From contig OY282367.1 in the NCBI GenBank assembly GCA_958295755.1, positions 1,120,022 through 1,184,021 on the forward strand: a stretch of 64,000 nucleotides of DNA. The letters run 5' to 3'. The translations under genes and the position numbers were made by a program. The notes beneath the pieces were generated by a model. The model was not told the origin of the DNA, made no database searches, and saw nothing but the letters and a program-made list of their open reading frames with translations. Source of the DNA: an uncultured Acidimicrobiales bacterium. GTDB lineage: Bacteria > Actinomycetota > Acidimicrobiia > Acidimicrobiales > Hopanoidiivorantaceae. Below are positions 1-64,000 of this stretch, piece after piece. Within the stretch, counting starts at the first letter, position 1. Each line of letters opens with the position of its first letter.

Positions 1-135
1 TGCGCCTGGATTTGACAGGTCGGGATTTGACGGGTCGGAGTTTGATAGGTCGGGGTTTGACGGGGCGGGGTTGTCTGTCTGGTCACCTGACGGATCGTCT
101 ATGGCGGGTTCTGTCGGTTCAGGGTCGTTTCCCAT
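1..135 (-). CDS. N-terminal end of a gene downstream of scpB, probably rluB (partial)
   Basis: A reading frame starts with ATG at 135-133 and runs off the window after 45 residues. Its first base is the last base of the scpB stop (TGATG overlap), so translation is probably coupled to scpB. The visible part is acidic, polar and repetitive (N-P-D-L-S and S-D-P-S-N units) and comes from a 15-bp tandem repeat. No catalytic domain is in view. In Actinobacteria the gene after scpA-scpB is usually the 23S pseudouridine synthase rluB, often with a low-complexity N-terminus. That identity is inferred from position only. Confidence 0.6.
   Translation of the reverse strand, partial: MGNDPEPTEPAIDDPSGDQTDNPAPSNPDLSNSDPSNPDLSNPGA
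8..67. repeat. 15-bp tandem repeat, four imperfect copies
   Basis: Four consecutive 15-bp units begin at 8, 23, 38 and 53 and differ by one to three bases each. They lie inside the partial minus-strand reading frame and encode a five-residue repeat, so the frame is kept. It is one of several arrays with the same unit length in this window. Confidence 0.9.
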
Positions 136-881
136 CACGAAGAGGCAGCGAACAGCGACGCTTCCAGAGCCTCCACGGTCTCTTGATCGGGGGCGAACTG
201 GCCCAACGGGGCTAGCTCTTCTACCGAGTCAATTCCCAACCGTTCCAAAAATAGCCGTGTGGTGCCATAGAGCACTGCCCTGCCGGGGCCGGGATCACGT
301 GCCACTTCAGTCACCAAACCTCGCTGTTCCAAGGTGCGCATCACGCCGTCCACATTTACTCCTCTGATAGCTACGATTTGAGTGCGTGAGACGGGCTGGC
401 GATAGGCGACCACGGCAAGTGTCTCTAAGGCGGCAGCAGAAAGCCTACCCGTCTGCCCACGCACCAGGAACTGCTCGACATGTGAGGAGAGGTCGGGATT
501 GGTCTGAAAACGGTAGCCGCCAGCAACACGGGCTATCACAAAACCTCGCTGCTCGGTAGCTAAATCGGAAGCTAGTTCGTCACAGAGGAGTTCGGTTTCG
601 GCTGGCGAACGTCCGATGGCGTCGCTGAGTGCGCGAGGCGAGATCGGCTCGTCGGCCACCATGAGGACGGCTTCTATCACGCGGCGCGCTGTGTGGTCAT
701 CCAGTGGTGAGCCGGGTGCTGGGATAGCGGTTTCCAAGATTATTGGAGGTGCTTTATCCGGTTGCTTCGTCTCTAGATCTTCTTTCTTTGTCTCTAGCCC
801 CAAAGCTGCGGCAACTATGTCTGCACCCTGAGTTGCTTCTGCTTCTTGTTCGAGCATCTCTGTGCCTGTTGAGTCAGCCAT
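135..881 (-). CDS. scpB: Segregation and condensation protein B (ScpB)
   Basis: This is a 248-aa ScpB, the winged-helix partner that forms the SMC-ScpA-ScpB condensin complex in chromosome segregation. A polar N-terminal extension of about 55 residues precedes the family core, which begins near ARRVIEAVLMVADEPIS. The conserved stretch with LAVVAYRQPVSRTQI and IRGVNVDGV, typical of the second winged helix, lies around residues 150-180. The start overlaps the end of scpA by 8 nt, and the stop overlaps the next gene by one base. The three genes therefore look like one translationally coupled operon. The identification is firm. Confidence 0.95.
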   Translation of the reverse strand: MADSTGTEMLEQEAEATQGADIVAAALGLETKKEDLETKQPDKAPPIILETAIPAPGSPLDDHTARRVIEAVLMVADEPISPRALSDAIGRSPAETELLCDELASDLATEQRGFVIARVAGGYRFQTNPDLSSHVEQFLVRGQTGRLSAAALETLAVVAYRQPVSRTQIVAIRGVNVDGVMRTLEQRGLVTEVARDPGPGRAVLYGTTRLFLERLGIDSVEELAPLGQFAPDQETVEALEASLFAASS

Positions 882-1773
882 TGTTCGATTCCTTGTTCGA
901 TTCCTCTGCGGTTTGGCCTTCTCCGTAGTCTTCTATCTGCATCATTACGTTGTCTGTCTCATCTCCCGACCACTCAATTCCCGACCATTCAATTGTGATG
1001 TCGCCGAAGGTATGAATTTGGCGGAGTTCCACATGCCCTTGCCGCCAGAGTTCAAGCACGGCTAAGAAGTATATGACAAAACCCGCGCGACCGGGGAAAC
1101 GGCGAGACACATCTCTGAATAGCATCGTCCCTATGCGGGGCAACTCTTGGCAGAGATGTTCCAAGGCATCGCCGACTCTGAAGCGAATCGGAGCTAGATG
1201 GCTCACATCTACTCGCAAATCGACTTCTTTGTCGGAAGTGCGTAGGTAGGCTTCTAGTAAATCTGCGGGGGTGGTGCCTTCTAGCGGGTCGGGATAGAGA
1301 CCCCAGTAGCGTTCTTCCAAACCGACCTTTCGAGGGATGGAGCGGGCGGCGGATTCCATACGATTTTTCATGTGTTGGGAGGCGTGGCGGAAGGTGCGAC
1401 ATTCTATGAGGCGGGCTAGGAGAAGGTCTTTTTCTTCCCAGCGGTAGAGGTCGTCCAGCAGGTCATCATCGGCATCGGATGGCAACAAACAGCGGCTCTT
1501 GAGATGCATCAAGGTTGCAGCAACCACAAGGAAGTCGGTGATTTCGTCAAGGGGCAGGTTGTCTAGCTCTGCGATATAGGCGTCTATGACTTCCACGATG
1601 CGAATCTCCAAGATGTCGAATTCGCCATCTCTTACTATGTCAAGCAACAGGCGGACAGGGCCTGAAAACTCAGTGCCCGCAGACGACATCGTTGTGACTT
1701 CTAGCATCACCGCTGATTTTAGCTGAAGCTCTGGGCTTTTATAAGTATCTGGGCATTTAAAAGTACCCGTCAT
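874..1773 (-). CDS. scpA: Segregation and condensation protein A (ScpA)
   Basis: This is the kleisin subunit that bridges SMC heads and binds ScpB. The N-terminal helical domain is recognisable (FSGPVRLLLDIVRDGEFD, then LDEITDFLVVAATLMHLKS), and a C-terminal winged helix follows near residues 235-275. The start is uncertain. ATG codons at 1773, 1707 and 1689 are all in frame, none has a good Shine-Dalgarno, and the first 22 codons are AT-rich and not conserved, so 1707 or 1689 may be the true start. The C-terminus contains two short tandem duplications (IEWSG-IEWSG and ESNK-ESNN). Confidence 0.93.
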   Translation of the reverse strand: MTGTFKCPDTYKSPELQLKSAVMLEVTTMSSAGTEFSGPVRLLLDIVRDGEFDILEIRIVEVIDAYIAELDNLPLDEITDFLVVAATLMHLKSRCLLPSDADDDLLDDLYRWEEKDLLLARLIECRTFRHASQHMKNRMESAARSIPRKVGLEERYWGLYPDPLEGTTPADLLEAYLRTSDKEVDLRVDVSHLAPIRFRVGDALEHLCQELPRIGTMLFRDVSRRFPGRAGFVIYFLAVLELWRQGHVELRQIHTFGDITIEWSGIEWSGDETDNVMMQIEDYGEGQTAEESNKESNNG

Positions 1774-1814
1774 TTAAAGCAATCTGAGCGTGTGCGCATA
1801 AAACGCCAAATAAA

Positions 1815-1844
1815 TTGCTTAAAATACTATGTGTCTGTTATAAT
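1815..1844 (+). promoter_or_regulatory. Putative sigma-70 promoter for the small membrane protein and trpS
   Basis: A perfect TATAAT (1839-1844) sits 18 bp downstream of TTGCTT (1815-1820). It lies in the AT-rich 156-bp gap between divergent scpA and the small membrane gene. A second TATAAT occurs at 1858-1863. The gap may also contain the promoter of scpA on the other strand. Confidence 0.45.
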
Positions 1845-1929
1845 AAAACACAAGCTTTATAATAAAATGCAGATTTTACATTAGATGGCTAGATATATTC
1901 TCCTATAACACTCTTAGAAAGGTCAACAA

Positions 1930-2232
1930 ATGATTTTCAAAATACAAAGAGACCAAGGGCCGTCCAACTGGTCGATAGCACAGGCAATAGCGATTATAGT
2001 CGCAGTGGCTGCGTCACTGATACTTTTGTCGCTTGCTGTCTATTGGGGCGTAAACATCTCTCAGACCGACGCTGCAGGCTTCACCTACAATGCTGCCCGC
2101 GATCTAGCTTCTAGTCGCATCGCTTTGCTGATTCTGCTAGGTGTCTGGGCACATGTGCTGGCCCAATATGCTATGAGCCGTGTTAATCGCAGCAGGTCTG
2201 AGGGCGAAAACAAACCAACACCATCAGGGTAG
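1930..2232 (+). CDS. Small two-helix membrane protein, unknown function
   Basis: This is a 100-aa protein with two predicted transmembrane helices, about residues 18-42 (AIAIIVAVAASLILLSLAVY) and 65-83 (IALLILLGVWAHVLAQYAM), joined by a short polar loop. The tail is charged. An AGAAAGG Shine-Dalgarno about 8 nt before the ATG supports the start. I do not recognise a family. It precedes trpS by 65 bp on the same strand and may be co-transcribed with it. Confidence 0.75.
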   Translation: MIFKIQRDQGPSNWSIAQAIAIIVAVAASLILLSLAVYWGVNISQTDAAGFTYNAARDLASSRIALLILLGVWAHVLAQYAMSRVNRSRSEGENKPTPSG

Positions 2233-2297
2233 TACTCTTTGGGGTAGTATCCTTCAGGTTAGTATCACTGTGTAGTATCTCTGTGTAGTATCACTAT
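2229..2297. repeat. 13-15 bp tandem repeat filling the gap before trpS
   Basis: Five imperfect units built on GTAGTATC run from the stop codon of the small membrane gene to the first base of the trpS GTG. The whole intergenic spacer therefore consists of the array. No convincing Shine-Dalgarno is visible for trpS inside it. Confidence 0.85.
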
Positions 2298-3311
2298 GTG
2301 GCTCGTGTCTTTTCAGGCATACAACCTTCGGGAGATATTCATCTAGGCAACCTGCTTGGGGCACTGCAGAACTGGGTGGCCGAACAACATCGCCACGAGG
2401 CAGTGTATTGCGTGGTTGATCTCCACGCTCTCACACACAATCACAATCCTGAGCAGTTGCGGTCGGCGACCGTGCGTCTCTCACAGATGTTGCTGGCGGT
2501 AGGGCTAGACACTCAGGTATGCACGTTGTTCGTGCAGAGTCACCTGCCCGAGCACTCCGAGGCGGCGTGGCTGTTGCAGTGCACAGCTAGCTACGGGGAG
2601 TTGAGCCGCATGACCCAATTTAAGGCAAAGTCGGACGAGACCGATTTTGTGTCGGCGGCCCTGTTTACCTACCCTGCGCTTCAAGCTGCCGACATCTTGT
2701 TGTATGACACCGACATAGTGCCCGTAGGCGACGACCAGCGACAGCACATAGAACTGACCCGTGATATTGCTATCCGCTTCAACCAACGATACGGCGATAC
2801 TTTCGTTGTGCCCGAACATCAGATACCACCTGCTGGGGCACGAGTGAAGGATCTGCAAAACCCCGATGCCAAAATGTCAAAGTCGGCTGAGTCGGCTGGA
2901 ACAATCGGAGTGCTGGACGACCCTAAAACCGTAACCAAAAAGATCATGCGGGCCGTAACCGACAGCGACACCGAAGTGAGATATGACTCTGATACTAAAC
3001 CTGGAGTTTCTAACTTGTTAGAGATTTTGGCTGCCGCGACCGGGCAGACCCCCGATAAGGCTGCCGAGGGTTACGACAACTATGGCACCCTGAAGAAAGA
3101 CTGCGCCGAAGCCGTGGTAGCAATGCTTGAACCAATACAAACTCGCTTTGGCGAACTAGCCGCCGACGAAGCCGAAACTATGCGGATTTTGGCTGCCGGG
3201 GCAGACAAAGCCCGCGAGCGAGCTACCGCAACTTTAGCTAGAGCCAAAGGCAATATTGGGCTGGTAGGGGGAGCTGTCAGCCACCACACACCTCTTCTAT
3301 CAGACTCCTAA
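2298..3311 (+). CDS. trpS: Tryptophanyl-tRNA synthetase
   Basis: This is a 337-aa class Ic synthetase that charges tRNA-Trp. The class I signatures are the HIGH-type SGDIHLGN near residues 10-18 and KMSKS at about residue 194. DIVPVGDDQRQHIELTRD is the conserved tryptophan-pocket region. The GTG start at 2298 puts ARVFSGIQPSGD in the position usual for the family. The gene is full length. It converges with the large helicase gene, leaving only 12 bp between the two stops. Confidence 0.96.
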   Translation: MARVFSGIQPSGDIHLGNLLGALQNWVAEQHRHEAVYCVVDLHALTHNHNPEQLRSATVRLSQMLLAVGLDTQVCTLFVQSHLPEHSEAAWLLQCTASYGELSRMTQFKAKSDETDFVSAALFTYPALQAADILLYDTDIVPVGDDQRQHIELTRDIAIRFNQRYGDTFVVPEHQIPPAGARVKDLQNPDAKMSKSAESAGTIGVLDDPKTVTKKIMRAVTDSDTEVRYDSDTKPGVSNLLEILAAATGQTPDKAAEGYDNYGTLKKDCAEAVVAMLEPIQTRFGELAADEAETMRILAAGADKARERATATLARAKGNIGLVGGAVSHHTPLLSDS

Positions 3312-3323
3312 CCTCTGCCATAT

Positions 3324-6300
3324 TCAGCCCGCTCTGACGCTACCTCTTTTATTTCTGACTTCAGACATTTTGCACTCACCAAACAAATTAGTGCGACGGC
3401 GAGCAATCTCACTGCGGTGAGGTTCTGTGAGTTCTTTCAAATGCACAAGAGAGTCTTGATGCATCACCACCACTCGGCGGCGATGTCGCGTCAGGGCTGT
3501 ATATATGAGTTCTCTCGACATGATTCTGTGCCCTTTGGGCAACACAAGAATAACCAAGTCGAACTGGCTCCCCTGAGCTTTGTGAACTGTCAGAGCATAA
3601 GCGAGTTCAAGAGGAACCTGCTCGCCCTTGGCAGCAAAATCATAGATATAACCTTGTTGAGAAGAGAACTCTACTTGGATCGCATCGGGTGGCGCATCAG
3701 CGTCTTTCAGCACTCCAACAACAACTCCAATCTCGCCATTGGCTATGTATTTCTCGGCACCATCAACTGGATATACATCTGGCACTCTTTCATTTCTGAT
3801 ATTTATGACTTTGTCACCATAGACGATCTGCTCTACTCCATAAGGCTTGGGAATCCGTCTTTCCCAATAGCTCTCTGAAGCAAGATTCACAAAATCATCA
3901 TGGTACTGATTGTGGATGTGGCGATTAATGTCACCTACCCCGAAAGGCATTCCTCTCAGTGGGCTTAAGATTTGCCATTCTTCGACTTTCCGCACTGCCC
4001 CGGGCTTGCCGTCTTCTGTTGGCTGGAACAAATCAAAATCACCTTCTCTGGGAGTTGATCCCATAGCCTGACGGTGGAAACCGTTTTTATCATCAGCATC
4101 ACCAAGCTTTAATTCTTCTGCCACAACTTCTAGAAGCTTGGCTTTGAAATCCTCTGGTTTGTCCCATTGGACAAAACGCAAAGAGGCACTTTCTTCACCA
4201 TCAATCGAAAATATACCCGCCGATGATGTTGAACTGAACCACCTTGCCAGTCGTTTAGCCTCCTCACTGCCAGCTATCTGTCGGCGTTCGACAGTTAGCT
4301 CAGCGTAACCTTTAGATATACGGGGAAAACGAGACTCACAATCCCCGGGGCGGAGCTCTGTAATGATATCCACAAATGGGCGACCAGCTCCGATAGGCGG
4401 AAGCTGCGATGGATCTCCCACGAAGATGAAGCGTTCCACATCTCTCAAAGCATCAAACAGAGCACCTAGCATATCTTCAGTGAGCATTGAAGCTTCGTCC
4501 ACTATGACAGTGCCATAGGCCACCTTGGGGCTGTCACTCAGTTGGTATCTGAATGAATGAGGATTGTAGCGCTTGCTTCTGATGAGAAACTGAGCCACTG
4601 TCTGGGCTCCACCAGTAACTTCAGCAAGTTCTTGCATTCGGACACGCGCTTTGCCTGTGGGTGCCAAGAGCAAAATACCGTCTTGCTTGATTTCATCTTG
4701 CGAACAGAGAATTCCTAAAAGGGAAGTCTTACCTGTGCCAGCCGAACCAACCAGCACTGAAAATCTCGCCTCAGCTAACTCGGCTAATGCAGCAGCTTTT
4801 TCTTTGCGGGCACTGACTTCCTCGTGATCTTGTGTTGGGCCGAATTTTACCTCTAGCAAATCTTCCCAATTGATGTCAAGAATATGTCTATCTCCTCGGA
4901 CTCTGCCAAGCACAGTTTTGCTTACAACTTGACCGAAATCGTGATAACGCCTCAGCTGCAGAGCTAAACCACTTTCTGTTGTGGGGGCTATCACATCTGG
5001 TGCAAATGAATCCTTGAAGCCATTGATTATGTCAGAAGTCACGGCACATTTTCTGTGGGCTGGGGCATTGTTGATACTCTCAACAACTTCATCCACAAGC
5101 TGCAGCGTGTGCCCCTCTTGGGCAGCATCTTCTAGTGCCATAAGCACGAATGCTTTAACTCGATGTGGGTTGAGTGGAGATTCAAAGCCTTCCAGGGGCG
5201 GAGTCAGCTCTTGTGTAGCATCACTCGACATGACGCCTCTATCTACTGTTAGCAACGGAACACCTTCTTTGTCGCCAAGGCTGATCTCGTAGAAGCGATA
5301 AGGGTTGCTGAGAAGCTCCGCGTCTGTTGCTTTCCAGTCTTTGTTTCGGCGTGATCCTATGTTGTATAGCAACCTAGCTTGGTCCTCGCTCAACTCAAAA
5401 CGGCTCAGCAAAGTCAAGAATCTTCTGCGTTCATCAGTCATGTTGTTCCATGGATTGGCCATGTGGTTTATGTCTCGTCTTAAATTTTCTGGAAGTATTT
5501 CCGGATTTTGAAATGCTTCATCCACTTGCTGCCACGGGTCGGCATTCTCACCTGCTTGTCGCTGCAGTTCAAACGCAATTTGAACGCCGTCTGATAGACC
5601 AAATGCGGTTAGCATCGCACCTAGCCCTGGGTACGGTCCCCGCAGTTTGCCCATACGTGCCAGCTCATTACGCAACCACTGCCTCTGCTGCGAGGTATCA
5701 ATGTTGAGGTCGTATTCAATGCGTTCTAGTGCGCTTTCCATTGAGAGTAGCGAAGCGATAGCGGCATCGTTCTTTACCAATTCGCTACCGTATGAGAACT
5801 CGTTGCTGTGGTCGGGCGACACCAGTGCTGTGTATTGCTCAATGTCAATACTTGTGTCTTCTTCAGCTAGCCGGATTATTTGCTCATAAGGCATGAGGAA
5901 GCCGTCTGATTCTTCCGGATCGGGGCGGATTGAATGCTTGATTGGCCTGTCCCAAACTACCCCCTTCTGTCCGTCTCCATTTCGCTCGTACTCAGTCAAT
6001 CCGTAAAGTTTGGAAACTTTTCCAACACCTATCAAGACACGGTTGCTACCTTCAATAAATGGCACATGTGTGGCATACATGAAACAAAGTGAGACATTGC
6101 GTTTGATGTGCTCTGCGAATCCTCCGAGCACTTGAGTCTGGTTATCGGCATCTGCGACCCATGTGGATTGGGTGTCAAGGTCTGTTTCACGCCTCATATC
6201 TAAATCCAGATTTAGTTCTCTCTTGAAGCGGTCAAGGTTGTCTTTCTTTAACCAACGAAATGGCTTGACACTCAGAGTGTAGGGAGGAAATATCTGATTG

Positions 6301-6878
6301 GTGGGACGAAAACCACCTCTCGCGCCAGAAGTATGCGTTTGGATTCTGTTGATTTCGAACGGGGCCATGAAAGCTGAATTCTCGTGGATGCAATGGTGTG
6401 GTCGCTGTTCTTGAGGGAGGTCGTCAAAGCTTCGCCCAGCTATGGCTACCTCTACCGCGTCACTTTTTGCTCTGCCGATGCGTGTGATTTTCGTACATGC
6501 ACCGTTGAGACTGGGATATTTGCAGACTGTGCCACGCCAGCCGTCATCGTGCCAAGGAACTCTGACAGATAGATGGCGTAGCGGATATCTGCTTGTTTGT
6601 TGCTCTTCTGACTGTTCTGATTCGTTTTCTATTGGGCTTGAAATCACACTCTCGCTTGAAGCTTCATCTGAGCTTCGGAGGAAATCTGCTTGGCTTCTAG
6701 CTGAATGGGATGGTTCAGGGGCAAGCTGTTTGTCTGTTGCCGACTGCTGCTGTTCTGTTGCCGACTGCTGCTGTTCTGTTGCCGGCTGCTCCGGCTTTGG
6801 CTTTCTTGCTATCAGAGACCATCTATATGGGTTAGAGCTATTTGGGTTTGAGCGGTATCGCTTACCTTTATTTGCCAT
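3324..6878 (-). CDS. Large RecD-like superfamily 1 helicase with a distinctive N-terminal domain
   Basis: This 1184-aa protein carries a RecD/TraA-type SF1B helicase core in its second half. Walker A is SAGTGKTS near residue 714, Walker B is VDEASML near 795, motif III is GDPSQLPPIG near 826, motif V is ALTVHKAQGSQFD near 1095 and motif VI is YTALTRHRR near 1126. The first 600 residues are not RecD. After a Q/S-rich repeat (ATEQQQS twice) comes a region near residue 107 with VPWHDDGWRG and two Cys pairs, then a long region of unknown fold. GAGGTGA 7 nt before the ATG fixes the start. A helicase of this size in a defence island suggests anti-phage or DNA-end processing activity, but I know no named system for this exact architecture. 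Confidence 0.85.
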   Translation of the reverse strand: MANKGKRYRSNPNSSNPYRWSLIARKPKPEQPATEQQQSATEQQQSATDKQLAPEPSHSARSQADFLRSSDEASSESVISSPIENESEQSEEQQTSRYPLRHLSVRVPWHDDGWRGTVCKYPSLNGACTKITRIGRAKSDAVEVAIAGRSFDDLPQEQRPHHCIHENSAFMAPFEINRIQTHTSGARGGFRPTNQIFPPYTLSVKPFRWLKKDNLDRFKRELNLDLDMRRETDLDTQSTWVADADNQTQVLGGFAEHIKRNVSLCFMYATHVPFIEGSNRVLIGVGKVSKLYGLTEYERNGDGQKGVVWDRPIKHSIRPDPEESDGFLMPYEQIIRLAEEDTSIDIEQYTALVSPDHSNEFSYGSELVKNDAAIASLLSMESALERIEYDLNIDTSQQRQWLRNELARMGKLRGPYPGLGAMLTAFGLSDGVQIAFELQRQAGENADPWQQVDEAFQNPEILPENLRRDINHMANPWNNMTDERRRFLTLLSRFELSEDQARLLYNIGSRRNKDWKATDAELLSNPYRFYEISLGDKEGVPLLTVDRGVMSSDATQELTPPLEGFESPLNPHRVKAFVLMALEDAAQEGHTLQLVDEVVESINNAPAHRKCAVTSDIINGFKDSFAPDVIAPTTESGLALQLRRYHDFGQVVSKTVLGRVRGDRHILDINWEDLLEVKFGPTQDHEEVSARKEKAAALAELAEARFSVLVGSAGTGKTSLLGILCSQDEIKQDGILLLAPTGKARVRMQELAEVTGGAQTVAQFLIRSKRYNPHSFRYQLSDSPKVAYGTVIVDEASMLTEDMLGALFDALRDVERFIFVGDPSQLPPIGAGRPFVDIITELRPGDCESRFPRISKGYAELTVERRQIAGSEEAKRLARWFSSTSSAGIFSIDGEESASLRFVQWDKPEDFKAKLLEVVAEELKLGDADDKNGFHRQAMGSTPREGDFDLFQPTEDGKPGAVRKVEEWQILSPLRGMPFGVGDINRHIHNQYHDDFVNLASESYWERRIPKPYGVEQIVYGDKVINIRNERVPDVYPVDGAEKYIANGEIGVVVGVLKDADAPPDAIQVEFSSQQGYIYDFAAKGEQVPLELAYALTVHKAQGSQFDLVILVLPKGHRIMSRELIYTALTRHRRRVVVMHQDSLVHLKELTEPHRSEIARRRTNLFGECKMSEVRNKRGSVRAG
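6733..6789. repeat. 21-bp tandem repeat in the helicase N-terminus
   Basis: Two identical 21-bp units (6733-6753 and 6754-6774) and a partial third encode ATEQQQS-like heptads in the disordered N-terminal tail of the helicase. The unit length keeps the reading frame. Confidence 0.9.
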
Positions 6879-6939
6879 ATTGTCACCTCAATTCAGATTT
6901 GTTTCATCAAGTCAGATTTGTTCCATCGCGAAGCAATAT

Positions 6940-6945
6940 ATTATA
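6940..6945 (-). promoter_or_regulatory. Candidate -10 box for the helicase gene
   Basis: A perfect TATAAT on the minus strand lies 61 nt upstream of the helicase ATG, in the gap shared with the divergent phosphoesterase. No good -35 hexamer is visible. A 19-bp direct duplication (about 6886-6924) lies between the box and the start codon. Confidence 0.35.
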
Positions 6946-7031
6946 GACGCTTGATCTGCAGCAGTGCCGCTCGCCTCCCCCTATATCCTGAAATCAGACA
7001 CATCATTCTGAAATCTGTCACAGGGATCGTC

Positions 7032-7619
7032 ATGCTGTATTTCACTTCTGATCATCATTTTGGGCATGCGAATATCATCAGGTATTGCAATCGTCCGTTT
7101 ACCGATGTGGATGAGATGAATCGCGCTCTGGTCGACAACTGGAATGACACGGTTAGTGCGTCTGATGAGGTATGGGTGTTGGGGGATGTGGCTATGGGAC
7201 AGAGGCAGGAGACTTTGAAACTGGTGAGAGGGCTTCACGGTCGCAAGTTTCTGTTGCCCGGCAATCACGACAACTGCTGGCACGGGCACAAGAGGGGCGA
7301 GCAGCACCTAGCCCAGTATTACGAATGCGGCTTTGAACATATTTTCGGCGGCGATACGACTGTGGAGTTGGCTGGGGAGGAAGTGCTGGTGTCGCACTTT
7401 CCCTATCGCAATAACGGCCCCGAAGACGAACAATTTGCCAAGTTCCGCCCCATCGACCGAGGCAGTTGGCTACTACACGGCCATGTCCACAACAACTGGC
7501 GGCAGTGGGGTCGCATGATCAACACCAGCGTGGAAGCCTGGGATTACCACCCCGTATCAGCCGAAACAATTGAGGGGTTGATTATAGCTGGCGCGACAGA
7601 TGAGGTCGTGGGTGTGTAG
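7032..7619 (+). CDS. Calcineurin-like metallophosphoesterase
   Basis: This is a 195-aa metallophosphoesterase with the full set of metal-binding motifs: DHHFGH near residue 6, GDVAMG near 53, GNHD near 77, SHFPY near 118 and HGHVHNN near 152. Such proteins hydrolyse phosphomonoesters or phosphodiesters using a dinuclear metal site. The substrate cannot be read from sequence. The ATG at 7032 is preferred because AGGGA lies 6 nt upstream and the family core starts at once; longer in-frame starts add unrelated residues. The gene is transcribed away from the helicase gene and may share a regulatory gap with it. Confidence 0.88.
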   Translation: MLYFTSDHHFGHANIIRYCNRPFTDVDEMNRALVDNWNDTVSASDEVWVLGDVAMGQRQETLKLVRGLHGRKFLLPGNHDNCWHGHKRGEQHLAQYYECGFEHIFGGDTTVELAGEEVLVSHFPYRNNGPEDEQFAKFRPIDRGSWLLHGHVHNNWRQWGRMINTSVEAWDYHPVSAETIEGLIIAGATDEVVGV

Positions 7620-7694
7620 ATCACCCAGCTGGAGCAGTTCTAGTCCATCTTAGGTGATACAGCGACTATAAATTCCTTTTCCAATCAAACTGAA

Positions 7695-7730
7695 AAAGCT
7701 ATTTCGATCCATCTTCAGCGAGACACCTCT
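7695..7730. repeat. 36-bp diverged direct repeat, copy A
   Basis: These 36 bases match 12895-12930 with five mismatches, in the same orientation and exactly 5200 bp apart. On the minus strand both copies read V-S-x-x-M-D-x-N-S-F in one frame. This copy lies in the 217-bp gap between the convergent phosphoesterase and DUF1828 genes, which otherwise shows no gene I can support. Confidence 0.7.
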
Positions 7731-7836
7731 CCACCCCTCCCAAATCAGATCCCGACAACAAGTGCGACTGCCATTTCTCCCCATCGGCAATCCAACAAGC
7801 TTGCTTAACGATACAGCCCGTGATTCTGGCAATTAG

Positions 7837-8232
7837 CTACGACGCTCTTTCTGACTCCCAAATTGCTGCTATCCGTATTGAAGCTTGAGCCACATCTATG
7901 ACTGATTCCGCCAGAGAATCGTCTGGGCTACATCTGCCCAAAATCTCGCCATCGTGAAATTCAAGATCCAAGCTACGACAGACCATCTCAATTTGCTTCA
8001 TGTGCTTGTCCGTCAGAGTATTCGGAGCCATTTGCATCTTAAGATATGTAGTGGTTTCGGCGAAATCACCCACCACGAGTTCTCCATCCACAATACGACA
8101 ATACAAATGGATGTAGTCATTGCTTGGGTCAAGAAACGGAGTGCTAATCTCGCAATAATCGCCCCTGTCTTCCCAGGCAAAAAGCTCACCAATATCGTTG
8201 AGAACTATTTGCCTCGCTGCAAAATTGTTCAT
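7837..8232 (-). CDS. DUF1828-domain protein (short form)
   Basis: This 131-aa protein has the DUF1828 core: YCEISTPFLDPSNDYIHLY followed by a GELVVGDFAETTTYL segment that corresponds to the family's D-D-G-x-T strand. The function of DUF1828 is unknown; such genes are often found in defence islands and on mobile elements. The ATG at 8232 overlaps the stop of the upstream 66-aa frame as ATGA. GAAAGGATG supplies a Shine-Dalgarno inside the upstream gene, so the two are probably translationally coupled. A second DUF1828 protein occurs 10 kb away (18013-18789). Confidence 0.75.
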   Translation of the reverse strand: MNNFAARQIVLNDIGELFAWEDRGDYCEISTPFLDPSNDYIHLYCRIVDGELVVGDFAETTTYLKMQMAPNTLTDKHMKQIEMVCRSLDLEFHDGEILGRCSPDDSLAESVIDVAQASIRIAAIWESERAS

Positions 8233-8429
8233 TTGACGACATCCTTTCTCCAAGTCGGCGGCTTATGCATCTTGCCGTTGTGTATTATTCTAGCTTCTTG
8301 GCATAGCTGTTTCCAAACGGCTTCTGGGTCTGAGGCTGAAGCAGTGATGTCTTCTGGCTCATAGGCAAAGATATCTTGCGTTCGCTCATCCCACCTGTGC
8401 TTATGCTTTATAAACCACGAGTGCTGCAA
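8229..8429 (-). CDS. Small protein coupled to DUF1828, unknown function
   Basis: This 66-aa frame starts at a TTG and ends in an ATGA overlap with the DUF1828 gene. It is rich in aromatic and charged residues (HSWFIKHKHRWDERTQ, then EAVWKQLCQEAR). It continues in the same frame as hsdR after the hsdR stop codon, so read-through or a longer N-terminus is formally possible. No strong Shine-Dalgarno supports the TTG. I do not recognise the family. The coupling suggests it works with the DUF1828 protein. Confidence 0.55.
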   Translation of the reverse strand: MQHSWFIKHKHRWDERTQDIFAYEPEDITASASDPEAVWKQLCQEARIIHNGKMHKPPTWRKDVVK

Positions 8430-8465
8430 GACTGTGAGGAGAAGTTGAGCTACCCTACCACCACT

Positions 8466-11400
8466 TCACATATTGACATTACGTTGGCTCTCAGTTTGGC
8501 CTTTGCCGAAGAATAGGGTTGGGGGTTCGTATGTGGTTCGGAAATTGGAGTTTTGGAGCCAAGTTTTGAAGACTTCGCTATCTGTGAAGAGTTTGAAAAG
8601 CTGAGCGTCGTCTTTCATGATTTCTGTCATTACTCGTGCTAAGGCTTTGTCGTGTTCTACTTTGGCATTTTGACGGTCGGAGTGGTTGCGGGCGTTGGCA
8701 TATTTTTCGTCAGTGGCTACTCGTGATGGGATGTAGTCGGTCAGCATATGATGGACTCTGTCTTGGTCATCCCAGACTATGTTGCCGAAGAGGTTGTTGA
8801 ACTCGTTGATTATTTGCGAGAGGCGTTCCATCTCTGCTTCGGATTTGGTGCCACCTTCTTCGAAGGGAACGGGACCGATTTCGCCGTCTTCGTCGGGGAG
8901 AACTAGCTTCAGAGCTGTGCGGCGTTCCACTCTGTAGCTGTCCATGTCTATAGCTTGGAGGATGCCTTGGGAAAGGTCGTCTTCTTGAGGGGCAGGTAGC
9001 TTCGGTACCAGAAATCTCAGAAAAATAGACCGCTTCTCCCAGTCTTCGTTGGTGTAGGGCAACACGGATGCCAAGAACTCGTAGGTGCGCACGAACGCTT
9101 TGGCTTTACCTTTGAAATCCACTTGGGCGTCTTCGACTAAGTCGTTGCTGTATCGTTCCACGCAGATGTCCAGTAGCGGGTCTAGCTGGGCGCGGTCTTG
9201 CATGCTTGCTTCTAGGTAGCGTTTGACTAGTTCGTCTATTTCATCTGGCAGATACACTTCGCTGTTATCTAGGTCGGCTTGGAGGTCGTGGAGTTTGTTG
9301 GGGTCGGTTTCTTCGGCGAGGATGGTGGCTCGGTAGTAGGGTTCAAACGCTTCTTTGATGGTGTCGGTGTTGTTCATGAAATCCAGCACGAACACATCGT
9401 TTTTCTGCGGGTGCGCCCTGTTGAGACGGGAAAGCGTCTGCACCGCCTTCACGTCTGAGAGGGTTTTGTCAACATACATCGTGTGGAGAAGCGGTTCGTC
9501 ATAGCCTGTTTGGAACTTGTCGGCGCAGACGAGAATGCGATACGGGTCTTCTTGGATTTTCCTGGCGATTTGCGATGACGGGAAGCCGTTGATGGAGACT
9601 TCTGTGACTTGCTCGCTGCCGTAGGTGTGCTCGCCTGAGAAAGCGACTATCGCTTGGCAGCGGCTGTTGGTGCTTGTGAGATAGTCACTGATGGCATGGT
9701 AATACTTGATAGCTCGCTCCACGCCGTCGGTTACTACCATCGCACGTGCTTTCCCACCGATTTTGCGGGCATTTAGCACTTGTTCCACAAAATGATCCAC
9801 CATTATCTCGGCTTTGAGACGGATAGCATGTTCGTGGTTTTCCACATAACGCCGTAGTTTTTTCTGAGCTTTTTTGGCATCATATTCAGGGTCATCAGAC
9901 ACGACTTTCGCCAGACGATAGTAACTTTCCACGGGCGTGTAGTTGGCCAGCACATCCATGATAAAGCCCTCTTGGATGGCTTGTTTCATCGTGTAGGAGT
10001 GGAATGGCAGGTGGCGGATTTTGCCATTTGACTGAGGATCAGGTTTACCGAAAATCTCCAGAGTTTTATTCTTTGGGGTGGCTGTGAAGGCGAAATAACT
10101 GGCGTTTGCTAGAGGTTTGCGAGCGTCCATCATTTCGTTGATGCTGTCTTCGAATGTGATGGTGTCTGTGTCGGCGTTCTGGTTGGCGTCTAAGTCTTCA
10201 CCGTCAATCCTGCTTCCGCCTGCTCCGCTTCCCCCGTCACCCTCTCTCCCAGCAAGTGCTTTGCCCATCGCTGCTGCCGTTCTGCCACCTTGACTTGAAT
10301 GAGCTTCGTCAATGATGATAGCGAAGTTGCGATCCCTGTGGTCATCGCCGATTTCATCCAAGATGAACGGGAACTTCTGGATGGTGGTGACAACGATTTT
10401 CTTACCTTCGGCGATGAACTTGTGCAGGTCGCCCGCGTTGTTGGCATGGCCCACGGTTGCCCTCACCTGCGTGAACTGCTTGATGGTCTGCTCTATTTGG
10501 CGATCCAAAATTACCCTGTCGGTCACCACGATGATGGAGTCAAACATTGGCCTGTCTTCGTTACGGAGGGCAATCAACCGATGCGCCAACCATGCGATGG
10601 AAAATGACTTCCCGCTGCCCGCCGAATGCTGTATCAGATACTTCTGCCCCACCCCGCAACTTTGAGCATCGGCGAGCAGTCGGCGCACTACATCAAGCTG
10701 GTGGTAGCGAGGCCAGATGCCGACCTGCACATAGTTCTCCAAGATGTCGGCAAAGCTGTGGCGGGTCAGCACTTCCCGCCAGAGATAGTCAGTTTTGATA
10801 CCGTTGGGGTTAGGCGGATTGCCAGCGCCGTCATCGGTACCTTTGTTGAAGGGCAGAAAGATAGATTTCTTGCCCTGCAAGTGCGTGCAAAACATAGCCT
10901 CACTGTCGTCTAAAGCAAAGTGGGCAAGACAGCGACCCTTGCTGAAAAGTTTCTCTCTAGGGTCTCGGTCGTTCTTGTATTGTCGGACGGCGTCAGCAAC
11001 GGTTTGCTTGGTGAGACTGTTCTTGAGTTCAAAAGTAGCTACAGGCAAACCATTGACGAATAAGCCAAGGTCAAGAGCAAGCCCAGGGTTGGCAGGGCTG
11101 TAGCGAAGCTGGCGAGTAACCGAAAAACGATTGCCATCAAAGAGCTCCGTAGCTTTAGGATTCCCCGGTGAAGGGGTAGGGAAGTAAAACTCGATGAGGT
11201 GATCGTGGTGTTTGACACCGCTGCGCAGTACATCCACCGTCCCCCGTTTGTCAATCTCACTTCTAATACGAGTAAGCAACTTCCGCCGATCCGGGCTGTC
11301 GATATCAAGAGCAGGCAAGGCTGTTGCGGTCTGGGGTTGAGTGGCGTGGAGGAAGGCAGCAAGTTGTGCCAGATCAAGACAAAACTCTTTGTCATAGTCA

Positions 11401-11594
11401 GATGGACTGCCACAGACCCAGCCAAGACCGCTTGAAGCCTCATCTGCAAGTGCAGCAGCATCTCCCTCTTGCCCACCACCAGCACTCTCTCCCCCACCAC
11501 CAGCATTGTCCACCCCGCTAGGCTCGCACCCCTCCCCAGTCAAAGCCTCACAAATAAGCCGCTCCAGCCCACCCTCGGTGGTGTCAATGGTCAC
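8466..11594 (-). CDS. hsdR: Type I restriction enzyme, R subunit (HsdR)
   Basis: This 1042-aa protein is the translocase-nuclease of a type I R-M system, which cuts DNA lacking the methylation set by HsdM/HsdS. The N-terminal PD-(D/E)XK nuclease shows D-x-G-L-F-V-N-G-L-P and FELKNS near residue 188, followed by a QYKND motif. The SF2 motor has Walker A HSAGSGKS near 328, DEAHSS near 430, FAFTATP near 502 and QTLSRLNRAHPQ near 725. Two low-complexity inserts are present, Gly-rich near residues 30-55 and another near 450-475. The start is GTG, with GGGAGGTGAG rather far upstream (about 18 nt). hsdS and hsdM lie upstream on the same strand, separated by other defence genes. Confidence 0.95.
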   Translation of the reverse strand: MTIDTTEGGLERLICEALTGEGCEPSGVDNAGGGGESAGGGQEGDAAALADEASSGLGWVCGSPSDYDKEFCLDLAQLAAFLHATQPQTATALPALDIDSPDRRKLLTRIRSEIDKRGTVDVLRSGVKHHDHLIEFYFPTPSPGNPKATELFDGNRFSVTRQLRYSPANPGLALDLGLFVNGLPVATFELKNSLTKQTVADAVRQYKNDRDPREKLFSKGRCLAHFALDDSEAMFCTHLQGKKSIFLPFNKGTDDGAGNPPNPNGIKTDYLWREVLTRHSFADILENYVQVGIWPRYHQLDVVRRLLADAQSCGVGQKYLIQHSAGSGKSFSIAWLAHRLIALRNEDRPMFDSIIVVTDRVILDRQIEQTIKQFTQVRATVGHANNAGDLHKFIAEGKKIVVTTIQKFPFILDEIGDDHRDRNFAIIIDEAHSSQGGRTAAAMGKALAGREGDGGSGAGGSRIDGEDLDANQNADTDTITFEDSINEMMDARKPLANASYFAFTATPKNKTLEIFGKPDPQSNGKIRHLPFHSYTMKQAIQEGFIMDVLANYTPVESYYRLAKVVSDDPEYDAKKAQKKLRRYVENHEHAIRLKAEIMVDHFVEQVLNARKIGGKARAMVVTDGVERAIKYYHAISDYLTSTNSRCQAIVAFSGEHTYGSEQVTEVSINGFPSSQIARKIQEDPYRILVCADKFQTGYDEPLLHTMYVDKTLSDVKAVQTLSRLNRAHPQKNDVFVLDFMNNTDTIKEAFEPYYRATILAEETDPNKLHDLQADLDNSEVYLPDEIDELVKRYLEASMQDRAQLDPLLDICVERYSNDLVEDAQVDFKGKAKAFVRTYEFLASVLPYTNEDWEKRSIFLRFLVPKLPAPQEDDLSQGILQAIDMDSYRVERRTALKLVLPDEDGEIGPVPFEEGGTKSEAEMERLSQIINEFNNLFGNIVWDDQDRVHHMLTDYIPSRVATDEKYANARNHSDRQNAKVEHDKALARVMTEIMKDDAQLFKLFTDSEVFKTWLQNSNFRTTYEPPTLFFGKGQTESQRNVNM

Positions 11595-11669
11595 AGAACA
11601 AACTCAATTTCGCTCACCTCCCAATGATAGCCACACCTACGGCATCACTCCATTAGCTGAATTTCCAAA

Positions 11670-12839
11670 TTACAACTGGATGTCCAACACATCCACCAGA
11701 TCGTCGAAGCTGTCTCCGCGCATCTCGGTGAGGTCGTATGCTTCGCGGTACGGCAGACGACCTTCTTTGGTAGCCCGCACAACAGCTGAGGTGAATTCTT
11801 TGCCTATTCGCCACTGTGGGAGGTTCCAGAAATCCCCGCCACCCTTTTGGCGACTGAGAACCTCATCTTCATTCTTCTTGTATGCGCTGAACACTTGAGC
11901 GAAAGCACTGCTGTCAGCCAAACCAAGATCAACAGCACGGCGAGCAGCTACAATACTGCTGACCTTAAAATGTCGTGCTATGGCTTGATAAGGGTCGTCC
12001 TTTGAGTGGGCAGTTTCCCAGAATTTGACCAACTCCTTTTGGGGCACGAGAAATTCTGCAGCAACTTCATTGCAGAATTTTTCTACCTCGTATTCACCTG
12101 GCCTCAAATCAACAAAACCCGACAACCCCGACTCCCCGATAAATAGATGAGCCAGTTCGTGAACCAGCGTGAAAATCTGGGCAGCTTTGAAATCGACTGC
12201 ATTAACAAAAACCAGTGGTGCGTATTCGTCAAAGAGTGCAAAGCCTTGAAACTCGTCTGGATTCAGTTTGCGATGGGTATCATTGCCAACAACTCCATTG
12301 AAGACCACTAGAATACCTGCCGCATCCACTCGGTCTCTGAGATGTCCAAGCGCGCCTTCCTTTGAGATTTCAATTTCAGCCCAACCACACTGAATTTTTA
12401 GAAGATCACCTATTGCTTCAGCCACCTCATTCCGGTCAGAATCTAGGTTATACGCACCCATGCCCTCAATCGGTTCAGATCCCCATTCAATCAACTCGTC
12501 GCGCATCCAAGCCTGTCGCTCTTTCATATGGTATGCCGTGTCGAGCAGGTCGGGGCTAGGTCGCCTCGGCATAGATCCAGTGCGTGTGCGAAAATCAGCC
12601 ATCGGTAGCTTCTCTTCAGGTGGTTTGCTCAGGAAGAGAAAACCCAGGGGTGTGTATGTGCGGGCTGCCAGCCTGTCAATCTGGGCGAAGCTTATCTTCC
12701 CCGAGATTTCCCATGCTCCCACTGTCTCTGGCTTGACTTGCACCTTGCCAGCCAGTTCCTCGTGACTGAGGCTCGCACGCTCCCGTGCCCATCGCAACAC
12801 CTCGGGTGCAAGTGTTACTTTAGTTTGTCTGCTGGACAT
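11670..12839 (-). CDS. XRE-family regulator fused to ImmA/IrrE metallopeptidase
   Basis: This is a 389-aa protein. Residues 8-65 form a Cro/C1-type helix-turn-helix (LSHEELAGKVQVKPETVGAWE). The middle and C-terminal part is an ImmA/IrrE (DUF955) zinc protease with HELAH near residue 228 and downstream acidic residues. Proteins of this type cleave repressors or antitoxins in response to stress. AAGGAGA about 10 nt before the ATG supports the start. Homologues often sit next to a DUF4411 PIN-type toxin; I see none here. Between hsdS and hsdR it could regulate the R-M locus, which is inference. Confidence 0.88.
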   Translation of the reverse strand: MSSRQTKVTLAPEVLRWARERASLSHEELAGKVQVKPETVGAWEISGKISFAQIDRLAARTYTPLGFLFLSKPPEEKLPMADFRTRTGSMPRRPSPDLLDTAYHMKERQAWMRDELIEWGSEPIEGMGAYNLDSDRNEVAEAIGDLLKIQCGWAEIEISKEGALGHLRDRVDAAGILVVFNGVVGNDTHRKLNPDEFQGFALFDEYAPLVFVNAVDFKAAQIFTLVHELAHLFIGESGLSGFVDLRPGEYEVEKFCNEVAAEFLVPQKELVKFWETAHSKDDPYQAIARHFKVSSIVAARRAVDLGLADSSAFAQVFSAYKKNEDEVLSRQKGGGDFWNLPQWRIGKEFTSAVVRATKEGRLPYREAYDLTEMRGDSFDDLVDVLDIQL

Positions 12840-12894
12840 AGGGCGTGTCTCCTTCGGGATGCCAGCATTTTACAGGCAAAGGTAGCACAGCCGC

Positions 12895-12930
12895 AAAGCT
12901 ATTTTGATCCATCTCCTGCGAGACCACTCT
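12895..12930. repeat. 36-bp diverged direct repeat, copy B
   Basis: This is the partner of the repeat at 7695-7730 (31 of 36 bases identical, same orientation). It begins 4 nt after the hsdS stop on the minus strand. The two copies bracket hsdR, the ImmA/IrrE gene and the short DUF1828 module. Confidence 0.7.
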
Positions 12931-12934
12931 CGAT

Positions 12935-14320
12935 TTACGACTGAATTTCATCAGATCTGATATCAGGCAGATCAGCGGCCGCCTCTCGCACATCTAGTTT
13001 GCCGGTGACTACATCGGCTATCAGACTAGTGCGGTATTCCTCTAGCAGTTCAATCTCACGGCGAGTGCGAGCGATGGCTGCGTCTATATCAGATGTGAGG
13101 TTGTCTAGGTAGGCGACTATGGCTGTTTGTTCAGCTAGAGGTGGTAAGCAAGCGAATATTGACCCCAGTAGCGAATCTGATATAGTTGGATAATGCACAC
13201 CAGTTGAAATGGCTACTCCCTGACTCATTATGTACTCACTCATGAGCATATATCTAGTATATTCTGGCAATATATGTTGTCCCGGAGTAAGCACAGCAAA
13301 ACCAGTAGAACAAATTAGATCTCCATCAATGTGATCTGCGAACCAAATTGCTTGTAAATTAAATCTTACTTTTGAGACAATAGTGTCACCGACTTTAATC
13401 ACTCTACGAGCACTGGAAGGAGCGGTTCCAAACTTAACTTTGGTCGGTTTCCCAACTAGTTTTCCCGTCCCTACAGCATTAATTTCGAGATATTCAAACA
13501 CAAATTCTGGATCAGTTATTTCTGGAAGTGTCAATTCATTGATACCAAAACATTGCTTCAACCTAGACAACTCCCAATGCTCAGGAATATCCCCTAGCCA
13601 CTCAACACCAGAAGGTTTAAGAGGGACATCAGGGTCTAGCCCACGAGTAACAGTCTGCTGGATCACAGCGCGCTTGTACTCCTCCATCAGCTCAACCAAT
13701 TCTTGCTTCTGGGAGACCCCCCCCCGCAGCATTAGATTCACATTGTCAAGGTAGTCGACTATAGTTGCTTGCTCGGCTAGAGGTGGCAATGGGATAGAAA
13801 TAGATAAAATTCCAACATGAGAAAGACCGTATCTTGTCACTCCTTTGGCCGCAATATGAAATTGATATGATACTGCTTTGCTCTGCAAAGCACGGAAGAG
13901 ATAGCCTCCTAAAAGTTTGGTCGCGTCAGGATGCAACAAAGCCAAGTGATAACCAGATATGAGATCAGGAGCACTTACTGTGACAAGTGCTGGCACACCT
14001 ATATCATCCCATGTTTCAGAATCTTTGGTAATTAATACATCACTTTTCATGAGACGAAAACGATTGATTTCTTCATTAGTAGCAGTGGCATGCATAAAAT
14101 CAATATTTTCAGTAATACAATCATTTTTGTACACATCCACATAGTTACAAAGTCGCACTGGAATCTCATCTTCGTTAGAATGTTTATCAACATTGCTCAC
14201 TTGCATATCTACTACATTTCGCAAACGTTGCACTTCCCAATGCTCAGGGATATCCCCAAGCCAATTAATTCCAGAGGCTTTAAGTAAAGTTCTTTTTGTG
14301 GGAAATAAAGTAAAAGGCAT
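12935..14320 (-). CDS. hsdS: Type I R-M specificity subunit (HsdS) with internal poly-G tract
   Basis: This 461-aa HsdS has two target recognition domains. Each opens with the same W-L-G-D-I-P-E-H-W-E block (residues about 20 and 241) and closes with PLPPLAEQ or CLPPLAEQ plus a helical spacer (ELVELMEEYKRAVIQQ; EIELLEEYRTSLIADVV). It directs HsdM and HsdR to a bipartite DNA target. A run of nine G on the coding strand (13717-13725) falls at codons 199-202 (R-G-G-V) in the central spacer, where related proteins usually carry an I-D-x-x-I helix. Slippage there would give a half-length HsdS with only the first domain. The start lies 2 nt after the GHKL gene's stop codon. Confidence 0.94.
   Translation of the reverse strand: MPFTLFPTKRTLLKASGINWLGDIPEHWEVQRLRNVVDMQVSNVDKHSNEDEIPVRLCNYVDVYKNDCITENIDFMHATATNEEINRFRLMKSDVLITKDSETWDDIGVPALVTVSAPDLISGYHLALLHPDATKLLGGYLFRALQSKAVSYQFHIAAKGVTRYGLSHVGILSISIPLPPLAEQATIVDYLDNVNLMLRGGVSQKQELVELMEEYKRAVIQQTVTRGLDPDVPLKPSGVEWLGDIPEHWELSRLKQCFGINELTLPEITDPEFVFEYLEINAVGTGKLVGKPTKVKFGTAPSSARRVIKVGDTIVSKVRFNLQAIWFADHIDGDLICSTGFAVLTPGQHILPEYTRYMLMSEYIMSQGVAISTGVHYPTISDSLLGSIFACLPPLAEQTAIVAYLDNLTSDIDAAIARTRREIELLEEYRTSLIADVVTGKLDVREAAADLPDIRSDEIQS
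13717..13725. repeat. Poly-C9 (poly-G9 coding) tract in hsdS
   Basis: Nine consecutive C on the plus strand are flanked by A on the left and GCA on the right. The tract lies in the central spacer of hsdS and is in frame here. A-C(9-10)-GCA recurs in hsdM and at the LRR gene. Homopolymers of this length slip readily during replication. Confidence 0.95.
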
Positions 14321-14322
14321 AG

Positions 14323-16365
14323 TTAGATACCCATACTATTACTATCTGAATCGTCTTGATATAATCTAACCTTTTCAATCAAATCTTGAAGTTCGTCAAC
14401 AGACTTTGTTCTTTCAGTAAATTTAGAATACACCCACAGAACATTTTTAATTAGTTGGTCATAAGTTAAAACTCGTATTGAATACGCTTGTAATGATTCA
14501 ATATCAGCATTTTTAGTACTCTCATTATCCCATCCAGTAGGCAATTTACCAACTAGACAAATTGATTCAATTTTTTCATTATTATCATCAGTATAGTTAA
14601 GCAATTTATGCTCAAGAGCATCCTTATACTTTCTTAATTGTCCTTCTATATCAGATTTTGACAATTGAACCAAAGCCCTCTTCAACTCGATTATAACATA
14701 TCCACTTCCTGTCCTATATCTTATATCTAGTCTAACAGTGCTGCTATCCGGTAAACCATCTGCCACAGCTTGCAGTGTTTCTTCCATATGTTCATATTCC
14801 GTAGCTCTTTCCCAAGCTGGATCTAGCAACCATAGATTATCAAACAAAAACTCTTCCAAGATCCTTTCACGCACATTATCATCTACAATATTTCTGAATT
14901 TTTCAATTACAGCTAATCGTTCCGCAATAATTTCACCATATCGAATTTTTTCGATTGAAGAAATCTGATTAAGATGTTGCAAAAAGGATTCCACATTTGA
15001 GTCGTCAACGGCATCAAGTAATTCAACGGCTTCATTCATTTTTAGCATTTCAAATGTCAAGATACCATTGGCATAAAACTCATTTCTATATCGATAATCC
15101 ATTCCAGATTCAGCAATTGCTCCAAATATTTTTTCAGCTAAAGTCTTAAACGGACTTTCCAAATTATTATACCATTCTTTGACGTATGGATTATAGCTAC
15201 CAGCCTCTTCTACTCCCTTTTTAGCTTTTAGTTTATTTGTCTTTCCCCAAATTGCTTTGAGTTCATTTTCAATAAAATTCTTTAAAGCTTTATATCTCTG
15301 ATCATCTTCAGCTATCTTTTGTCGACTGGATGTGGCAATATCCTCTTTGTCGTCTTCATCCAAAAAATCTGCATTAATTTCGCCATATAAATATTTTGTA
15401 ATCATGCCACCCAATCTATACTCGCTTAAAATATCTTCCTGTGCTATTTTACCACGAACTACAACTGTAATTTTATTTAAATTCTCATCATCTGAAGTAG
15501 AGTCTAAATCATTAGAATGTCTTGCTATGGCGATCCAGCCTTTAATTTTATACGCCCCTTCCTTACTTATTTCGCCATGATCATCAAAATAATAAGGGCG
15601 CTCAAAGCACATTTTTTTAGGTGGATAGCCATCTAGATCCAATTTATTGCAATGTTTTGAATAGTCACAGTCACCGTAATTAAACAAAAATCTCGCTTTA
15701 TTGAAATAATCACGATCACTCAATGTGATTGCTTCACCATTAATTTTAACACAAAAATTATTTTCTTCATCGATCACACTAAATCTTCTAGCTATTCTCT
15801 TTTTGAGGGCATTCACTGTTCTACCATCAAGTTTCAAATTCTTTAAATCATAAATCTTAATTTTGGTTCCCGGTTGTGGACAGTCTTCGTCAAAATAGAT
15901 TTCGGTAGGTATATAAGGTTCTAATACATTCATAGGATCCTCATCAATAATTTTTTCTCTTATTTTCTCAGCATCTAGTAAAAACGATTCTTTCTTTCCA
16001 CCCCTCTTTCTTGTATGAACCTCAATTTTATTTGAAATAGCAAAAAGTGATAGCTTGCCAATTCCTTTTCTTCCCATTGGTTTACGTTTTCTTTCCTCTG
16101 TTAGTCCGCCGCTGCCACTCCTTCGCTGATATCCCACAAGCAGATATTTATTATTTACATCATCTAGATCCATTCCTATACCGTTATCCTTTACAGTGAT
16201 ACTCTTGTCTTCCTTGTTAAAATCAACTAGGACTTCAGTAGCATCTGCATCCCAAGCATTAGCAATCACTTCAGCTAGCACAGCTGGTGTATTGCTATAA
16301 AGATTAATCCCCAGATGATTCAGGACATTTAGACTGATACTCATCCTGTATGGGCTATCAGACAT
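14323..16365 (-). CDS. GHKL (MORC/MutL-like) ATPase with C-terminal PD-(D/E)XK nuclease domain
   Basis: This is a 680-aa protein. The N-terminus is a GHKL ATPase: the N-box AEVIANAWDAD near residue 32, DNGIGMD near 60 and GRKGIGKLSL near 96. The middle is of unknown fold. The C-terminus has nuclease features: EEFLFDNLWLLDPAWE near 510, LDIRYR near 545, VIIELKRA near 556 and a Q-x-x-K-Y element after it. The gene overlaps the cytosine methylase by 8 nt. GHKL ATPases of the MORC/MutL type paired with Dcm-like methylases and fused nucleases were predicted to be R-M systems (Iyer, Abhiman and Aravind, 2008). I infer this is the restriction component. It is visibly AT-richer than its neighbours, suggesting recent transfer. 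Confidence 0.82.
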   Translation of the reverse strand: MSDSPYRMSISLNVLNHLGINLYSNTPAVLAEVIANAWDADATEVLVDFNKEDKSITVKDNGIGMDLDDVNNKYLLVGYQRRSGSGGLTEERKRKPMGRKGIGKLSLFAISNKIEVHTRKRGGKKESFLLDAEKIREKIIDEDPMNVLEPYIPTEIYFDEDCPQPGTKIKIYDLKNLKLDGRTVNALKKRIARRFSVIDEENNFCVKINGEAITLSDRDYFNKARFLFNYGDCDYSKHCNKLDLDGYPPKKMCFERPYYFDDHGEISKEGAYKIKGWIAIARHSNDLDSTSDDENLNKITVVVRGKIAQEDILSEYRLGGMITKYLYGEINADFLDEDDKEDIATSSRQKIAEDDQRYKALKNFIENELKAIWGKTNKLKAKKGVEEAGSYNPYVKEWYNNLESPFKTLAEKIFGAIAESGMDYRYRNEFYANGILTFEMLKMNEAVELLDAVDDSNVESFLQHLNQISSIEKIRYGEIIAERLAVIEKFRNIVDDNVRERILEEFLFDNLWLLDPAWERATEYEHMEETLQAVADGLPDSSTVRLDIRYRTGSGYVIIELKRALVQLSKSDIEGQLRKYKDALEHKLLNYTDDNNEKIESICLVGKLPTGWDNESTKNADIESLQAYSIRVLTYDQLIKNVLWVYSKFTERTKSVDELQDLIEKVRLYQDDSDSNSMGI

Positions 16366-17386
16366 TTGAGGCCTCCAAGATTGAACTACCGATGGCTTTG
16401 CCTAGTTTGACTGGGACAGCGTTTCCGATGTGGCGAGCCAGTAAATGGACAGGAACAGGTTCTCGCTTTTGTGCAAATTTATAGCTCTTTGGAAATGTCT
16501 GGAGCAGGGCTGCCTCTCTAAGCGAGATAGTGCGATCTTGCTCAGGGTGTCCGAAGCGGCCAGTGCTATAGTAGCAGAACTGGGTTGTTATTGTGGGTGC
16601 TGGCTTGTCCCATCTCATTCTTCCATATGATGCTGGATAATATGCCTTGCTGTGGCAATGGCTTATGATGTCTCGTTCCCAGTCCTTCCACGATCCCCCT
16701 GGTTTGGACTGCTGGATTCTCTTCTTATTTCTGTCTGCCAACTTGAGGGTAGTGTGCATGTGGTCTTTGGGATCAGTTTCGCCGTCGCGTAGGCTTGGCA
16801 AGTCTTTTATGAAATCTGCAACGGTCACTCTTTTGGAAGATGGGGCAGGCAGTGAAATGCCTCCCAGCCTTGAAGCCACCAAAACCAGACGCTTCCTTGT
16901 CTGAGGCACACCAAAATCCCTGCACGATAATACATCGTCGTCATACTCATAGCCTTCGCTATCCAGTGTCTTCTTGAAGTCTGAGAAGGCGGGATGCTGA
17001 CGCAACCCGAGAACGTTTTCCATCGACACAATGTCGGGCTTGCCTTCTTCTATCAGCCGAGCGAATTTTTCAATCAGTGAGCAGTCGCTTGCGTTAGATG
17101 TGCTTGTCTTTCGTGTGTATGCAGAAAATGGCTGGCAGGGGGCACAGCCTACCATGACAGTTACGTCTGCTCCCTCGTAGTATGGGGCGATGTCAGCAAA
17201 GCTGATGTCTCTGATGTCGGCAGCAATGAAATCTGCTCCGCGGTTGTTCGCTTCATAGGCATAGCGGCATTGCTCGTCAATATCAAAGCCTGCCTTGACC
17301 TTGATGCCAGCTTGGGTCAAGCCCTTTGTGAGACCACCTACCCCTGAGAAGAGATCGACAGCATGAATTGCTTTTGTGCTATTCAT
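16358..17386 (-). CDS. DNA (cytosine-5) methyltransferase
   Basis: This 342-aa C5-cytosine methylase has motif I DLFSGVGGLT (residues 11-20), the catalytic PCQPFS (C84), ENV at 123-125, QTRKR near 157 and motif X RHIGNAVPVKLG near the C-terminus. The target sequence cannot be read from the protein. ATG at 17386 is preferred, with GGTGA 5 nt upstream; a GTG at 17395 would add three residues. Its stop overlaps the GHKL-nuclease gene by 8 nt, which supports a methylase-restriction pair. The start lies at the broken 3' end of a fic remnant. Confidence 0.92.
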   Translation of the reverse strand: MNSTKAIHAVDLFSGVGGLTKGLTQAGIKVKAGFDIDEQCRYAYEANNRGADFIAADIRDISFADIAPYYEGADVTVMVGCAPCQPFSAYTRKTSTSNASDCSLIEKFARLIEEGKPDIVSMENVLGLRQHPAFSDFKKTLDSEGYEYDDDVLSCRDFGVPQTRKRLVLVASRLGGISLPAPSSKRVTVADFIKDLPSLRDGETDPKDHMHTTLKLADRNKKRIQQSKPGGSWKDWERDIISHCHSKAYYPASYGRMRWDKPAPTITTQFCYYSTGRFGHPEQDRTISLREAALLQTFPKSYKFAQKREPVPVHLLARHIGNAVPVKLGKAIGSSILEASNV

Positions 17387-18000
17387 TCTGTTCACCGCTT
17401 TCTGGTGTTGGGACTGCTACTTCTGGCGGATTGCTGCATGTCATGAGAGCAACTTCGGCTGATGCCTTCACTCCCTCAAAAAAGAACTGAAGCCATGCTT
17501 CCCAGTCGCCTGTTTGACGCACATGGGATAGCAGACTGTAGTAGCTGCTCTGATGCTGCTTGAAATAGGTGCTCAGCGGTGATCTGATTACTCCTTCTTG
17601 AGATAACTGAAATATTATCAGACTTCTGCCTATTCTTCCATTTCCATCAAGAAATGGGTGGGTGGTCTCGAACTGTAGGTAGTGAGGGCTACTCGGACTA
17701 GGGTGGGGATGCCTTCGCCTTCGGTGTGAATGAACTGCTCTAGGGCTGCCATGCAGTCGGGCACGGCGTGGGGTGGAGGTGGGACGAAGTGGGCGTTGCC
17801 TGGGCGGGTGCCTCCTATCCAGTTTTGGGAGGTGCGGAACTCGCCTGGTTGTTTGCTGATGCCCGGCTTGCCTGACATCAAGATGGCGTGGGCTTCACGG
17901 ATTAGGCGGTTGGACAGTGGGAACCCATCTTCGATTTGGATTGTCTCGTAGTGGCCGGTTGGTTTGGCTACTGGTGGAGTGGAAGAATGGGCATATTTAA
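17379..18000 (-). pseudogene. Decayed Fic-family AMP transferase gene
   Basis: Two adjoining frames together spell the core of a Fic protein: GEFRTSQNWIGGTRPGNA and FVPPPP in one frame (about 17690-17850), and FETTHPFLDGNGRIGRSL, the FIC motif, in another (about 17600-17675). A one-base loss near 17670-17677 separates them. The usual N-terminal region is missing: sequence upstream of GFPLSNRLIREAHAIL does not match the family. The C-terminal HTH region is also missing, as the frame stops at 17379 soon after FFFEGVKASAEVAL. Intact fic genes commonly sit inside type I R-M operons, so this is probably a relic of the ancestral hsdM-fic-hsdS order. Confidence 0.8.
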
Positions 18001-18012
18001 CATGGGCGACTT

Positions 18013-18789
18013 TTATCGCATGCCACTGCCGACCAAACGAGGAATGTCGCGATCAGCACCATCTCTAAACGCACCTAAGTTCGGATATTGCTTATCCGCG
18101 TTTCGGGTAAGGTACAGACTTTCTTTTCTTCCCAGATCTTCAATATCTTCATGGACGACTAAGCTAATGAAATTGTGTTCAGCTCTCAGCATTTCTAGAA
18201 GAAGAAGGGCAACATCTTTTGCTTTGCTGTTCCCATTGACACCAAAAATATGAAAATTTTGATTCTTGTACGACAAAGACCAGTCTATATCGGGGAGGCT
18301 GTCTAACCCTGGAGAAACACTGGCTTCTGGTGAATAACTGGCTAGTCCTGAGAAAACAAATTCGTTGAGATCATTATAAAATTCACTTCTAATTATCTCT
18401 CTGCCCCAATATCGCATATTACAAACTTTTTGCACGCATCCTGCAAATTGCAAAATACTTTCATAGAGCATATTGAGAGGGGCATCAATATACAAATTTC
18501 CTTCATCGTAATTAACCTTGTTATTAAAAAGAATACTGTCAAAGATTCTTTTTCTTGTATCAGTGCTGATGTCATAAGTATACGAGAGACGCATCAGAGA
18601 CAGTCCAAAGTCACATATACGCACATATTCACTGCCTTTGGGGCTTTCGTTGAGATATATCTCCAACATGTCGCCGTCTTCGTGACATATCGGGATAATC
18701 AATTGGTAGTCGCCTTCGCGACGCTCATACAGGTCAAAGCTAGCTGACCGTGATTCTTTGAGGACAGTCCTTACTGCGTCAAGATCCAT
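18013..18789 (-). CDS. DUF1828-domain protein (long form)
   Basis: This 258-aa protein has an N-terminal half that resembles DUF1828: YERREGDYQLIIPI, then GDMLEIYL and VRICDFGLSLMRL. The C-terminal half is alpha/beta with no family I recognise. AGAGGAGA about 8 nt before the ATG at 18789 fixes the start and lies inside the end of the upstream gene, which overlaps it by 11 nt. It is probably produced together with that upstream protein. It parallels the shorter pair at 7837-8429. Confidence 0.72.
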   Translation of the reverse strand: MDLDAVRTVLKESRSASFDLYERREGDYQLIIPICHEDGDMLEIYLNESPKGSEYVRICDFGLSLMRLSYTYDISTDTRKRIFDSILFNNKVNYDEGNLYIDAPLNMLYESILQFAGCVQKVCNMRYWGREIIRSEFYNDLNEFVFSGLASYSPEASVSPGLDSLPDIDWSLSYKNQNFHIFGVNGNSKAKDVALLLLEMLRAEHNFISLVVHEDIEDLGRKESLYLTRNADKQYPNLGAFRDGADRDIPRLVGSGMR

Positions 18790-19291
18790 CAAAAAGTCTC
18801 CTCTGCATACTGAGAACAGGGTATTTTCCGAAATCAACTATGTTGATATCCCTGCTAAAGACTTCAAGTGCTTCATCTAATGTGCTGTACTCGTCTGTTA
18901 CTCTCCTATTTTTCTCTTGGGGTTGGATAATACCAGATTCAATATCTTCAGATGTGAGCCAGTGGATGTGTGGCTTGTCATAGTGCCCGTCCTGTGCCCT
19001 ACTGGTTTCTCCATGTGCGCCGTTATAGCGCAGAAGGGTGATGTCACCCATACCTTGCATGTTTGAGCAATATTGCAAGCCAATGGTAAAATTTTCGATA
19101 AACCTCGTGCTCCTACGGATGAAGACCTCGAATTGAGTTCTGTCGCTGGCGTCGGAGCTTAACTCCATATTGTAGCGTTCGTGACCCCCTTCGATCTTGT
19201 AGTCAGATACTGGCTTTCGTGATCTCACTATTTTAGGCATATTAATTAGTTCCTGCAGTTGTTCGTCGGTGAGTGGTGGTTGGGCATCCAT
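18779..19291 (-). CDS. Uncharacterised protein coupled to DUF1828
   Basis: This is a 170-aa soluble protein (PLTDEQLQELINMPKIV at the N-terminus, HIHWLTSEDIESG near residue 112). The layout resembles proteins annotated as DUF6978, but I am not certain. The ATG at 19291 is preferred because a near-consensus promoter ends 10 nt upstream, leaving almost no 5' leader; a longer TTG start would overlap the -35 box. It overlaps the following DUF1828 gene by 11 nt. The pair looks like an independent transcription unit inserted after hsdM. Confidence 0.65.
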   Translation of the reverse strand: MDAQPPLTDEQLQELINMPKIVRSRKPVSDYKIEGGHERYNMELSSDASDRTQFEVFIRRSTRFIENFTIGLQYCSNMQGMGDITLLRYNGAHGETSRAQDGHYDKPHIHWLTSEDIESGIIQPQEKNRRVTDEYSTLDEALEVFSRDINIVDFGKYPVLSMQRRLFDGS

Positions 19292-19301
19292 AGTGAGCAG
19301 T

Positions 19302-19330
19302 AGTATAGACGATGAGTGTTGTCTTGTCAA
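19302..19330 (-). promoter_or_regulatory. Near-consensus sigma-70 promoter, leaderless
   Basis: The minus strand reads TTGACA (19330-19325), 17 bp, then TATACT (19307-19302), with the ATG 10 nt further on. Transcription would start within about 3-4 nt of the start codon. This is the clearest promoter in the island and drives the 170-aa and DUF1828 pair. Confidence 0.75.
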
Positions 19331-19378
19331 ATCGTAATGGGGTATTTGCGATATGGCTGATTGGGAATTTCGCTGCTA

Positions 19379-21391
19379 TCACTCCTCAGACCCTACGATC
19401 TTGGTGATCAGCCCTTCGGTCTCTTGCTCCAGGGCTAGGATGTCGGCTCGGATTTCTTCTAGGGGGCGCAGGGGTTGGGGTTTGTAGAAGTGGCGGGTGA
19501 AGCTGATTTCATAGCCAATCTTGGTGCTTTCGGGGACATACCAGGCATCAGGGGCATATGGCAGTACTTCTCGTTGGATGAAGGCTTCTATGCCGCCCTC
19601 TTCTAGGAGGGGGACTTGCTCGGTATCGCGAAGGGTGGGGTCGGGTTCGTATTCCACTGTGGCGGGCTTGCCGTTGATCGTGGTCTCGAAGAGACCTTGG
19701 ATGGGATTCGGGGCGGTGTCTTTGTGAATTTTTTTGATGACGGGGTGCGTCTCCGGTAAGGTGTCTGTCTTTGATGGCATCGCACCAGCAGCCACACCCC
19801 CCCCCCGCAGTTTCTTGATTTCGCTCGCTTTGTAAACCCGTTCTGGGTCAATCCCCTCCAACCGCAACGGGCGTTCTACTTTTACTTTCCAGTAACCGAA
19901 GGCTTGGTTGGGGAAGATTTTAGACTGCTCGGTTTCTTCAAATGCCATGAAGGTATCGCAGATGCGTTGGATTTCGACCTCGCCTAGTTCGCAGTTTTTA
20001 CTACCTAGATTTTTGCGGAGAGGCTGATGCCATTGGGTGGCATCTATCAACTGGGTTTTGCCTTGGCGATGGGCGGGTTTGCGGTTGGTGAGCACCCAGA
20101 TATAGGTGGCGATGCCAGTGTTATAGAACATGTTGAGGGGCAGAGCGACTATGGCTTCCAGCCAGTCGTTTTCTATGATCCAGCGGCGGATGTTGCTTTC
20201 GCCTTGGCCTGCGTCGCCAGTGAAGAGTGAGCTGCCATTGTGGACTTCGGCGATGCGACTGCCTAGGGGCGTGTTGTGCTTCATCTTGCTGAGCATGTTG
20301 ACTAGGAACAGCATCTGACCGTCGCTGGAGCGGGTGACTAGCGAGTATTCGGGATCGTCGGCGTGGTTGATAACGAAGCGGGCATCGTGCATTGCCCTCT
20401 TGCCGCCCATACGTTCAAGGTCGGTTTTCCAGCTTTTGCCGTAGGGCGGGTTGGAAAGCATGAAATCAAACTCCATGCTGGGGTAGGCATCGTTGGAGAG
20501 AGTAGAGTGCTCGGGGCCGCCGACTATGGTGTCGGCCGCTTCACCTTCGCCTTTGAGTAGCAGGTCGGCTACACAAATGGCGTGGGTTTCTTGATTGATC
20601 TCTTGGCCGTAGAGATGAACAGAGACATCTTTATTGCGTTCAGCGGCTAGGTCGGTGAGTGTGTCTTCGGCGAGGGTGAGCATGCCGCCTGTGCCGCACG
20701 CACCGTCGTAGAGGAGGTAGGTGGTGGACTCGAGCTGGTCGGCTACAGGCAAGAAAACTAGGTTGGCCATGAGCTTCACGGCATCTCTGGGCGTCCAGTG
20801 CTCGCCTGCTTCTTCGTTATTTTCTTCGTTGAAGCGGCGGACTAGCTCTTCGAAGATGGTGCCCATAGCGTGATTGTCAAGGGGCGGATATTTGACAGAG
20901 CCGTCGGGGTTGAAGACTGGGTTGGGACTGAGGTTAATGTCGGGTGAGGTGAGCTTTTCAATGAGATTGCCGAGGACATCGGCTCCAGAGAGGCGGGAAA
21001 TCTGGCGGTTGAACTCGAAGCTGTTGAGGATCTCTTGGACATTTGGGGAGAAGCCTTGGAGGTATGCTTCGAAATCGGAGCGGAGCTGCTGCTGGTTGGC
21101 GATAGATTTGAGGTCTTTCATCCTGAACTGCGATGTGTTATAGAAGGGGTGGTCGGAGGCTGCACGGAGCGGGGCATCTTGATGGGTTATACCATTATCA
21201 TCTAGGATTCGTTTTTGCGCCAAGACATCTTCTTTGGTGTCTTCAAGCACGGCGTCTAAACGGCGCAGGACCGTCATCGGGAGTATCACATCGCGGTATT
21301 TGCCTCGCACATACAAGTCGCGGAGCACATCGTCGGCGATGCTCCAGATATAGTTGGCAATCCAGTTAAAATTTGGGGCTGATTCGTTCAT
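19379..21391 (-). CDS. hsdM: Type I R-M methylase subunit (HsdM) with internal poly-G tract
   Basis: This 670-aa N6-adenine methylase has the SAM-binding DGACGTGGML near residue 230 and the catalytic SNPPYG near 315, preceded by the helical HsdM N-terminal domain. It methylates the target chosen by HsdS. The ATG at 21391 (M-N-E-S) is preferred to an upstream in-frame ATG at 21457, because the family starts near NWIANYIWSIADD. A run of ten G on the coding strand (19797-19806) encodes R-G-G-G-V near residue 530, after the catalytic domain and before the C-terminal region that contacts HsdS. The frame is intact here. The gene is separated from hsdS by about 5 kb of inserted genes. Confidence 0.94.
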   Translation of the reverse strand: MNESAPNFNWIANYIWSIADDVLRDLYVRGKYRDVILPMTVLRRLDAVLEDTKEDVLAQKRILDDNGITHQDAPLRAASDHPFYNTSQFRMKDLKSIANQQQLRSDFEAYLQGFSPNVQEILNSFEFNRQISRLSGADVLGNLIEKLTSPDINLSPNPVFNPDGSVKYPPLDNHAMGTIFEELVRRFNEENNEEAGEHWTPRDAVKLMANLVFLPVADQLESTTYLLYDGACGTGGMLTLAEDTLTDLAAERNKDVSVHLYGQEINQETHAICVADLLLKGEGEAADTIVGGPEHSTLSNDAYPSMEFDFMLSNPPYGKSWKTDLERMGGKRAMHDARFVINHADDPEYSLVTRSSDGQMLFLVNMLSKMKHNTPLGSRIAEVHNGSSLFTGDAGQGESNIRRWIIENDWLEAIVALPLNMFYNTGIATYIWVLTNRKPAHRQGKTQLIDATQWHQPLRKNLGSKNCELGEVEIQRICDTFMAFEETEQSKIFPNQAFGYWKVKVERPLRLEGIDPERVYKASEIKKLRGGGVAAGAMPSKTDTLPETHPVIKKIHKDTAPNPIQGLFETTINGKPATVEYEPDPTLRDTEQVPLLEEGGIEAFIQREVLPYAPDAWYVPESTKIGYEISFTRHFYKPQPLRPLEEIRADILALEQETEGLITKIVGSEE
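19797..19806. repeat. Poly-C10 (poly-G10 coding) tract in hsdM
   Basis: Ten C on the plus strand have A on the left and GCA on the right, the same context as the hsdS and LRR tracts. A one-base slip would replace the last ~140 residues of HsdM with an unrelated tail. In this sequence the reading frame is open through the tract. Confidence 0.95.
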
Positions 21392-21534
21392 GTGAGTTGA
21401 TAGTGCTAACGACTGTGTTGCTATCTTGAAGACATCTAGTAAATTGCCAGAAACCAAGATAAGCCAGATTACGAGTACTCTACTCTTCTTCCTCCATCTG
21501 ATGCCGAAATGCCTGACGTATCAAACTCATAACA

Positions 21535-23244
21535 TTAAGAATTAGGTTTATTAACAGGTAAAGAAGGATATGGCCATACCTTCACAGCTATTTTTGCTAA
21601 ACGATCTGCACGATTAATGATATTTGCCTCATTCCAGTCGGCAATATTTCTTAGATCACTGTTTAATTCCAAGGGAGATTTAGAAAACCCTCCTTCCATG
21701 TCACGTTTCTCAGAAAACGGTTTGTCACTGTATTCTGAATTATAACCTGTAAGTGTCAGGTTGCCAAGTGTGTGCAAATATTTACTGTGTATGTGTTGCC
21801 AATCAGAGCCAAGCGATTGTTTCCACTCATCTGAAAGATTCTCGTTTTGTGGCATAATATGCTCAATGCTATAGTCACTGATTACAACACTTTCTTTGCG
21901 TTCGTAGTTTTCAAGTCTTCTCATGAGATATTTTATGCGCTTGAAGTCATAAATATCTCTATTAATTAGCTGGTCAATAAACTCTTCATCACCTGGAAAT
22001 TTACCGCCTTCCCCAAGCGACAGGAATTGGGTTTCTAAGCTTTCTATATAGTTCTCATTGTCTATAGCAGCAGCAAACGAGGCAAAGATTTTATTCATAG
22101 GATTTGGCTTGTATCCGCATACAGCTCTTCTGAATACATAGCTTTCAATTAATCTAATTGCATAAATAACTTCATTTGTATTAATTAATCCATTATCATA
22201 GTCACAGTATATTTGAAGCATTAAAGGATATGCTACCTCAGCTACCAATTCCCGTAAATCAGAAAAGGCAACTGATAGGAGAGTATTATTTTCATGCCCA
22301 AGAGCAATATTGCAATAATATTTTGAAAACATTTTAACCTCACCTAGTACTGACTCAGCAGTTTCACTTGAATAACCACGGTCTACAGCATGTTTTTTAA
22401 AGTCATTGTATACTTCAGCTTTCTTTGGCAACTTACTATTTTTTACTGTGAGATAATATCTTATAAAGCTATCAAATTGTTCTCTATAATTATTTTGTCC
22501 AAATTCATCCTCCATTGGCCTCCAATAATTGTTATACAAACGCTTCTGCATTACTTGTTCCAAATCCATAAGAACATAATTGCGAATTAAGTCAGCTTTA
22601 CTCAATGCTAGTCCCTTTGAATTCAGACTTTCAAATATCAGCTGTGGATTATCTTTTCCCCTCTCTAGTGTAATATCAACAACGCGAAGATTGCGTAGAC
22701 CTCTGCATAATGTTTCAATTTCTATATCTGAACTATTGAGTTCCTTTTCAAAATATTCAAAATTATCTACTATTCTATTCGAATAATCACGTGGTACATC
22801 TGATTGATCAATAATTGACTTAAATGTTTCTTTGTCTGCCTTGCTTAGAATTAACTTGTAGCGGCGTTCATCTTCTTCTTCAGAATTCAGTAGATAGTAA
22901 TTTCGTATTTTATTCACAGAAAAACCGTCAACTGGTTCTTCACCTTTTTTCAAATATCTTGCCAATGCTTCTAAAAGTAGTGAAACACTGGTTAATCTTT
23001 GTTGCCCATCAATGATTTGCATCTGTGAATTATCAGTAACTGGACTGGTGCCCTCAGTAATATATACGATAGATCCAAGAAAGTGTAGATGCTCTCTATT
23101 GGGCCTTCCAGCACTCAAAGTATCATTCCATAACTGACGGCACTCTTTAATGCCCCAAGAATATGTGCGCTGAAAAATCGGCACTGTATATTGTACTCTG
23201 GATATCCCAAGAATATCCAAAAAATTAGCATCCACCGCCTTCAT
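21535..23244 (-). CDS. DUF262/DUF1524 (GmrSD-like) protein
   Basis: This 569-aa protein starts with a ParB-like DUF262 domain (VPIFQRTYSW near residue 21, DGQQRLTS at 79-86) and ends with a DUF1524 HNH nuclease domain (YSIEHIMPQN near 463, then LGNLTLTGYNSEYS). This is the architecture of GmrSD-type modification-dependent restriction enzymes, in which nucleotide hydrolysis by DUF262 licenses DNA cleavage. GAGGAGGT 5 nt before the ATG gives a strong start. It lies upstream of hsdM on the same strand and begins 31 nt after the amidohydrolase stop. The gene is AT-rich compared with the core genes. Confidence 0.88.
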   Translation of the reverse strand: MKAVDANFLDILGISRVQYTVPIFQRTYSWGIKECRQLWNDTLSAGRPNREHLHFLGSIVYITEGTSPVTDNSQMQIIDGQQRLTSVSLLLEALARYLKKGEEPVDGFSVNKIRNYYLLNSEEEDERRYKLILSKADKETFKSIIDQSDVPRDYSNRIVDNFEYFEKELNSSDIEIETLCRGLRNLRVVDITLERGKDNPQLIFESLNSKGLALSKADLIRNYVLMDLEQVMQKRLYNNYWRPMEDEFGQNNYREQFDSFIRYYLTVKNSKLPKKAEVYNDFKKHAVDRGYSSETAESVLGEVKMFSKYYCNIALGHENNTLLSVAFSDLRELVAEVAYPLMLQIYCDYDNGLINTNEVIYAIRLIESYVFRRAVCGYKPNPMNKIFASFAAAIDNENYIESLETQFLSLGEGGKFPGDEEFIDQLINRDIYDFKRIKYLMRRLENYERKESVVISDYSIEHIMPQNENLSDEWKQSLGSDWQHIHSKYLHTLGNLTLTGYNSEYSDKPFSEKRDMEGGFSKSPLELNSDLRNIADWNEANIINRADRLAKIAVKVWPYPSLPVNKPNS

Positions 23245-23275
23245 TAGATTACCTCCTCGTTGTCTGTCTCTTCCA

Positions 23276-24592
23276 TCACCCCGTGCCGTTGGGAGCGTCG
23301 TGTAGTTGGATGTCTAGCATTTTGGCGGCGTTGCCTCTTACTATTTTCCAGAGGGTGTCTTGGGGGAGGTGTCCCATCATTTCTTCTGCTACTTGGAGGG
23401 TGTTGGGCCAAGTGGAATCGGTGTGGGGATAGTCGGTCTCGAAAGTAACATTGTTGATGCCGACTTTTTCTAGCGAATCCAAACCGTGACGGTCTCTGAA
23501 GAAGCACGAATACATGCTCTGGTAGTAGTAGGTTGACGGAGGCTCTGGCACTATGTCTCTGACTCCGCCCCAAGCTCGATGTTCCATCCAGACATCATCG
23601 GCTCGCTCCAGAATATAGGGCACCCAGCCCATCTGACCTTCGGAGTAGGCGATTTTGAGGTGCGGATAGCGCACGAGAATGCCTGAGAACAAAAAGTCGC
23701 TCATGGATGCCATGGCGTTGTTGAAGCTAAGGGTAGCAGCCACAGCGGGTGGAGCATCGGGTGAAGCAGCGGGCATCTTAGATGACGACCCTATATGCAT
23801 GCACACAACCGTGCGTGTTTCTTCACAGGCGACAAAGAACGGATCCCAATAGCCAGTGTGGATGCTCTCTAGCCCCAAGTTTGACGGTATCTCACTGAAG
23901 CAAACCGAACGACTGCCCCTCTCGGCGTTGCGGCGCACCTCTTTTGCGGCCTCTTCTACATCCCAGAGCGGGATAATACACAGCGGCAACAACACTCCCC
24001 CGCTGTCGCCGCACCACTCTTCTACCATGAAATCGTTGTATGCCTTCACGCAAGCCAGAGCCAGCTCTTTATCGCTGGCTTCGGCGAAGGTCTGGCCACA
24101 AAAACGAGGGAATGTGGGAAACGACAACGACATATCCACATGGTTCGCCAGCATGTCTTTCACTCGCTCTTTGGGGTCGTAGCAACCGGGGCGCATCTCT
24201 TCGTAAGTGATGGGCACGGCTTCCATATCGTCTCGATGAAAGCCCACGGCGGCGACGTGTCGCTTGTTGGGATAGACGAGATCTTCGTAGAACCACACAT
24301 CACCCCACGGCGCATCGGGTGCGTCAAGGTCGTATTGATACATGGCAGGGCCGCCGACATATTTGATGTCGCCCACTCTGCGCCGCTCCACACGAGGGCC
24401 ACGCTCTTTGAACTTTTCGGGGAGCCATGCCTGCCAGAGATGAGGCGGCTCTACAAGATGGTCGTCAACACTGATGATCATGGGGATGTTGGACGAGCCG
24501 TTTGAAGCAGGTGGGTCGCCCATGAATGCGACACCCGGGGTTCTGGGGAATGCTCCGTTTTCTGTGCTGTTGGATGTTCCTTCTGCTGACAC
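23276..24592 (-). CDS. Amidohydrolase-family (Amidohydro_2) metal-dependent hydrolase
   Basis: This is a 438-aa TIM-barrel hydrolase of the amidohydrolase-2 family. Metal and catalytic motifs are SVDDHLVEPP near residue 41, MHIGSSS near 270, YSEGQMGW near 320 and FETDYPHTDSTW near 390. Relatives include decarboxylases and hydrolases of aromatic or dicarbonyl compounds. The substrate is unknown. A GTG start at 24592 with AGAGGAAA upstream is taken; an internal ATG just before IISVDDH is an alternative. It is the last non-defence gene before the island on the minus strand. Confidence 0.88.
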   Translation of the reverse strand: MSAEGTSNSTENGAFPRTPGVAFMGDPPASNGSSNIPMIISVDDHLVEPPHLWQAWLPEKFKERGPRVERRRVGDIKYVGGPAMYQYDLDAPDAPWGDVWFYEDLVYPNKRHVAAVGFHRDDMEAVPITYEEMRPGCYDPKERVKDMLANHVDMSLSFPTFPRFCGQTFAEASDKELALACVKAYNDFMVEEWCGDSGGVLLPLCIIPLWDVEEAAKEVRRNAERGSRSVCFSEIPSNLGLESIHTGYWDPFFVACEETRTVVCMHIGSSSKMPAASPDAPPAVAATLSFNNAMASMSDFLFSGILVRYPHLKIAYSEGQMGWVPYILERADDVWMEHRAWGGVRDIVPEPPSTYYYQSMYSCFFRDRHGLDSLEKVGINNVTFETDYPHTDSTWPNTLQVAEEMMGHLPQDTLWKIVRGNAAKMLDIQLHDAPNGTG

Positions 24593-24647
24593 CTTGGTTT
24601 CCTCTTTCTTTGTTATGGCGTGAGATGACAGGATATTCGCTGTTACT

Positions 24648-24705
24648 ATCTGGTGCTGTTGAATCTGGACTGCTGAATCTGGTGCTGCTAAGTCTGGTGT
24701 TGCAA
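24648..24705. repeat. 14-15 bp tandem repeat upstream of the amidohydrolase
   Basis: Four imperfect units containing (A/G)TCTGG-TGCTG lie in the 310-bp gap between the divergent amidohydrolase and LRR genes. Apart from this array and the promoter described at 24836-24870, I see nothing else in that gap. Confidence 0.85.
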
Positions 24706-24835
24706 GAGTCCCGTCTAACCTTCTATTAGTTTAGCAAGGGGTGTGATGAGCATCGGGCGATGTTCTGATGCTCTGGTTGACCTGAATAGTAAGTAGTCAG
24801 AGAGAATGAATTTACCCCAAGAAACTTTTAGATGA

Positions 24836-24870
24836 TTGCCTCTCGGAACAAGCATGTGGTAAAATACCAC
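24836..24870 (+). promoter_or_regulatory. Putative promoter with overlapping palindrome for the LRR gene
   Basis: TTGCCT (24836-24841), 18 bp, then TAAAAT (24860-24865) make a plausible promoter. A perfect inverted repeat GTGGTA-AAA-TACCAC (24856-24870) covers the -10 box and could be an operator. The ATG with a GAGGTG Shine-Dalgarno follows at 24903. Confidence 0.4.
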
Positions 24871-24931
24871 CACAGGCATCTACATTACCGTGAGGTGAAA
24901 CCATGACAAAAATGTCAGTCAGAGCCAGCGA

Positions 24932-24940
24932 CCCCCCCCC
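24932..24940. repeat. Poly-C9 tract controlling the LRR gene reading frame
   Basis: Nine C, preceded by A and followed by GCA, lie ten codons after an ATG at 24903 that has a good Shine-Dalgarno (GAGGTG, 5 nt spacing). With nine C the frame ends after 60 codons at 25085. With eight C the ATG would read straight into the signal peptide and LRR protein (721 aa). The context is identical to the tracts in hsdS and hsdM. Confidence 0.92.
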
Positions 24941-24963
24941 GCAATGGTTCTCGCTCGCAGGGC

Positions 24964-27069
24964 GTGCTACGGGGGTCGGCTGTGAGGAGGCCGGCAGTGT
25001 TAGTGGGGAGGCTCTTGAGGGGGTTGGGGGTGGTGGTTGCTTTGTCGGTGCTTGGTGCTTTGATGTCTGTGGTTGTGGCATCTAGCCCCGGTGGGACGGC
25101 GGGTTTCGGGTCTGCGACTAGGATTCCCCCCGCACGACCCCAACCGGGCGGCACGCCTTCGCCACCTCAGTTGCCTGATTTGAATCCTGACCTCTGCGCT
25201 ACTACCTTCATGCCTCTAGTATATTCTTCCGGAAGGCGAGATTCAAACGCTACAGAAGCTGATTGTCGCACGATTATTGCTTGGCGTAACGCTGTTGTGA
25301 ATCACCCAGGTTCCGTTATTGGCCCCAATCACCCTCTAGCACTGATAGGCACTGGCGACTACACAAGATTCGACCAATGGGCCGATACAGGTCTGGTGTC
25401 GCAGTTGTTTTATGTAGATACGAGTCAGACATTTTGGACCAGTCAGTATATCATAAGTGCTATCCATTCGCACACTTATGGTTTAGCGGGCCCGCTTCCT
25501 GGGGAACTGCCGCACTTGCGAGAACTTCGTTTGCCTGGTAACTCTTTTTCGGGGGAGCTACCTTCTTGGATATATAATCACCCAAAGCTGGAAGACATAC
25601 GTCTTCAAGACAACCGTCTAAGTGGTGAGGTGTCGGCTTTCACAGCTCCAAAGCTTGAGTATTTGGATCTAAGCGGAAACTATTTCTCTGGCAGTCTTCC
25701 AGATTTTGATACAGCTGGAATGTTCGGGCTGATAAATATTGGTTTGAGCGACAATCAATTCTCAGGGCCGATCCCGGCTAGTTGGAGTGGTTTCGCTAAC
25801 AGCGGAAGAAACCGTTTCGACAGAAAAGGAATACAGCAGCTAGATATTTCTCAAAATAATATCTCAGGAGATTTGCCCAGCTGGGTTTCCAATCTCCCAT
25901 TCCGCAACACTCCTGGCGGAGATGCATTTCTGCCGGGCTATCTGAACTTGGTTCGTATGTCAAATAACAACCTTTGTATACCAGACAGCTTTCAGATACC
26001 AGCATATAGAAAAGCTGTCCCGTACCACCGCCAGTATGCCAAGGTCCGGTTGGAGCTAGAACCCCAACAATGCTCGACTTCTAAAACCTTGATTAGAAGA
26101 GCACAGAATATACAGTTTGAGCCAGTACGCACACCCGGGCAACAACCTACCGACGATCCTGCGGGTCTCAAAGTCACCTGGAGCAAACCCAGCGGTATGA
26201 CCGGGGCAGTAACTTACCGGGTACAACTGTTTTTGACTACAGACCAAGAAGTTATCAGGGGAAGTGGTAGAACATACGACAAATACTGCTATGGGCACTT
26301 TTTCTGGCAAGTAAATGTTGGGCCGTTAGCTACGGCGAATCTTGAACGCACAGTAACTCGCAGTGACTGTAGTGTAACAGACACGCGCACTATTTTTGAC
26401 CCCACAAAATACACCGTAGATGTCTCAGTGTTGCTGAAAAATCAGCAGACAACTTATGTTGGCTCAGCGACTTTCTCAAACGCTTGGAGCGTTTTCACAG
26501 CCGATAACCCTCAGAAAACATTCCAGGACGTAGCCAACATAATACGCCTGCCCTTCCAGCGCAGCATCTGGATCTGGGACGCCACCAACCAAATCTGGTT
26601 TGAGAGAAGCCAAGACCAACCAAACTTCGCCACACTCAACCTGCAACCAGGCGACTCACTAGCATTCCAGCGAACCGTGCCTGTCTCCTGGCTAACTCCA
26701 GCAGGTCTCAGCACAGCAGATGAAGACACCCCCGTCCAACTCCAAAACGGCTGGAACATAATCAGCGCAGGTGCCGTTGCCGCCCGCCCCCAAAACAACA
26801 ACGGTGCCTACTTCATAGACAGCAGCCTCGTAGTCTGCGCCTCCCTACAAGGAGTCATCGCCATTATGCGCTACAACTCCCAAACAAGACAATTCGACGC
26901 AGAGTTGCCATGTCACCCACGAGCAGAAGCCAACCTAACACGCACCCCAGCAATCGGCACCATCGACGATCTAGAAGAAGCCGACATACTCTTCATCTAC
27001 TTCCAGACAATCATACCAGTCACTATCCAATGGGACGCCGACAATGACAAATACATGCCAGTCTCTTGA
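24964..27069 (+). CDS. Secreted leucine-rich-repeat protein, predicted phase-variable
   Basis: The open frame encodes 701 aa from a GTG at 24964. A signal peptide follows an Arg-rich start (VVVALSVLGALMSVVVASS). Residues about 160-330 hold plant-type LRRs of the L-x-G-x-x-F-S-G-x-L/I-P form (LRELRLPGNSFSGELP, LEYLDLSGNYFSGSLP). Residues about 375-500 resemble a fibronectin-like fold, and the C-terminal 200 residues are of unknown type. No membrane anchor or sortase motif is visible, so it may be released or held by its C-terminus. The GTG has no Shine-Dalgarno; the better start is the ATG at 24903, which is out of frame by one base because of the C9 tract. The gene may therefore be off in this sequence. 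Confidence 0.82.
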   Translation: MLRGSAVRRPAVLVGRLLRGLGVVVALSVLGALMSVVVASSPGGTAGFGSATRIPPARPQPGGTPSPPQLPDLNPDLCATTFMPLVYSSGRRDSNATEADCRTIIAWRNAVVNHPGSVIGPNHPLALIGTGDYTRFDQWADTGLVSQLFYVDTSQTFWTSQYIISAIHSHTYGLAGPLPGELPHLRELRLPGNSFSGELPSWIYNHPKLEDIRLQDNRLSGEVSAFTAPKLEYLDLSGNYFSGSLPDFDTAGMFGLINIGLSDNQFSGPIPASWSGFANSGRNRFDRKGIQQLDISQNNISGDLPSWVSNLPFRNTPGGDAFLPGYLNLVRMSNNNLCIPDSFQIPAYRKAVPYHRQYAKVRLELEPQQCSTSKTLIRRAQNIQFEPVRTPGQQPTDDPAGLKVTWSKPSGMTGAVTYRVQLFLTTDQEVIRGSGRTYDKYCYGHFFWQVNVGPLATANLERTVTRSDCSVTDTRTIFDPTKYTVDVSVLLKNQQTTYVGSATFSNAWSVFTADNPQKTFQDVANIIRLPFQRSIWIWDATNQIWFERSQDQPNFATLNLQPGDSLAFQRTVPVSWLTPAGLSTADEDTPVQLQNGWNIISAGAVAARPQNNNGAYFIDSSLVVCASLQGVIAIMRYNSQTRQFDAELPCHPRAEANLTRTPAIGTIDDLEEADILFIYFQTIIPVTIQWDADNDKYMPVS

Positions 27070-27118
27070 CAGGTAGCAGGGTTCTCTTGATAACTAAATA
27101 CTGTTTGCCTCTGTACGC

Positions 27119-28063
27119 TCACCCCATAGCACGGGGGTGTGCCGACTCATAGACAGAGCGCAGTCGAGTGGTGGAAACTTTGGTGTATATCTGCGTGGTG
27201 CCGACTGATGCGTGGCCCAGTAGCTCTTGCAGGGTGCGGACATCGGCTCCGTTATCCATCATGTGGGTGGCGAAGGAGTGGCGCAGGGTATGAGGCGAGA
27301 GCTTGGCACTGATTCCGGCTACTTTGCCGTGCTTTTTGACTATGCCCCAGGCTGCTTGACGAGTCATGCGTCGCCCGAAACGGTTAAGGAAAACGGCTTC
27401 GGCATCATCGCGGGAGTGCCATTGCTGGGGCTCCATCGCTCCTCTGGCTGTGGGCATAAACCATTCTTTTAAGACGTTGTCAGCCATGCGAGTTAAAGGG
27501 ATGATGCGCTCTTTGGAGCCTTTGCCGAAGACTCGCATGAGACGTTGCTCGCCATCTACATCGCTGAGGCTGAGACTTATTAGCTCAGAGACTCTGAGGC
27601 CGGCTCCGTAGAGGAGCTCAAGCATAGCTCTGTCGCGAAAGTCGGCTGGTTTGTCGCCAGACGCGGCTGTTAGGAGTGCTTGAACTTCTTCTTCTGTCAG
27701 AGGTTTCGGTAGACCTTGAGGCACATGGGGCATCTCGACATCACGTGTGGGATCGTCGGGCCGCAACTGCTCTGTGGCCATGAATCGGTGCAGACCTCTG
27801 ATGGCAACTAGAGAGCGAGTGATAGATGCCTGAGCTCGCCCTAGGTCGCGCTGGGCGTGGACATAGCTCATGATGAGTTGGGACTGGACGCTGGCAAGAT
27901 CTGCGTTGTGCTCAATGAGCCAGCGGCAATAGGCGGTTAGGTCGATGCGATAGGAATCTATGGTGGTAGATGCTCGGCCTTGCTCCACTATTAGATATGT
28001 GAGATACTCGCTGACTTCTGGCGGAGTGGCGACAGGCGGCGAGCTGGTGGTGTTTGTGCTCAT
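27119..28063 (-). CDS. xerD: Tyrosine recombinase XerD
   Basis: This 314-aa tyrosine recombinase resolves chromosome dimers at dif with XerC. The N-terminal SAM-like DNA-binding domain (residues 15-105) is followed by the catalytic domain with R157 (GAGLRVSEL), K184 (GKGSKERIIPL), H258 and R261 (SPHTLRHSF), H284 and nucleophile Y293 (TQIYTKV). It lies 14 bp after pyrG, the usual actinobacterial position, so it is read as the housekeeping XerD rather than an integrase of the neighbouring island. In related genomes scpA follows close by; here 25 kb of other genes intervene. Confidence 0.93.
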   Translation of the reverse strand: MSTNTTSSPPVATPPEVSEYLTYLIVEQGRASTTIDSYRIDLTAYCRWLIEHNADLASVQSQLIMSYVHAQRDLGRAQASITRSLVAIRGLHRFMATEQLRPDDPTRDVEMPHVPQGLPKPLTEEEVQALLTAASGDKPADFRDRAMLELLYGAGLRVSELISLSLSDVDGEQRLMRVFGKGSKERIIPLTRMADNVLKEWFMPTARGAMEPQQWHSRDDAEAVFLNRFGRRMTRQAAWGIVKKHGKVAGISAKLSPHTLRHSFATHMMDNGADVRTLQELLGHASVGTTQIYTKVSTTRLRSVYESAHPRAMG

Positions 28064-28077
28064 CTCAGAGTATGTCG

Positions 28078-29964
<1,887 letters not shown>

Positions 29965-30002
29965 CTAGATTTCTCACTATGCGGCGGATTTGAAAAAGCA
30001 CT

Positions 30003-31646
30003 TCAGGCACTCAGCAGTTCACGGGCGTGGTCTTTGGCGGTTTGACTTTCAGGAGAACCTGAGAGCATTCGGGCTAGCTCTTCTTCTCTATCTGATCCCT
30101 CCAAAGAGCGAACTTCCACACCAATAGATGCTGGCTCTTTTGAAACTCTAAGGTGTTGGTTTGCTAGAGCGGCTACTTGTGGCAGGTGTGTAACCACGAA
30201 AACTTGACGGTCTGTAGCTAGAGATGCCAGTGCCTCACCTACCGCAACTGCGGTAGCTCCGCCGACACCAGCATCTACCTCATCAAAAACAACTGTCGGA
30301 GGAGCTTGACGACAGACGAGTTGAATGGCAAGCGTGACTCTAGACAACTCACCGCCAGAGACGATTTTACGTAGGGAGCCGGGAGGCAAAGGCGGATTGG
30401 CTGAGAGCAGAAACTCCACATCATCGCCTGGATCTTCGCCGACTGCCACTTCAAAACGGGCATTAGGCATAGCTAGCTGAGAAAGGCAGCTGGTAATTTC
30501 CTCGGTGAGTTCTAATGCGGCTTGGCGGCGGGTAGCACCTATTTCTGCTGCGATCTTCTGCTCTTGAGCTTCCAACTTCGACAGTTCAGCTCGGATTTCA
30601 GCACTGCGCTCTTCGGTCGATTCCAGCTCTTCTAGCTCTGAGCCGATGCGACTTGCGTATTCCATGACCTCAGCAAGAGTGTGTCCGTATTTGCGGCGCA
30701 GATCGGCTAGCAGGCTTCGCCGTTCGACGATTTCTTCTAGGCGGGCTGGATCTGCCTCTAGTCGCTCAGACAGGAAGCGTAATTCGGTGCCGGCTTCGCC
30801 AAGTTCTTCTACAAGTCGGCGCAGACGGGCGGATGGTTCGGCTAAAGATTCATATGAATCAATAAGCCCTAGAGCTTCGGCTAAGGCTATGGTTGCTGGG
30901 CCGTCACCTCCTGTGATATAAGCGGCTTGTTGAACGGCGGATTGGCTTTCAGCAGCTTCGGAAAGAAGTTTTTCATCTGTTTGTAGTTGCTCGTCTTCGT
31001 TCGGGTCGCTGAGGCGAGCGGCTGAGATTTCGTCTAACTGATGGTGAAGCATGTCGAGCGTGCGCTGGCGAGCTTGTTCATCACCACCTAGTGTGTTGAG
31101 CTTGGACTTAAGCTCTTTGATGTGCGAACGAACTTCGCGAAGAGGTGTAATGTCGATCTTGGCGAAGCTGTCTAAGGCAGCTCGTTGAGCGACTGGACGC
31201 AAGAGCGATTGGTGAAGATGTTGCCCGTGAAGGTCGACCAAGTGCCCGGCAACTTCACCAAGTGACTTTGTGGCGGCAAGCTTGGCGTTGATATATGCTC
31301 GTGAGCGACCCTTGCGGGCTATGACACGGCGGATAATGATTTCGTTGGCGAGTTCGTAGTTGTCTTCTTCAACCTTGGCCAAGGTCATATCCGTCATATC
31401 ACTGGCCGTCATATTACTTGTCGTCATATCGCTGGCCAGCACGAACCGCCCTTCTACTTCTGCCTCTTCTGCCCATGGTCCGACAAGCACAGGGTCGGCT
31501 CGTCCGCCGAGCAAGAGCGAAACCGCTTCGGTGATGAGAGTCTTACCTGCGCCAGTTTCGCCTGTTAGGGCAGTCATGTGATTGTCAAACTGGAGGGTCA
31601 TATCCTTGATGATCCCCAAGTTCCTAACGGCGAGTTCGGCTAGCAT
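30003..31646 (-). CDS. recN: DNA repair protein RecN
   Basis: This is a 547-aa SMC-like ATPase of double-strand-break repair. Walker A is GETGAGKT near residue 30, the ABC signature is VSGGELSRV near 428 and Walker B is VFDEVDAGVGG near 453, with long coiled coils between. An insertion near residue 75 made of M-T-S/A-x repeats comes from a 15-bp tandem array (31393-31437). The gene starts 3 nt after nadK ends. Confidence 0.95.
   Translation of the reverse strand: MLAELAVRNLGIIKDMTLQFDNHMTALTGETGAGKTLITEAVSLLLGGRADPVLVGPWAEEAEVEGRFVLASDMTTSNMTASDMTDMTLAKVEEDNYELANEIIIRRVIARKGRSRAYINAKLAATKSLGEVAGHLVDLHGQHLHQSLLRPVAQRAALDSFAKIDITPLREVRSHIKELKSKLNTLGGDEQARQRTLDMLHHQLDEISAARLSDPNEDEQLQTDEKLLSEAAESQSAVQQAAYITGGDGPATIALAEALGLIDSYESLAEPSARLRRLVEELGEAGTELRFLSERLEADPARLEEIVERRSLLADLRRKYGHTLAEVMEYASRIGSELEELESTEERSAEIRAELSKLEAQEQKIAAEIGATRRQAALELTEEITSCLSQLAMPNARFEVAVGEDPGDDVEFLLSANPPLPPGSLRKIVSGGELSRVTLAIQLVCRQAPPTVVFDEVDAGVGGATAVAVGEALASLATDRQVFVVTHLPQVAALANQHLRVSKEPASIGVEVRSLEGSDREEELARMLSGSPESQTAKDHARELLSA
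31393..31437. repeat. 15-bp tandem repeat inside recN
   Basis: Three units beginning GTCATAT (31393, 31408, 31423), with a partial unit before them, encode a methionine- and threonine-rich insertion in the N-terminal ATPase half of RecN. The reading frame is kept. Confidence 0.88.
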
Positions 31647-31649
31647 ATC

Positions 31650-32531
31650 TCAGCGATCATTGAGGTCGAACTTTTCTTTTAGCACAGCCAAGAAATCCCG
31701 CTCGGCGAAAGTCACTAAGCGTGCTGGATGAGCCGATTTTTCACAAACTAGGCAATCGCCTGGGTTGAGAGTGGGTTGCTTCTTGCCATCTGTGGCACTT
31801 TCGGCAGGGCGTCCATCTAAGACTTCAATGCTGACTTGAGCTTCAGGGGGGAGGATAAGCGGACGGTCAAAGATCATGTGTGGCGAGACAGGAGTGAGGA
31901 TGATAGCCTCATGCGACGGTGCGACAATCGGGCCTCGGGCACTCATAGAGTAGGCGGTTGAGCCAGTTGGAGTGGCGAGGATGACACCGTCGGCAACATA
32001 GTTGGTGAAGAACTTACCATCTACCGACACACTCAGCTGAACGGTGTGACCGCTTTGAAGTTTCTCAAGCACGACTTCGTTGAGCACCCCGCCTAGGTCG
32101 ATCGTCTCTGGCATTCTTCCACTATCCTGCTTGCCGCCTGCTCGGTGAAGCGATACAGACAGCCGCATCCGCTCTTCAATGGCGTAGTCACCAGCTTGAA
32201 CACGCTGCAGGGCGGCGATGACATTCTCGGCTTCCACTTCAGCTAGGTAGCCGAGTTTGCCGTAGTTCACGCCGAGCACAGCGACATCCGCATCGCTCAC
32301 CAGTCGCACTGCTCGCAGCATGCAACCGTCGCCACCCAAGCTCACGGCTATGTCAAAAGATGAAGCATCTATGTCGGCACCGGCGAGGTCGGCTGTTTCG
32401 GGTTCTTCGGGGAAGTCATCCAAATCGGCGACAGTGATCGAAACGCCTTCTGACTGCCACCAGCTCGTGATCTTCTCAGCACTGGAGCGAGCAACATCGG
32501 AGGGATGCACGATGAGTAGCGCGGACTTCAT
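31650..32531 (-). CDS. nadK: NAD kinase
   Basis: This 293-aa enzyme phosphorylates NAD to NADP. It has the GGDG motif (VSLGGDGCMLRA near residue 67) and the glycine-rich DGVILATPTGSTAYS near 180, both diagnostic of the family. The ATG at 32531 gives the expected N-terminus (ALLIVHP). It lies 10 nt after tlyA and 3 nt before recN, the conserved actinobacterial order. Confidence 0.95.
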   Translation of the reverse strand: MKSALLIVHPSDVARSSAEKITSWWQSEGVSITVADLDDFPEEPETADLAGADIDASSFDIAVSLGGDGCMLRAVRLVSDADVAVLGVNYGKLGYLAEVEAENVIAALQRVQAGDYAIEERMRLSVSLHRAGGKQDSGRMPETIDLGGVLNEVVLEKLQSGHTVQLSVSVDGKFFTNYVADGVILATPTGSTAYSMSARGPIVAPSHEAIILTPVSPHMIFDRPLILPPEAQVSIEVLDGRPAESATDGKKQPTLNPGDCLVCEKSAHPARLVTFAERDFLAVLKEKFDLNDR

Positions 32532-32541
32532 AATTTTCAGA

Positions 32542-33279
32542 TTACTTCACTATGGTTGCACGGCAGTGCATCAAAAACTCTTGGTTGGCACCGATTTTAG
32601 GAGCGGGCGCGGGAATGGAATCACAGATAGAAAACCCGCAGTCTTTAGCAGCGGTAGCAACTTCGCCAAGAACTCTGTTCCAAATATCTGATGAACGAAT
32701 GACGCCTTTGCCTCGTGATGCCTCTTGTTTGGTTGATTCGAACTGAGGCTTAACGAGAGCGATGAGGTCGCCTTCGGGTTTGACTAACTCGGCCAACTGC
32801 GCCATAACCGTTCGCAGGCTGATGAATGACAAATCTACAGTCACGATGTCGGCTGTGCCGCCTATGTCATTGGGGGATGTGAAGCGGATGTTGACGCCTT
32901 CGTAGGCCGTGACTCTAGGGTCGGCGACTAGTCGTTCGTGAAGCAGATTACGACCGACATCCACGGCGACCACATGGCGCGCTCCGTGCTGTAACAGGCA
33001 GTCGGTGAAACCGCCGGTAGAGACACCAACATCTATGCAGCTTTTCTCGCCAACATCTACCGGGAAATGTTTGAGGGCAGCCAACAGCTTGTGACCTCCT
33101 CGGCTCACGAACTGGAGCGGACGGATGACATTCACAACGTCGCCCTTGCGAACGATGCGGGCAGCTTTCTCAGCTATCGCTCCGTTTACAGTTACAGACT
33201 TACTTTCAATCAAGCGGTGAGCTTCGCTGCGGCTAGCAACCATCCCTAGCCTTTGAAGCTCCACATCTATGCGAGTCAT
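32542..33279 (-). CDS. tlyA: TlyA-family rRNA 2'-O-methyltransferase
   Basis: This 245-aa protein has an N-terminal S4 RNA-binding domain (residues 3-62, RIDVELQRLGMVASRSEA) and an FtsJ/RrmJ-type methylase domain with the SAM motif DVGVSTGGFTDCLL near 82 and VDLSFISL near 150. TlyA methylates 16S and 23S rRNA in Actinobacteria. The DNA around the start is duplicated (ACTCGCATAGA on both sides of the ATG), so the 5' leader carries a copy of the first codons. Confidence 0.93.
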   Translation of the reverse strand: MTRIDVELQRLGMVASRSEAHRLIESKSVTVNGAIAEKAARIVRKGDVVNVIRPLQFVSRGGHKLLAALKHFPVDVGEKSCIDVGVSTGGFTDCLLQHGARHVVAVDVGRNLLHERLVADPRVTAYEGVNIRFTSPNDIGGTADIVTVDLSFISLRTVMAQLAELVKPEGDLIALVKPQFESTKQEASRGKGVIRSSDIWNRVLGEVATAAKDCGFSICDSIPAPAPKIGANQEFLMHCRATIVK

Positions 33280-33355
33280 CTCTATGCGAGTTAGCCCCCG
33301 GTTGCCTCAACAGTTGCCTCAAACGCTGTCTCAGCAGAGCCTAAATCCTGCTGGT

Positions 33356-34444
33356 TTATGCGACTTCCCAAGTTGTGCGTGAGCGGAGTAGGGTTTCCAA
33401 GTCGCCCGGGCCACCTGTAACATCTTGGCTGTAGGCAAGTTGGCGTGCCATCTCTTCGGCGTATTCTTGTCTCTCAACTGCTCTAAACACTCCCATCGGG
33501 GTGGGCATGAACGGCCCTGATGCCAACCGAGCCAGAGCCATCGCCGCAGACGGGTTCTCAAGTTTTTCGTCATGGCGAAGAATAGCATCTTCACCCACTT
33601 CTGCCACATCCACAATTTCCAGCACCCCGCCGTTGGGCGAAGGACTATTTGCACCTCTTGCGCCAGCTAGCATCACGCCTTTTTCCATGTCTTCACCGAA
33701 ACGGATCGGCTCGCCATGACTTAGGTTAATGAGCATAGAACCGCGCTTGTCTTTTTTAGTGATGAGATCAAAGGCACCGTCGTTGAAGACATTGCAGTTT
33801 TGATATATCTCCACGAGGGCCGCTCCGTGATGTTCATAGGCGCGGTGAAACATATGCTGCATATGGTTGCGGTCCATGTCGTGGGTGCGAGCTACAAAAG
33901 TAGCCTCTGCTGCCAACCCCAGCGAAACAGCATTGAACGGCTCTTCCAGCGAACCGAACGGAGTAGATTTTGTAACTTTGCCGACTTCGCTAGTGGGCGA
34001 ATACTGACCTTTGGTGAGTCCGTAAATCTGATTGTTGAACAGCAGAATCTTGATATTCACATTGCGGCGTAGGGCGTGAATGAGGTGGTTGCCACCGATG
34101 GATAACATGTCGCCGTCACCGCCGATGACCCAAACATCCAAATCGGGGCGAGACATGGCGAGACCGGCAGCGATAGCGGGAGCGCGGCCGTGGATGGTAT
34201 GAAGCCCGTAAGTGTTCATGTAATACGGGAAGCGGGCGGCACAGCCGATACCAGATATGAAGACAGTGTTCTCTACTCTTGCGCCGAGATCTGGCATGAG
34301 TAGCTGCACAGCTGTGAGCACCGAATAGTCGCCACAACCCGGGCACCAGCGGGGTTCTTGGTCGCTTGTCCAGTCGGCCTTGGTGGTAGCAGGGGCTTCA
34401 CCACCGTTGGTCAGAAAGGTTGTCATACTGTCAAAATCAACCAT
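33356..34444 (-). CDS. korB: 2-oxoglutarate:ferredoxin oxidoreductase, beta subunit
   Basis: This 362-aa subunit binds thiamine pyrophosphate (GGDGDMLSIGG near residue 108) and probably a [4Fe-4S] cluster (WCPGCGDY near 33, GCAARF near 67, NCNVFND near 215). With KorA it converts 2-oxoglutarate and CoA to succinyl-CoA, CO2 and reduced ferredoxin, replacing the 2-oxoglutarate dehydrogenase step of the TCA cycle. The start overlaps korA by 8 nt, indicating one operon. The exact 2-oxoacid is inferred from family resemblance. Confidence 0.92.
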   Translation of the reverse strand: MVDFDSMTTFLTNGGEAPATTKADWTSDQEPRWCPGCGDYSVLTAVQLLMPDLGARVENTVFISGIGCAARFPYYMNTYGLHTIHGRAPAIAAGLAMSRPDLDVWVIGGDGDMLSIGGNHLIHALRRNVNIKILLFNNQIYGLTKGQYSPTSEVGKVTKSTPFGSLEEPFNAVSLGLAAEATFVARTHDMDRNHMQHMFHRAYEHHGAALVEIYQNCNVFNDGAFDLITKKDKRGSMLINLSHGEPIRFGEDMEKGVMLAGARGANSPSPNGGVLEIVDVAEVGEDAILRHDEKLENPSAAMALARLASGPFMPTPMGVFRAVERQEYAEEMARQLAYSQDVTGGPGDLETLLRSRTTWEVA

Positions 34445-36368
34445 TTAAAATCTCCAGCATTCGCTCGGTGAGTGCGCCCGCTGAGAAAGGCACGCCTCGG
34501 ACTTTGTTGATGGACTGGGTGTCAACAAGATATTTGGCTCTGATGAGCTGGCTGAGCTGGCCGTTGTTCATCTCGGGAATAAGAATGTTCTTGTAGCGGC
34601 TGAGCACCTCACCCAAATCTTCGGGAAACGGATTGAGGTGGATGAGATGAGCGTGATCCACCTTGTAGCCTTCGGAACGCACTCGCTTCAGCGCGCTCGT
34701 GATGGCACCCCAGGTGGATCCCCAGCCGAGCACCAGCAGGTCGTGATGGTCTTCTGGGTTGTCGTCGGGGATGTCGTGGCCGTGGCGATCTTTGCCGTGG
34801 GTGTCTACCCAGGTATTGGGGATGTCTTTGGCGATGCCTGCGATTTTGTCGGCTCGGAAGTTGGTCATCAACTCGTGATTGAGCGGATCGTAAGACACAT
34901 TGCCCGTGCCGTCTTGTTTTTCCAACCCACCTTTGCGGTGCATGAGTTCGGGGGTGCCGGGGATAACCCAAGGCGTGGCTAGAGTTTCTAGGTCGCGCTT
35001 GTAGGGCCAGAAATGTTCGTTTCCGTCTTCGTCTATGTGGTTTGGCTCGGTTACAAAGTCCATTGAGATGTCGGGCAAGGTCGAGACATCGGGGATTTTC
35101 CAAGGTTCTGTGCCGTTGGCGATGTATCCGTCTGAGAGCAAGATGACGGGAGTTTGATATTTGATGGCGATACGCACGGCTTCTATGGCGAGAGTGAAGC
35201 AGTGGCTTGGGCTGTAGGCAGCCAGCACGGGAACCGGAGATTCGCCGTGGCGTCCGAACATTGCGATCATCAGGTCGGAAGCTTCGGTTTTGGTGGGTAA
35301 CCCGGTGGAGGGGCCGCCTCGTTGCACATTTACCACAAGCAAAGGTAGCTCTAGGCTTATGGCTAGCCCGATAGCTTCACCTTTGAGGGCTAGACCGGGG
35401 CCAGATGTGGTGGTGATGCCGATGTGTCCGCCGTAGGATGCGCCGATGGCAGCGCATACCGAGGCGATTTCGTCTTCGGCTTGGAAGGTACGAATGCCGA
35501 AGTTCTTGCGCTCGGAGAGTTCGTGAAGAATATCAGATGCGGGCGTGATCGGATACGAGCCTAAGAAGAGCGGCCGTTTGGCTTGCTGGCTGGCGGCGAT
35601 GAGACCCCAAGCAATGGCTGTGGTGCCGTTGATGTTGGTGTAGGTGCCGGATTCCAGCTTTGCAGGGCGGACTTCATAGGTGTAGTCGAACAGTTCTGCG
35701 GTTTCGCCATAGGCGTGACCTGCTTTGAAGGCGGCTGTGTTGGCGGCGATGACTAGCTCTTTGCCTTTGAACTTGGCTTGTATCCAATCGAGGGTTGGTT
35801 CGGTGGGGCGATTGTATAGCCATGAGACGAGACCGAGAGCGAAAAAGTTTTTGGAGCGGTCGGCGTCGCGAGGTTTCACGCCGATGACTTTGCAGGCTTC
35901 TTTGGTGAGCGATGTCATCGGGACGAGGATGGCTGTGTAGTTGTCTAGCGAGCCGTCTTCTAGGGGGTTGGATTCGTAGTCGGCTTTTTCTAGGTTGCGC
36001 TCGGTGAAAGAATCGGTGTTGATGATGACTGTGGAGCCGATCTCTAGGCGAGACAATTCGGTTTTCAGCGCAGCGGGGTTCATAGCTACCAGAGCATTGG
36101 GGGCATCGCCGGGTGTGGTGATGTCGTGCTCGCTGACATGAATCTGGAAGGCGGAGACTCCGTAAAGCGTGCCGGCTGGGGCGCGAATTTCAGCGGGGAA
36201 ATCGGGGAGGGTGGCAAGGTCGTTGCCAAAGACGGCACTGGCGTTGGTGAAGCGGTCGCCGGTGAGCTGCATGCCGTCTCCTGAATCACCCGCAAAGCGG
36301 ATGACTAGATTTTCGACTTGAGTGTTCTTGCGTTTTTCAGTGGCAATTTCAGCTATGGTGTCGGTCAC
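34437..36368 (-). CDS. korA: 2-oxoglutarate:ferredoxin oxidoreductase, alpha subunit (gamma-alpha fusion)
   Basis: This 643-aa protein joins an N-terminal gamma-type domain (VIRFAGDSGDGMQLTGDRF from about residue 21) to the alpha pyrimidine-binding domain (LGSYPITPASDILHEL near 270, GLALKGEAIGLA near 320) and a C-terminal domain II. This fused form is typical of actinobacterial KorA. The GTG start at 36368 follows a duplicated 18-bp sequence. It is the first gene of the korA-korB pair, with a 190-bp gap to the aldolase upstream. Confidence 0.92.
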   Translation of the reverse strand: MTDTIAEIATEKRKNTQVENLVIRFAGDSGDGMQLTGDRFTNASAVFGNDLATLPDFPAEIRAPAGTLYGVSAFQIHVSEHDITTPGDAPNALVAMNPAALKTELSRLEIGSTVIINTDSFTERNLEKADYESNPLEDGSLDNYTAILVPMTSLTKEACKVIGVKPRDADRSKNFFALGLVSWLYNRPTEPTLDWIQAKFKGKELVIAANTAAFKAGHAYGETAELFDYTYEVRPAKLESGTYTNINGTTAIAWGLIAASQQAKRPLFLGSYPITPASDILHELSERKNFGIRTFQAEDEIASVCAAIGASYGGHIGITTTSGPGLALKGEAIGLAISLELPLLVVNVQRGGPSTGLPTKTEASDLMIAMFGRHGESPVPVLAAYSPSHCFTLAIEAVRIAIKYQTPVILLSDGYIANGTEPWKIPDVSTLPDISMDFVTEPNHIDEDGNEHFWPYKRDLETLATPWVIPGTPELMHRKGGLEKQDGTGNVSYDPLNHELMTNFRADKIAGIAKDIPNTWVDTHGKDRHGHDIPDDNPEDHHDLLVLGWGSTWGAITSALKRVRSEGYKVDHAHLIHLNPFPEDLGEVLSRYKNILIPEMNNGQLSQLIRAKYLVDTQSINKVRGVPFSAGALTERMLEILNG

Positions 36369-36373
36369 TGGAA

Positions 36374-36418
36374 TTCTTCTTTTGGGTAGGCGAATAGGGG
36401 TTTTGGGTAGGCGAATAA
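36374..36418. repeat. Tandem duplication upstream of korA
   Basis: The stretch TTTTGGGTAGGCGAATA occurs twice, about 22 bp apart, directly upstream of the korA GTG. It lies within the 190-bp gap to the aldolase gene. I see no other feature in that gap. Confidence 0.85.
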
Positions 36419-36558
36419 GGGCGACAAAGAATCATGTGCCAGAGGAGGGAAAGTGCGTGTCGTGTCTGTGCAAGCAGTTAAAGGTTACGTCTTAAAAATT
36501 CAGTCTAAGTAGTTGCGTTCAAGTTTCACGCATTTCAAAGAATTTGAGTGCTGTACCC

Positions 36559-37632
<1,074 letters not shown>

Positions 37633-37825
37633 ACTTTACCACGCGCTTTTTTACAGTTCTGATTGTGCGGTCTTGTCATAAAGATGCCCGTGGCTACCTT
37701 TCTAAAAATTCTAGTTTAGTGCTAGATGTGTCACGGCAAAGGAGGTCGGGTGTTTAATTCGGCAAGGATGGTGTTCACAGAGACGGTCAGCAGAGTCGGT
37801 TCGCCATGTCGGTCAGGTATGTCGG

Positions 37826-38590
37826 TCAGCCGCTCAGTTCGTGAAGGCGGTCGGCGACATCTGCGAAATCGAGGTCGCGGTCGGCAATCCATTGGAATAG
37901 GGCTGTAGCTCTGGGGATTTCACCGCTTCGGTCATAGAGGTCGCCGAGCATATAGACAAGCCGCAGGGAGGTTTCTGGGGAGCACTGTGCTTTTTGGTGT
38001 TTGCCTGTCTTTCTGCTGGAATCACTTCCTGTGCTGTCTGCTGTTGTGCCTTTGCCAACAGAGGTGCCAGCAGTGGTGTCAGCATTTGCTTTTCCTATGG
38101 GCAACCAGTCATTTTCTAGCAGAGCGATGGCTTCGGCGAACTTGCCTTGATCGGCGAGTGCGCTTGAATAGACGATACGCCCTTCGGCAGCTAAGTCACC
38201 TGTGGGTGCGGAGATGCGAAACTCTTCCCATGTCTCCTCTACTTTCTCCCCTAGCCCCAGTGCCCGGTAGCAATCGCAGATCACAGGGTGTTGCTCGGTG
38301 CTGCCTCCAGCCAGGTTGCTAAAAGTTTCAAGTTCGCGGACTGCCTTGTGCCACTTCCCAAGTCGATACAGCACTAAACCGTATAGCTCACGGGCTTCGG
38401 CTACCTCTGGTGCTTGTTGCGCGATGGGGGCGAGTAGCCTCTGGGCATCCAGATACCGCTCAGACCCGAACAGTGTCCCAGCCTCACGCAACTGATTGCT
38501 GAGGCGGGTGCCTCTCTTCTCACCGAAGATGTGCACCAGTTGAGTCTCGGCTTTGGCCTGTTTAGTAGCTGGACGCTGAGACTTCGCCAT
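37826..38590 (-). CDS. TPR-like repeat protein, unknown function
   Basis: This 254-aa soluble protein is built of helical pairs resembling tetratricopeptide repeats (EVAEARELYGLVLYRLGKWHKA near 65-85; YSSALADQGKFAEAIALLE near 140; YMLGDLYDRSGEIPRATALF near 215). A low-complexity T/S/G/K linker at about 168-200 comes from a degenerate tandem repeat. It is probably a scaffold or a small actinobacterial conserved protein. No enzymatic motif is visible. Confidence 0.75.
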   Translation of the reverse strand: MAKSQRPATKQAKAETQLVHIFGEKRGTRLSNQLREAGTLFGSERYLDAQRLLAPIAQQAPEVAEARELYGLVLYRLGKWHKAVRELETFSNLAGGSTEQHPVICDCYRALGLGEKVEETWEEFRISAPTGDLAAEGRIVYSSALADQGKFAEAIALLENDWLPIGKANADTTAGTSVGKGTTADSTGSDSSRKTGKHQKAQCSPETSLRLVYMLGDLYDRSGEIPRATALFQWIADRDLDFADVADRLHELSG

Positions 38591-38617
38591 ACTTTCATTA
38601 TGCTTGCTGCACCTCCT

Positions 38618-38689
38618 ATCTCAGCAATGGCCTCTATCGCAGTAACGGCCTCTATCGCAGTAATGACTTCAATCTCGGCAATGACTCTA
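38618..38689. repeat. 18-bp tandem repeat, four copies, in a divergent promoter region
   Basis: Four 18-bp units (starting at 38618, 38636, 38654 and 38672) with two to five differences lie between the divergent TPR gene and the 61-aa membrane gene. A TATACT box follows at about 38697, some 30 nt before the start codon of the latter. Confidence 0.9.
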
Positions 38690-38731
38690 TTTTTTGGCTA
38701 TACTTTGGCAAAATCTGCGAAAGGAATAACT

Positions 38732-38917
38732 ATGGAATTTGCACAAAATGACGCCCCCCTAGACGAGCTTGACTTCACCTACACCATACCCGAACCCTCA
38801 ACCTTAGACAGGGTGGAGACATGGTTCTTAGACAACTTCGCATTTATATTCATGGCTTGGGGCCTTGTGGTATTGGTACTGCTAATTGCTATCGCAATTA
38901 AGGTTAACGATCGATAA
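38732..38917 (+). CDS. Small single-helix membrane protein
   Basis: This is a 61-aa protein with an acidic N-terminus (FAQNDAPLDELDF) and one transmembrane helix (FIFMAWGLVVLVLLIAIAI) followed by a basic end. GAAAGGA 7 nt before the ATG at 38732 supports this start over longer in-frame ones, which would read through the 18-bp repeat. I recognise no family. Single-helix proteins of this size often associate with larger membrane complexes. Confidence 0.65.
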   Translation: MEFAQNDAPLDELDFTYTIPEPSTLDRVETWFLDNFAFIFMAWGLVVLVLLIAIAIKVNDR

Positions 38918-38937
38918 ATACCCAGAGTTGCTATTTA

Positions 38938-40095
38938 TCAAACAGCCACTTCAGGAGAGAGAAGGCTTTGAATAGCCAATCTCACCGCTTCTTCTAGCCA
39001 GCCTTCCATATCGCTGGCGAAGAGATCGTCTATCTCCAAACAAACTGAATATAAGTCTCCCTCACCGTCTGCTGCTATCCACACTCCGGCAAATCCAGCA
39101 CATGCGGCATTTTGGCTGACTGGGTTGCCGCACTCTTCTGCCAGCTCTAAAGTGATAGGAGGATTGTCAACCAGTTGAGAATTAATCGCACATACTGAAA
39201 TAAGCATCATCTCATATGTATATGAGAAGATAGCGGACCGAGTGGTTCCAGTGGTAATTATAAGCATCGCATCGTAATAGTCTTGTGAAAAATGCTCCTC
39301 AGAGCAGGCATCAGATATTAGGTTGCCGATGCTGTCGTCTGTTTCGTCATCGTCTTCCAGTGAAAAAATGATTTCGTCAAGGGTGCGTGTTGCCCTTTGG
39401 AGATCGCCTGACGCAACAAGTTGCTCAAATTCAGGGTCGGAACCTTCGGGCTCCTTATTTCCTCTTAAACATCCGACCATATTTTTTATATACTGCTGCC
39501 ACAGCTCGCACCAATCATCAGTGGGCGTTAGTGCTGCACTTGGATACTTAGCTGCAAGATCATCACACCATTTCTGTTGGAAATAGATTTCAGCAGGTCG
39601 AGTATCAAGATTGACAGTGAATTCGGGCAGTTGAGTAGTGCTAGGCGGTGGGCTGGTGGTGGATGGCGGGCTAGTGGTAGATGGTGAGCTAGTCGATGTT
39701 GGGGGCGGCGTTGGGGGCGGTGCTGCATTGGTAGTCGTTGGGCTGGGAGTAGATAGAGGGATGGTCGTAGATGGTGGCGTAGCAGTTGGCGGGGTTGTAG
39801 TTGTTAGCAAGTTGCTCGGTTGCGTAGGTCTGTTACTTGTCGGAGGTAGCGAGGTGGTGTTACCTTCAGGCAAATCTGCCTCTTCCTCTGTTTGCTGCCC
39901 TGATTGTTGCTCTGCTTGCTGCCCATTAGCTGCAGTGGAAGGCACCGAAAAAGTCGGCGTGACAGAACTTGAAGCAGGCATCTCTGTGTTGGAAGTTCCA
40001 TCCTCAGAATCTCCCCCACCACAAGCCGTTGCTACCAAAGCAACCGACAACACTGCTGCCACCAACAGCTTCATGTGCCCATGTCTCTGGTGCAT
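38938..40095 (-). CDS. Predicted lipoprotein with Pro/Thr/Ser-rich linker
   Basis: This is a protein of about 385 aa. A lipoprotein signal (KLLVAAVLSVALVATAC) with lipobox A-T-A-C is followed by GGGDSEDG, the flexible start typical of exported lipoproteins. Next comes a linker of some 110 residues rich in P, T and S. The C-terminal domain of about 190 residues contains several cysteines (CDDLAAKYP, CELWQQY, GCLRGN, DACSEEHF) that may form disulphides. Start codons at 40095 and 40074 are both possible; neither has a strong Shine-Dalgarno. I do not recognise the domain. It is likely anchored on the outer face of the membrane. Confidence 0.72.
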   Translation of the reverse strand: MHQRHGHMKLLVAAVLSVALVATACGGGDSEDGTSNTEMPASSSVTPTFSVPSTAANGQQAEQQSGQQTEEEADLPEGNTTSLPPTSNRPTQPSNLLTTTTPPTATPPSTTIPLSTPSPTTTNAAPPPTPPPTSTSSPSTTSPPSTTSPPPSTTQLPEFTVNLDTRPAEIYFQQKWCDDLAAKYPSAALTPTDDWCELWQQYIKNMVGCLRGNKEPEGSDPEFEQLVASGDLQRATRTLDEIIFSLEDDDETDDSIGNLISDACSEEHFSQDYYDAMLIITTGTTRSAIFSYTYEMMLISVCAINSQLVDNPPITLELAEECGNPVSQNAACAGFAGVWIAADGEGDLYSVCLEIDDLFASDMEGWLEEAVRLAIQSLLSPEVAV

Positions 40096-40188
40096 TTTCC
40101 CTGGTGCTTTTTGATACTCCCATCCTATTACCAAGCCTTTGACTAACTCATCAGCGGCTCCATCTATCTCGACCAGTATCTCCAAATA

Positions 40189-40401
40189 TCAAAGCCACAT
40201 CGTACCTGCAGACAGCATTTGGGGGGTGATGCACATCTCTATCCATTCGGCTATGGTGTGGACTTCGGGGGCTTCCCAGATGGTCATTTGTGGACCTGAG
40301 CCACCTTTGGTATATGGGGCAAAAGCAGCGTAATAGTTTTGACGGGCAGCGTAGAGACCAGCCGACACAGGCAAAGGCGGATAGCCGCCTTGAAGAAGCA
40401 A
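40189..40401 (-). pseudogene. Possible gene remnant with Fic-like C-terminal sequence
   Basis: A 70-codon frame opens with a TTG and lacks a Shine-Dalgarno. LLLQGGYPPLPVSAG followed by a tyrosine-rich helix is reminiscent of the helix after the FIC motif in Fic proteins, but the motif itself is absent and the match is weak. Codon use looks protein-coding. It is either a relic or an unrecognised small gene. Confidence 0.3.
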
Positions 40402-40442
40402 TGCTTGTGAGAGATTAGCCTTTCATTATCTGAAGGTTTGCT

Positions 40443-40676
40443 TCACTCAGATAGAAGAATGTCTGCTTGGGTGTTTTCTTCGTTAACTCTTGTCTCAATT
40501 TCGTTTCTGCCCCAGATGGCTAGCCAAATAACAAATATAGCTATCGTTACCGCAATAGTCGCCCACGCTAGACGGCGAATCAGAATAGCGATACTATGAG
40601 CTTTTGAAAAATCTTCAGGTATCTTTGACTGCTTTTGTTTTTTCTGTGGCTCTTCGGTCTGAATTATTGTAGTCAT
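40443..40676 (-). CDS. Small single-helix membrane protein downstream of the rRNA operon
   Basis: This is a 77-aa protein with a lysine- and glutamine-rich N-terminus (EEPQKKQKQSKIPEDF), a transmembrane segment (AWATIAVTIAIFVIWLAIWG) and an acidic C-terminus. The ATG at 40676 is taken. A frame five codons longer exists, and no clear Shine-Dalgarno is present. It begins about 35 nt after the 5S rRNA on the same strand. No family is recognised. Confidence 0.5.
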   Translation of the reverse strand: MTTIIQTEEPQKKQKQSKIPEDFSKAHSIAILIRRLAWATIAVTIAIFVIWLAIWGRNEIETRVNEENTQADILLSE

Positions 40677-40710
40677 AAGACTGTTGTCCAATCGCCGGGG
40701 TAAAGAAAAA

Positions 40711-40827
<117 letters not shown>

Positions 40828-40914
40828 AACTTTGAGGGTGCTGAGTATCACCTGCGACATCAATTAATTGAGGTGAACTCCAGAGGCACGCCTCTGAGAC
40901 AAAGGCAACCCTCA

Positions 40915-40935
40915 AGAATTCCATTGCGAATACGA
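40915..40935. repeat. 23S rRNA processing stem, 3' arm
   Basis: These 21 bases are the reverse complement of 44238-44258 with one mismatch. The two flank the 23S gene, so the precursor would fold into a long stem of the type cut by RNase III. The spacer between 5S and 23S also holds a hairpin AGAGGC-AC-GCCTCT and no tRNA. Confidence 0.8.
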
Positions 40936-40984
40936 ACTCTGAAACAAATATAGACATAGCTAATGATTCGTTTGTAAGTTAAAT

Positions 40985-44095
<3,111 letters not shown>

Positions 44096-44145
44096 ATAAG
44101 CACTTTTCGCTGAATGCTCTCGCCAGAAATGCTTTAGTGTTTCAT

Positions 44146-44193
44146 AAAGCAAATTCAGCAGAAAGCAAATTCAGCAGAAAGCAAATTCAAAAC
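44146..44193. repeat. 16-bp tandem repeat in the 16S-23S spacer
   Basis: Two identical 16-bp units (44146-44161, 44162-44177) and a partly diverged third (44178-44193) lie near the 23S end of the spacer. The 318-bp spacer (44096-44413) otherwise contains the 23S processing arm at 44238-44258 and no tRNA gene. Confidence 0.92.
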
Positions 44194-44237
44194 GAAGAAC
44201 TATATTGTTTGTCTATCAAAATTATTTATTTCAATGC

Positions 44238-44258
44238 TCGTATTCGCAATGTAATTCT
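44238..44258. repeat. 23S rRNA processing stem, 5' arm
   Basis: This complements 40915-40935 across the 23S gene (20 of 21 positions). It marks the 5' side of the predicted precursor stem. Confidence 0.8.
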
Positions 44259-44409
44259 CAAAGGTCTGAGTGAAACGGCGTGCTAGACAACCGAACAATA
44301 GATGGACGACTGGTAGCACGGTGACGCTTCTGGGTAATCCCTCATAAGAGAAGATATACCTAAAAACAGAAGAGACGAGAGCCAGTGGTCAACTTGAGCT
44401 AAAAGCTCT

Positions 44410-45944
<1,535 letters not shown>

Positions 45945-45948
45945 ATCT

Positions 45949-46040
45949 CTGACTTCGCTAACTCTCGGGGAATAACCGAGAGGTAAAGTTTCTGCAAGCA
46001 GAACTTAGATGGCGAAGTCAAGAATCGTGTTGCACGATCC
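45949..46040 (-). other. Structured 5' leader of the rRNA operon
   Basis: Immediately before the 16S are nested inverted repeats: GACTTCGC...GCGAAGTC enclosing CTCTCGG...CCGAGAG and GTTTCTGC...GCAGAAC, followed by ATCGTG-TTG-CACGAT. These probably fold the precursor for 16S maturation. The remainder of the 580-bp stretch up to tyrS (45945-46528) contains boxA and the promoter and no gene I can support. Confidence 0.6.
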
Positions 46041-46313
46041 CCGATGGTGAGAATCAGGTTGGACTGAATCCAACTCGACCGACAGACAGATTAACCGAAA
46101 AACGGATAGTCCGACTGCCCCGTCAGGGTTCTTGCGAAGAGTGCTTGGGCTAGGGTTTCGCCATCAAATAATGGCTATGTGTCAAATGAATGACAAAGAT
46201 GCCCAAGCAGGAATTGAAGGCAAATGCTTTGCACGCCAACAGACATTACCTAAAAGGCACTGCCCGCAAGCACGCTCTACATCTGCCCGCACTGGCTTTG
46301 TTTCGTCTCTTCC

Positions 46314-46327
46314 ATTTTCAAGGAGCA
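46314..46327 (-). promoter_or_regulatory. boxA antitermination element
   Basis: The minus strand reads TGCTCCTTGAAAAT, close to the bacterial boxA consensus TGCTCTTTGAAAA, about 370 nt before the 16S and 130 nt after the promoter. boxA recruits NusB/NusE so that RNA polymerase reads through the long untranslated rRNA. Confidence 0.75.
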
Positions 46328-46457
46328 GTTCTGCCGTCACCTGAAGTCGTGAAGACTATCTGGCAACGGGCGGAGAGGTACTGTTTAAGAAACAGCCCTC
46401 AGAACCGCGCCCCTCACCAGAGGTCTCAAATTGAAATCTCTGACGAGGTGAAAGTTA

Positions 46458-46486
46458 ACTATAGCACATGGGTGTGATAATCACAA
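46458..46486 (-). promoter_or_regulatory. rRNA operon promoter
   Basis: The minus strand has TTGTGA (46486-46481), a 17-bp spacer and TATAGT (46463-46458), positioned upstream of boxA and of the 16S leader. It begins about 40 bp after the tyrS stop. Further promoters could exist in the leader. Confidence 0.65.
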
Positions 46487-46528
46487 CCCCTGTTGCAGAT
46501 TTATTTTTCGGCAACGATCGCTTGCTCT

Positions 46529-47788
46529 CTATTCAACTACTACGAGGCGGCGCTCTTTTTTCCCACGCTGTAAGAGCAGGTATTTACCTAGGAGCTTGTC
46601 TGTCAAGGCTTCGCCCGAAATCTCTGGGCCGACCCGCTCGTTGTTGACCAGCACTGCTGATTGGCTGAGTTGGCGACGGGCATCGCTAAGCGATGAGCAC
46701 AGACCGCTCTTGAGTAACAGTCCCTCTAAGGCTGCCTCACCTTCTAAGTCGTCTTGGCTTGCTGTGGCTTCACCCACTATGCCTCTAGTGGATTCAAGCA
46801 GTGCAGCCGTGAGCTCGGCGTTGCCGTAGATTACTTGGGCTGCGTCGTTGGCTTTTCGCACATTGTCTTGGCCGTGGACAAATCTGGTGACTTCGTCGGC
46901 TAGCACACGCTGGGCTGTTCTTTGCTCTGGTGCTTTGGCGTGCTCATCCATCACCGCCTCTATCTCTGTCATCGGTAGCAAGGTGAGCTGTGCCAATAAC
47001 GTCTCCACATCTCGGTCGTCACTGCGCAGAAAATATTGATGGAAGTCAAACGGGATCGTTCGCTCTGGCGAAATCCAGATGGTGCCTTCAGCTGTTTTGC
47101 CGAACTTCTGTCCATCTGATCGTGTAAGCAACGGCCAAGTAAGCCCGTGAGCCACCGACCCATTGCGCTTGCGAATGAGATCAATGCCAGCAGTGATGTT
47201 GCCCCACTGGTCAGAACCACCGACCTGTAGAACGCAGCCTTTGTGCTTATGCAACCACCAGAAGTCGTATGCCTGTAAGAGCATGTAGCTGAACTCGGTG
47301 TAGGAGATCCCTGCTTCGTTTTCCATGCGGGAACGCACCGAGTCTTTAGCTGCCATCTGATTAACTGTGACATGTTTGCCGACATCGCGCAGAAACTCCA
47401 AGATGCCAAGACCCTCTGTCCAGTCTTTGTTGTTGCACACCTCAATATTTGATCCCAGCAAACTTCGTATCTGAGAAGCTATGCCCGCAAGGTTGGCTTC
47501 TAAGGTGGCCTCGTCCAAAAGGTTACGCTCGTCCGATCGTCCGCTAGGGTCGCCGATCATCCCAGTAGCCCCACCCACCAGAGCAATCGGCGTGTGCTCC
47601 GCGTCTAAAAATCGCCGTAATGTCACCAGCCCTAAAAGACTCCCCACATGCAAACTGTCGGCCGTGGGATCGATGCCCAGGTAAAGCGTCTGCGACCCCT
47701 CGTCTAACAGCGCGCCAAGAGTAGCAGCATCGGTGCTGTCATGACAGAGGTGCCGCCGCCTCAGTTCTTCTAATAGCTGTGAAGTCAC
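46529..47788 (-). CDS. tyrS: Tyrosyl-tRNA synthetase
   Basis: This is a 419-aa class I synthetase that charges tRNA-Tyr. It has the HIGH-type HVGSLLGL near residue 46, the tyrosine-pocket QAYDFWWLHK near 170 (with VGGSDQWGN), KFGKT near 230 in place of KMSKS, and a C-terminal S4 domain (LLKSGLCSSLSDARRQLSQ). It starts with GTG at 47788. Only 23 bp separate it from the divergent PBP start. Confidence 0.96.
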   Translation of the reverse strand: MTSQLLEELRRRHLCHDSTDAATLGALLDEGSQTLYLGIDPTADSLHVGSLLGLVTLRRFLDAEHTPIALVGGATGMIGDPSGRSDERNLLDEATLEANLAGIASQIRSLLGSNIEVCNNKDWTEGLGILEFLRDVGKHVTVNQMAAKDSVRSRMENEAGISYTEFSYMLLQAYDFWWLHKHKGCVLQVGGSDQWGNITAGIDLIRKRNGSVAHGLTWPLLTRSDGQKFGKTAEGTIWISPERTIPFDFHQYFLRSDDRDVETLLAQLTLLPMTEIEAVMDEHAKAPEQRTAQRVLADEVTRFVHGQDNVRKANDAAQVIYGNAELTAALLESTRGIVGEATASQDDLEGEAALEGLLLKSGLCSSLSDARRQLSQSAVLVNNERVGPEISGEALTDKLLGKYLLLQRGKKERRLVVVE

Positions 47789-47811
47789 AACCTTAAACTA
47801 GCCTTAAAAAA

Positions 47812-50031
47812 GTGCAGCGGACTCTTACCGCAATCGCTTCAGTAGTAGCAACCATCACTCTCCTTGCCACCGGCTGCTCTTGGCAAACAGGCGTGCTCAC
47901 CGTCGAGCCACCCCCGATCGCCCTGTCGTCATTCATTTACGATAAAGACGGCGAGCAGATCACGCTCTTTCGTGGCGAGCAGCATCGTGTCAATATTGAA
48001 GACCTCAGCGAAGTGCCTTTACTGCTTCAAAACGCCGTGGTCGCCATAGAAGACGAGCGTTTCTGGCAGCACAGTGGCATTGACTTGCGAGCCATCCTGC
48101 GGGCATCACTTTCAAACCTCAACCAAGGCGGCGTGTCGGAGGGCGGCTCCACCATTACTCAGCAGTATGTGGGGCTAGTGTTTTTGGATCGCACCGATCA
48201 GTCGGCTAGCCGCAAGATTGAAGAGTTGGCACTAGCACGCCAGTTTGAGGATCAATACACTAAAGACTTCATACTCAAGGAGTATCTAAACCTCGTCTAT
48301 TTTGGCGAGGGTGCCTATGGCGTGCGTGCTGCAGCAGATGAGTATTTCAACAAGACACTAGCTGAGTTAACCATCAGCGAAGCCGCCATCCTAGCCGGGC
48401 TAATCCAAGCCCCCGCCACCTATAACCCTTACGACAATCTGGACGCCGCCCTGTTGCGCCGAAAGCAAGTGCTCGACCGAATGCTCATCAACAACTACAT
48501 CTCACAGAAAGAATACGACCAAGCCCGCACCGAACCTGTCAACCTTGCTCCAAGAGTAGAGGTATTGGCAGCCACCTACGATGCGCCTTATTTCGTAGAG
48601 GAAGTAAGACAGTGGATTCTTTCAGACCCACTCTTTGGAGAGACTCGCCAAGAACGAGCCGATCTGCTATTTGAAGGCGGACTTCGCATTCACACCACTT
48701 TGGATCGCCAGCTTCAAAGACAAACAGAAGCGGCAGTGACGAATGTGCTTGCAGAAGAAGTCGCATCTGGTGGCACCTCAAGCCCCACCGCAGCTGTGAT
48801 TGTGATTGAAAATGACACTGGCTATGTGAGAGCAATCGTGGGTGGGCAAGATTTCTTCGGCGACGACCCTGCTGCGCGCTTCAATCTTGCTACCCAAGGC
48901 GGCCGCCAAGCTGGGTCTGCATTCAAGCCGTTTGTTTTAGCAGCTGCTCTGGAACAAGGCATCCAGATGGGCGCACAATATCCAGCCCCTGAGGAGATCG
49001 TGATAGAAAATCCGCCGCTACCTGACCCGTGGGAAGTGGAGGGTGGCCCCGGCGGGGGAACCGTGAGCTTGGCTGAAGCCACGATTCGCTCGCTCAACAC
49101 CGTCTATGCCCAGCTCATGGAAGATGTCGGAGCGCAAAATGGTGTGGAAATGGCAACCCGCTTGGGCGTGGAATCTCCACTGCAGCCTGTTCTGTCAGCC
49201 GTGCTGGGCACCAACGATGTGACTGTGCTAGACATGGCCACAGCATTTTCCACTATCGCTCGCCGAGGAATCAAAGTAAGTCCTGCTTTCGTCTCAAAAA
49301 TCATCGGACCGGGCGGCGAAATCATCTACGAGCATTCGCTTGAGAGCGAAAGAGTGCTAGATGCCAGAGTGGCCGACCAAGTTACTGATGTACTCCGCCA
49401 AGCTGTGGCAGGTGGCACTGGAAGGCGGGCGCAGCTACCCGGCCACGAAGCCGCAGGCAAAACCGGCACCGCCGAAGACTTCCGCGATGCTACATTTTCG
49501 GGCTTCACCAGCGAATACACCACCTCTGTCTGGGTCGGCTTCGCACAGGGGCAGATAGAAATGGAGCCGCCTAATACTCTGATAGAGGTCTATGGCGGCA
49601 CATATCCTGCCTTGATATGGCAAGGGGTGATGTCGGCGGCCCACGATGAGACAACTGGTGGCGCAACAACTAGGGCTTTGCCCCGCCCGCCCGTTACCAC
49701 TACGACTGTGCCAGAGACACAGCAGACGGCCGTGCCAGATGTGATTGGAATGACAGAAGCCGCAGCCAGAGAGCGAGTGCTGGAAAGCCGCCTTGTGCCA
49801 AATGTTGAGTATTTTTACGATGCTGAGGCCACCGATAATCAAGTAGGCCGAGTGCGGGCGCAGGCACCTGAAGGCGACGAGATAGTAGACGCTACTGGTT
49901 GGGTAACCATACTGATAACCACCGACCAACAGATTCTGCCGTCTCTTCCCGAAACTATCTATAGCTTTCCCACACAGAGCGGGTCGCAAACTGAGACACC
50001 ACAAACCGAGATACCACAAACCGGGAATTAA
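47812..50031 (+). CDS. Class A penicillin-binding protein with PASTA domain
   Basis: This 739-aa bifunctional peptidoglycan synthase has a GT51 glycosyltransferase domain (EDERFWQHSGID near residue 79, GGSTITQQ near 121, RKIEELALARQ near 142). Its transpeptidase domain has the catalytic serine in GSAFKPF near 369, SLN near 427 and KTGTAED near 549. One PASTA-like domain (VPDVIGMTEAAARERVLE near 643) follows a T/P linker. The N-terminus has a short hydrophobic segment ending in LLATGC, which reads as a lipobox where most family members have a plain membrane anchor. The start is GTG without a Shine-Dalgarno. The last 20 residues come from a 15-bp tandem repeat. Confidence 0.92.
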   Translation: MQRTLTAIASVVATITLLATGCSWQTGVLTVEPPPIALSSFIYDKDGEQITLFRGEQHRVNIEDLSEVPLLLQNAVVAIEDERFWQHSGIDLRAILRASLSNLNQGGVSEGGSTITQQYVGLVFLDRTDQSASRKIEELALARQFEDQYTKDFILKEYLNLVYFGEGAYGVRAAADEYFNKTLAELTISEAAILAGLIQAPATYNPYDNLDAALLRRKQVLDRMLINNYISQKEYDQARTEPVNLAPRVEVLAATYDAPYFVEEVRQWILSDPLFGETRQERADLLFEGGLRIHTTLDRQLQRQTEAAVTNVLAEEVASGGTSSPTAAVIVIENDTGYVRAIVGGQDFFGDDPAARFNLATQGGRQAGSAFKPFVLAAALEQGIQMGAQYPAPEEIVIENPPLPDPWEVEGGPGGGTVSLAEATIRSLNTVYAQLMEDVGAQNGVEMATRLGVESPLQPVLSAVLGTNDVTVLDMATAFSTIARRGIKVSPAFVSKIIGPGGEIIYEHSLESERVLDARVADQVTDVLRQAVAGGTGRRAQLPGHEAAGKTGTAEDFRDATFSGFTSEYTTSVWVGFAQGQIEMEPPNTLIEVYGGTYPALIWQGVMSAAHDETTGGATTRALPRPPVTTTTVPETQQTAVPDVIGMTEAAARERVLESRLVPNVEYFYDAEATDNQVGRVRAQAPEGDEIVDATGWVTILITTDQQILPSLPETIYSFPTQSGSQTETPQTEIPQTGN

Positions 50032-50047
50032 CATTGAGGCTGACCCT

Positions 50048-50593
50048 GTGACTGACATTGAGGCTGGCCCTGAGGCTGACTTACCCCGTAGCCGATGGCG
50101 TGTGACTCACTTTCTCATAGTGTTGGGGTTTCTGGCTATGGCAGGATTCTGGATTTGGGCATTTTCGCCCTTCCCCACACGGGGACACCCCGATACTCTG
50201 GACGACAAAGCATTCCCTGAAGCCGCTGAACCCCGTTGCGCCATAACAATGAAACTCATAGACGACCTCCCCCGCGACTGGAACATAGACAACCCTGAGC
50301 AACTAGCCGAACAAGTAACTGCAGGTACCGACCTACTAGAACCTCTAGTAGCCGACCTTCGCAACTTAGCGCGCGTCGTTACAAACACCGACGAAGCACG
50401 AAAAGTCAGCCTCTGGCTAGACGACTGGAATATCTACCTAGACGACCGCAACAAACTAGTAGCTAAGCTCCGCCAAGGCGAGCGAGCCGAATTCATCTAC
50501 ACAGCCCGAGACGGCATCCAAATAGCCAGAATAGTAGATCGCTTCGCCCAAGTAAACGACATGACCTCATGCGAAACACCGGATGATATATAG
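50048..50593 (+). CDS. Membrane-anchored protein of unknown function
   Basis: This is a 181-aa protein with a short cytoplasmic N-terminus, one transmembrane helix (THFLIVLGFLAMAGFWIWAF, residues about 20-39) and an external domain with two cysteines (PRCAITM and TSCETP). It starts with GTG 16 nt after the PBP stop, so the two are probably co-transcribed. That suggests a role at the cell envelope. The start region is partly duplicated (GACATTGAGGCTG twice). I recognise no family. Confidence 0.75.
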   Translation: MTDIEAGPEADLPRSRWRVTHFLIVLGFLAMAGFWIWAFSPFPTRGHPDTLDDKAFPEAAEPRCAITMKLIDDLPRDWNIDNPEQLAEQVTAGTDLLEPLVADLRNLARVVTNTDEARKVSLWLDDWNIYLDDRNKLVAKLRQGERAEFIYTARDGIQIARIVDRFAQVNDMTSCETPDDI

Positions 50594-50642
50594 GCGCGGA
50601 TTTGGAGAGCCCTGGTTTTAGGGAGACAGCGGGGAGTAGCTA

Positions 50643-51353
50643 TCAGCGGTGAGAGACATGAGGGTTGTCAGGGATGTGCCATCTCCATGATAAGTCAGAT
50701 TTTACGCCGATGCGGGTGGTTTGAGCTGGGAATTTGGGTGGGGAAATGCCGTCGTCATGAATTGTGATTGACAGATCGGCGATACCAGAAAAGGGCATAT
50801 GGTTTGCTTCGCTGGTGGCACCAATACTGGTGGCCCCAATAACTAGGTCAATGCCGTTTTGGTCACCGGTGATACCTAGGGCTTGGGTTAGTTTGGCTGG
50901 GCCGCTGCAGAGATCGGTTTCTTTGCGGGCAGCTGAGCGGGCTTGGAACATTTCTTCTATGCCGGCTAGTGGCTCCAAAGCTCGTAACAGCACTGCGGCG
51001 CATTCGCCGTCGATCCCACAGACCACATTAGAGCACCAGTGCATTCCATAGGTGAAATAAACATACAGATGCCCCGGCGGGCCAAACATTACCTCGTTGC
51101 GCTTGGTTTTGCCTCTGTGCCCGTGACTGGAGATGTCGTCAGTGCCACCGTATGCTTCAACCTCAACAATGCGCCCGGCTCGAACTCTGCCGCTTCCCAC
51201 GCCACCCCCGCCCCCATCGTTACCCGAAAAATCAAGCGACTCACAGACAAGCACTTTGTTCAGAAGTTTCAACGACAAATCTATCGGGTCGCAACTGTAG
51301 AACGATCTCGCCAGAGGCTCCCCCAGCTCTTGCGATAGCAACGCTTTATCCAC
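50643..51353 (-). CDS. 3-methyladenine DNA glycosylase (AAG/MPG family)
   Basis: This 236-aa base-excision repair enzyme removes alkylated purines. Recognisable blocks are GRIVEVEAYGGTDDISSH near residue 60, with the catalytic Glu, then VMFGPPGHLYVYFTYGMHW near 88 and CSGPAKLTQALGI near 147. A glycine-rich insert near residue 45 and a duplicated GATSIGATS segment reflect local tandem duplication. Its start overlaps the argH stop by 8 nt, so it is probably read with the arginine operon. Confidence 0.92.
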   Translation of the reverse strand: MDKALLSQELGEPLARSFYSCDPIDLSLKLLNKVLVCESLDFSGNDGGGGGVGSGRVRAGRIVEVEAYGGTDDISSHGHRGKTKRNEVMFGPPGHLYVYFTYGMHWCSNVVCGIDGECAAVLLRALEPLAGIEEMFQARSAARKETDLCSGPAKLTQALGITGDQNGIDLVIGATSIGATSEANHMPFSGIADLSITIHDDGISPPKFPAQTTRIGVKSDLSWRWHIPDNPHVSHR

Positions 51354-52776
51354 TCAAAGCTTGAAGGCGGGCCATATCAGAGCGAAGTTGACTGGTGAAT
51401 TGTTGGAGTTGTTTAGACACCGCCTCGGGGCCACCACCGCCGGGGCTTTGACGCGCTACCAGAGCTGTGCCGATATCGCAGAGCTTGGCGGCTTCCTCAC
51501 CTAGATCGGGCTCGTCTCGGACTAAGTCTTTCAATGTCGGAGCATCTTTGGACACCTGGCCAGCTGGCCTGCTACTTATCTCCGCTTCCAAGTATCTAGC
51601 TATCAACCTGGCGATGCGGCGATGCGCCTCACGAAAGGGCACACCTTTTCTAACCAAGAAGTCGGCCAAATCCACTGATACCAAAGTAGGGTCGCTAGCA
51701 GCTTCTGCCATCTTCTCATAGTCAAACTCCATCGTGGCCACAAGTCCGCGCATAGCAGCAAGACCTAAGCGCACTTGCTTAAACGAATCAAACATCGGCT
51801 CTTTATCTTCTTGCAGGTCGCGGTTGTAGGCCAGAGGCAAACCCTTCAACACAGCCAGCAAGCCAGTGAGATTGCCAATTAGACGGCCAGACTTAGCGCG
51901 AGCCAACTCAGCAATATCGGGGTTTTTCTTATGAGGCAACATGGAACTGCCTGTGGAGTAGGCATCGGCCAGACGAACGAAACCAGCCTCTTGCGAAGAG
52001 TAAAAAACCACCTCCTCACCTAAACGAGAAAGGTGCACCCCAAGCAAAGCCAGAACAAACAGACACTCCGCTGCGAAATCACGGTCGCTCACCGCGTCCA
52101 AAGAATTCTGAAACGGCTCGGCAAAACCAAGCTCAGAAGCTGTGAAAGCTGGATTCAACGGCAACGATGTACCACCCAAGGCACCAGCCCCTAAGGGCGA
52201 CACATCCAGACGTTCGCGAGCATCCAAAAGACGATCTACATCACGAGCAAACGCCCAGCCATGGGCCAACAAATAGTGCGCTAGTAGCACTGGTTGCGCG
52301 CGCTGCAGATGCGTGTATCCAGCAAACACAGCGTCTCCTGCGTCACGAGCACGCCCCAGCAATACTTCTTGAAGCTCTATCACAGCTTTGGCAACCTCCA
52401 GAAGCTCCACCTTCGCAAACAGGCGCAAATCAGTTGCTACTTGGTCGTTCCTGCTACGCCCAGTATGTAACTTCTCTCCCACTTCTCCCGCCAACTGCGT
52501 TACGCGACGCTCCACAGCAGTATGGATGTCTTCGTCCGTGGAGGTGAAGGCAAAAGCCTCCGACTCTAACTCTGCCCCAACCTGATCTAATGCCTGCAGC
52601 AAAGTCTGCGCTTCAGCTCTAGTGATTATCTCTGCACGCTCCAGCCCACGCACATGTGCACGCGACCCCGCAATATCGGCTTGTGCCAACTCGCGGTCAA
52701 AACCTAAGCTCGTCGTGAATTCCATCAGCTCATCCGCAGGCGGCTCGCTCATGCGCCCGCCCCACAAAGTGCTCAT
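51346..52776 (-). CDS. argH: Argininosuccinate lyase
   Basis: This 476-aa fumarase-superfamily enzyme splits argininosuccinate into arginine and fumarate. The signature GSSMLPHKKNPDIAEL is near residue 276, with GRSRNDQVATDLRLF near 105 and YTHLQRAQPVLLAHYL near 150. ATG at 52776 is chosen because S-T-L-W-G-G-R is the normal N-terminus; a GTG at 52797 inside the argG tail would add seven residues. It is the last arginine gene of the cluster. Confidence 0.95.
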   Translation of the reverse strand: MSTLWGGRMSEPPADELMEFTTSLGFDRELAQADIAGSRAHVRGLERAEIITRAEAQTLLQALDQVGAELESEAFAFTSTDEDIHTAVERRVTQLAGEVGEKLHTGRSRNDQVATDLRLFAKVELLEVAKAVIELQEVLLGRARDAGDAVFAGYTHLQRAQPVLLAHYLLAHGWAFARDVDRLLDARERLDVSPLGAGALGGTSLPLNPAFTASELGFAEPFQNSLDAVSDRDFAAECLFVLALLGVHLSRLGEEVVFYSSQEAGFVRLADAYSTGSSMLPHKKNPDIAELARAKSGRLIGNLTGLLAVLKGLPLAYNRDLQEDKEPMFDSFKQVRLGLAAMRGLVATMEFDYEKMAEAASDPTLVSVDLADFLVRKGVPFREAHRRIARLIARYLEAEISSRPAGQVSKDAPTLKDLVRDEPDLGEEAAKLCDIGTALVARQSPGGGGPEAVSKQLQQFTSQLRSDMARLQALSG

Positions 52777-52786
52777 GGACCAGCAC

Positions 52787-54103
52787 TCATGACTCACCCC
52801 TCATCTCGCCACTCAGATCTCCCCCTAATGTCTCGCCACTCATATCTCCCCCTAATGTCTCACCGCCTTGTTTGCGCAAAGCATGCAGCCTCAACCTTAG
52901 AGCGTTCAACTCAATGAACCCTGTGGCATTGGCTTGGTCATACACACCTTCGTCCTCTTCAAAAGTCACGACCTTCTCAGAAAACAGCGATTTTTCAGAA
53001 CGTCTCCCCGTTACCTGCACGCCACCCTTATAGAGCTTCAGACGCACTTCGCCATTCACTTCTTGCTGTGTGTGGTCGATGGCGGTCTGTAGCATCTCTC
53101 GCTCAGGGCTCCACCAGTAGCCGTTATACACCAACTCCGCATAACGAGGCATCAGCTCGTCTTTGAGATGCGCCACCTCACGATCCAAAGTCAGCGACTC
53201 CACCGCACGATGTGCCTTTAGCAAAATCGTGCCGCCCGGTGTCTCATACACTCCACGAGATTTCATCCCCACATAGCGATTCTCCACGATGTCTGCCCTA
53301 CCCACGCCGTTCGCTCCGCCGATACGGTTCAGCTCGGTCAGTAGCTCAGCAGGCGACATCGCCACTTCATCTATCGCCACCGCATCGCCGCGCTCAAAAG
53401 TGAGAACTATTTCTCGCACCTCATCTGGGGCAGCTTCTGGTGAAACCGTCCAGCGAAACATCTCTTCAGCAGGCTCCAGCCACGGGTCTTCTAAGATGCC
53501 GCCCTCATATGAGATATGCAACAGATTGGCATCCATAGAATATGGCGGACGGTTGCCCTGATCCATCTCAATCGGGATACCCTTTTCGGCTGCATAAGCC
53601 AGTAGCTTCTCGCGAGAAGTCAAACTCCAGATGCGCCAAGGGGCTATCACAGCTATGTCGGGTTTAAGAGCACTGGCACCCAGCTCAAAGCGCACTTGGT
53701 CGTTGCCTTTGCCGGTGGCACCGTGAGACACAGCATCTGCCCCGCACTCAGTGGCTATCTCTACGAGACGTTTGGCGATGAGCGGACGAGCGATGGAAGT
53801 GCCCAGCAGATATTCGCCCTCATACAGCGCATTGGCACGAAACATCGGAAATACGAAATCCGCTACAAACTCCTCACGCAAGTCGTCAATATAGATTTCC
53901 TTCACTCCCATTGCTTCGGCTTTAGCACGGGCGGGGCTGAGTTCTTCGCCTTGGCCAATATCGGCGGTGAAAGTTACCACTTCGCATTCGTAGGTCTCTT
54001 GCAACCAGCGGAGTATCACAGAAGTGTCAAGCCCTCCAGAATAAGCGAGGACAACCTTCTTACAAGAGTGCCTTGTACTTTGTGTCATTGTATTTTTTGT
54101 CAT
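52787..54103 (-). CDS. argG: Argininosuccinate synthase
   Basis: This 438-aa enzyme joins citrulline and aspartate with ATP. The PP-loop is [13 protein letters not shown] near residue 17, with [12 protein letters not shown] and YGYWWSPER further on. The ATG at 54103 overlaps the argR stop as ATGA; a second ATG five codons later is also possible, as a short duplication repeats the start. The C-terminus has a tail of two copies of G-E-T-L-G-G-D-x-S encoded by a 27-bp tandem repeat, beyond the family's usual end. Confidence 0.95.
52805..52858. repeat. 27-bp tandem duplication at the 3' end of argG
   Basis: Two 27-bp units (52805-52831 and 52832-52858) differ at one base and add a duplicated nine-residue tail to ArgG just before its stop. 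The high identity suggests a recent event. Confidence 0.95.
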
Positions 54104-54573
54104 TGTTTTGAAAGCCCCGCCAGTTTGCACAACCCAGCCAACAGACGGGCAGGATCACTTTCTTCTTTTACGACCACCAGCACGGTGTCATCACCACTTA
54201 AGGTGGCCAGCACGCCCGGATATTTGCTGCGATCTAACGCAGCTGCCACCACATGAGCCGCCCCAGGGGCTGTGCTGACAGCCAGCAGCTGCCCAGACTT
54301 ATTCATATCGCGCACCCACTCGCCGAAGACTTTACGCAAATGCACCTCCACTGCTTTTGGCGAAGTCTGTGCCTGTTCGTCCAATGTATAGACGATGTTT
54401 CCGTCTCCGTTGCGCACTTTGAAAGCACCTATCTCTTTGAGGTCGCGCCCGATAGTGGGCTGAGTAACCTTCACACCTTGCACTTCCAGCATCTCTACGA
54501 TCTCACGTTGGCTGGCAGTAGCGCGCGATTCTAGCATCTCGGCGATGGCACGCAAACGTTCTTGGCGGTTCAT
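54100..54573 (-). CDS. argR: Arginine repressor ArgR
   Basis: This 157-aa regulator senses arginine and represses the arg operon. The N-terminal winged helix ([20 protein letters not shown], then [15 protein letters not shown]) is followed by the hexamerisation and arginine-binding domain ([20 protein letters not shown], then [10 protein letters not shown]). The ATG at 54573 overlaps the argF stop as ATGA, with GGGAG upstream. Its place inside the operon fits autoregulation. Confidence 0.94.
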
Positions 54574-55511
54574 GGTCGTGCTCCCATCAGCCAAGCCAGC
54601 AAGCCTCTGGCTGTGTGCATACGATTTTCGGCTTGTCGCCAGACACGAGAACGAGGCCCTTCCAGCACCTCTGCGCTCACCTCTTCACCCCGATGAGCTG
54701 GCAAACAATGAAGAAATATCGCTTCTGGCGCAGCCTGCCACATGAACTCAGTTGTGACCGTATAGCCAGCAAAATCCTCTCTGCGCTGAGCTGCCTCGTC
54801 TTCTTCCCCCATTGAAGCCCACACATCGGTATAGACGGCGTCCGCGCCTTTCACGGCTACGGCTGGGTCGGTCTCACTATAACAAGCAGGAGGATCAGAC
54901 TGGCAAGCCAATACCGACAATGCGATATCTTCAGACTTGAAACCATAGGCTGGCGGGCAAGAGATACAGAACTCCACACCCATCATCGCGCACCCTAATG
55001 CTAAAGACCTAGCCACATTGTTAGCCGCCCCAATATATGCCACCTTTCTGCCTGCAAAACCAGCTGGCATATCGGCAGGCGTTAACTTCCACTCTTGTGC
55101 CAAGGTCAGAAGGTCGGCCAGGGCTTGCAGTGGATGCGCTTGGTCTGACAGCAAATTCACCACAGGTACAGGTGAGGCCTTAGCAAACTCAGCCAGCATC
55201 TGATGACTAAACACACGCAACCCCACGACGCTGTGATAGCAACCAAAAGTTCGTGCGATGTCAGCAATGCTCTCACGCACGCCGAGCTGTATCTCTTCAG
55301 GGCGAATGACGAGGGGATGTCCGCGCAGCTGCACAACTGCCATCTCTACAGAGTGGCGTGTGCGAGCCGAAGGCTTCTCAAATACGAGCGCACAGCTGCG
55401 CCCTTCCAGCAACGGCGGAAGTTGCCCGCTCATAGACAGGCGCAAGACATCTACAAGCTCAGCAGGCGTGAGGTCGTCAATCTCTAGAAAGTTGCGTGGC
55501 TGTGAAGTCAT
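54570..55511 (-). CDS. argF: Ornithine carbamoyltransferase
   Basis: This 313-aa enzyme makes citrulline from ornithine and carbamoyl phosphate. The carbamoyl-phosphate loop reads FEKPSARTRHS near residue 50, a variant of the usual STRTR. HPLQALADL is near 131 and the ornithine loop HCLPAHRGEE near 270. GAGAGAAG precedes the ATG. A 128-bp gap separates it from argD, the largest break inside the arg cluster. Confidence 0.95.
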   Translation of the reverse strand: MTSQPRNFLEIDDLTPAELVDVLRLSMSGQLPPLLEGRSCALVFEKPSARTRHSVEMAVVQLRGHPLVIRPEEIQLGVRESIADIARTFGCYHSVVGLRVFSHQMLAEFAKASPVPVVNLLSDQAHPLQALADLLTLAQEWKLTPADMPAGFAGRKVAYIGAANNVARSLALGCAMMGVEFCISCPPAYGFKSEDIALSVLACQSDPPACYSETDPAVAVKGADAVYTDVWASMGEEDEAAQRREDFAGYTVTTEFMWQAAPEAIFLHCLPAHRGEEVSAEVLEGPRSRVWRQAENRMHTARGLLAWLMGARP

Positions 55512-55612
55512 GGTCTTCTCTCGGTTGTGCTGTGTTTTTGGGTTTGCTTAAGGCTTTAGTTTTGTGTGTATCGGGCTGGCAAATGAACTATTTCAAGATT
55601 TTGATAACTGTC

Positions 55613-55648
55613 ATGTGAGAATTATTCAGCATGTGAGAACTATTCAGC
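55613..55648. repeat. 18-bp tandem duplication at the 3' end of argD
   Basis: Two 18-bp units (55613-55630 and 55631-55648) differ at one base. The second contains the argD stop codon; the first lies in the argF-argD gap. Confidence 0.93.
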
Positions 55649-56899
55649 TAGAACTTTTCTAAAAATATCTACTGCTTCGGCAATGTCGTCTTCGGTTATA
55701 ACAAATGGCGGAGTCCAACGTATTGCAGTTGGCGTGAGAGCATTGACGACTAAGCCTGCTTCCAAACACTGCGAAGCGATCTCAGCTGCGGGGCGATTGG
55801 CTTCGGGGGTTAGCTCACTAGCGAGCAGCAACCCTCGACCGCGTACCTGCGACACCTCTTCCATCGCCTCAAGATGAGCACGCAACTTTGCGCCTAACTG
55901 CTCAGCGACTGCTGGAGCATCCATCTCTTCCATTGTCGCAAGCACGCAACAGGCGGCGGCGGTTGCCAGAGGTTGACCTCCGAAAGTGGTGGCGTGTTCG
56001 CCTGGGCGAAAAGCACTTGCTACTTCAGCTTTGGCCCAGCAAGCCCCTATAGGCATCCCATTGCCTAAAGCTTTAGCCATTGTCACCACATCGGGCAACC
56101 ATTTAGCGTCTCCGTTTTCGGTGCATTTGTTCTCATGCTGATGGTTATCAAGCTGTTGGTTATCAAGCTGATGAGCAAACCACTTACCTGTGCGCCCTAA
56201 ACCAGTCTGCACTTCGTCAAGCATCATCAGCAGTCCGCGTTCATCGCATAGGGCACGAACTTCAGATAGATAGCCAGCGGGCGGTTCTATCACACCACCT
56301 TCGGCCATGATCGGTTCCAGAAACACTGCAGCAGTCGTCTCATCTATGGCTTTCTCCAACTCATCAATGTCGCCGTAGGGCACATGGCGGAAGCCTTCGG
56401 GTAGTGGCTGGAAAATCTCGTGTTTCTCGGGCTGGCCTGTGGCATGAAGAGTAGCGAGTGTGCGCCCATGGAACGAGCGAAACGCGCTTATCACCTTGTA
56501 TCTACCGTGCCCTGCCCAGCGACGCGCTAGCTTCAAAGCAGCTTCATTGGCTTCAGCCCCCGAGTTGCAGAAAAATACCTGCCCGCCTCCACCGAGCAGG
56601 CGATCCAAGGTGCGTGCCACTTCGCCGTTGTGCTCGGTAGCAAACAGGTTGGAAACATGCTGTAGCTTGCCTGCCTGTGCTGCGACTGCTTCGGCAATCG
56701 CCGGGTGGCTGTGGCCGAGGCTCACAACGGCTAGTCCAGAAAGAAAGTCCAGGTATTGTTTGCCGTGAAGATCCCAGAGTCGGCAACCTTCGCCTTTTAC
56801 AAACATGACAGAGGGCGCGCCGTAGCTAGGCATTATCGGGCAAGTATTCATACTGCTTGGCGCGTCAACTGCTTGGCGATGAGAACTTACCGCTGTCAT
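55640..56899 (-). CDS. argD: Acetylornithine aminotransferase
   Basis: This 419-aa PLP enzyme transaminates N-acetylglutamate semialdehyde to N-acetylornithine. LDEVQTGLGRTGKWF is near residue 225 and the Schiff-base lysine is in TMAKALGNGMPIGA near 275. An inserted Q/N/H/E stretch near 245 (QLDNQQLDN) comes from a 15-bp tandem duplication. The ATG at 56899 overlaps the argB stop as ATGA; an internal ATG at M17 is also possible. Confidence 0.94.
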   Translation of the reverse strand: MTAVSSHRQAVDAPSSMNTCPIMPSYGAPSVMFVKGEGCRLWDLHGKQYLDFLSGLAVVSLGHSHPAIAEAVAAQAGKLQHVSNLFATEHNGEVARTLDRLLGGGGQVFFCNSGAEANEAALKLARRWAGHGRYKVISAFRSFHGRTLATLHATGQPEKHEIFQPLPEGFRHVPYGDIDELEKAIDETTAAVFLEPIMAEGGVIEPPAGYLSEVRALCDERGLLMMLDEVQTGLGRTGKWFAHQLDNQQLDNHQHENKCTENGDAKWLPDVVTMAKALGNGMPIGACWAKAEVASAFRPGEHATTFGGQPLATAAACCVLATMEEMDAPAVAEQLGAKLRAHLEAMEEVSQVRGRGLLLASELTPEANRPAAEIASQCLEAGLVVNALTPTAIRWTPPFVITEDDIAEAVDIFRKVLAE

Positions 56900-57843
56900 G
56901 TCTCGCTCCCGATATTCCCGCTCCCCGTATTCCCACCCTCTATATTCCCGCCTCCCATATTCCCTTTTGTAATCATCGTGCCTGCGCCGTCATCTGTGAA
57001 AATCTCTATCACCAGAGCGTGCTTCTGGGTGCCGTTGATGAGATGTGCTGAAACTGTGCCACCTTCAACGGCGATTTTGGCAGCGTCCAGCTTCGGCAAC
57101 ATACCGCCTTGGGCTTTCCCGCTTTCAATAAACTCTTCTAGCTCGTCAGCCGAGATTTTAGGAATGCGGCTTTGCGGGTTATCCACATCTGTCAGCAACC
57201 CGTCTATATCTGTCAGCAATATCAGCTTTTCGGCTTGAAGAGCAGCAGCCAGCTCACCTGCTACTAAATCCGCGTTGATGTTGTGTGCCTGACCATTGTC
57301 GTCTGTGCCGATGCTGGCTATCACGGGAATAAAACCCTCATCGGTGAGGCGCGCCAAGACATCAGTATTGACGCCCACTACATCACCCACGAAACCCAGC
57401 TTCTCGTCTCGTTGAGTAACTTTCAACAGACAGGCATCCTCGCCCGACAGCCCCACAGCATGCTCACCGAAGCGGTTCAGCGCACTCACGATATCTTTGT
57501 TGATCTTGCCCACCAGCACCATGCGTACCACTTCAAGCGTGGCCGCGTCGGTGATGCGGTGCCCGCCGATGGCTTGTGTCTGAATGCCGAAGCGGTTTAG
57601 GGATTCTGTAATCTGCGGTCCGCCTCCGTGCACTAGAACTGGGCGAATACCTACCGAATGCAGCAGAAACACATCGTCTGCGAAACTCTGGCGCATCGCT
57701 TCGTCAACCATGATCGCGCCGCCGCATTTAATTATCATCGTCTTGCCTGCGAACTTCTGAATATAAGGCAGGGCTTGAACAAGCGTTGCGGCACGTTGTT
57801 CGTGCAGTTGGCTGGGTGGAGAGGGCTGGCTTTGTGTTGCCAT
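56896..57843 (-). CDS. argB: Acetylglutamate kinase
   Basis: This 315-aa kinase phosphorylates N-acetylglutamate. It has MIIKCGGAIM near residue 37 (the usual form is K-Y-G-G-N-A-M), VLVHGGGPQIT near 69 and LILLTDIDGLL near 222. After the normal end (GAGTMI) a tail of about 25 residues made of G-N-x-G-G/S units follows, encoded by a 15-bp tandem array. The start overlaps the argJ stop as TGATG. Confidence 0.94.
   Translation of the reverse strand: MATQSQPSPPSQLHEQRAATLVQALPYIQKFAGKTMIIKCGGAIMVDEAMRQSFADDVFLLHSVGIRPVLVHGGGPQITESLNRFGIQTQAIGGHRITDAATLEVVRMVLVGKINKDIVSALNRFGEHAVGLSGEDACLLKVTQRDEKLGFVGDVVGVNTDVLARLTDEGFIPVIASIGTDDNGQAHNINADLVAGELAAALQAEKLILLTDIDGLLTDVDNPQSRIPKISADELEEFIESGKAQGGMLPKLDAAKIAVEGGTVSAHLINGTQKHALVIEIFTDDGAGTMITKGNMGGGNIEGGNTGSGNIGSET
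56905..56964. repeat. 15-bp tandem repeat at the 3' end of argB
   Basis: Four 15-bp units start at 56905, 56920, 56935 and 56950, each ending in TATTCCC. They encode the glycine- and asparagine-rich tail of ArgB and stop just before the ATGA junction with argD. Confidence 0.93.
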
Positions 57844-59063
57844 CAGCTTGTCCTCATGTTTTCGGCGATATAGCCTGGCGTGAGATCGGTGGTGACGACT
57901 GTTGTCTCGCCTTCACCTTGGCCGAGATCTATGTGCACAAGTAGCTGTCTGCCTTGCATGTAGTCATCTAAGGTGTGACTGGCAGACTGCCTATCGGATG
58001 GCACACCTTGACGATATACCACATGGTCGCCGTAGGCAATGGTGAGAGTATCGACATCAAATGCCACACCTGAAACGCCACATTCACTAGCAATGCGACC
58101 CCAATACGGGTCACAACCATACCACGAGCATTTGATCAGCTGGCTGTTGGCGCAACGACGAGCAACCGTGGCAGCCTCTTCGGCTGTGGCCGCGCCTGTT
58201 ACTTTCAAGGTAACGGTTTTTGTGGAACCTTCGGCATCGTCGGCCATCTGTCGGGCAAGACTGGCACAGACTTCTCTCACTGCTTCGGTGAGCTGTGCCT
58301 GGTTTAGGGGCGATTCTGCTTGGGCACTGGCCAGCAGGAGCACTGTGTCGTTAGTGGATTGTGCACCGTCGGTGGTTAGACAATTGAAGGTTGTCTTCAC
58401 GGCTTCTCCGAGGGCTTGCTGGAGCATATCGGCTGGAGCAGCAGCATCGGTGGTTAACAGCGCAAGCATGGTGGCCATGTTGGGCTGTAGCATGGCTGCG
58501 CCCTTCGCCATCGCACCAACACGAAAGCTGCCAGCATCAACAAGAGCTTGCTTGATTGCTGTGTCGGTAGTCATTATCGCTTCGGTAGCCGCCGGGCCGC
58601 CTTGGGGCGAACAAGCAGCGACAGCTTTGGCGATACCGCTCTCAATGGCATCCATCGCCAAGTTGAATCCGATGAGACCTGTGGAACAGACCAGCACTTC
58701 TTCGGTGTCGCATCCAATCTCTTGGGCAGTGAGAGCACACATTTTCTCGGCGTCTTTCAGCCCCTGTGCGCCCGTTGCCGCGTTGGCGTTACCGCTGTTG
58801 AGCACTACGGCTGTTGCTGAGCCTCCGATAGCAAGATGTCGTCGTGAAACCACCACAGGCGCAGCCGTTAACTTGTTGGAAGTAAAGACTCCGGCTGCTG
58901 CTAGCGGTTGGAAGTTCGTCGTGCTAGTTGCCATATTCGCAGTGCCGCCTGTCACATCGCTCCTGACCACAGCAAGATCGAGCGGACTCGAGCTACCATC
59001 GCCCTGCTTGATACCGCAATGAATGCCAGCAGCGGCAAAACCTGCTACATCAGTAACGCTCAC
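57843..59063 (-). CDS. argJ: Bifunctional ornithine acetyltransferase / N-acetylglutamate synthase
   Basis: This 406-aa self-cleaving enzyme recycles the acetyl group between ornithine and glutamate. The autocatalytic site is the threonine in LQPNMATMLALL near residue 190. Other conserved blocks are NSGNANAATGAQG near 90 and STNDTVLLLAS near 232. The GTG start overlaps the argC stop (GTGA). A complete argJ explains why no separate argA is needed for the cyclic pathway. Confidence 0.95.
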   Translation of the reverse strand: MSVTDVAGFAAAGIHCGIKQGDGSSSPLDLAVVRSDVTGGTANMATSTTNFQPLAAAGVFTSNKLTAAPVVVSRRHLAIGGSATAVVLNSGNANAATGAQGLKDAEKMCALTAQEIGCDTEEVLVCSTGLIGFNLAMDAIESGIAKAVAACSPQGGPAATEAIMTTDTAIKQALVDAGSFRVGAMAKGAAMLQPNMATMLALLTTDAAAPADMLQQALGEAVKTTFNCLTTDGAQSTNDTVLLLASAQAESPLNQAQLTEAVREVCASLARQMADDAEGSTKTVTLKVTGAATAEEAATVARRCANSQLIKCSWYGCDPYWGRIASECGVSGVAFDVDTLTIAYGDHVVYRQGVPSDRQSASHTLDDYMQGRQLLVHIDLGQGEGETTVVTTDLTPGYIAENMRTS

Positions 59064-60100
59064 GGATACATCCCCGCCGCTGAAAGCCCCGCGCTTTTAG
59101 GAAACTCACAAATTTGGTTAGCGCACTGCACTGCCTGACCTGCCGCACCTTTGCCGAGGTTATCTATAGCGCAAAGGGCTATCACATAACCAGTGCGCGG
59201 GTCATAGCGGGCACTTAGATGTGCCGCGTTAGAGCCTTGAACTGCTTTAGTGGCAGGTAGCTGTTCGCTCACAACAATAAAAGGCTCGCCTTGGTAAGCC
59301 TCCAGATAGCAATCCAACAGATGCTCAGTGGTAAGTCCGCCTCCTTCAGCAAGTTCGCCGTGTTCTTCTGGGCGGGCATAACAGGTAGCCAAGATGCCTC
59401 GGTTCATCGGGGCAAGATGTGGAGTGAAGAGCACTTGTGCTCCCACAGCTTGTTCTATCTCAGGCGTGTGGCGGTGATCGCAGAGACCGTAAGCCGTAAA
59501 ATTTTCGTCGGCAGCCGAAAACGAAGTATGTTGCTGAAGAGAACGCCCCGCTCCTGAAACTCCACTGGCAGCATCTACGATTATTGCCTCTTCGGAAATT
59601 ATCCCTGCTCGTAGCAAAGGCGCAAGAGCAAGTGCAGCAGCAGTGGGATAACAGCCCGGTGCTGCCACAAGTCTCGTAAGAGGAAACAGCTCGGGCAAGC
59701 CATAGGAGAACTGCCCTAAAAGCTCGGGAGCACTATGAGCGTGCCCATACCACTGCTCATACTCAACAGGGTCGCGAAGTCTGAAATCAGCAGCTAAGTC
59801 GACTATCACAGCTTTGCTAGCCCCTTGGCCGTTGCCAAGTATTTCAGGAACAATCTGCTGTGACTGGCCATGAGGTAACGCCAAAAATATCACATCCGAC
59901 AAATCCTCTGGCACGCCAGCTGCAAAACGTTGCGTGGGATAGCTAGCGGCCAAACTGGGATAGATATCCCTCACTGCTTCTCCAGCTGCAGAGTCGCCGC
60001 CTAGGAACTCCACCTCAAAGTTGGGGTGGTCAGCCAGCAGACGCAGGAGCTCTGCCCCCACATACCCAGATGCCCCCAGAACGGAGCACTTTTTCTTCAT
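59060..60100 (-). CDS. argC: N-acetyl-gamma-glutamyl-phosphate reductase
   Basis: This 346-aa NADPH-dependent reductase has an N-terminal Rossmann motif VLGASGYVGAELLRLL and the catalytic cysteine in AAPGCYPTAAAL near residue 150. HRHTPEIEQA near 210 is also conserved. It is the first gene of argCJBDFRGH. A TATAAT box ends 7 nt before the ATG, so the transcript is probably leaderless. Confidence 0.95.
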   Translation of the reverse strand: MKKKCSVLGASGYVGAELLRLLADHPNFEVEFLGGDSAAGEAVRDIYPSLAASYPTQRFAAGVPEDLSDVIFLALPHGQSQQIVPEILGNGQGASKAVIVDLAADFRLRDPVEYEQWYGHAHSAPELLGQFSYGLPELFPLTRLVAAPGCYPTAAALALAPLLRAGIISEEAIIVDAASGVSGAGRSLQQHTSFSAADENFTAYGLCDHRHTPEIEQAVGAQVLFTPHLAPMNRGILATCYARPEEHGELAEGGGLTTEHLLDCYLEAYQGEPFIVVSEQLPATKAVQGSNAAHLSARYDPRTGYVIALCAIDNLGKGAAGQAVQCANQICEFPKSAGLSAAGMYP

Positions 60101-60107
60101 ATTGCTA

Positions 60108-60135
60108 ATTATACAAGATTATTTATAAACGACAA
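60108..60135 (-). promoter_or_regulatory. Leaderless promoter of the arginine operon
   Basis: The minus strand has TTGTCG (60135-60130), 16 bp, and TATAAT (60113-60108), with the argC ATG 7 nt downstream. The region around the -10 (TGTATAATTAGCA) is one base short of an ARG-box half-pair (TGNATWWWWATNCA), so ArgR could act here, but the match is imperfect. The -35 lies inside the end of pheT. Confidence 0.55.
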
Positions 60136-62720
60136 CTTCTTTTTCTGGGTTTTTTGATGTCATTGCTGTAGTGGAGCTTTGACTCAGCGGAGCCCTCCCG
60201 CAGTGAAACTCCCATCTCTTTTGCCGCCTCAATGCATCGCAGGCGAGCTTCAGCTACTTCTTCATCGGTAAGAGTGCGGTCGGAGGCTTCAAATCGCAGA
60301 CGGAAAGCCAAGCTTCGCACTCCTTCTCTTAGCTGTTCACCTCTGTAAATATCAAATAATGTAATTCCTGTCAAGCACTCCCCTGCCGCATTAGCCAGCA
60401 CAGCTTTCAAGTCGCCTGCGGCCATTTCTTCAGGCACCACGAATGCCAAATCGATATCGCTAGAGGGGAACTTGGTGGGTGAAACATACCGCAGAGCTTC
60501 TTGCTGCTTTCTGGTTGCCAACACTTGGTTGAGGTTGGTTTCAAAATAGGCAACAGGTGAGGAGATGTCATGCTTCTCCAACACCTGCGGGTCTATCTCA
60601 CCTATCACGCCGACCGGGCTGCCCTCTTTGTGGCTGGCATCAATCAGCAATTCGCCTGAGCGGGTGGGATGCAAGCCTGGCTGTTCGCTGTTGCGAACCG
60701 AGGCACCTGTTAGCCCTAGCGAGCGACATAGTCGCAACCAAACTCTCACCGCATCGCCAACTTCAGCCCCGCAGAGCAACACGCCCAGATGCTCCGACTC
60801 TTGAGGTAGCGAGCCGCCTTCGGAGCCTTTGCCTGATGTGTTGGTCTTTTCTGCTGTGTTGCTTGAGGTGCCGCCTGAGGTGCCGGTATTACCTTTTTGG
60901 ATATCTCCAGCAAAAATCTGAGGAAACTCAGCAGAAAACACATGGCCTATTTCAAAGATGCGGGCATCTGCGATGCGACGAGCATGGTTATAGGCGGCAA
61001 TTTTTGTCATTCCCTCTCGCAACGACTGACGCATTACCGACTCTTCTGAAACCAGCGGATTGGTCAATAATATGGCGTTTGAATGATCTTCGTCTCGCAA
61101 GTCTTGAGGGGCGAGAAATGGCAACGACATAACCTCAGACAACCCCATACCTACGAGCATGTCCGCCGCCTTGCGCCTCAACTGCTGGCTGGGTGACAGC
61201 CCTCCTCGCTGGTCAAAGAGCGGCACTACTTTAGCTATGCGGGAATAGCCATAGGCTCGTCCGACTTCTTCGGTGATGTCTATTTCTGTGGCGCAATCTA
61301 ACCGCCAAGATGGGATAGAAACCGACAGGATTGCGCCAGTGTTACCGTTGCCACCATCGCTAGCACTGCTTTCAGCACCTCCGCTGTCGCCCACTTCAAA
61401 TCCCATCGGTTCTAGTAGCTCAACCATCTTCTCCTTCGCAAGCTCAGTGCCGAGCGTTGCATTTACACGATCTACCCGCACTCGCACAGGCAGACTAGGC
61501 CGCTCACTACCCTTGGCTATGACTGTGCCGGGGGCAAGGCTGGCAGTGCCTACCTGTGTTGCTAACTCAGCGAAACGCAGCAGTGCCATCTCTGCTATCT
61601 CAGGGTCGACACCGCGTTCAAAACGGGCCGAAGCTTCGCTTCGCAGCCCCAAGCGGCGAGATGTTCGACTGATTGTCATCGGATCCCACCAGGCAGCCTC
61701 TATCAATGCTGTAGTAGTTGATTCAGATATCTCTGTGGATGCGCCACCCATTACTCCTGCCAAGCTGAGCGGCTCGTCTTGGCTACCCACAATCAAGCCG
61801 TCTTGCGCGCTCAAAGTGCGAGTTTCTCCGTCAAGTGTCACAAGTTGTTCGCCCTCTCGTGCCATACGCACTGCCAGGGTGTTGTTGTTGATGTAATCCA
61901 AATCAAACGCATGTGTAGGCTGGCCCAACTCCAGCATCACAAAGTTGGAAATGTCGACTATTGAGTTCACCGGCCGCATCCCCAACGCCAGTAGCTGTTT
62001 TGCTAACCAGACGGGTGAGCTTTCGACTTTCACATCTCGCATAGTCCTCACAGTGAAATGCCGACAGAAATCGGGCTCATCAATTGTAATTGACACCTGC
62101 TCAGCCACTTCGCCAATTTCAACGACATTAGGCACAGGAATAGAGAAAGACAAACCGAGGCGGGCGGCGAGATCGCGAGCCACACCAGCTACCGACATAG
62201 CATCTGGACGGTTGGGGTTGACTTCCAAGTCAAACAACACATCATGTTTCAGATCCAAAGCTTCAGACACATTGCTTCCCAACTCGGCTGTGCCTGGCAA
62301 AATCAAAATCTCAGGTTCGGTGTTGTCTATTGGCAACTCCAACTCTTCGGCCGAGCACAACATCCCTTCAGACCACTCACCTCTCAGCTTGCGGTGCTTG
62401 ATCTTGAGACCGCCCCCTACTACTGCTCCATCGGTAGCCAGTGGCACTAAGTCGCCCACTTGCATGTTGAATGCTCCGCAACAAACTTGACGAGCAGTGC
62501 CTGATCCGTCATCCACATCCACAAGCTGGATGCGGTCGGCATCGGGATGCGGACGCAAATCAAGCACTTTAGCCACTACAACTCCGTTGAATGCCGCCCC
62601 CAAAATCACCATTTCTTCCACGCTCAGACCTAGGTCAGACAAATGCTCTGAAAGCGTGTTGGGATCTTGCTCTAGGAGATCACCGGCAAAGTTGCCCAGC
62701 AAAGATAGGAGGACTTTCAT
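60123..62720 (-). CDS. pheT: Phenylalanyl-tRNA synthetase, beta subunit
   Basis: This 865-aa subunit of the alpha2-beta2 synthetase has an N-terminal tRNA-binding OB domain (VVVAKVLDLRPHPDADRIQLV near 48), then B3/B4 editing, B5 and core domains, and a C-terminal anticodon-binding FDX-ACB domain (YVSPTKFPSSDIDLAFVV near 765). Two low-complexity inserts are present, near 447-460 and near 620-650 (G/T/S/N-rich). They look like products of the short tandem duplications seen elsewhere in the window. Confidence 0.95.
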   Translation of the reverse strand: MKVLLSLLGNFAGDLLEQDPNTLSEHLSDLGLSVEEMVILGAAFNGVVVAKVLDLRPHPDADRIQLVDVDDGSGTARQVCCGAFNMQVGDLVPLATDGAVVGGGLKIKHRKLRGEWSEGMLCSAEELELPIDNTEPEILILPGTAELGSNVSEALDLKHDVLFDLEVNPNRPDAMSVAGVARDLAARLGLSFSIPVPNVVEIGEVAEQVSITIDEPDFCRHFTVRTMRDVKVESSPVWLAKQLLALGMRPVNSIVDISNFVMLELGQPTHAFDLDYINNNTLAVRMAREGEQLVTLDGETRTLSAQDGLIVGSQDEPLSLAGVMGGASTEISESTTTALIEAAWWDPMTISRTSRRLGLRSEASARFERGVDPEIAEMALLRFAELATQVGTASLAPGTVIAKGSERPSLPVRVRVDRVNATLGTELAKEKMVELLEPMGFEVGDSGGAESSASDGGNGNTGAILSVSIPSWRLDCATEIDITEEVGRAYGYSRIAKVVPLFDQRGGLSPSQQLRRKAADMLVGMGLSEVMSLPFLAPQDLRDEDHSNAILLTNPLVSEESVMRQSLREGMTKIAAYNHARRIADARIFEIGHVFSAEFPQIFAGDIQKGNTGTSGGTSSNTAEKTNTSGKGSEGGSLPQESEHLGVLLCGAEVGDAVRVWLRLCRSLGLTGASVRNSEQPGLHPTRSGELLIDASHKEGSPVGVIGEIDPQVLEKHDISSPVAYFETNLNQVLATRKQQEALRYVSPTKFPSSDIDLAFVVPEEMAAGDLKAVLANAAGECLTGITLFDIYRGEQLREGVRSLAFRLRFEASDRTLTDEEVAEARLRCIEAAKEMGVSLREGSAESKLHYSNDIKKPRKRSCRL

Positions 62721-62721
62721 C

Positions 62722-62798
62722 GCAGCATCTCTCTGCCCATAGCTTCTGGCAGCATCTCTCTGCCCACAGCTCTGTTCATATAGTGCTTCATATAGTGC
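62722..62798. repeat. Two tandem duplications filling the pheS-pheT gap
   Basis: A 27-bp unit is repeated (62722-62748 and 62749-62775, three or four differences). A perfect 12-bp unit TTCATATAGTGC follows twice (62775-62786 and 62787-62798). Together they make up the entire 80-bp spacer between pheS and pheT. Confidence 0.92.
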
Positions 62799-62800
62799 TC

Positions 62801-63865
62801 CTAAAACTGCCGCAGGAATCGCATGTCGCCCAACCAGAGGTCGCGCAAGTCGTCAACTCCGTAGCGGATCATGGCGAGGCGATCTATGCCGAAGCCGAAA
62901 GCGAAGCCTGTCCATTCTTCTGGGTCTATGCCGCAGGCTTCCAGCACATTCGGGTGCACCATACCGCAACCGCCCAGTTCTAACCAGCTACCGTCAGGTC
63001 GTTGAATGTCAAACTCGGCTGAGGGTTCGGTGAACGGAAAGTATGACGGGCGCAACCGCGAGCTGAATCCCTCACCAAAAAAAGCCGTGGTAAATGCCTC
63101 TATCGTGCCTGCGAGGTGGCCGAGATTGATATTGCGATCTATCAGTAGCCCCTCTATCTGATGAAAGACAGGCATGTGTGTGGCATCGGCGGTATCTCGG
63201 CGAAAACAACGCCCCGGTGCGACCACAGCTATGGGGGGCGGCTGCGATGTCATCGTCCGCACTTGCACTGGCGAAGTATGCGTGCGCAACATGGTAGACA
63301 TCGCCTTGCCCCAATTCACATAGAGGGTGTCATACATGTCGCGGGCAGGATGGCCGAGTGGGAAGTTGAGGGCTGTGAAGTTATGCCACTCTGTGTCAAT
63401 CTCAGGGCCGTCAGCCACGGTATAGCCCATCCCCACGAACAAGTCTTCTAAAGTTCGGCGGGTTTGGGTGATGATGTGAGAGTGTCCGACCGTCAAATCG
63501 CCGATGATTTCGGTGAGGTCGGCCCGCTCGGTTTGTAAAAGAGCAGTTCGCTCGACTTGTGCGAGCTCGTTGTGGCGGGCATCCATCAAAGTTGTGATCT
63601 CATCTGTGGCTTCGTTGCAAGCACGCCCAGCTTCGGGACGGTCATCTGTGTTGAAACTACCGATGGCACTGCGTAAAGCAGCTAGGTGAGACGACCTGCC
63701 TAGCAACTCGGCTTTGGTTTCAGCGAGAGCGTCTGTGCTAGTGGCTTCAGCAACGGCGGCTCTGGCGGCTACGACAATTTCGCCAAGCTGGGCTTTCAGA
63801 TCGTCAACCGAAGTGGCTTTGGCCTGAGCCTCGTTTGGGAATTCGTCTTTGAACTCAGCACTCAT
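62801..63865 (-). CDS. pheS: Phenylalanyl-tRNA synthetase, alpha subunit
   Basis: This is a 354-aa class II catalytic subunit. An N-terminal coiled-coil region (residues 1-105) binds tRNA. The class II motif 2 region (CFRRDTADATHMPVFHQIEG near 216), YFPFTEPSAEFD near 278 and motif 3 GFGIDRLAMIRYG near 325 are clear. The ATG overlaps the stop of the upstream methyltransferase gene as ATGA. Confidence 0.96.
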   Translation of the reverse strand: MSAEFKDEFPNEAQAKATSVDDLKAQLGEIVVAARAAVAEATSTDALAETKAELLGRSSHLAALRSAIGSFNTDDRPEAGRACNEATDEITTLMDARHNELAQVERTALLQTERADLTEIIGDLTVGHSHIITQTRRTLEDLFVGMGYTVADGPEIDTEWHNFTALNFPLGHPARDMYDTLYVNWGKAMSTMLRTHTSPVQVRTMTSQPPPIAVVAPGRCFRRDTADATHMPVFHQIEGLLIDRNINLGHLAGTIEAFTTAFFGEGFSSRLRPSYFPFTEPSAEFDIQRPDGSWLELGGCGMVHPNVLEACGIDPEEWTGFAFGFGIDRLAMIRYGVDDLRDLWLGDMRFLRQF

Positions 63866-64000
63866 TGAACCGCTCCGCGCAATTCTATTTGTTCGGTGTC
63901 CATTTGCTTGGCGTCCATTTGCTTGGCGGCCATTTGTCTGGCAGCTTCAAAACAAATCACAGATGCAGCCATTGCCACATTCAGCGACTCAACGCCTCCT
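63862..64000 (-). CDS. C-terminal end of a SpoU/TrmH-family RNA methyltransferase (partial)
   Basis: The last 45 codons are in view. GGVESLNVAMAASVICFEAAR is the SAM-binding knot signature that ends SpoU (TrmH) proteins. After it comes a tail of K-Q-M-D-A repeats from a 15-bp tandem array. The stop overlaps the pheS ATG as ATGA. A SpoU-type methylase upstream of pheS is the normal actinobacterial order. Confidence 0.85.
   Translation of the reverse strand, partial: GGVESLNVAMAASVICFEAARQMAAKQMDAKQMDTEQIELRGAVQ
63898..63942. repeat. 15-bp tandem repeat at the 3' end of the SpoU gene
   Basis: Two identical 15-bp units (63898-63912, 63913-63927) and a third with two differences (63928-63942) encode the repeated K-Q-M-D-A tail of the methyltransferase. 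Confidence 0.94.

What the first reader, a model, noticed from the sequence alone, without database searches (positions are those of the whole stretch)
13717..24940. Three matched poly-C/G tracts mark hsdS, hsdM and an LRR protein as a putative phase-variable set
The only C or G runs of nine or more that I found are at 13717-13725 (C9, hsdS), 19797-19806 (C10, hsdM) and 24932-24940 (C9, LRR gene start). All share A on the left and GCA on the right on the plus strand, although the genes lie on different strands. About 0.5 such runs would be expected by chance in 64 kb of balanced composition, and none lies in a core gene. Slipped-strand phase variation of R-M and surface genes is known in Neisseria, Haemophilus and Campylobacter; I know of no description for Acidimicrobiia. 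The shared flanks are not explained by codon needs.
Basis: partly seen in the sequence, partly recalled or inferred. Interest (0 to 1): 0.85.

Follow-up and report, generated by a model that had tools for sequence, protein, structure and literature searches.

The report
Strand-locked phase-variation tracts in sponge symbiont
A sponge-dwelling actinobacterium carries about sixty runs of nine or more G or C that probably switch surface proteins and DNA-methylation/defence genes on and off, and nearly all of these runs point the same way relative to chromosome replication, which I have not seen described before.

Summary
The three tracts are real, and they are a small sample. The whole genome (2.29 Mb, dnaA at 2.036 Mb) has 62 C/G runs of 9 or more but only 7 of exactly 8. 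A same-genus genome (Candidatus Hopanoidivorans cymbastelae, apparently a sponge symbiont) has 67. Eighteen genomes of other families in the order have 0-12. The runs sit mostly in type I, III and ISP R-M genes, DUF1156 methylases, giant LRR proteins, prepilin-like proteins and RCC1 lipoproteins. In the window, hsdS (C9) and hsdM (C10) read full length. The LRR gene's ribosome-site ATG is out of frame at C9 and in frame at C8, so it is OFF as assembled. Some tract genes recur in relatives at the same site with other lengths and frames. Slipped-strand phase variation is the best explanation; switching itself was not observed. What is new to me is that the G-run lies on the leading strand in 54/55 tracts, whichever strand the gene is on. 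This repeats in two other Acidimicrobiales chromosomes (48/52, 15/17) but not in a Longimicrobiales chromosome (8/17). It explains why all three window tracts are C on the plus strand. The shared flanks are real only in part: A left and G right are enriched, 'GCA' is not a rule.

The parts
13717..13725 (-). G9 tract on the hsdS coding strand (C9 on +), codons for LRGGV in the central conserved region between the two target-recognition domains; in frame at 9, truncated to 209-210 aa at 8 or 10
12935..14320 (-). hsdS, type I specificity subunit, 461 aa, in the full-length state
   Evidence: Pfam Methylase_S E=1.2e-13; PDB 1yf2 S subunit aligned over 21-445
19797..19806 (-). G10 tract on the hsdM coding strand (C10 on +), in a 7-10 aa insertion absent from HsdM relatives; in frame at 10, truncated to 617 or 636 aa at 9 or 11
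19379..21457 (-). hsdM, type I methyltransferase subunit, 692 aa, in the full-length state
   Evidence: Pfam N6_Mtase 3.3e-49, HsdM_N 4.6e-22
24932..24940 (+). C9 tract at codon 9 of the LRR gene; out of frame at 9 (OFF), in frame at 8 (721 aa)
24892..24905 (+). Shine-Dalgarno-like GAGGTG (24892-24897) and ATG start (24903-24905) of the LRR gene, upstream of the tract
   Evidence: read directly
24964..27069 (+). intact downstream LRR reading frame with a hydrophobic, signal-peptide-like N-terminus (701 aa from an internal GTG); secreted or surface LRR protein
   Evidence: Pfam LRR_1 5.7e-14, LRR_8; paralogues 35-51% identical, whose genes also carry N-terminal tracts
8466..11594 (-). hsdR, type I restriction subunit of the same locus (no tract)
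   Evidence: Pfam HSDR_N, SWI2_SNF2
14323..17395 (-). HATPase-type restriction enzyme (14323-16365) and C5 cytosine methylase (16358-17395) between hsdS and hsdM; no tract; context
21535..23244 (-). GmrSD-like (type IV) restriction protein upstream of hsdM; no tract; context

Best explanation
The three runs belong to a genome-wide set of about 60 hypermutable poly-G/C contingency tracts in a sponge-associated Acidimicrobiia (genus of Candidatus Hopanoidivorans). Replication slippage adds or removes a base. In hsdS this toggles between a two-domain S subunit (461 aa) and a half-subunit (209-210 aa), so it probably changes or abolishes type I sequence specificity. In hsdM it replaces the last ~140 residues with a short out-of-frame tail and probably switches the methylase and nuclease off. 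In the LRR gene it connects or disconnects the ribosome-site ATG from a secreted LRR protein, which is OFF as assembled. Shown here: tract excess, gene classes, frame consequences, different lengths and frames at homologous sites in relatives, G-run on the leading strand, flank enrichment, and no MutS match with NucS present. Inferred: that lengths vary inside a population, that the products behave as stated, and that the strand lock comes from replication-strand asymmetry of slippage or tract upkeep.
For: Excess: 62 runs of 9 or more against 7 of exactly 8; same-genus genome 67; 18 genomes of other families in the order 0-12 each. Same inversion of the length spectrum in G001 and G021. Gene classes. 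Frames: LRR ATG with GAGGTG is out of frame at C9 and in frame at C8, with a 701-aa downstream frame intact. Homologous sites: an SspD/PAPS-reductase-like gene has the tract at codon 8 in G000 (C10, full length) and in its 67%-identical orthologue in G001 (9, out of frame); seven other Acidimicrobiia MAGs share another internal tract site in this gene with G10, G10, G11, G12, G12, G15, G15, some in frame and some not. Type ISP genes in G000, G001 and G021 all carry C-terminal tracts. Strand lock: 54/55 with genes on both strands (23 leading, 16 lagging); it predicted the approximate dnaA position in G021 and held in G022. No MutS match and a NucS homologue in G000/G001; NucS of M. smegmatis does not repair 1-2 nt indels (PMC11551767).
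Against: No reads and no two strains of one species were available, so length variation within a population was not seen. HsdM and HsdS relatives in other families lack the tracts, and the G001 tract genes include no clear counterpart of this hsdS or hsdM. A few tracts lie in housekeeping genes or between genes. Only one assembled length per site is known, and long-homopolymer lengths in assemblies can be wrong by one.
Confidence: 0.86

Rival explanations
1. Mutational bias only: without MutS, and with a strand-asymmetric replisome, G-runs grow on the leading strand wherever they are tolerated. Their presence in fast-evolving surface and defence genes reflects relaxed constraint, not selected switching.
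For: Strand lock irrespective of gene orientation, flank bias, some tracts between genes or in housekeeping genes, no MutS match.
Against: Close relatives in the order also lack a MutS match as far as tested (G002, G003), yet G002 has 8 runs and G003 only 2. Runs of 7 and 8 are rarer than runs of 9, which free growth would not give. Large ORFs stay intact behind out-of-frame tracts. The same families carry tracts in relatives only 40-67% identical, one at the same codon.
Confidence: 0.09
2. The tracts act through RNA-polymerase or ribosome slippage, giving a constant mixture of products from one genotype instead of heritable DNA switching.
For: Runs of 9-10 G/C can also slip in transcription (general knowledge); several genes are out of frame as assembled.
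Against: The rule follows the replication strand, not the coding strand: coding base is G in leading-strand genes and C in lagging-strand genes. Lengths differ between homologous tracts.
Confidence: 0.07
3. Assembly artefact: wrong run lengths or false tracts.
For: Homopolymer length is error-prone in assembly; some G001 contigs end at or near tracts.
Against: A C/G class limited to 9 or more, placed by gene type and replichore, in independently assembled genomes from different studies, with other genomes of the order lacking it, is not an assembly pattern. Errors of one base in length remain possible.
Confidence: 0.02
4. The tracts serve mainly as recombination seams for shuffling domains, with length change secondary.
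For: The two type ISP genes share a ~95% identical module up to the tract and differ beyond it (285633 against 1094620).
Against: Most tracts are at N-termini or single, with no paralogous module, including those in hsdS and hsdM of the window.
Confidence: 0.05

Closest known systems
Slipped-strand (simple-sequence-repeat) phase variation by poly-G/C tracts, as in Campylobacter, Neisseria, Helicobacter
   Same: Long G/C runs in R-M and surface genes, where +/-1 changes frame; tens of loci per small genome.
   Different: Acidimicrobiia from sponges; no MutS match, NucS present; runs locked to one replication strand with A-left/G-right flank preference. I found no report of either rule in the held library.
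NgoAV hsdS polyG switch, Neisseria gonorrhoeae (PMC9577141)
   Same: G-run between the two halves of hsdS; change of one base gives a half-subunit (208 aa there, 209-210 here) or the fused two-domain protein.
   Different: Here the assembled state is the fused one; hsdM of the same system carries its own tract; specificities unknown.
Phase-variable hsdM of nontypeable Haemophilus influenzae type I system (PMC7394358)
   Same: Repeat inside hsdM gives ON/OFF of the methylase.
   Different: Poly-G in a lineage-specific linker insertion near the C-terminus.
Mycobacterium tuberculosis homopolymeric-tract phase variation (PMC11898584; NucS link PMC11551767)
   Same: Actinobacterial, NucS-type repair blind to small indels.
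   Different: Here a class of long G/C tracts concentrated in R-M and LRR genes, with a strand lock (comparison of numbers not tested here).

Membership tests
Slipped-strand phase-variable loci (SSR contingency loci) | Repeat tract well above chance length | tested here: met
   62 runs of 9 or more against 7 of 8; 18 genomes of other families in the order have 0-12
Slipped-strand phase-variable loci (SSR contingency loci) | Tract placed so that +/-1 alters product or expression | tested here: met
   all three window genes; most tracts genome-wide
Slipped-strand phase-variable loci (SSR contingency loci) | Concentration in surface and R-M genes | tested here: met
   Pfam, PADLOC; a few exceptions
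Slipped-strand phase-variable loci (SSR contingency loci) | Length differs between related genomes at one site | tested here: met
   SspD/PAPS-reductase-like gene, codon 8 in G000/G001 and an internal site in seven MAGs; not testable for the window's own three genes
Slipped-strand phase-variable loci (SSR contingency loci) | Reversible switching within a population | not testable with these tools
   no reads, no isolates
NgoAV-type hsdS specificity switch | G-run in the central region between two TRDs; alternative lengths give half or fused S | tested here: met
NgoAV-type hsdS specificity switch | Both forms active with different target sequences | not testable with these tools
   needs methylome or expression
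Phasevarion (phase-variable methylase controlling a regulon) | Methylation-dependent change in expression of other genes | not testable with these tools
   needs expression data with the methylase on and off
Type I R-M system | hsdR, hsdM and hsdS in one locus | tested here: met
   genes are interleaved with a HATPase nuclease, a C5 methylase and others

The most novel reading that the evidence does not exclude
In Acidimicrobiales the contingency tracts are created or kept by a replication-coupled process that acts only on one strand (G-run on the leading strand, so G-run in the lagging template) and prefers a C-G(n)-T context. Replication direction would then set which loci can be phase-variable and how fast they switch. 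This is a strand-specific slippage system, perhaps tied to NucS-type repair, and absent from a Longimicrobiales symbiont that also carries long G/C runs.
Probability: 0.35. Interest if true: 0.85.

Novelty: new variant of a known kind. Interest (0 to 1): 0.74.

Why it matters
It extends large-scale phase variation to uncultured, apparently sponge-associated Acidimicrobiia. The affected genes suggest that the symbiont diversifies its phage defences, methylomes and surface LRR/pilin coat clonally. The replication-strand lock is a simple quantitative rule that can be tested in any phase-variable genome and bears on why slippage is strand-dependent. It also warns that many 'broken' genes in sponge MAGs are probably OFF states.

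Tried and rejected
Codon or amino-acid need as the cause of flanks or orientation: rejected, coding base is G or C according to replication strand, with genes on both strands. GC skew as the cause: short runs give only 380:267 (G5:C5) against 54:1. Universal strand rule: rejected, Longimicrobiales G024 shows 8/17. Nucleotide-level orthologue comparison of G000 and G001 tracts: too diverged, no spanning alignment; replaced by protein comparison. Apparent module swaps at several pilin and LRR tracts: mostly small indels after gapped alignment; only the type ISP pair stays mosaic. Rfam elements near the tracts: none. An excess of exact C7 runs was traced to a CRISPR-like array, not tracts. Campylobacter control: too few, scattered runs. 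I considered that transient misalignment erodes flanks, leaving G on the right (needs a C.C mispair); E. coli data show AC3+ as a hotspot (PMC13250602), which does not fit the A preference on the left, so this stays a guess.

Full report
OBSERVATION. The window has exactly three C/G runs of 7 or more: C9 13717-13725, C10 19797-19806, C9 24932-24940, each preceded by A and followed by GCA on the plus strand. The genes are hsdS, hsdM and an LRR protein.

GENOME CONTEXT. The window is 1120022-1184021 of a 2,292,181-bp single contig, G000. It holds 69 runs of 8 or more, 62 of them 9 or more, so runs of 9 outnumber runs of 8 (32 against 7). The only same-genus genome held, G001, has 67 runs of 9 or more. 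It is identified as Candidatus Hopanoidivorans cymbastelae m_cyhl3 by the 26,491-bp contig length and locus. In the 40 stretches fetched from it, runs of 7 and 8 number 3 and 2. A same-family genome has 8 runs, and the 18 genomes of other families in the order have 0-12, mostly in larger genomes. That these are sponge symbionts rests on the names and sources of the related MAG records (inference).

GENES. Tract genes found by Pfam/PADLOC are: hsdS; hsdM; two type ISP enzymes with several tracts each; a DUF1156 methylase; an N6 methylase; a type III methylase; a C5 methylase; an SspD/PAPS-reductase-like gene; a HATPase; many LRR proteins (some above 4000 aa); prepilin-like proteins (seen by eye from GxTLQTLIVTAVLV, no Pfam match); and RCC1 lipoproteins. 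Exceptions are pth, ribonucleotide reductase (proline linker), a thiolase-like gene and intergenic sites.

FRAMES. hsdS at C9 is open for 461 aa; at 8 or 10 it ends at 210 or 209 aa, just after the first TRD. hsdM at C10 is 692 aa; at 9 or 11 it ends at 617 or 636, with the sequence after residue ~550 out of frame. The LRR gene has GAGGTG-AAACC-ATG at 24892-24905, the tract at codon 9, and a frame that matches the long LRR ORF only with one C fewer (721 aa) or two more. At C9 it is OFF unless a weak internal GTG at 24964 is used. The NgoAV system has the same arrangement in hsdS, with a 208-aa half-subunit and a specificity change (PMC9577141), which is why I expect a specificity switch rather than plain ON/OFF.

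RELATIVES. The SspD/PAPS-reductase-like gene (1200684) has its tract at codon 8 in both G000 (C10, full length) and G001 (9, out of frame), at 67% protein identity. In seven other Acidimicrobiia MAGs this family has a G10-G15 run at one shared internal site, in frame in some and not in others. Type ISP enzymes carry C-terminal tracts in G000, G001 and G021. DUF1156 methylases carry tracts in all three, in G001 and G021 inside or near the DPFAGGG motif. For the window's own genes the picture differs. HsdM relatives 71-76% identical in other families of the class have no tract, and G000 has a 7-10 aa insertion there. HsdS relatives have no tract and no length change. These tracts were therefore gained in this lineage.

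STRAND LOCK. dnaA lies at 2,036,042. On one replichore the runs are C on plus, on the other C on minus. Leaving out the mixed paralogue cluster at 928-941 kb near the terminus, 54 of 55 runs have G on the leading strand. Counting that cluster with the terminus placed opposite dnaA gives 59 of 62 (my count). Genes are on both strands (23 leading, 16 lagging), so coding strand is not the cause. Short runs show only a mild skew (380:267 for G5:C5). Adjacent runs on G001 contigs agree in 32 of 36 cases. In G021, another Acidimicrobiales MAG, the strand flips between 1.37 and 1.55 Mb of its main contig, and dnaA was then found at 1.34 Mb; 48 of 52 runs obey. G022 gives 15 of 17 and Longimicrobiales G024 8 of 17. 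This answers why the three window runs are all C on plus although the genes differ in strand: that arm of the chromosome has its leading strand on minus.

FLANKS. In 54 non-redundant runs (C strand), A on the left 37 (p=1e-7), G on the right 38 (p=9e-9), both together 28. Right G recurs in G001 (41/64) and G021 (47/52); left A does not in G021 (22/52). The cause is unknown.

MECHANISM. No MutS family match was found in G000-G003, and NucS is present in G000 and G001. M. smegmatis NucS does not repair 1-2 nt indels (PMC11551767). Slippage at long runs would then go uncorrected. This alone does not explain tract density, because relatives without a MutS match have few runs. The strand rule suggests that slippage or tract upkeep differs between leading and lagging synthesis; this is inference.

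LIMITS. No reads, isolates or second strain of this species were available. Lengths are as assembled. The literature search covered open-access papers only; no held paper was found that describes phase variation in this group or a replichore-locked tract rule.

Noticed in passing
G000 282251-285894 (L070) and 1094620-1095040 (L083): Two type ISP restriction-modification genes carry 5 and 3 G-runs; those at the C-terminus (target-recognition end) join alternative C-terminal modules depending on frame. One ~95% identical module is shared by both genes and ends at a tract, suggesting tract-linked module shuffling.
   Followed up: partly
L184, L188, L196-L200; L175, L182, L183: The SspD/PAPS-reductase-like gene has G10-G15 runs at a shared internal site in seven Acidimicrobiia MAGs; G/C runs of 15-21 lie near relatives of this gene in some Gemmatimonadota MAGs.
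   Followed up: partly
G001 L153; G021 L209, L210, L215: DUF1156 DNA methylases, several paralogues in G021, carry the tract inside the DPFAGGG motif or in the middle of the protein.
   Followed up: partly
G000 50417-53257 (L065): CRISPR-like array of 40 copies (70-75 bp spacing) whose repeat contains G6 and C7; a G10 run lies inside the array at 52107.
   Followed up: partly
G000 924500-944000 (L079), 956000-964000 (L080), 1406993 (L088): Family of tandem prepilin-like proteins, each with a C/G run just before the GxTLQTLIV hydrophobic segment, near the terminus, in both orientations; recent duplicates differ by one base in the run (C9 against C10) and so in frame.
   Followed up: partly
window 14323-17395: HATPase-type restriction enzyme and C5 methylase pair nested between hsdM and hsdS of the type I locus, alongside DUF1828/DUF6978 genes and a GmrSD-like gene: a compact defence island.
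   Followed up: no
G000 410779 and 413176 (L073): Two tracts with identical flanks (200 of 200 bases each side), both C10, each directly upstream of a ~690-aa gene: a recent segmental duplication.
   Followed up: no
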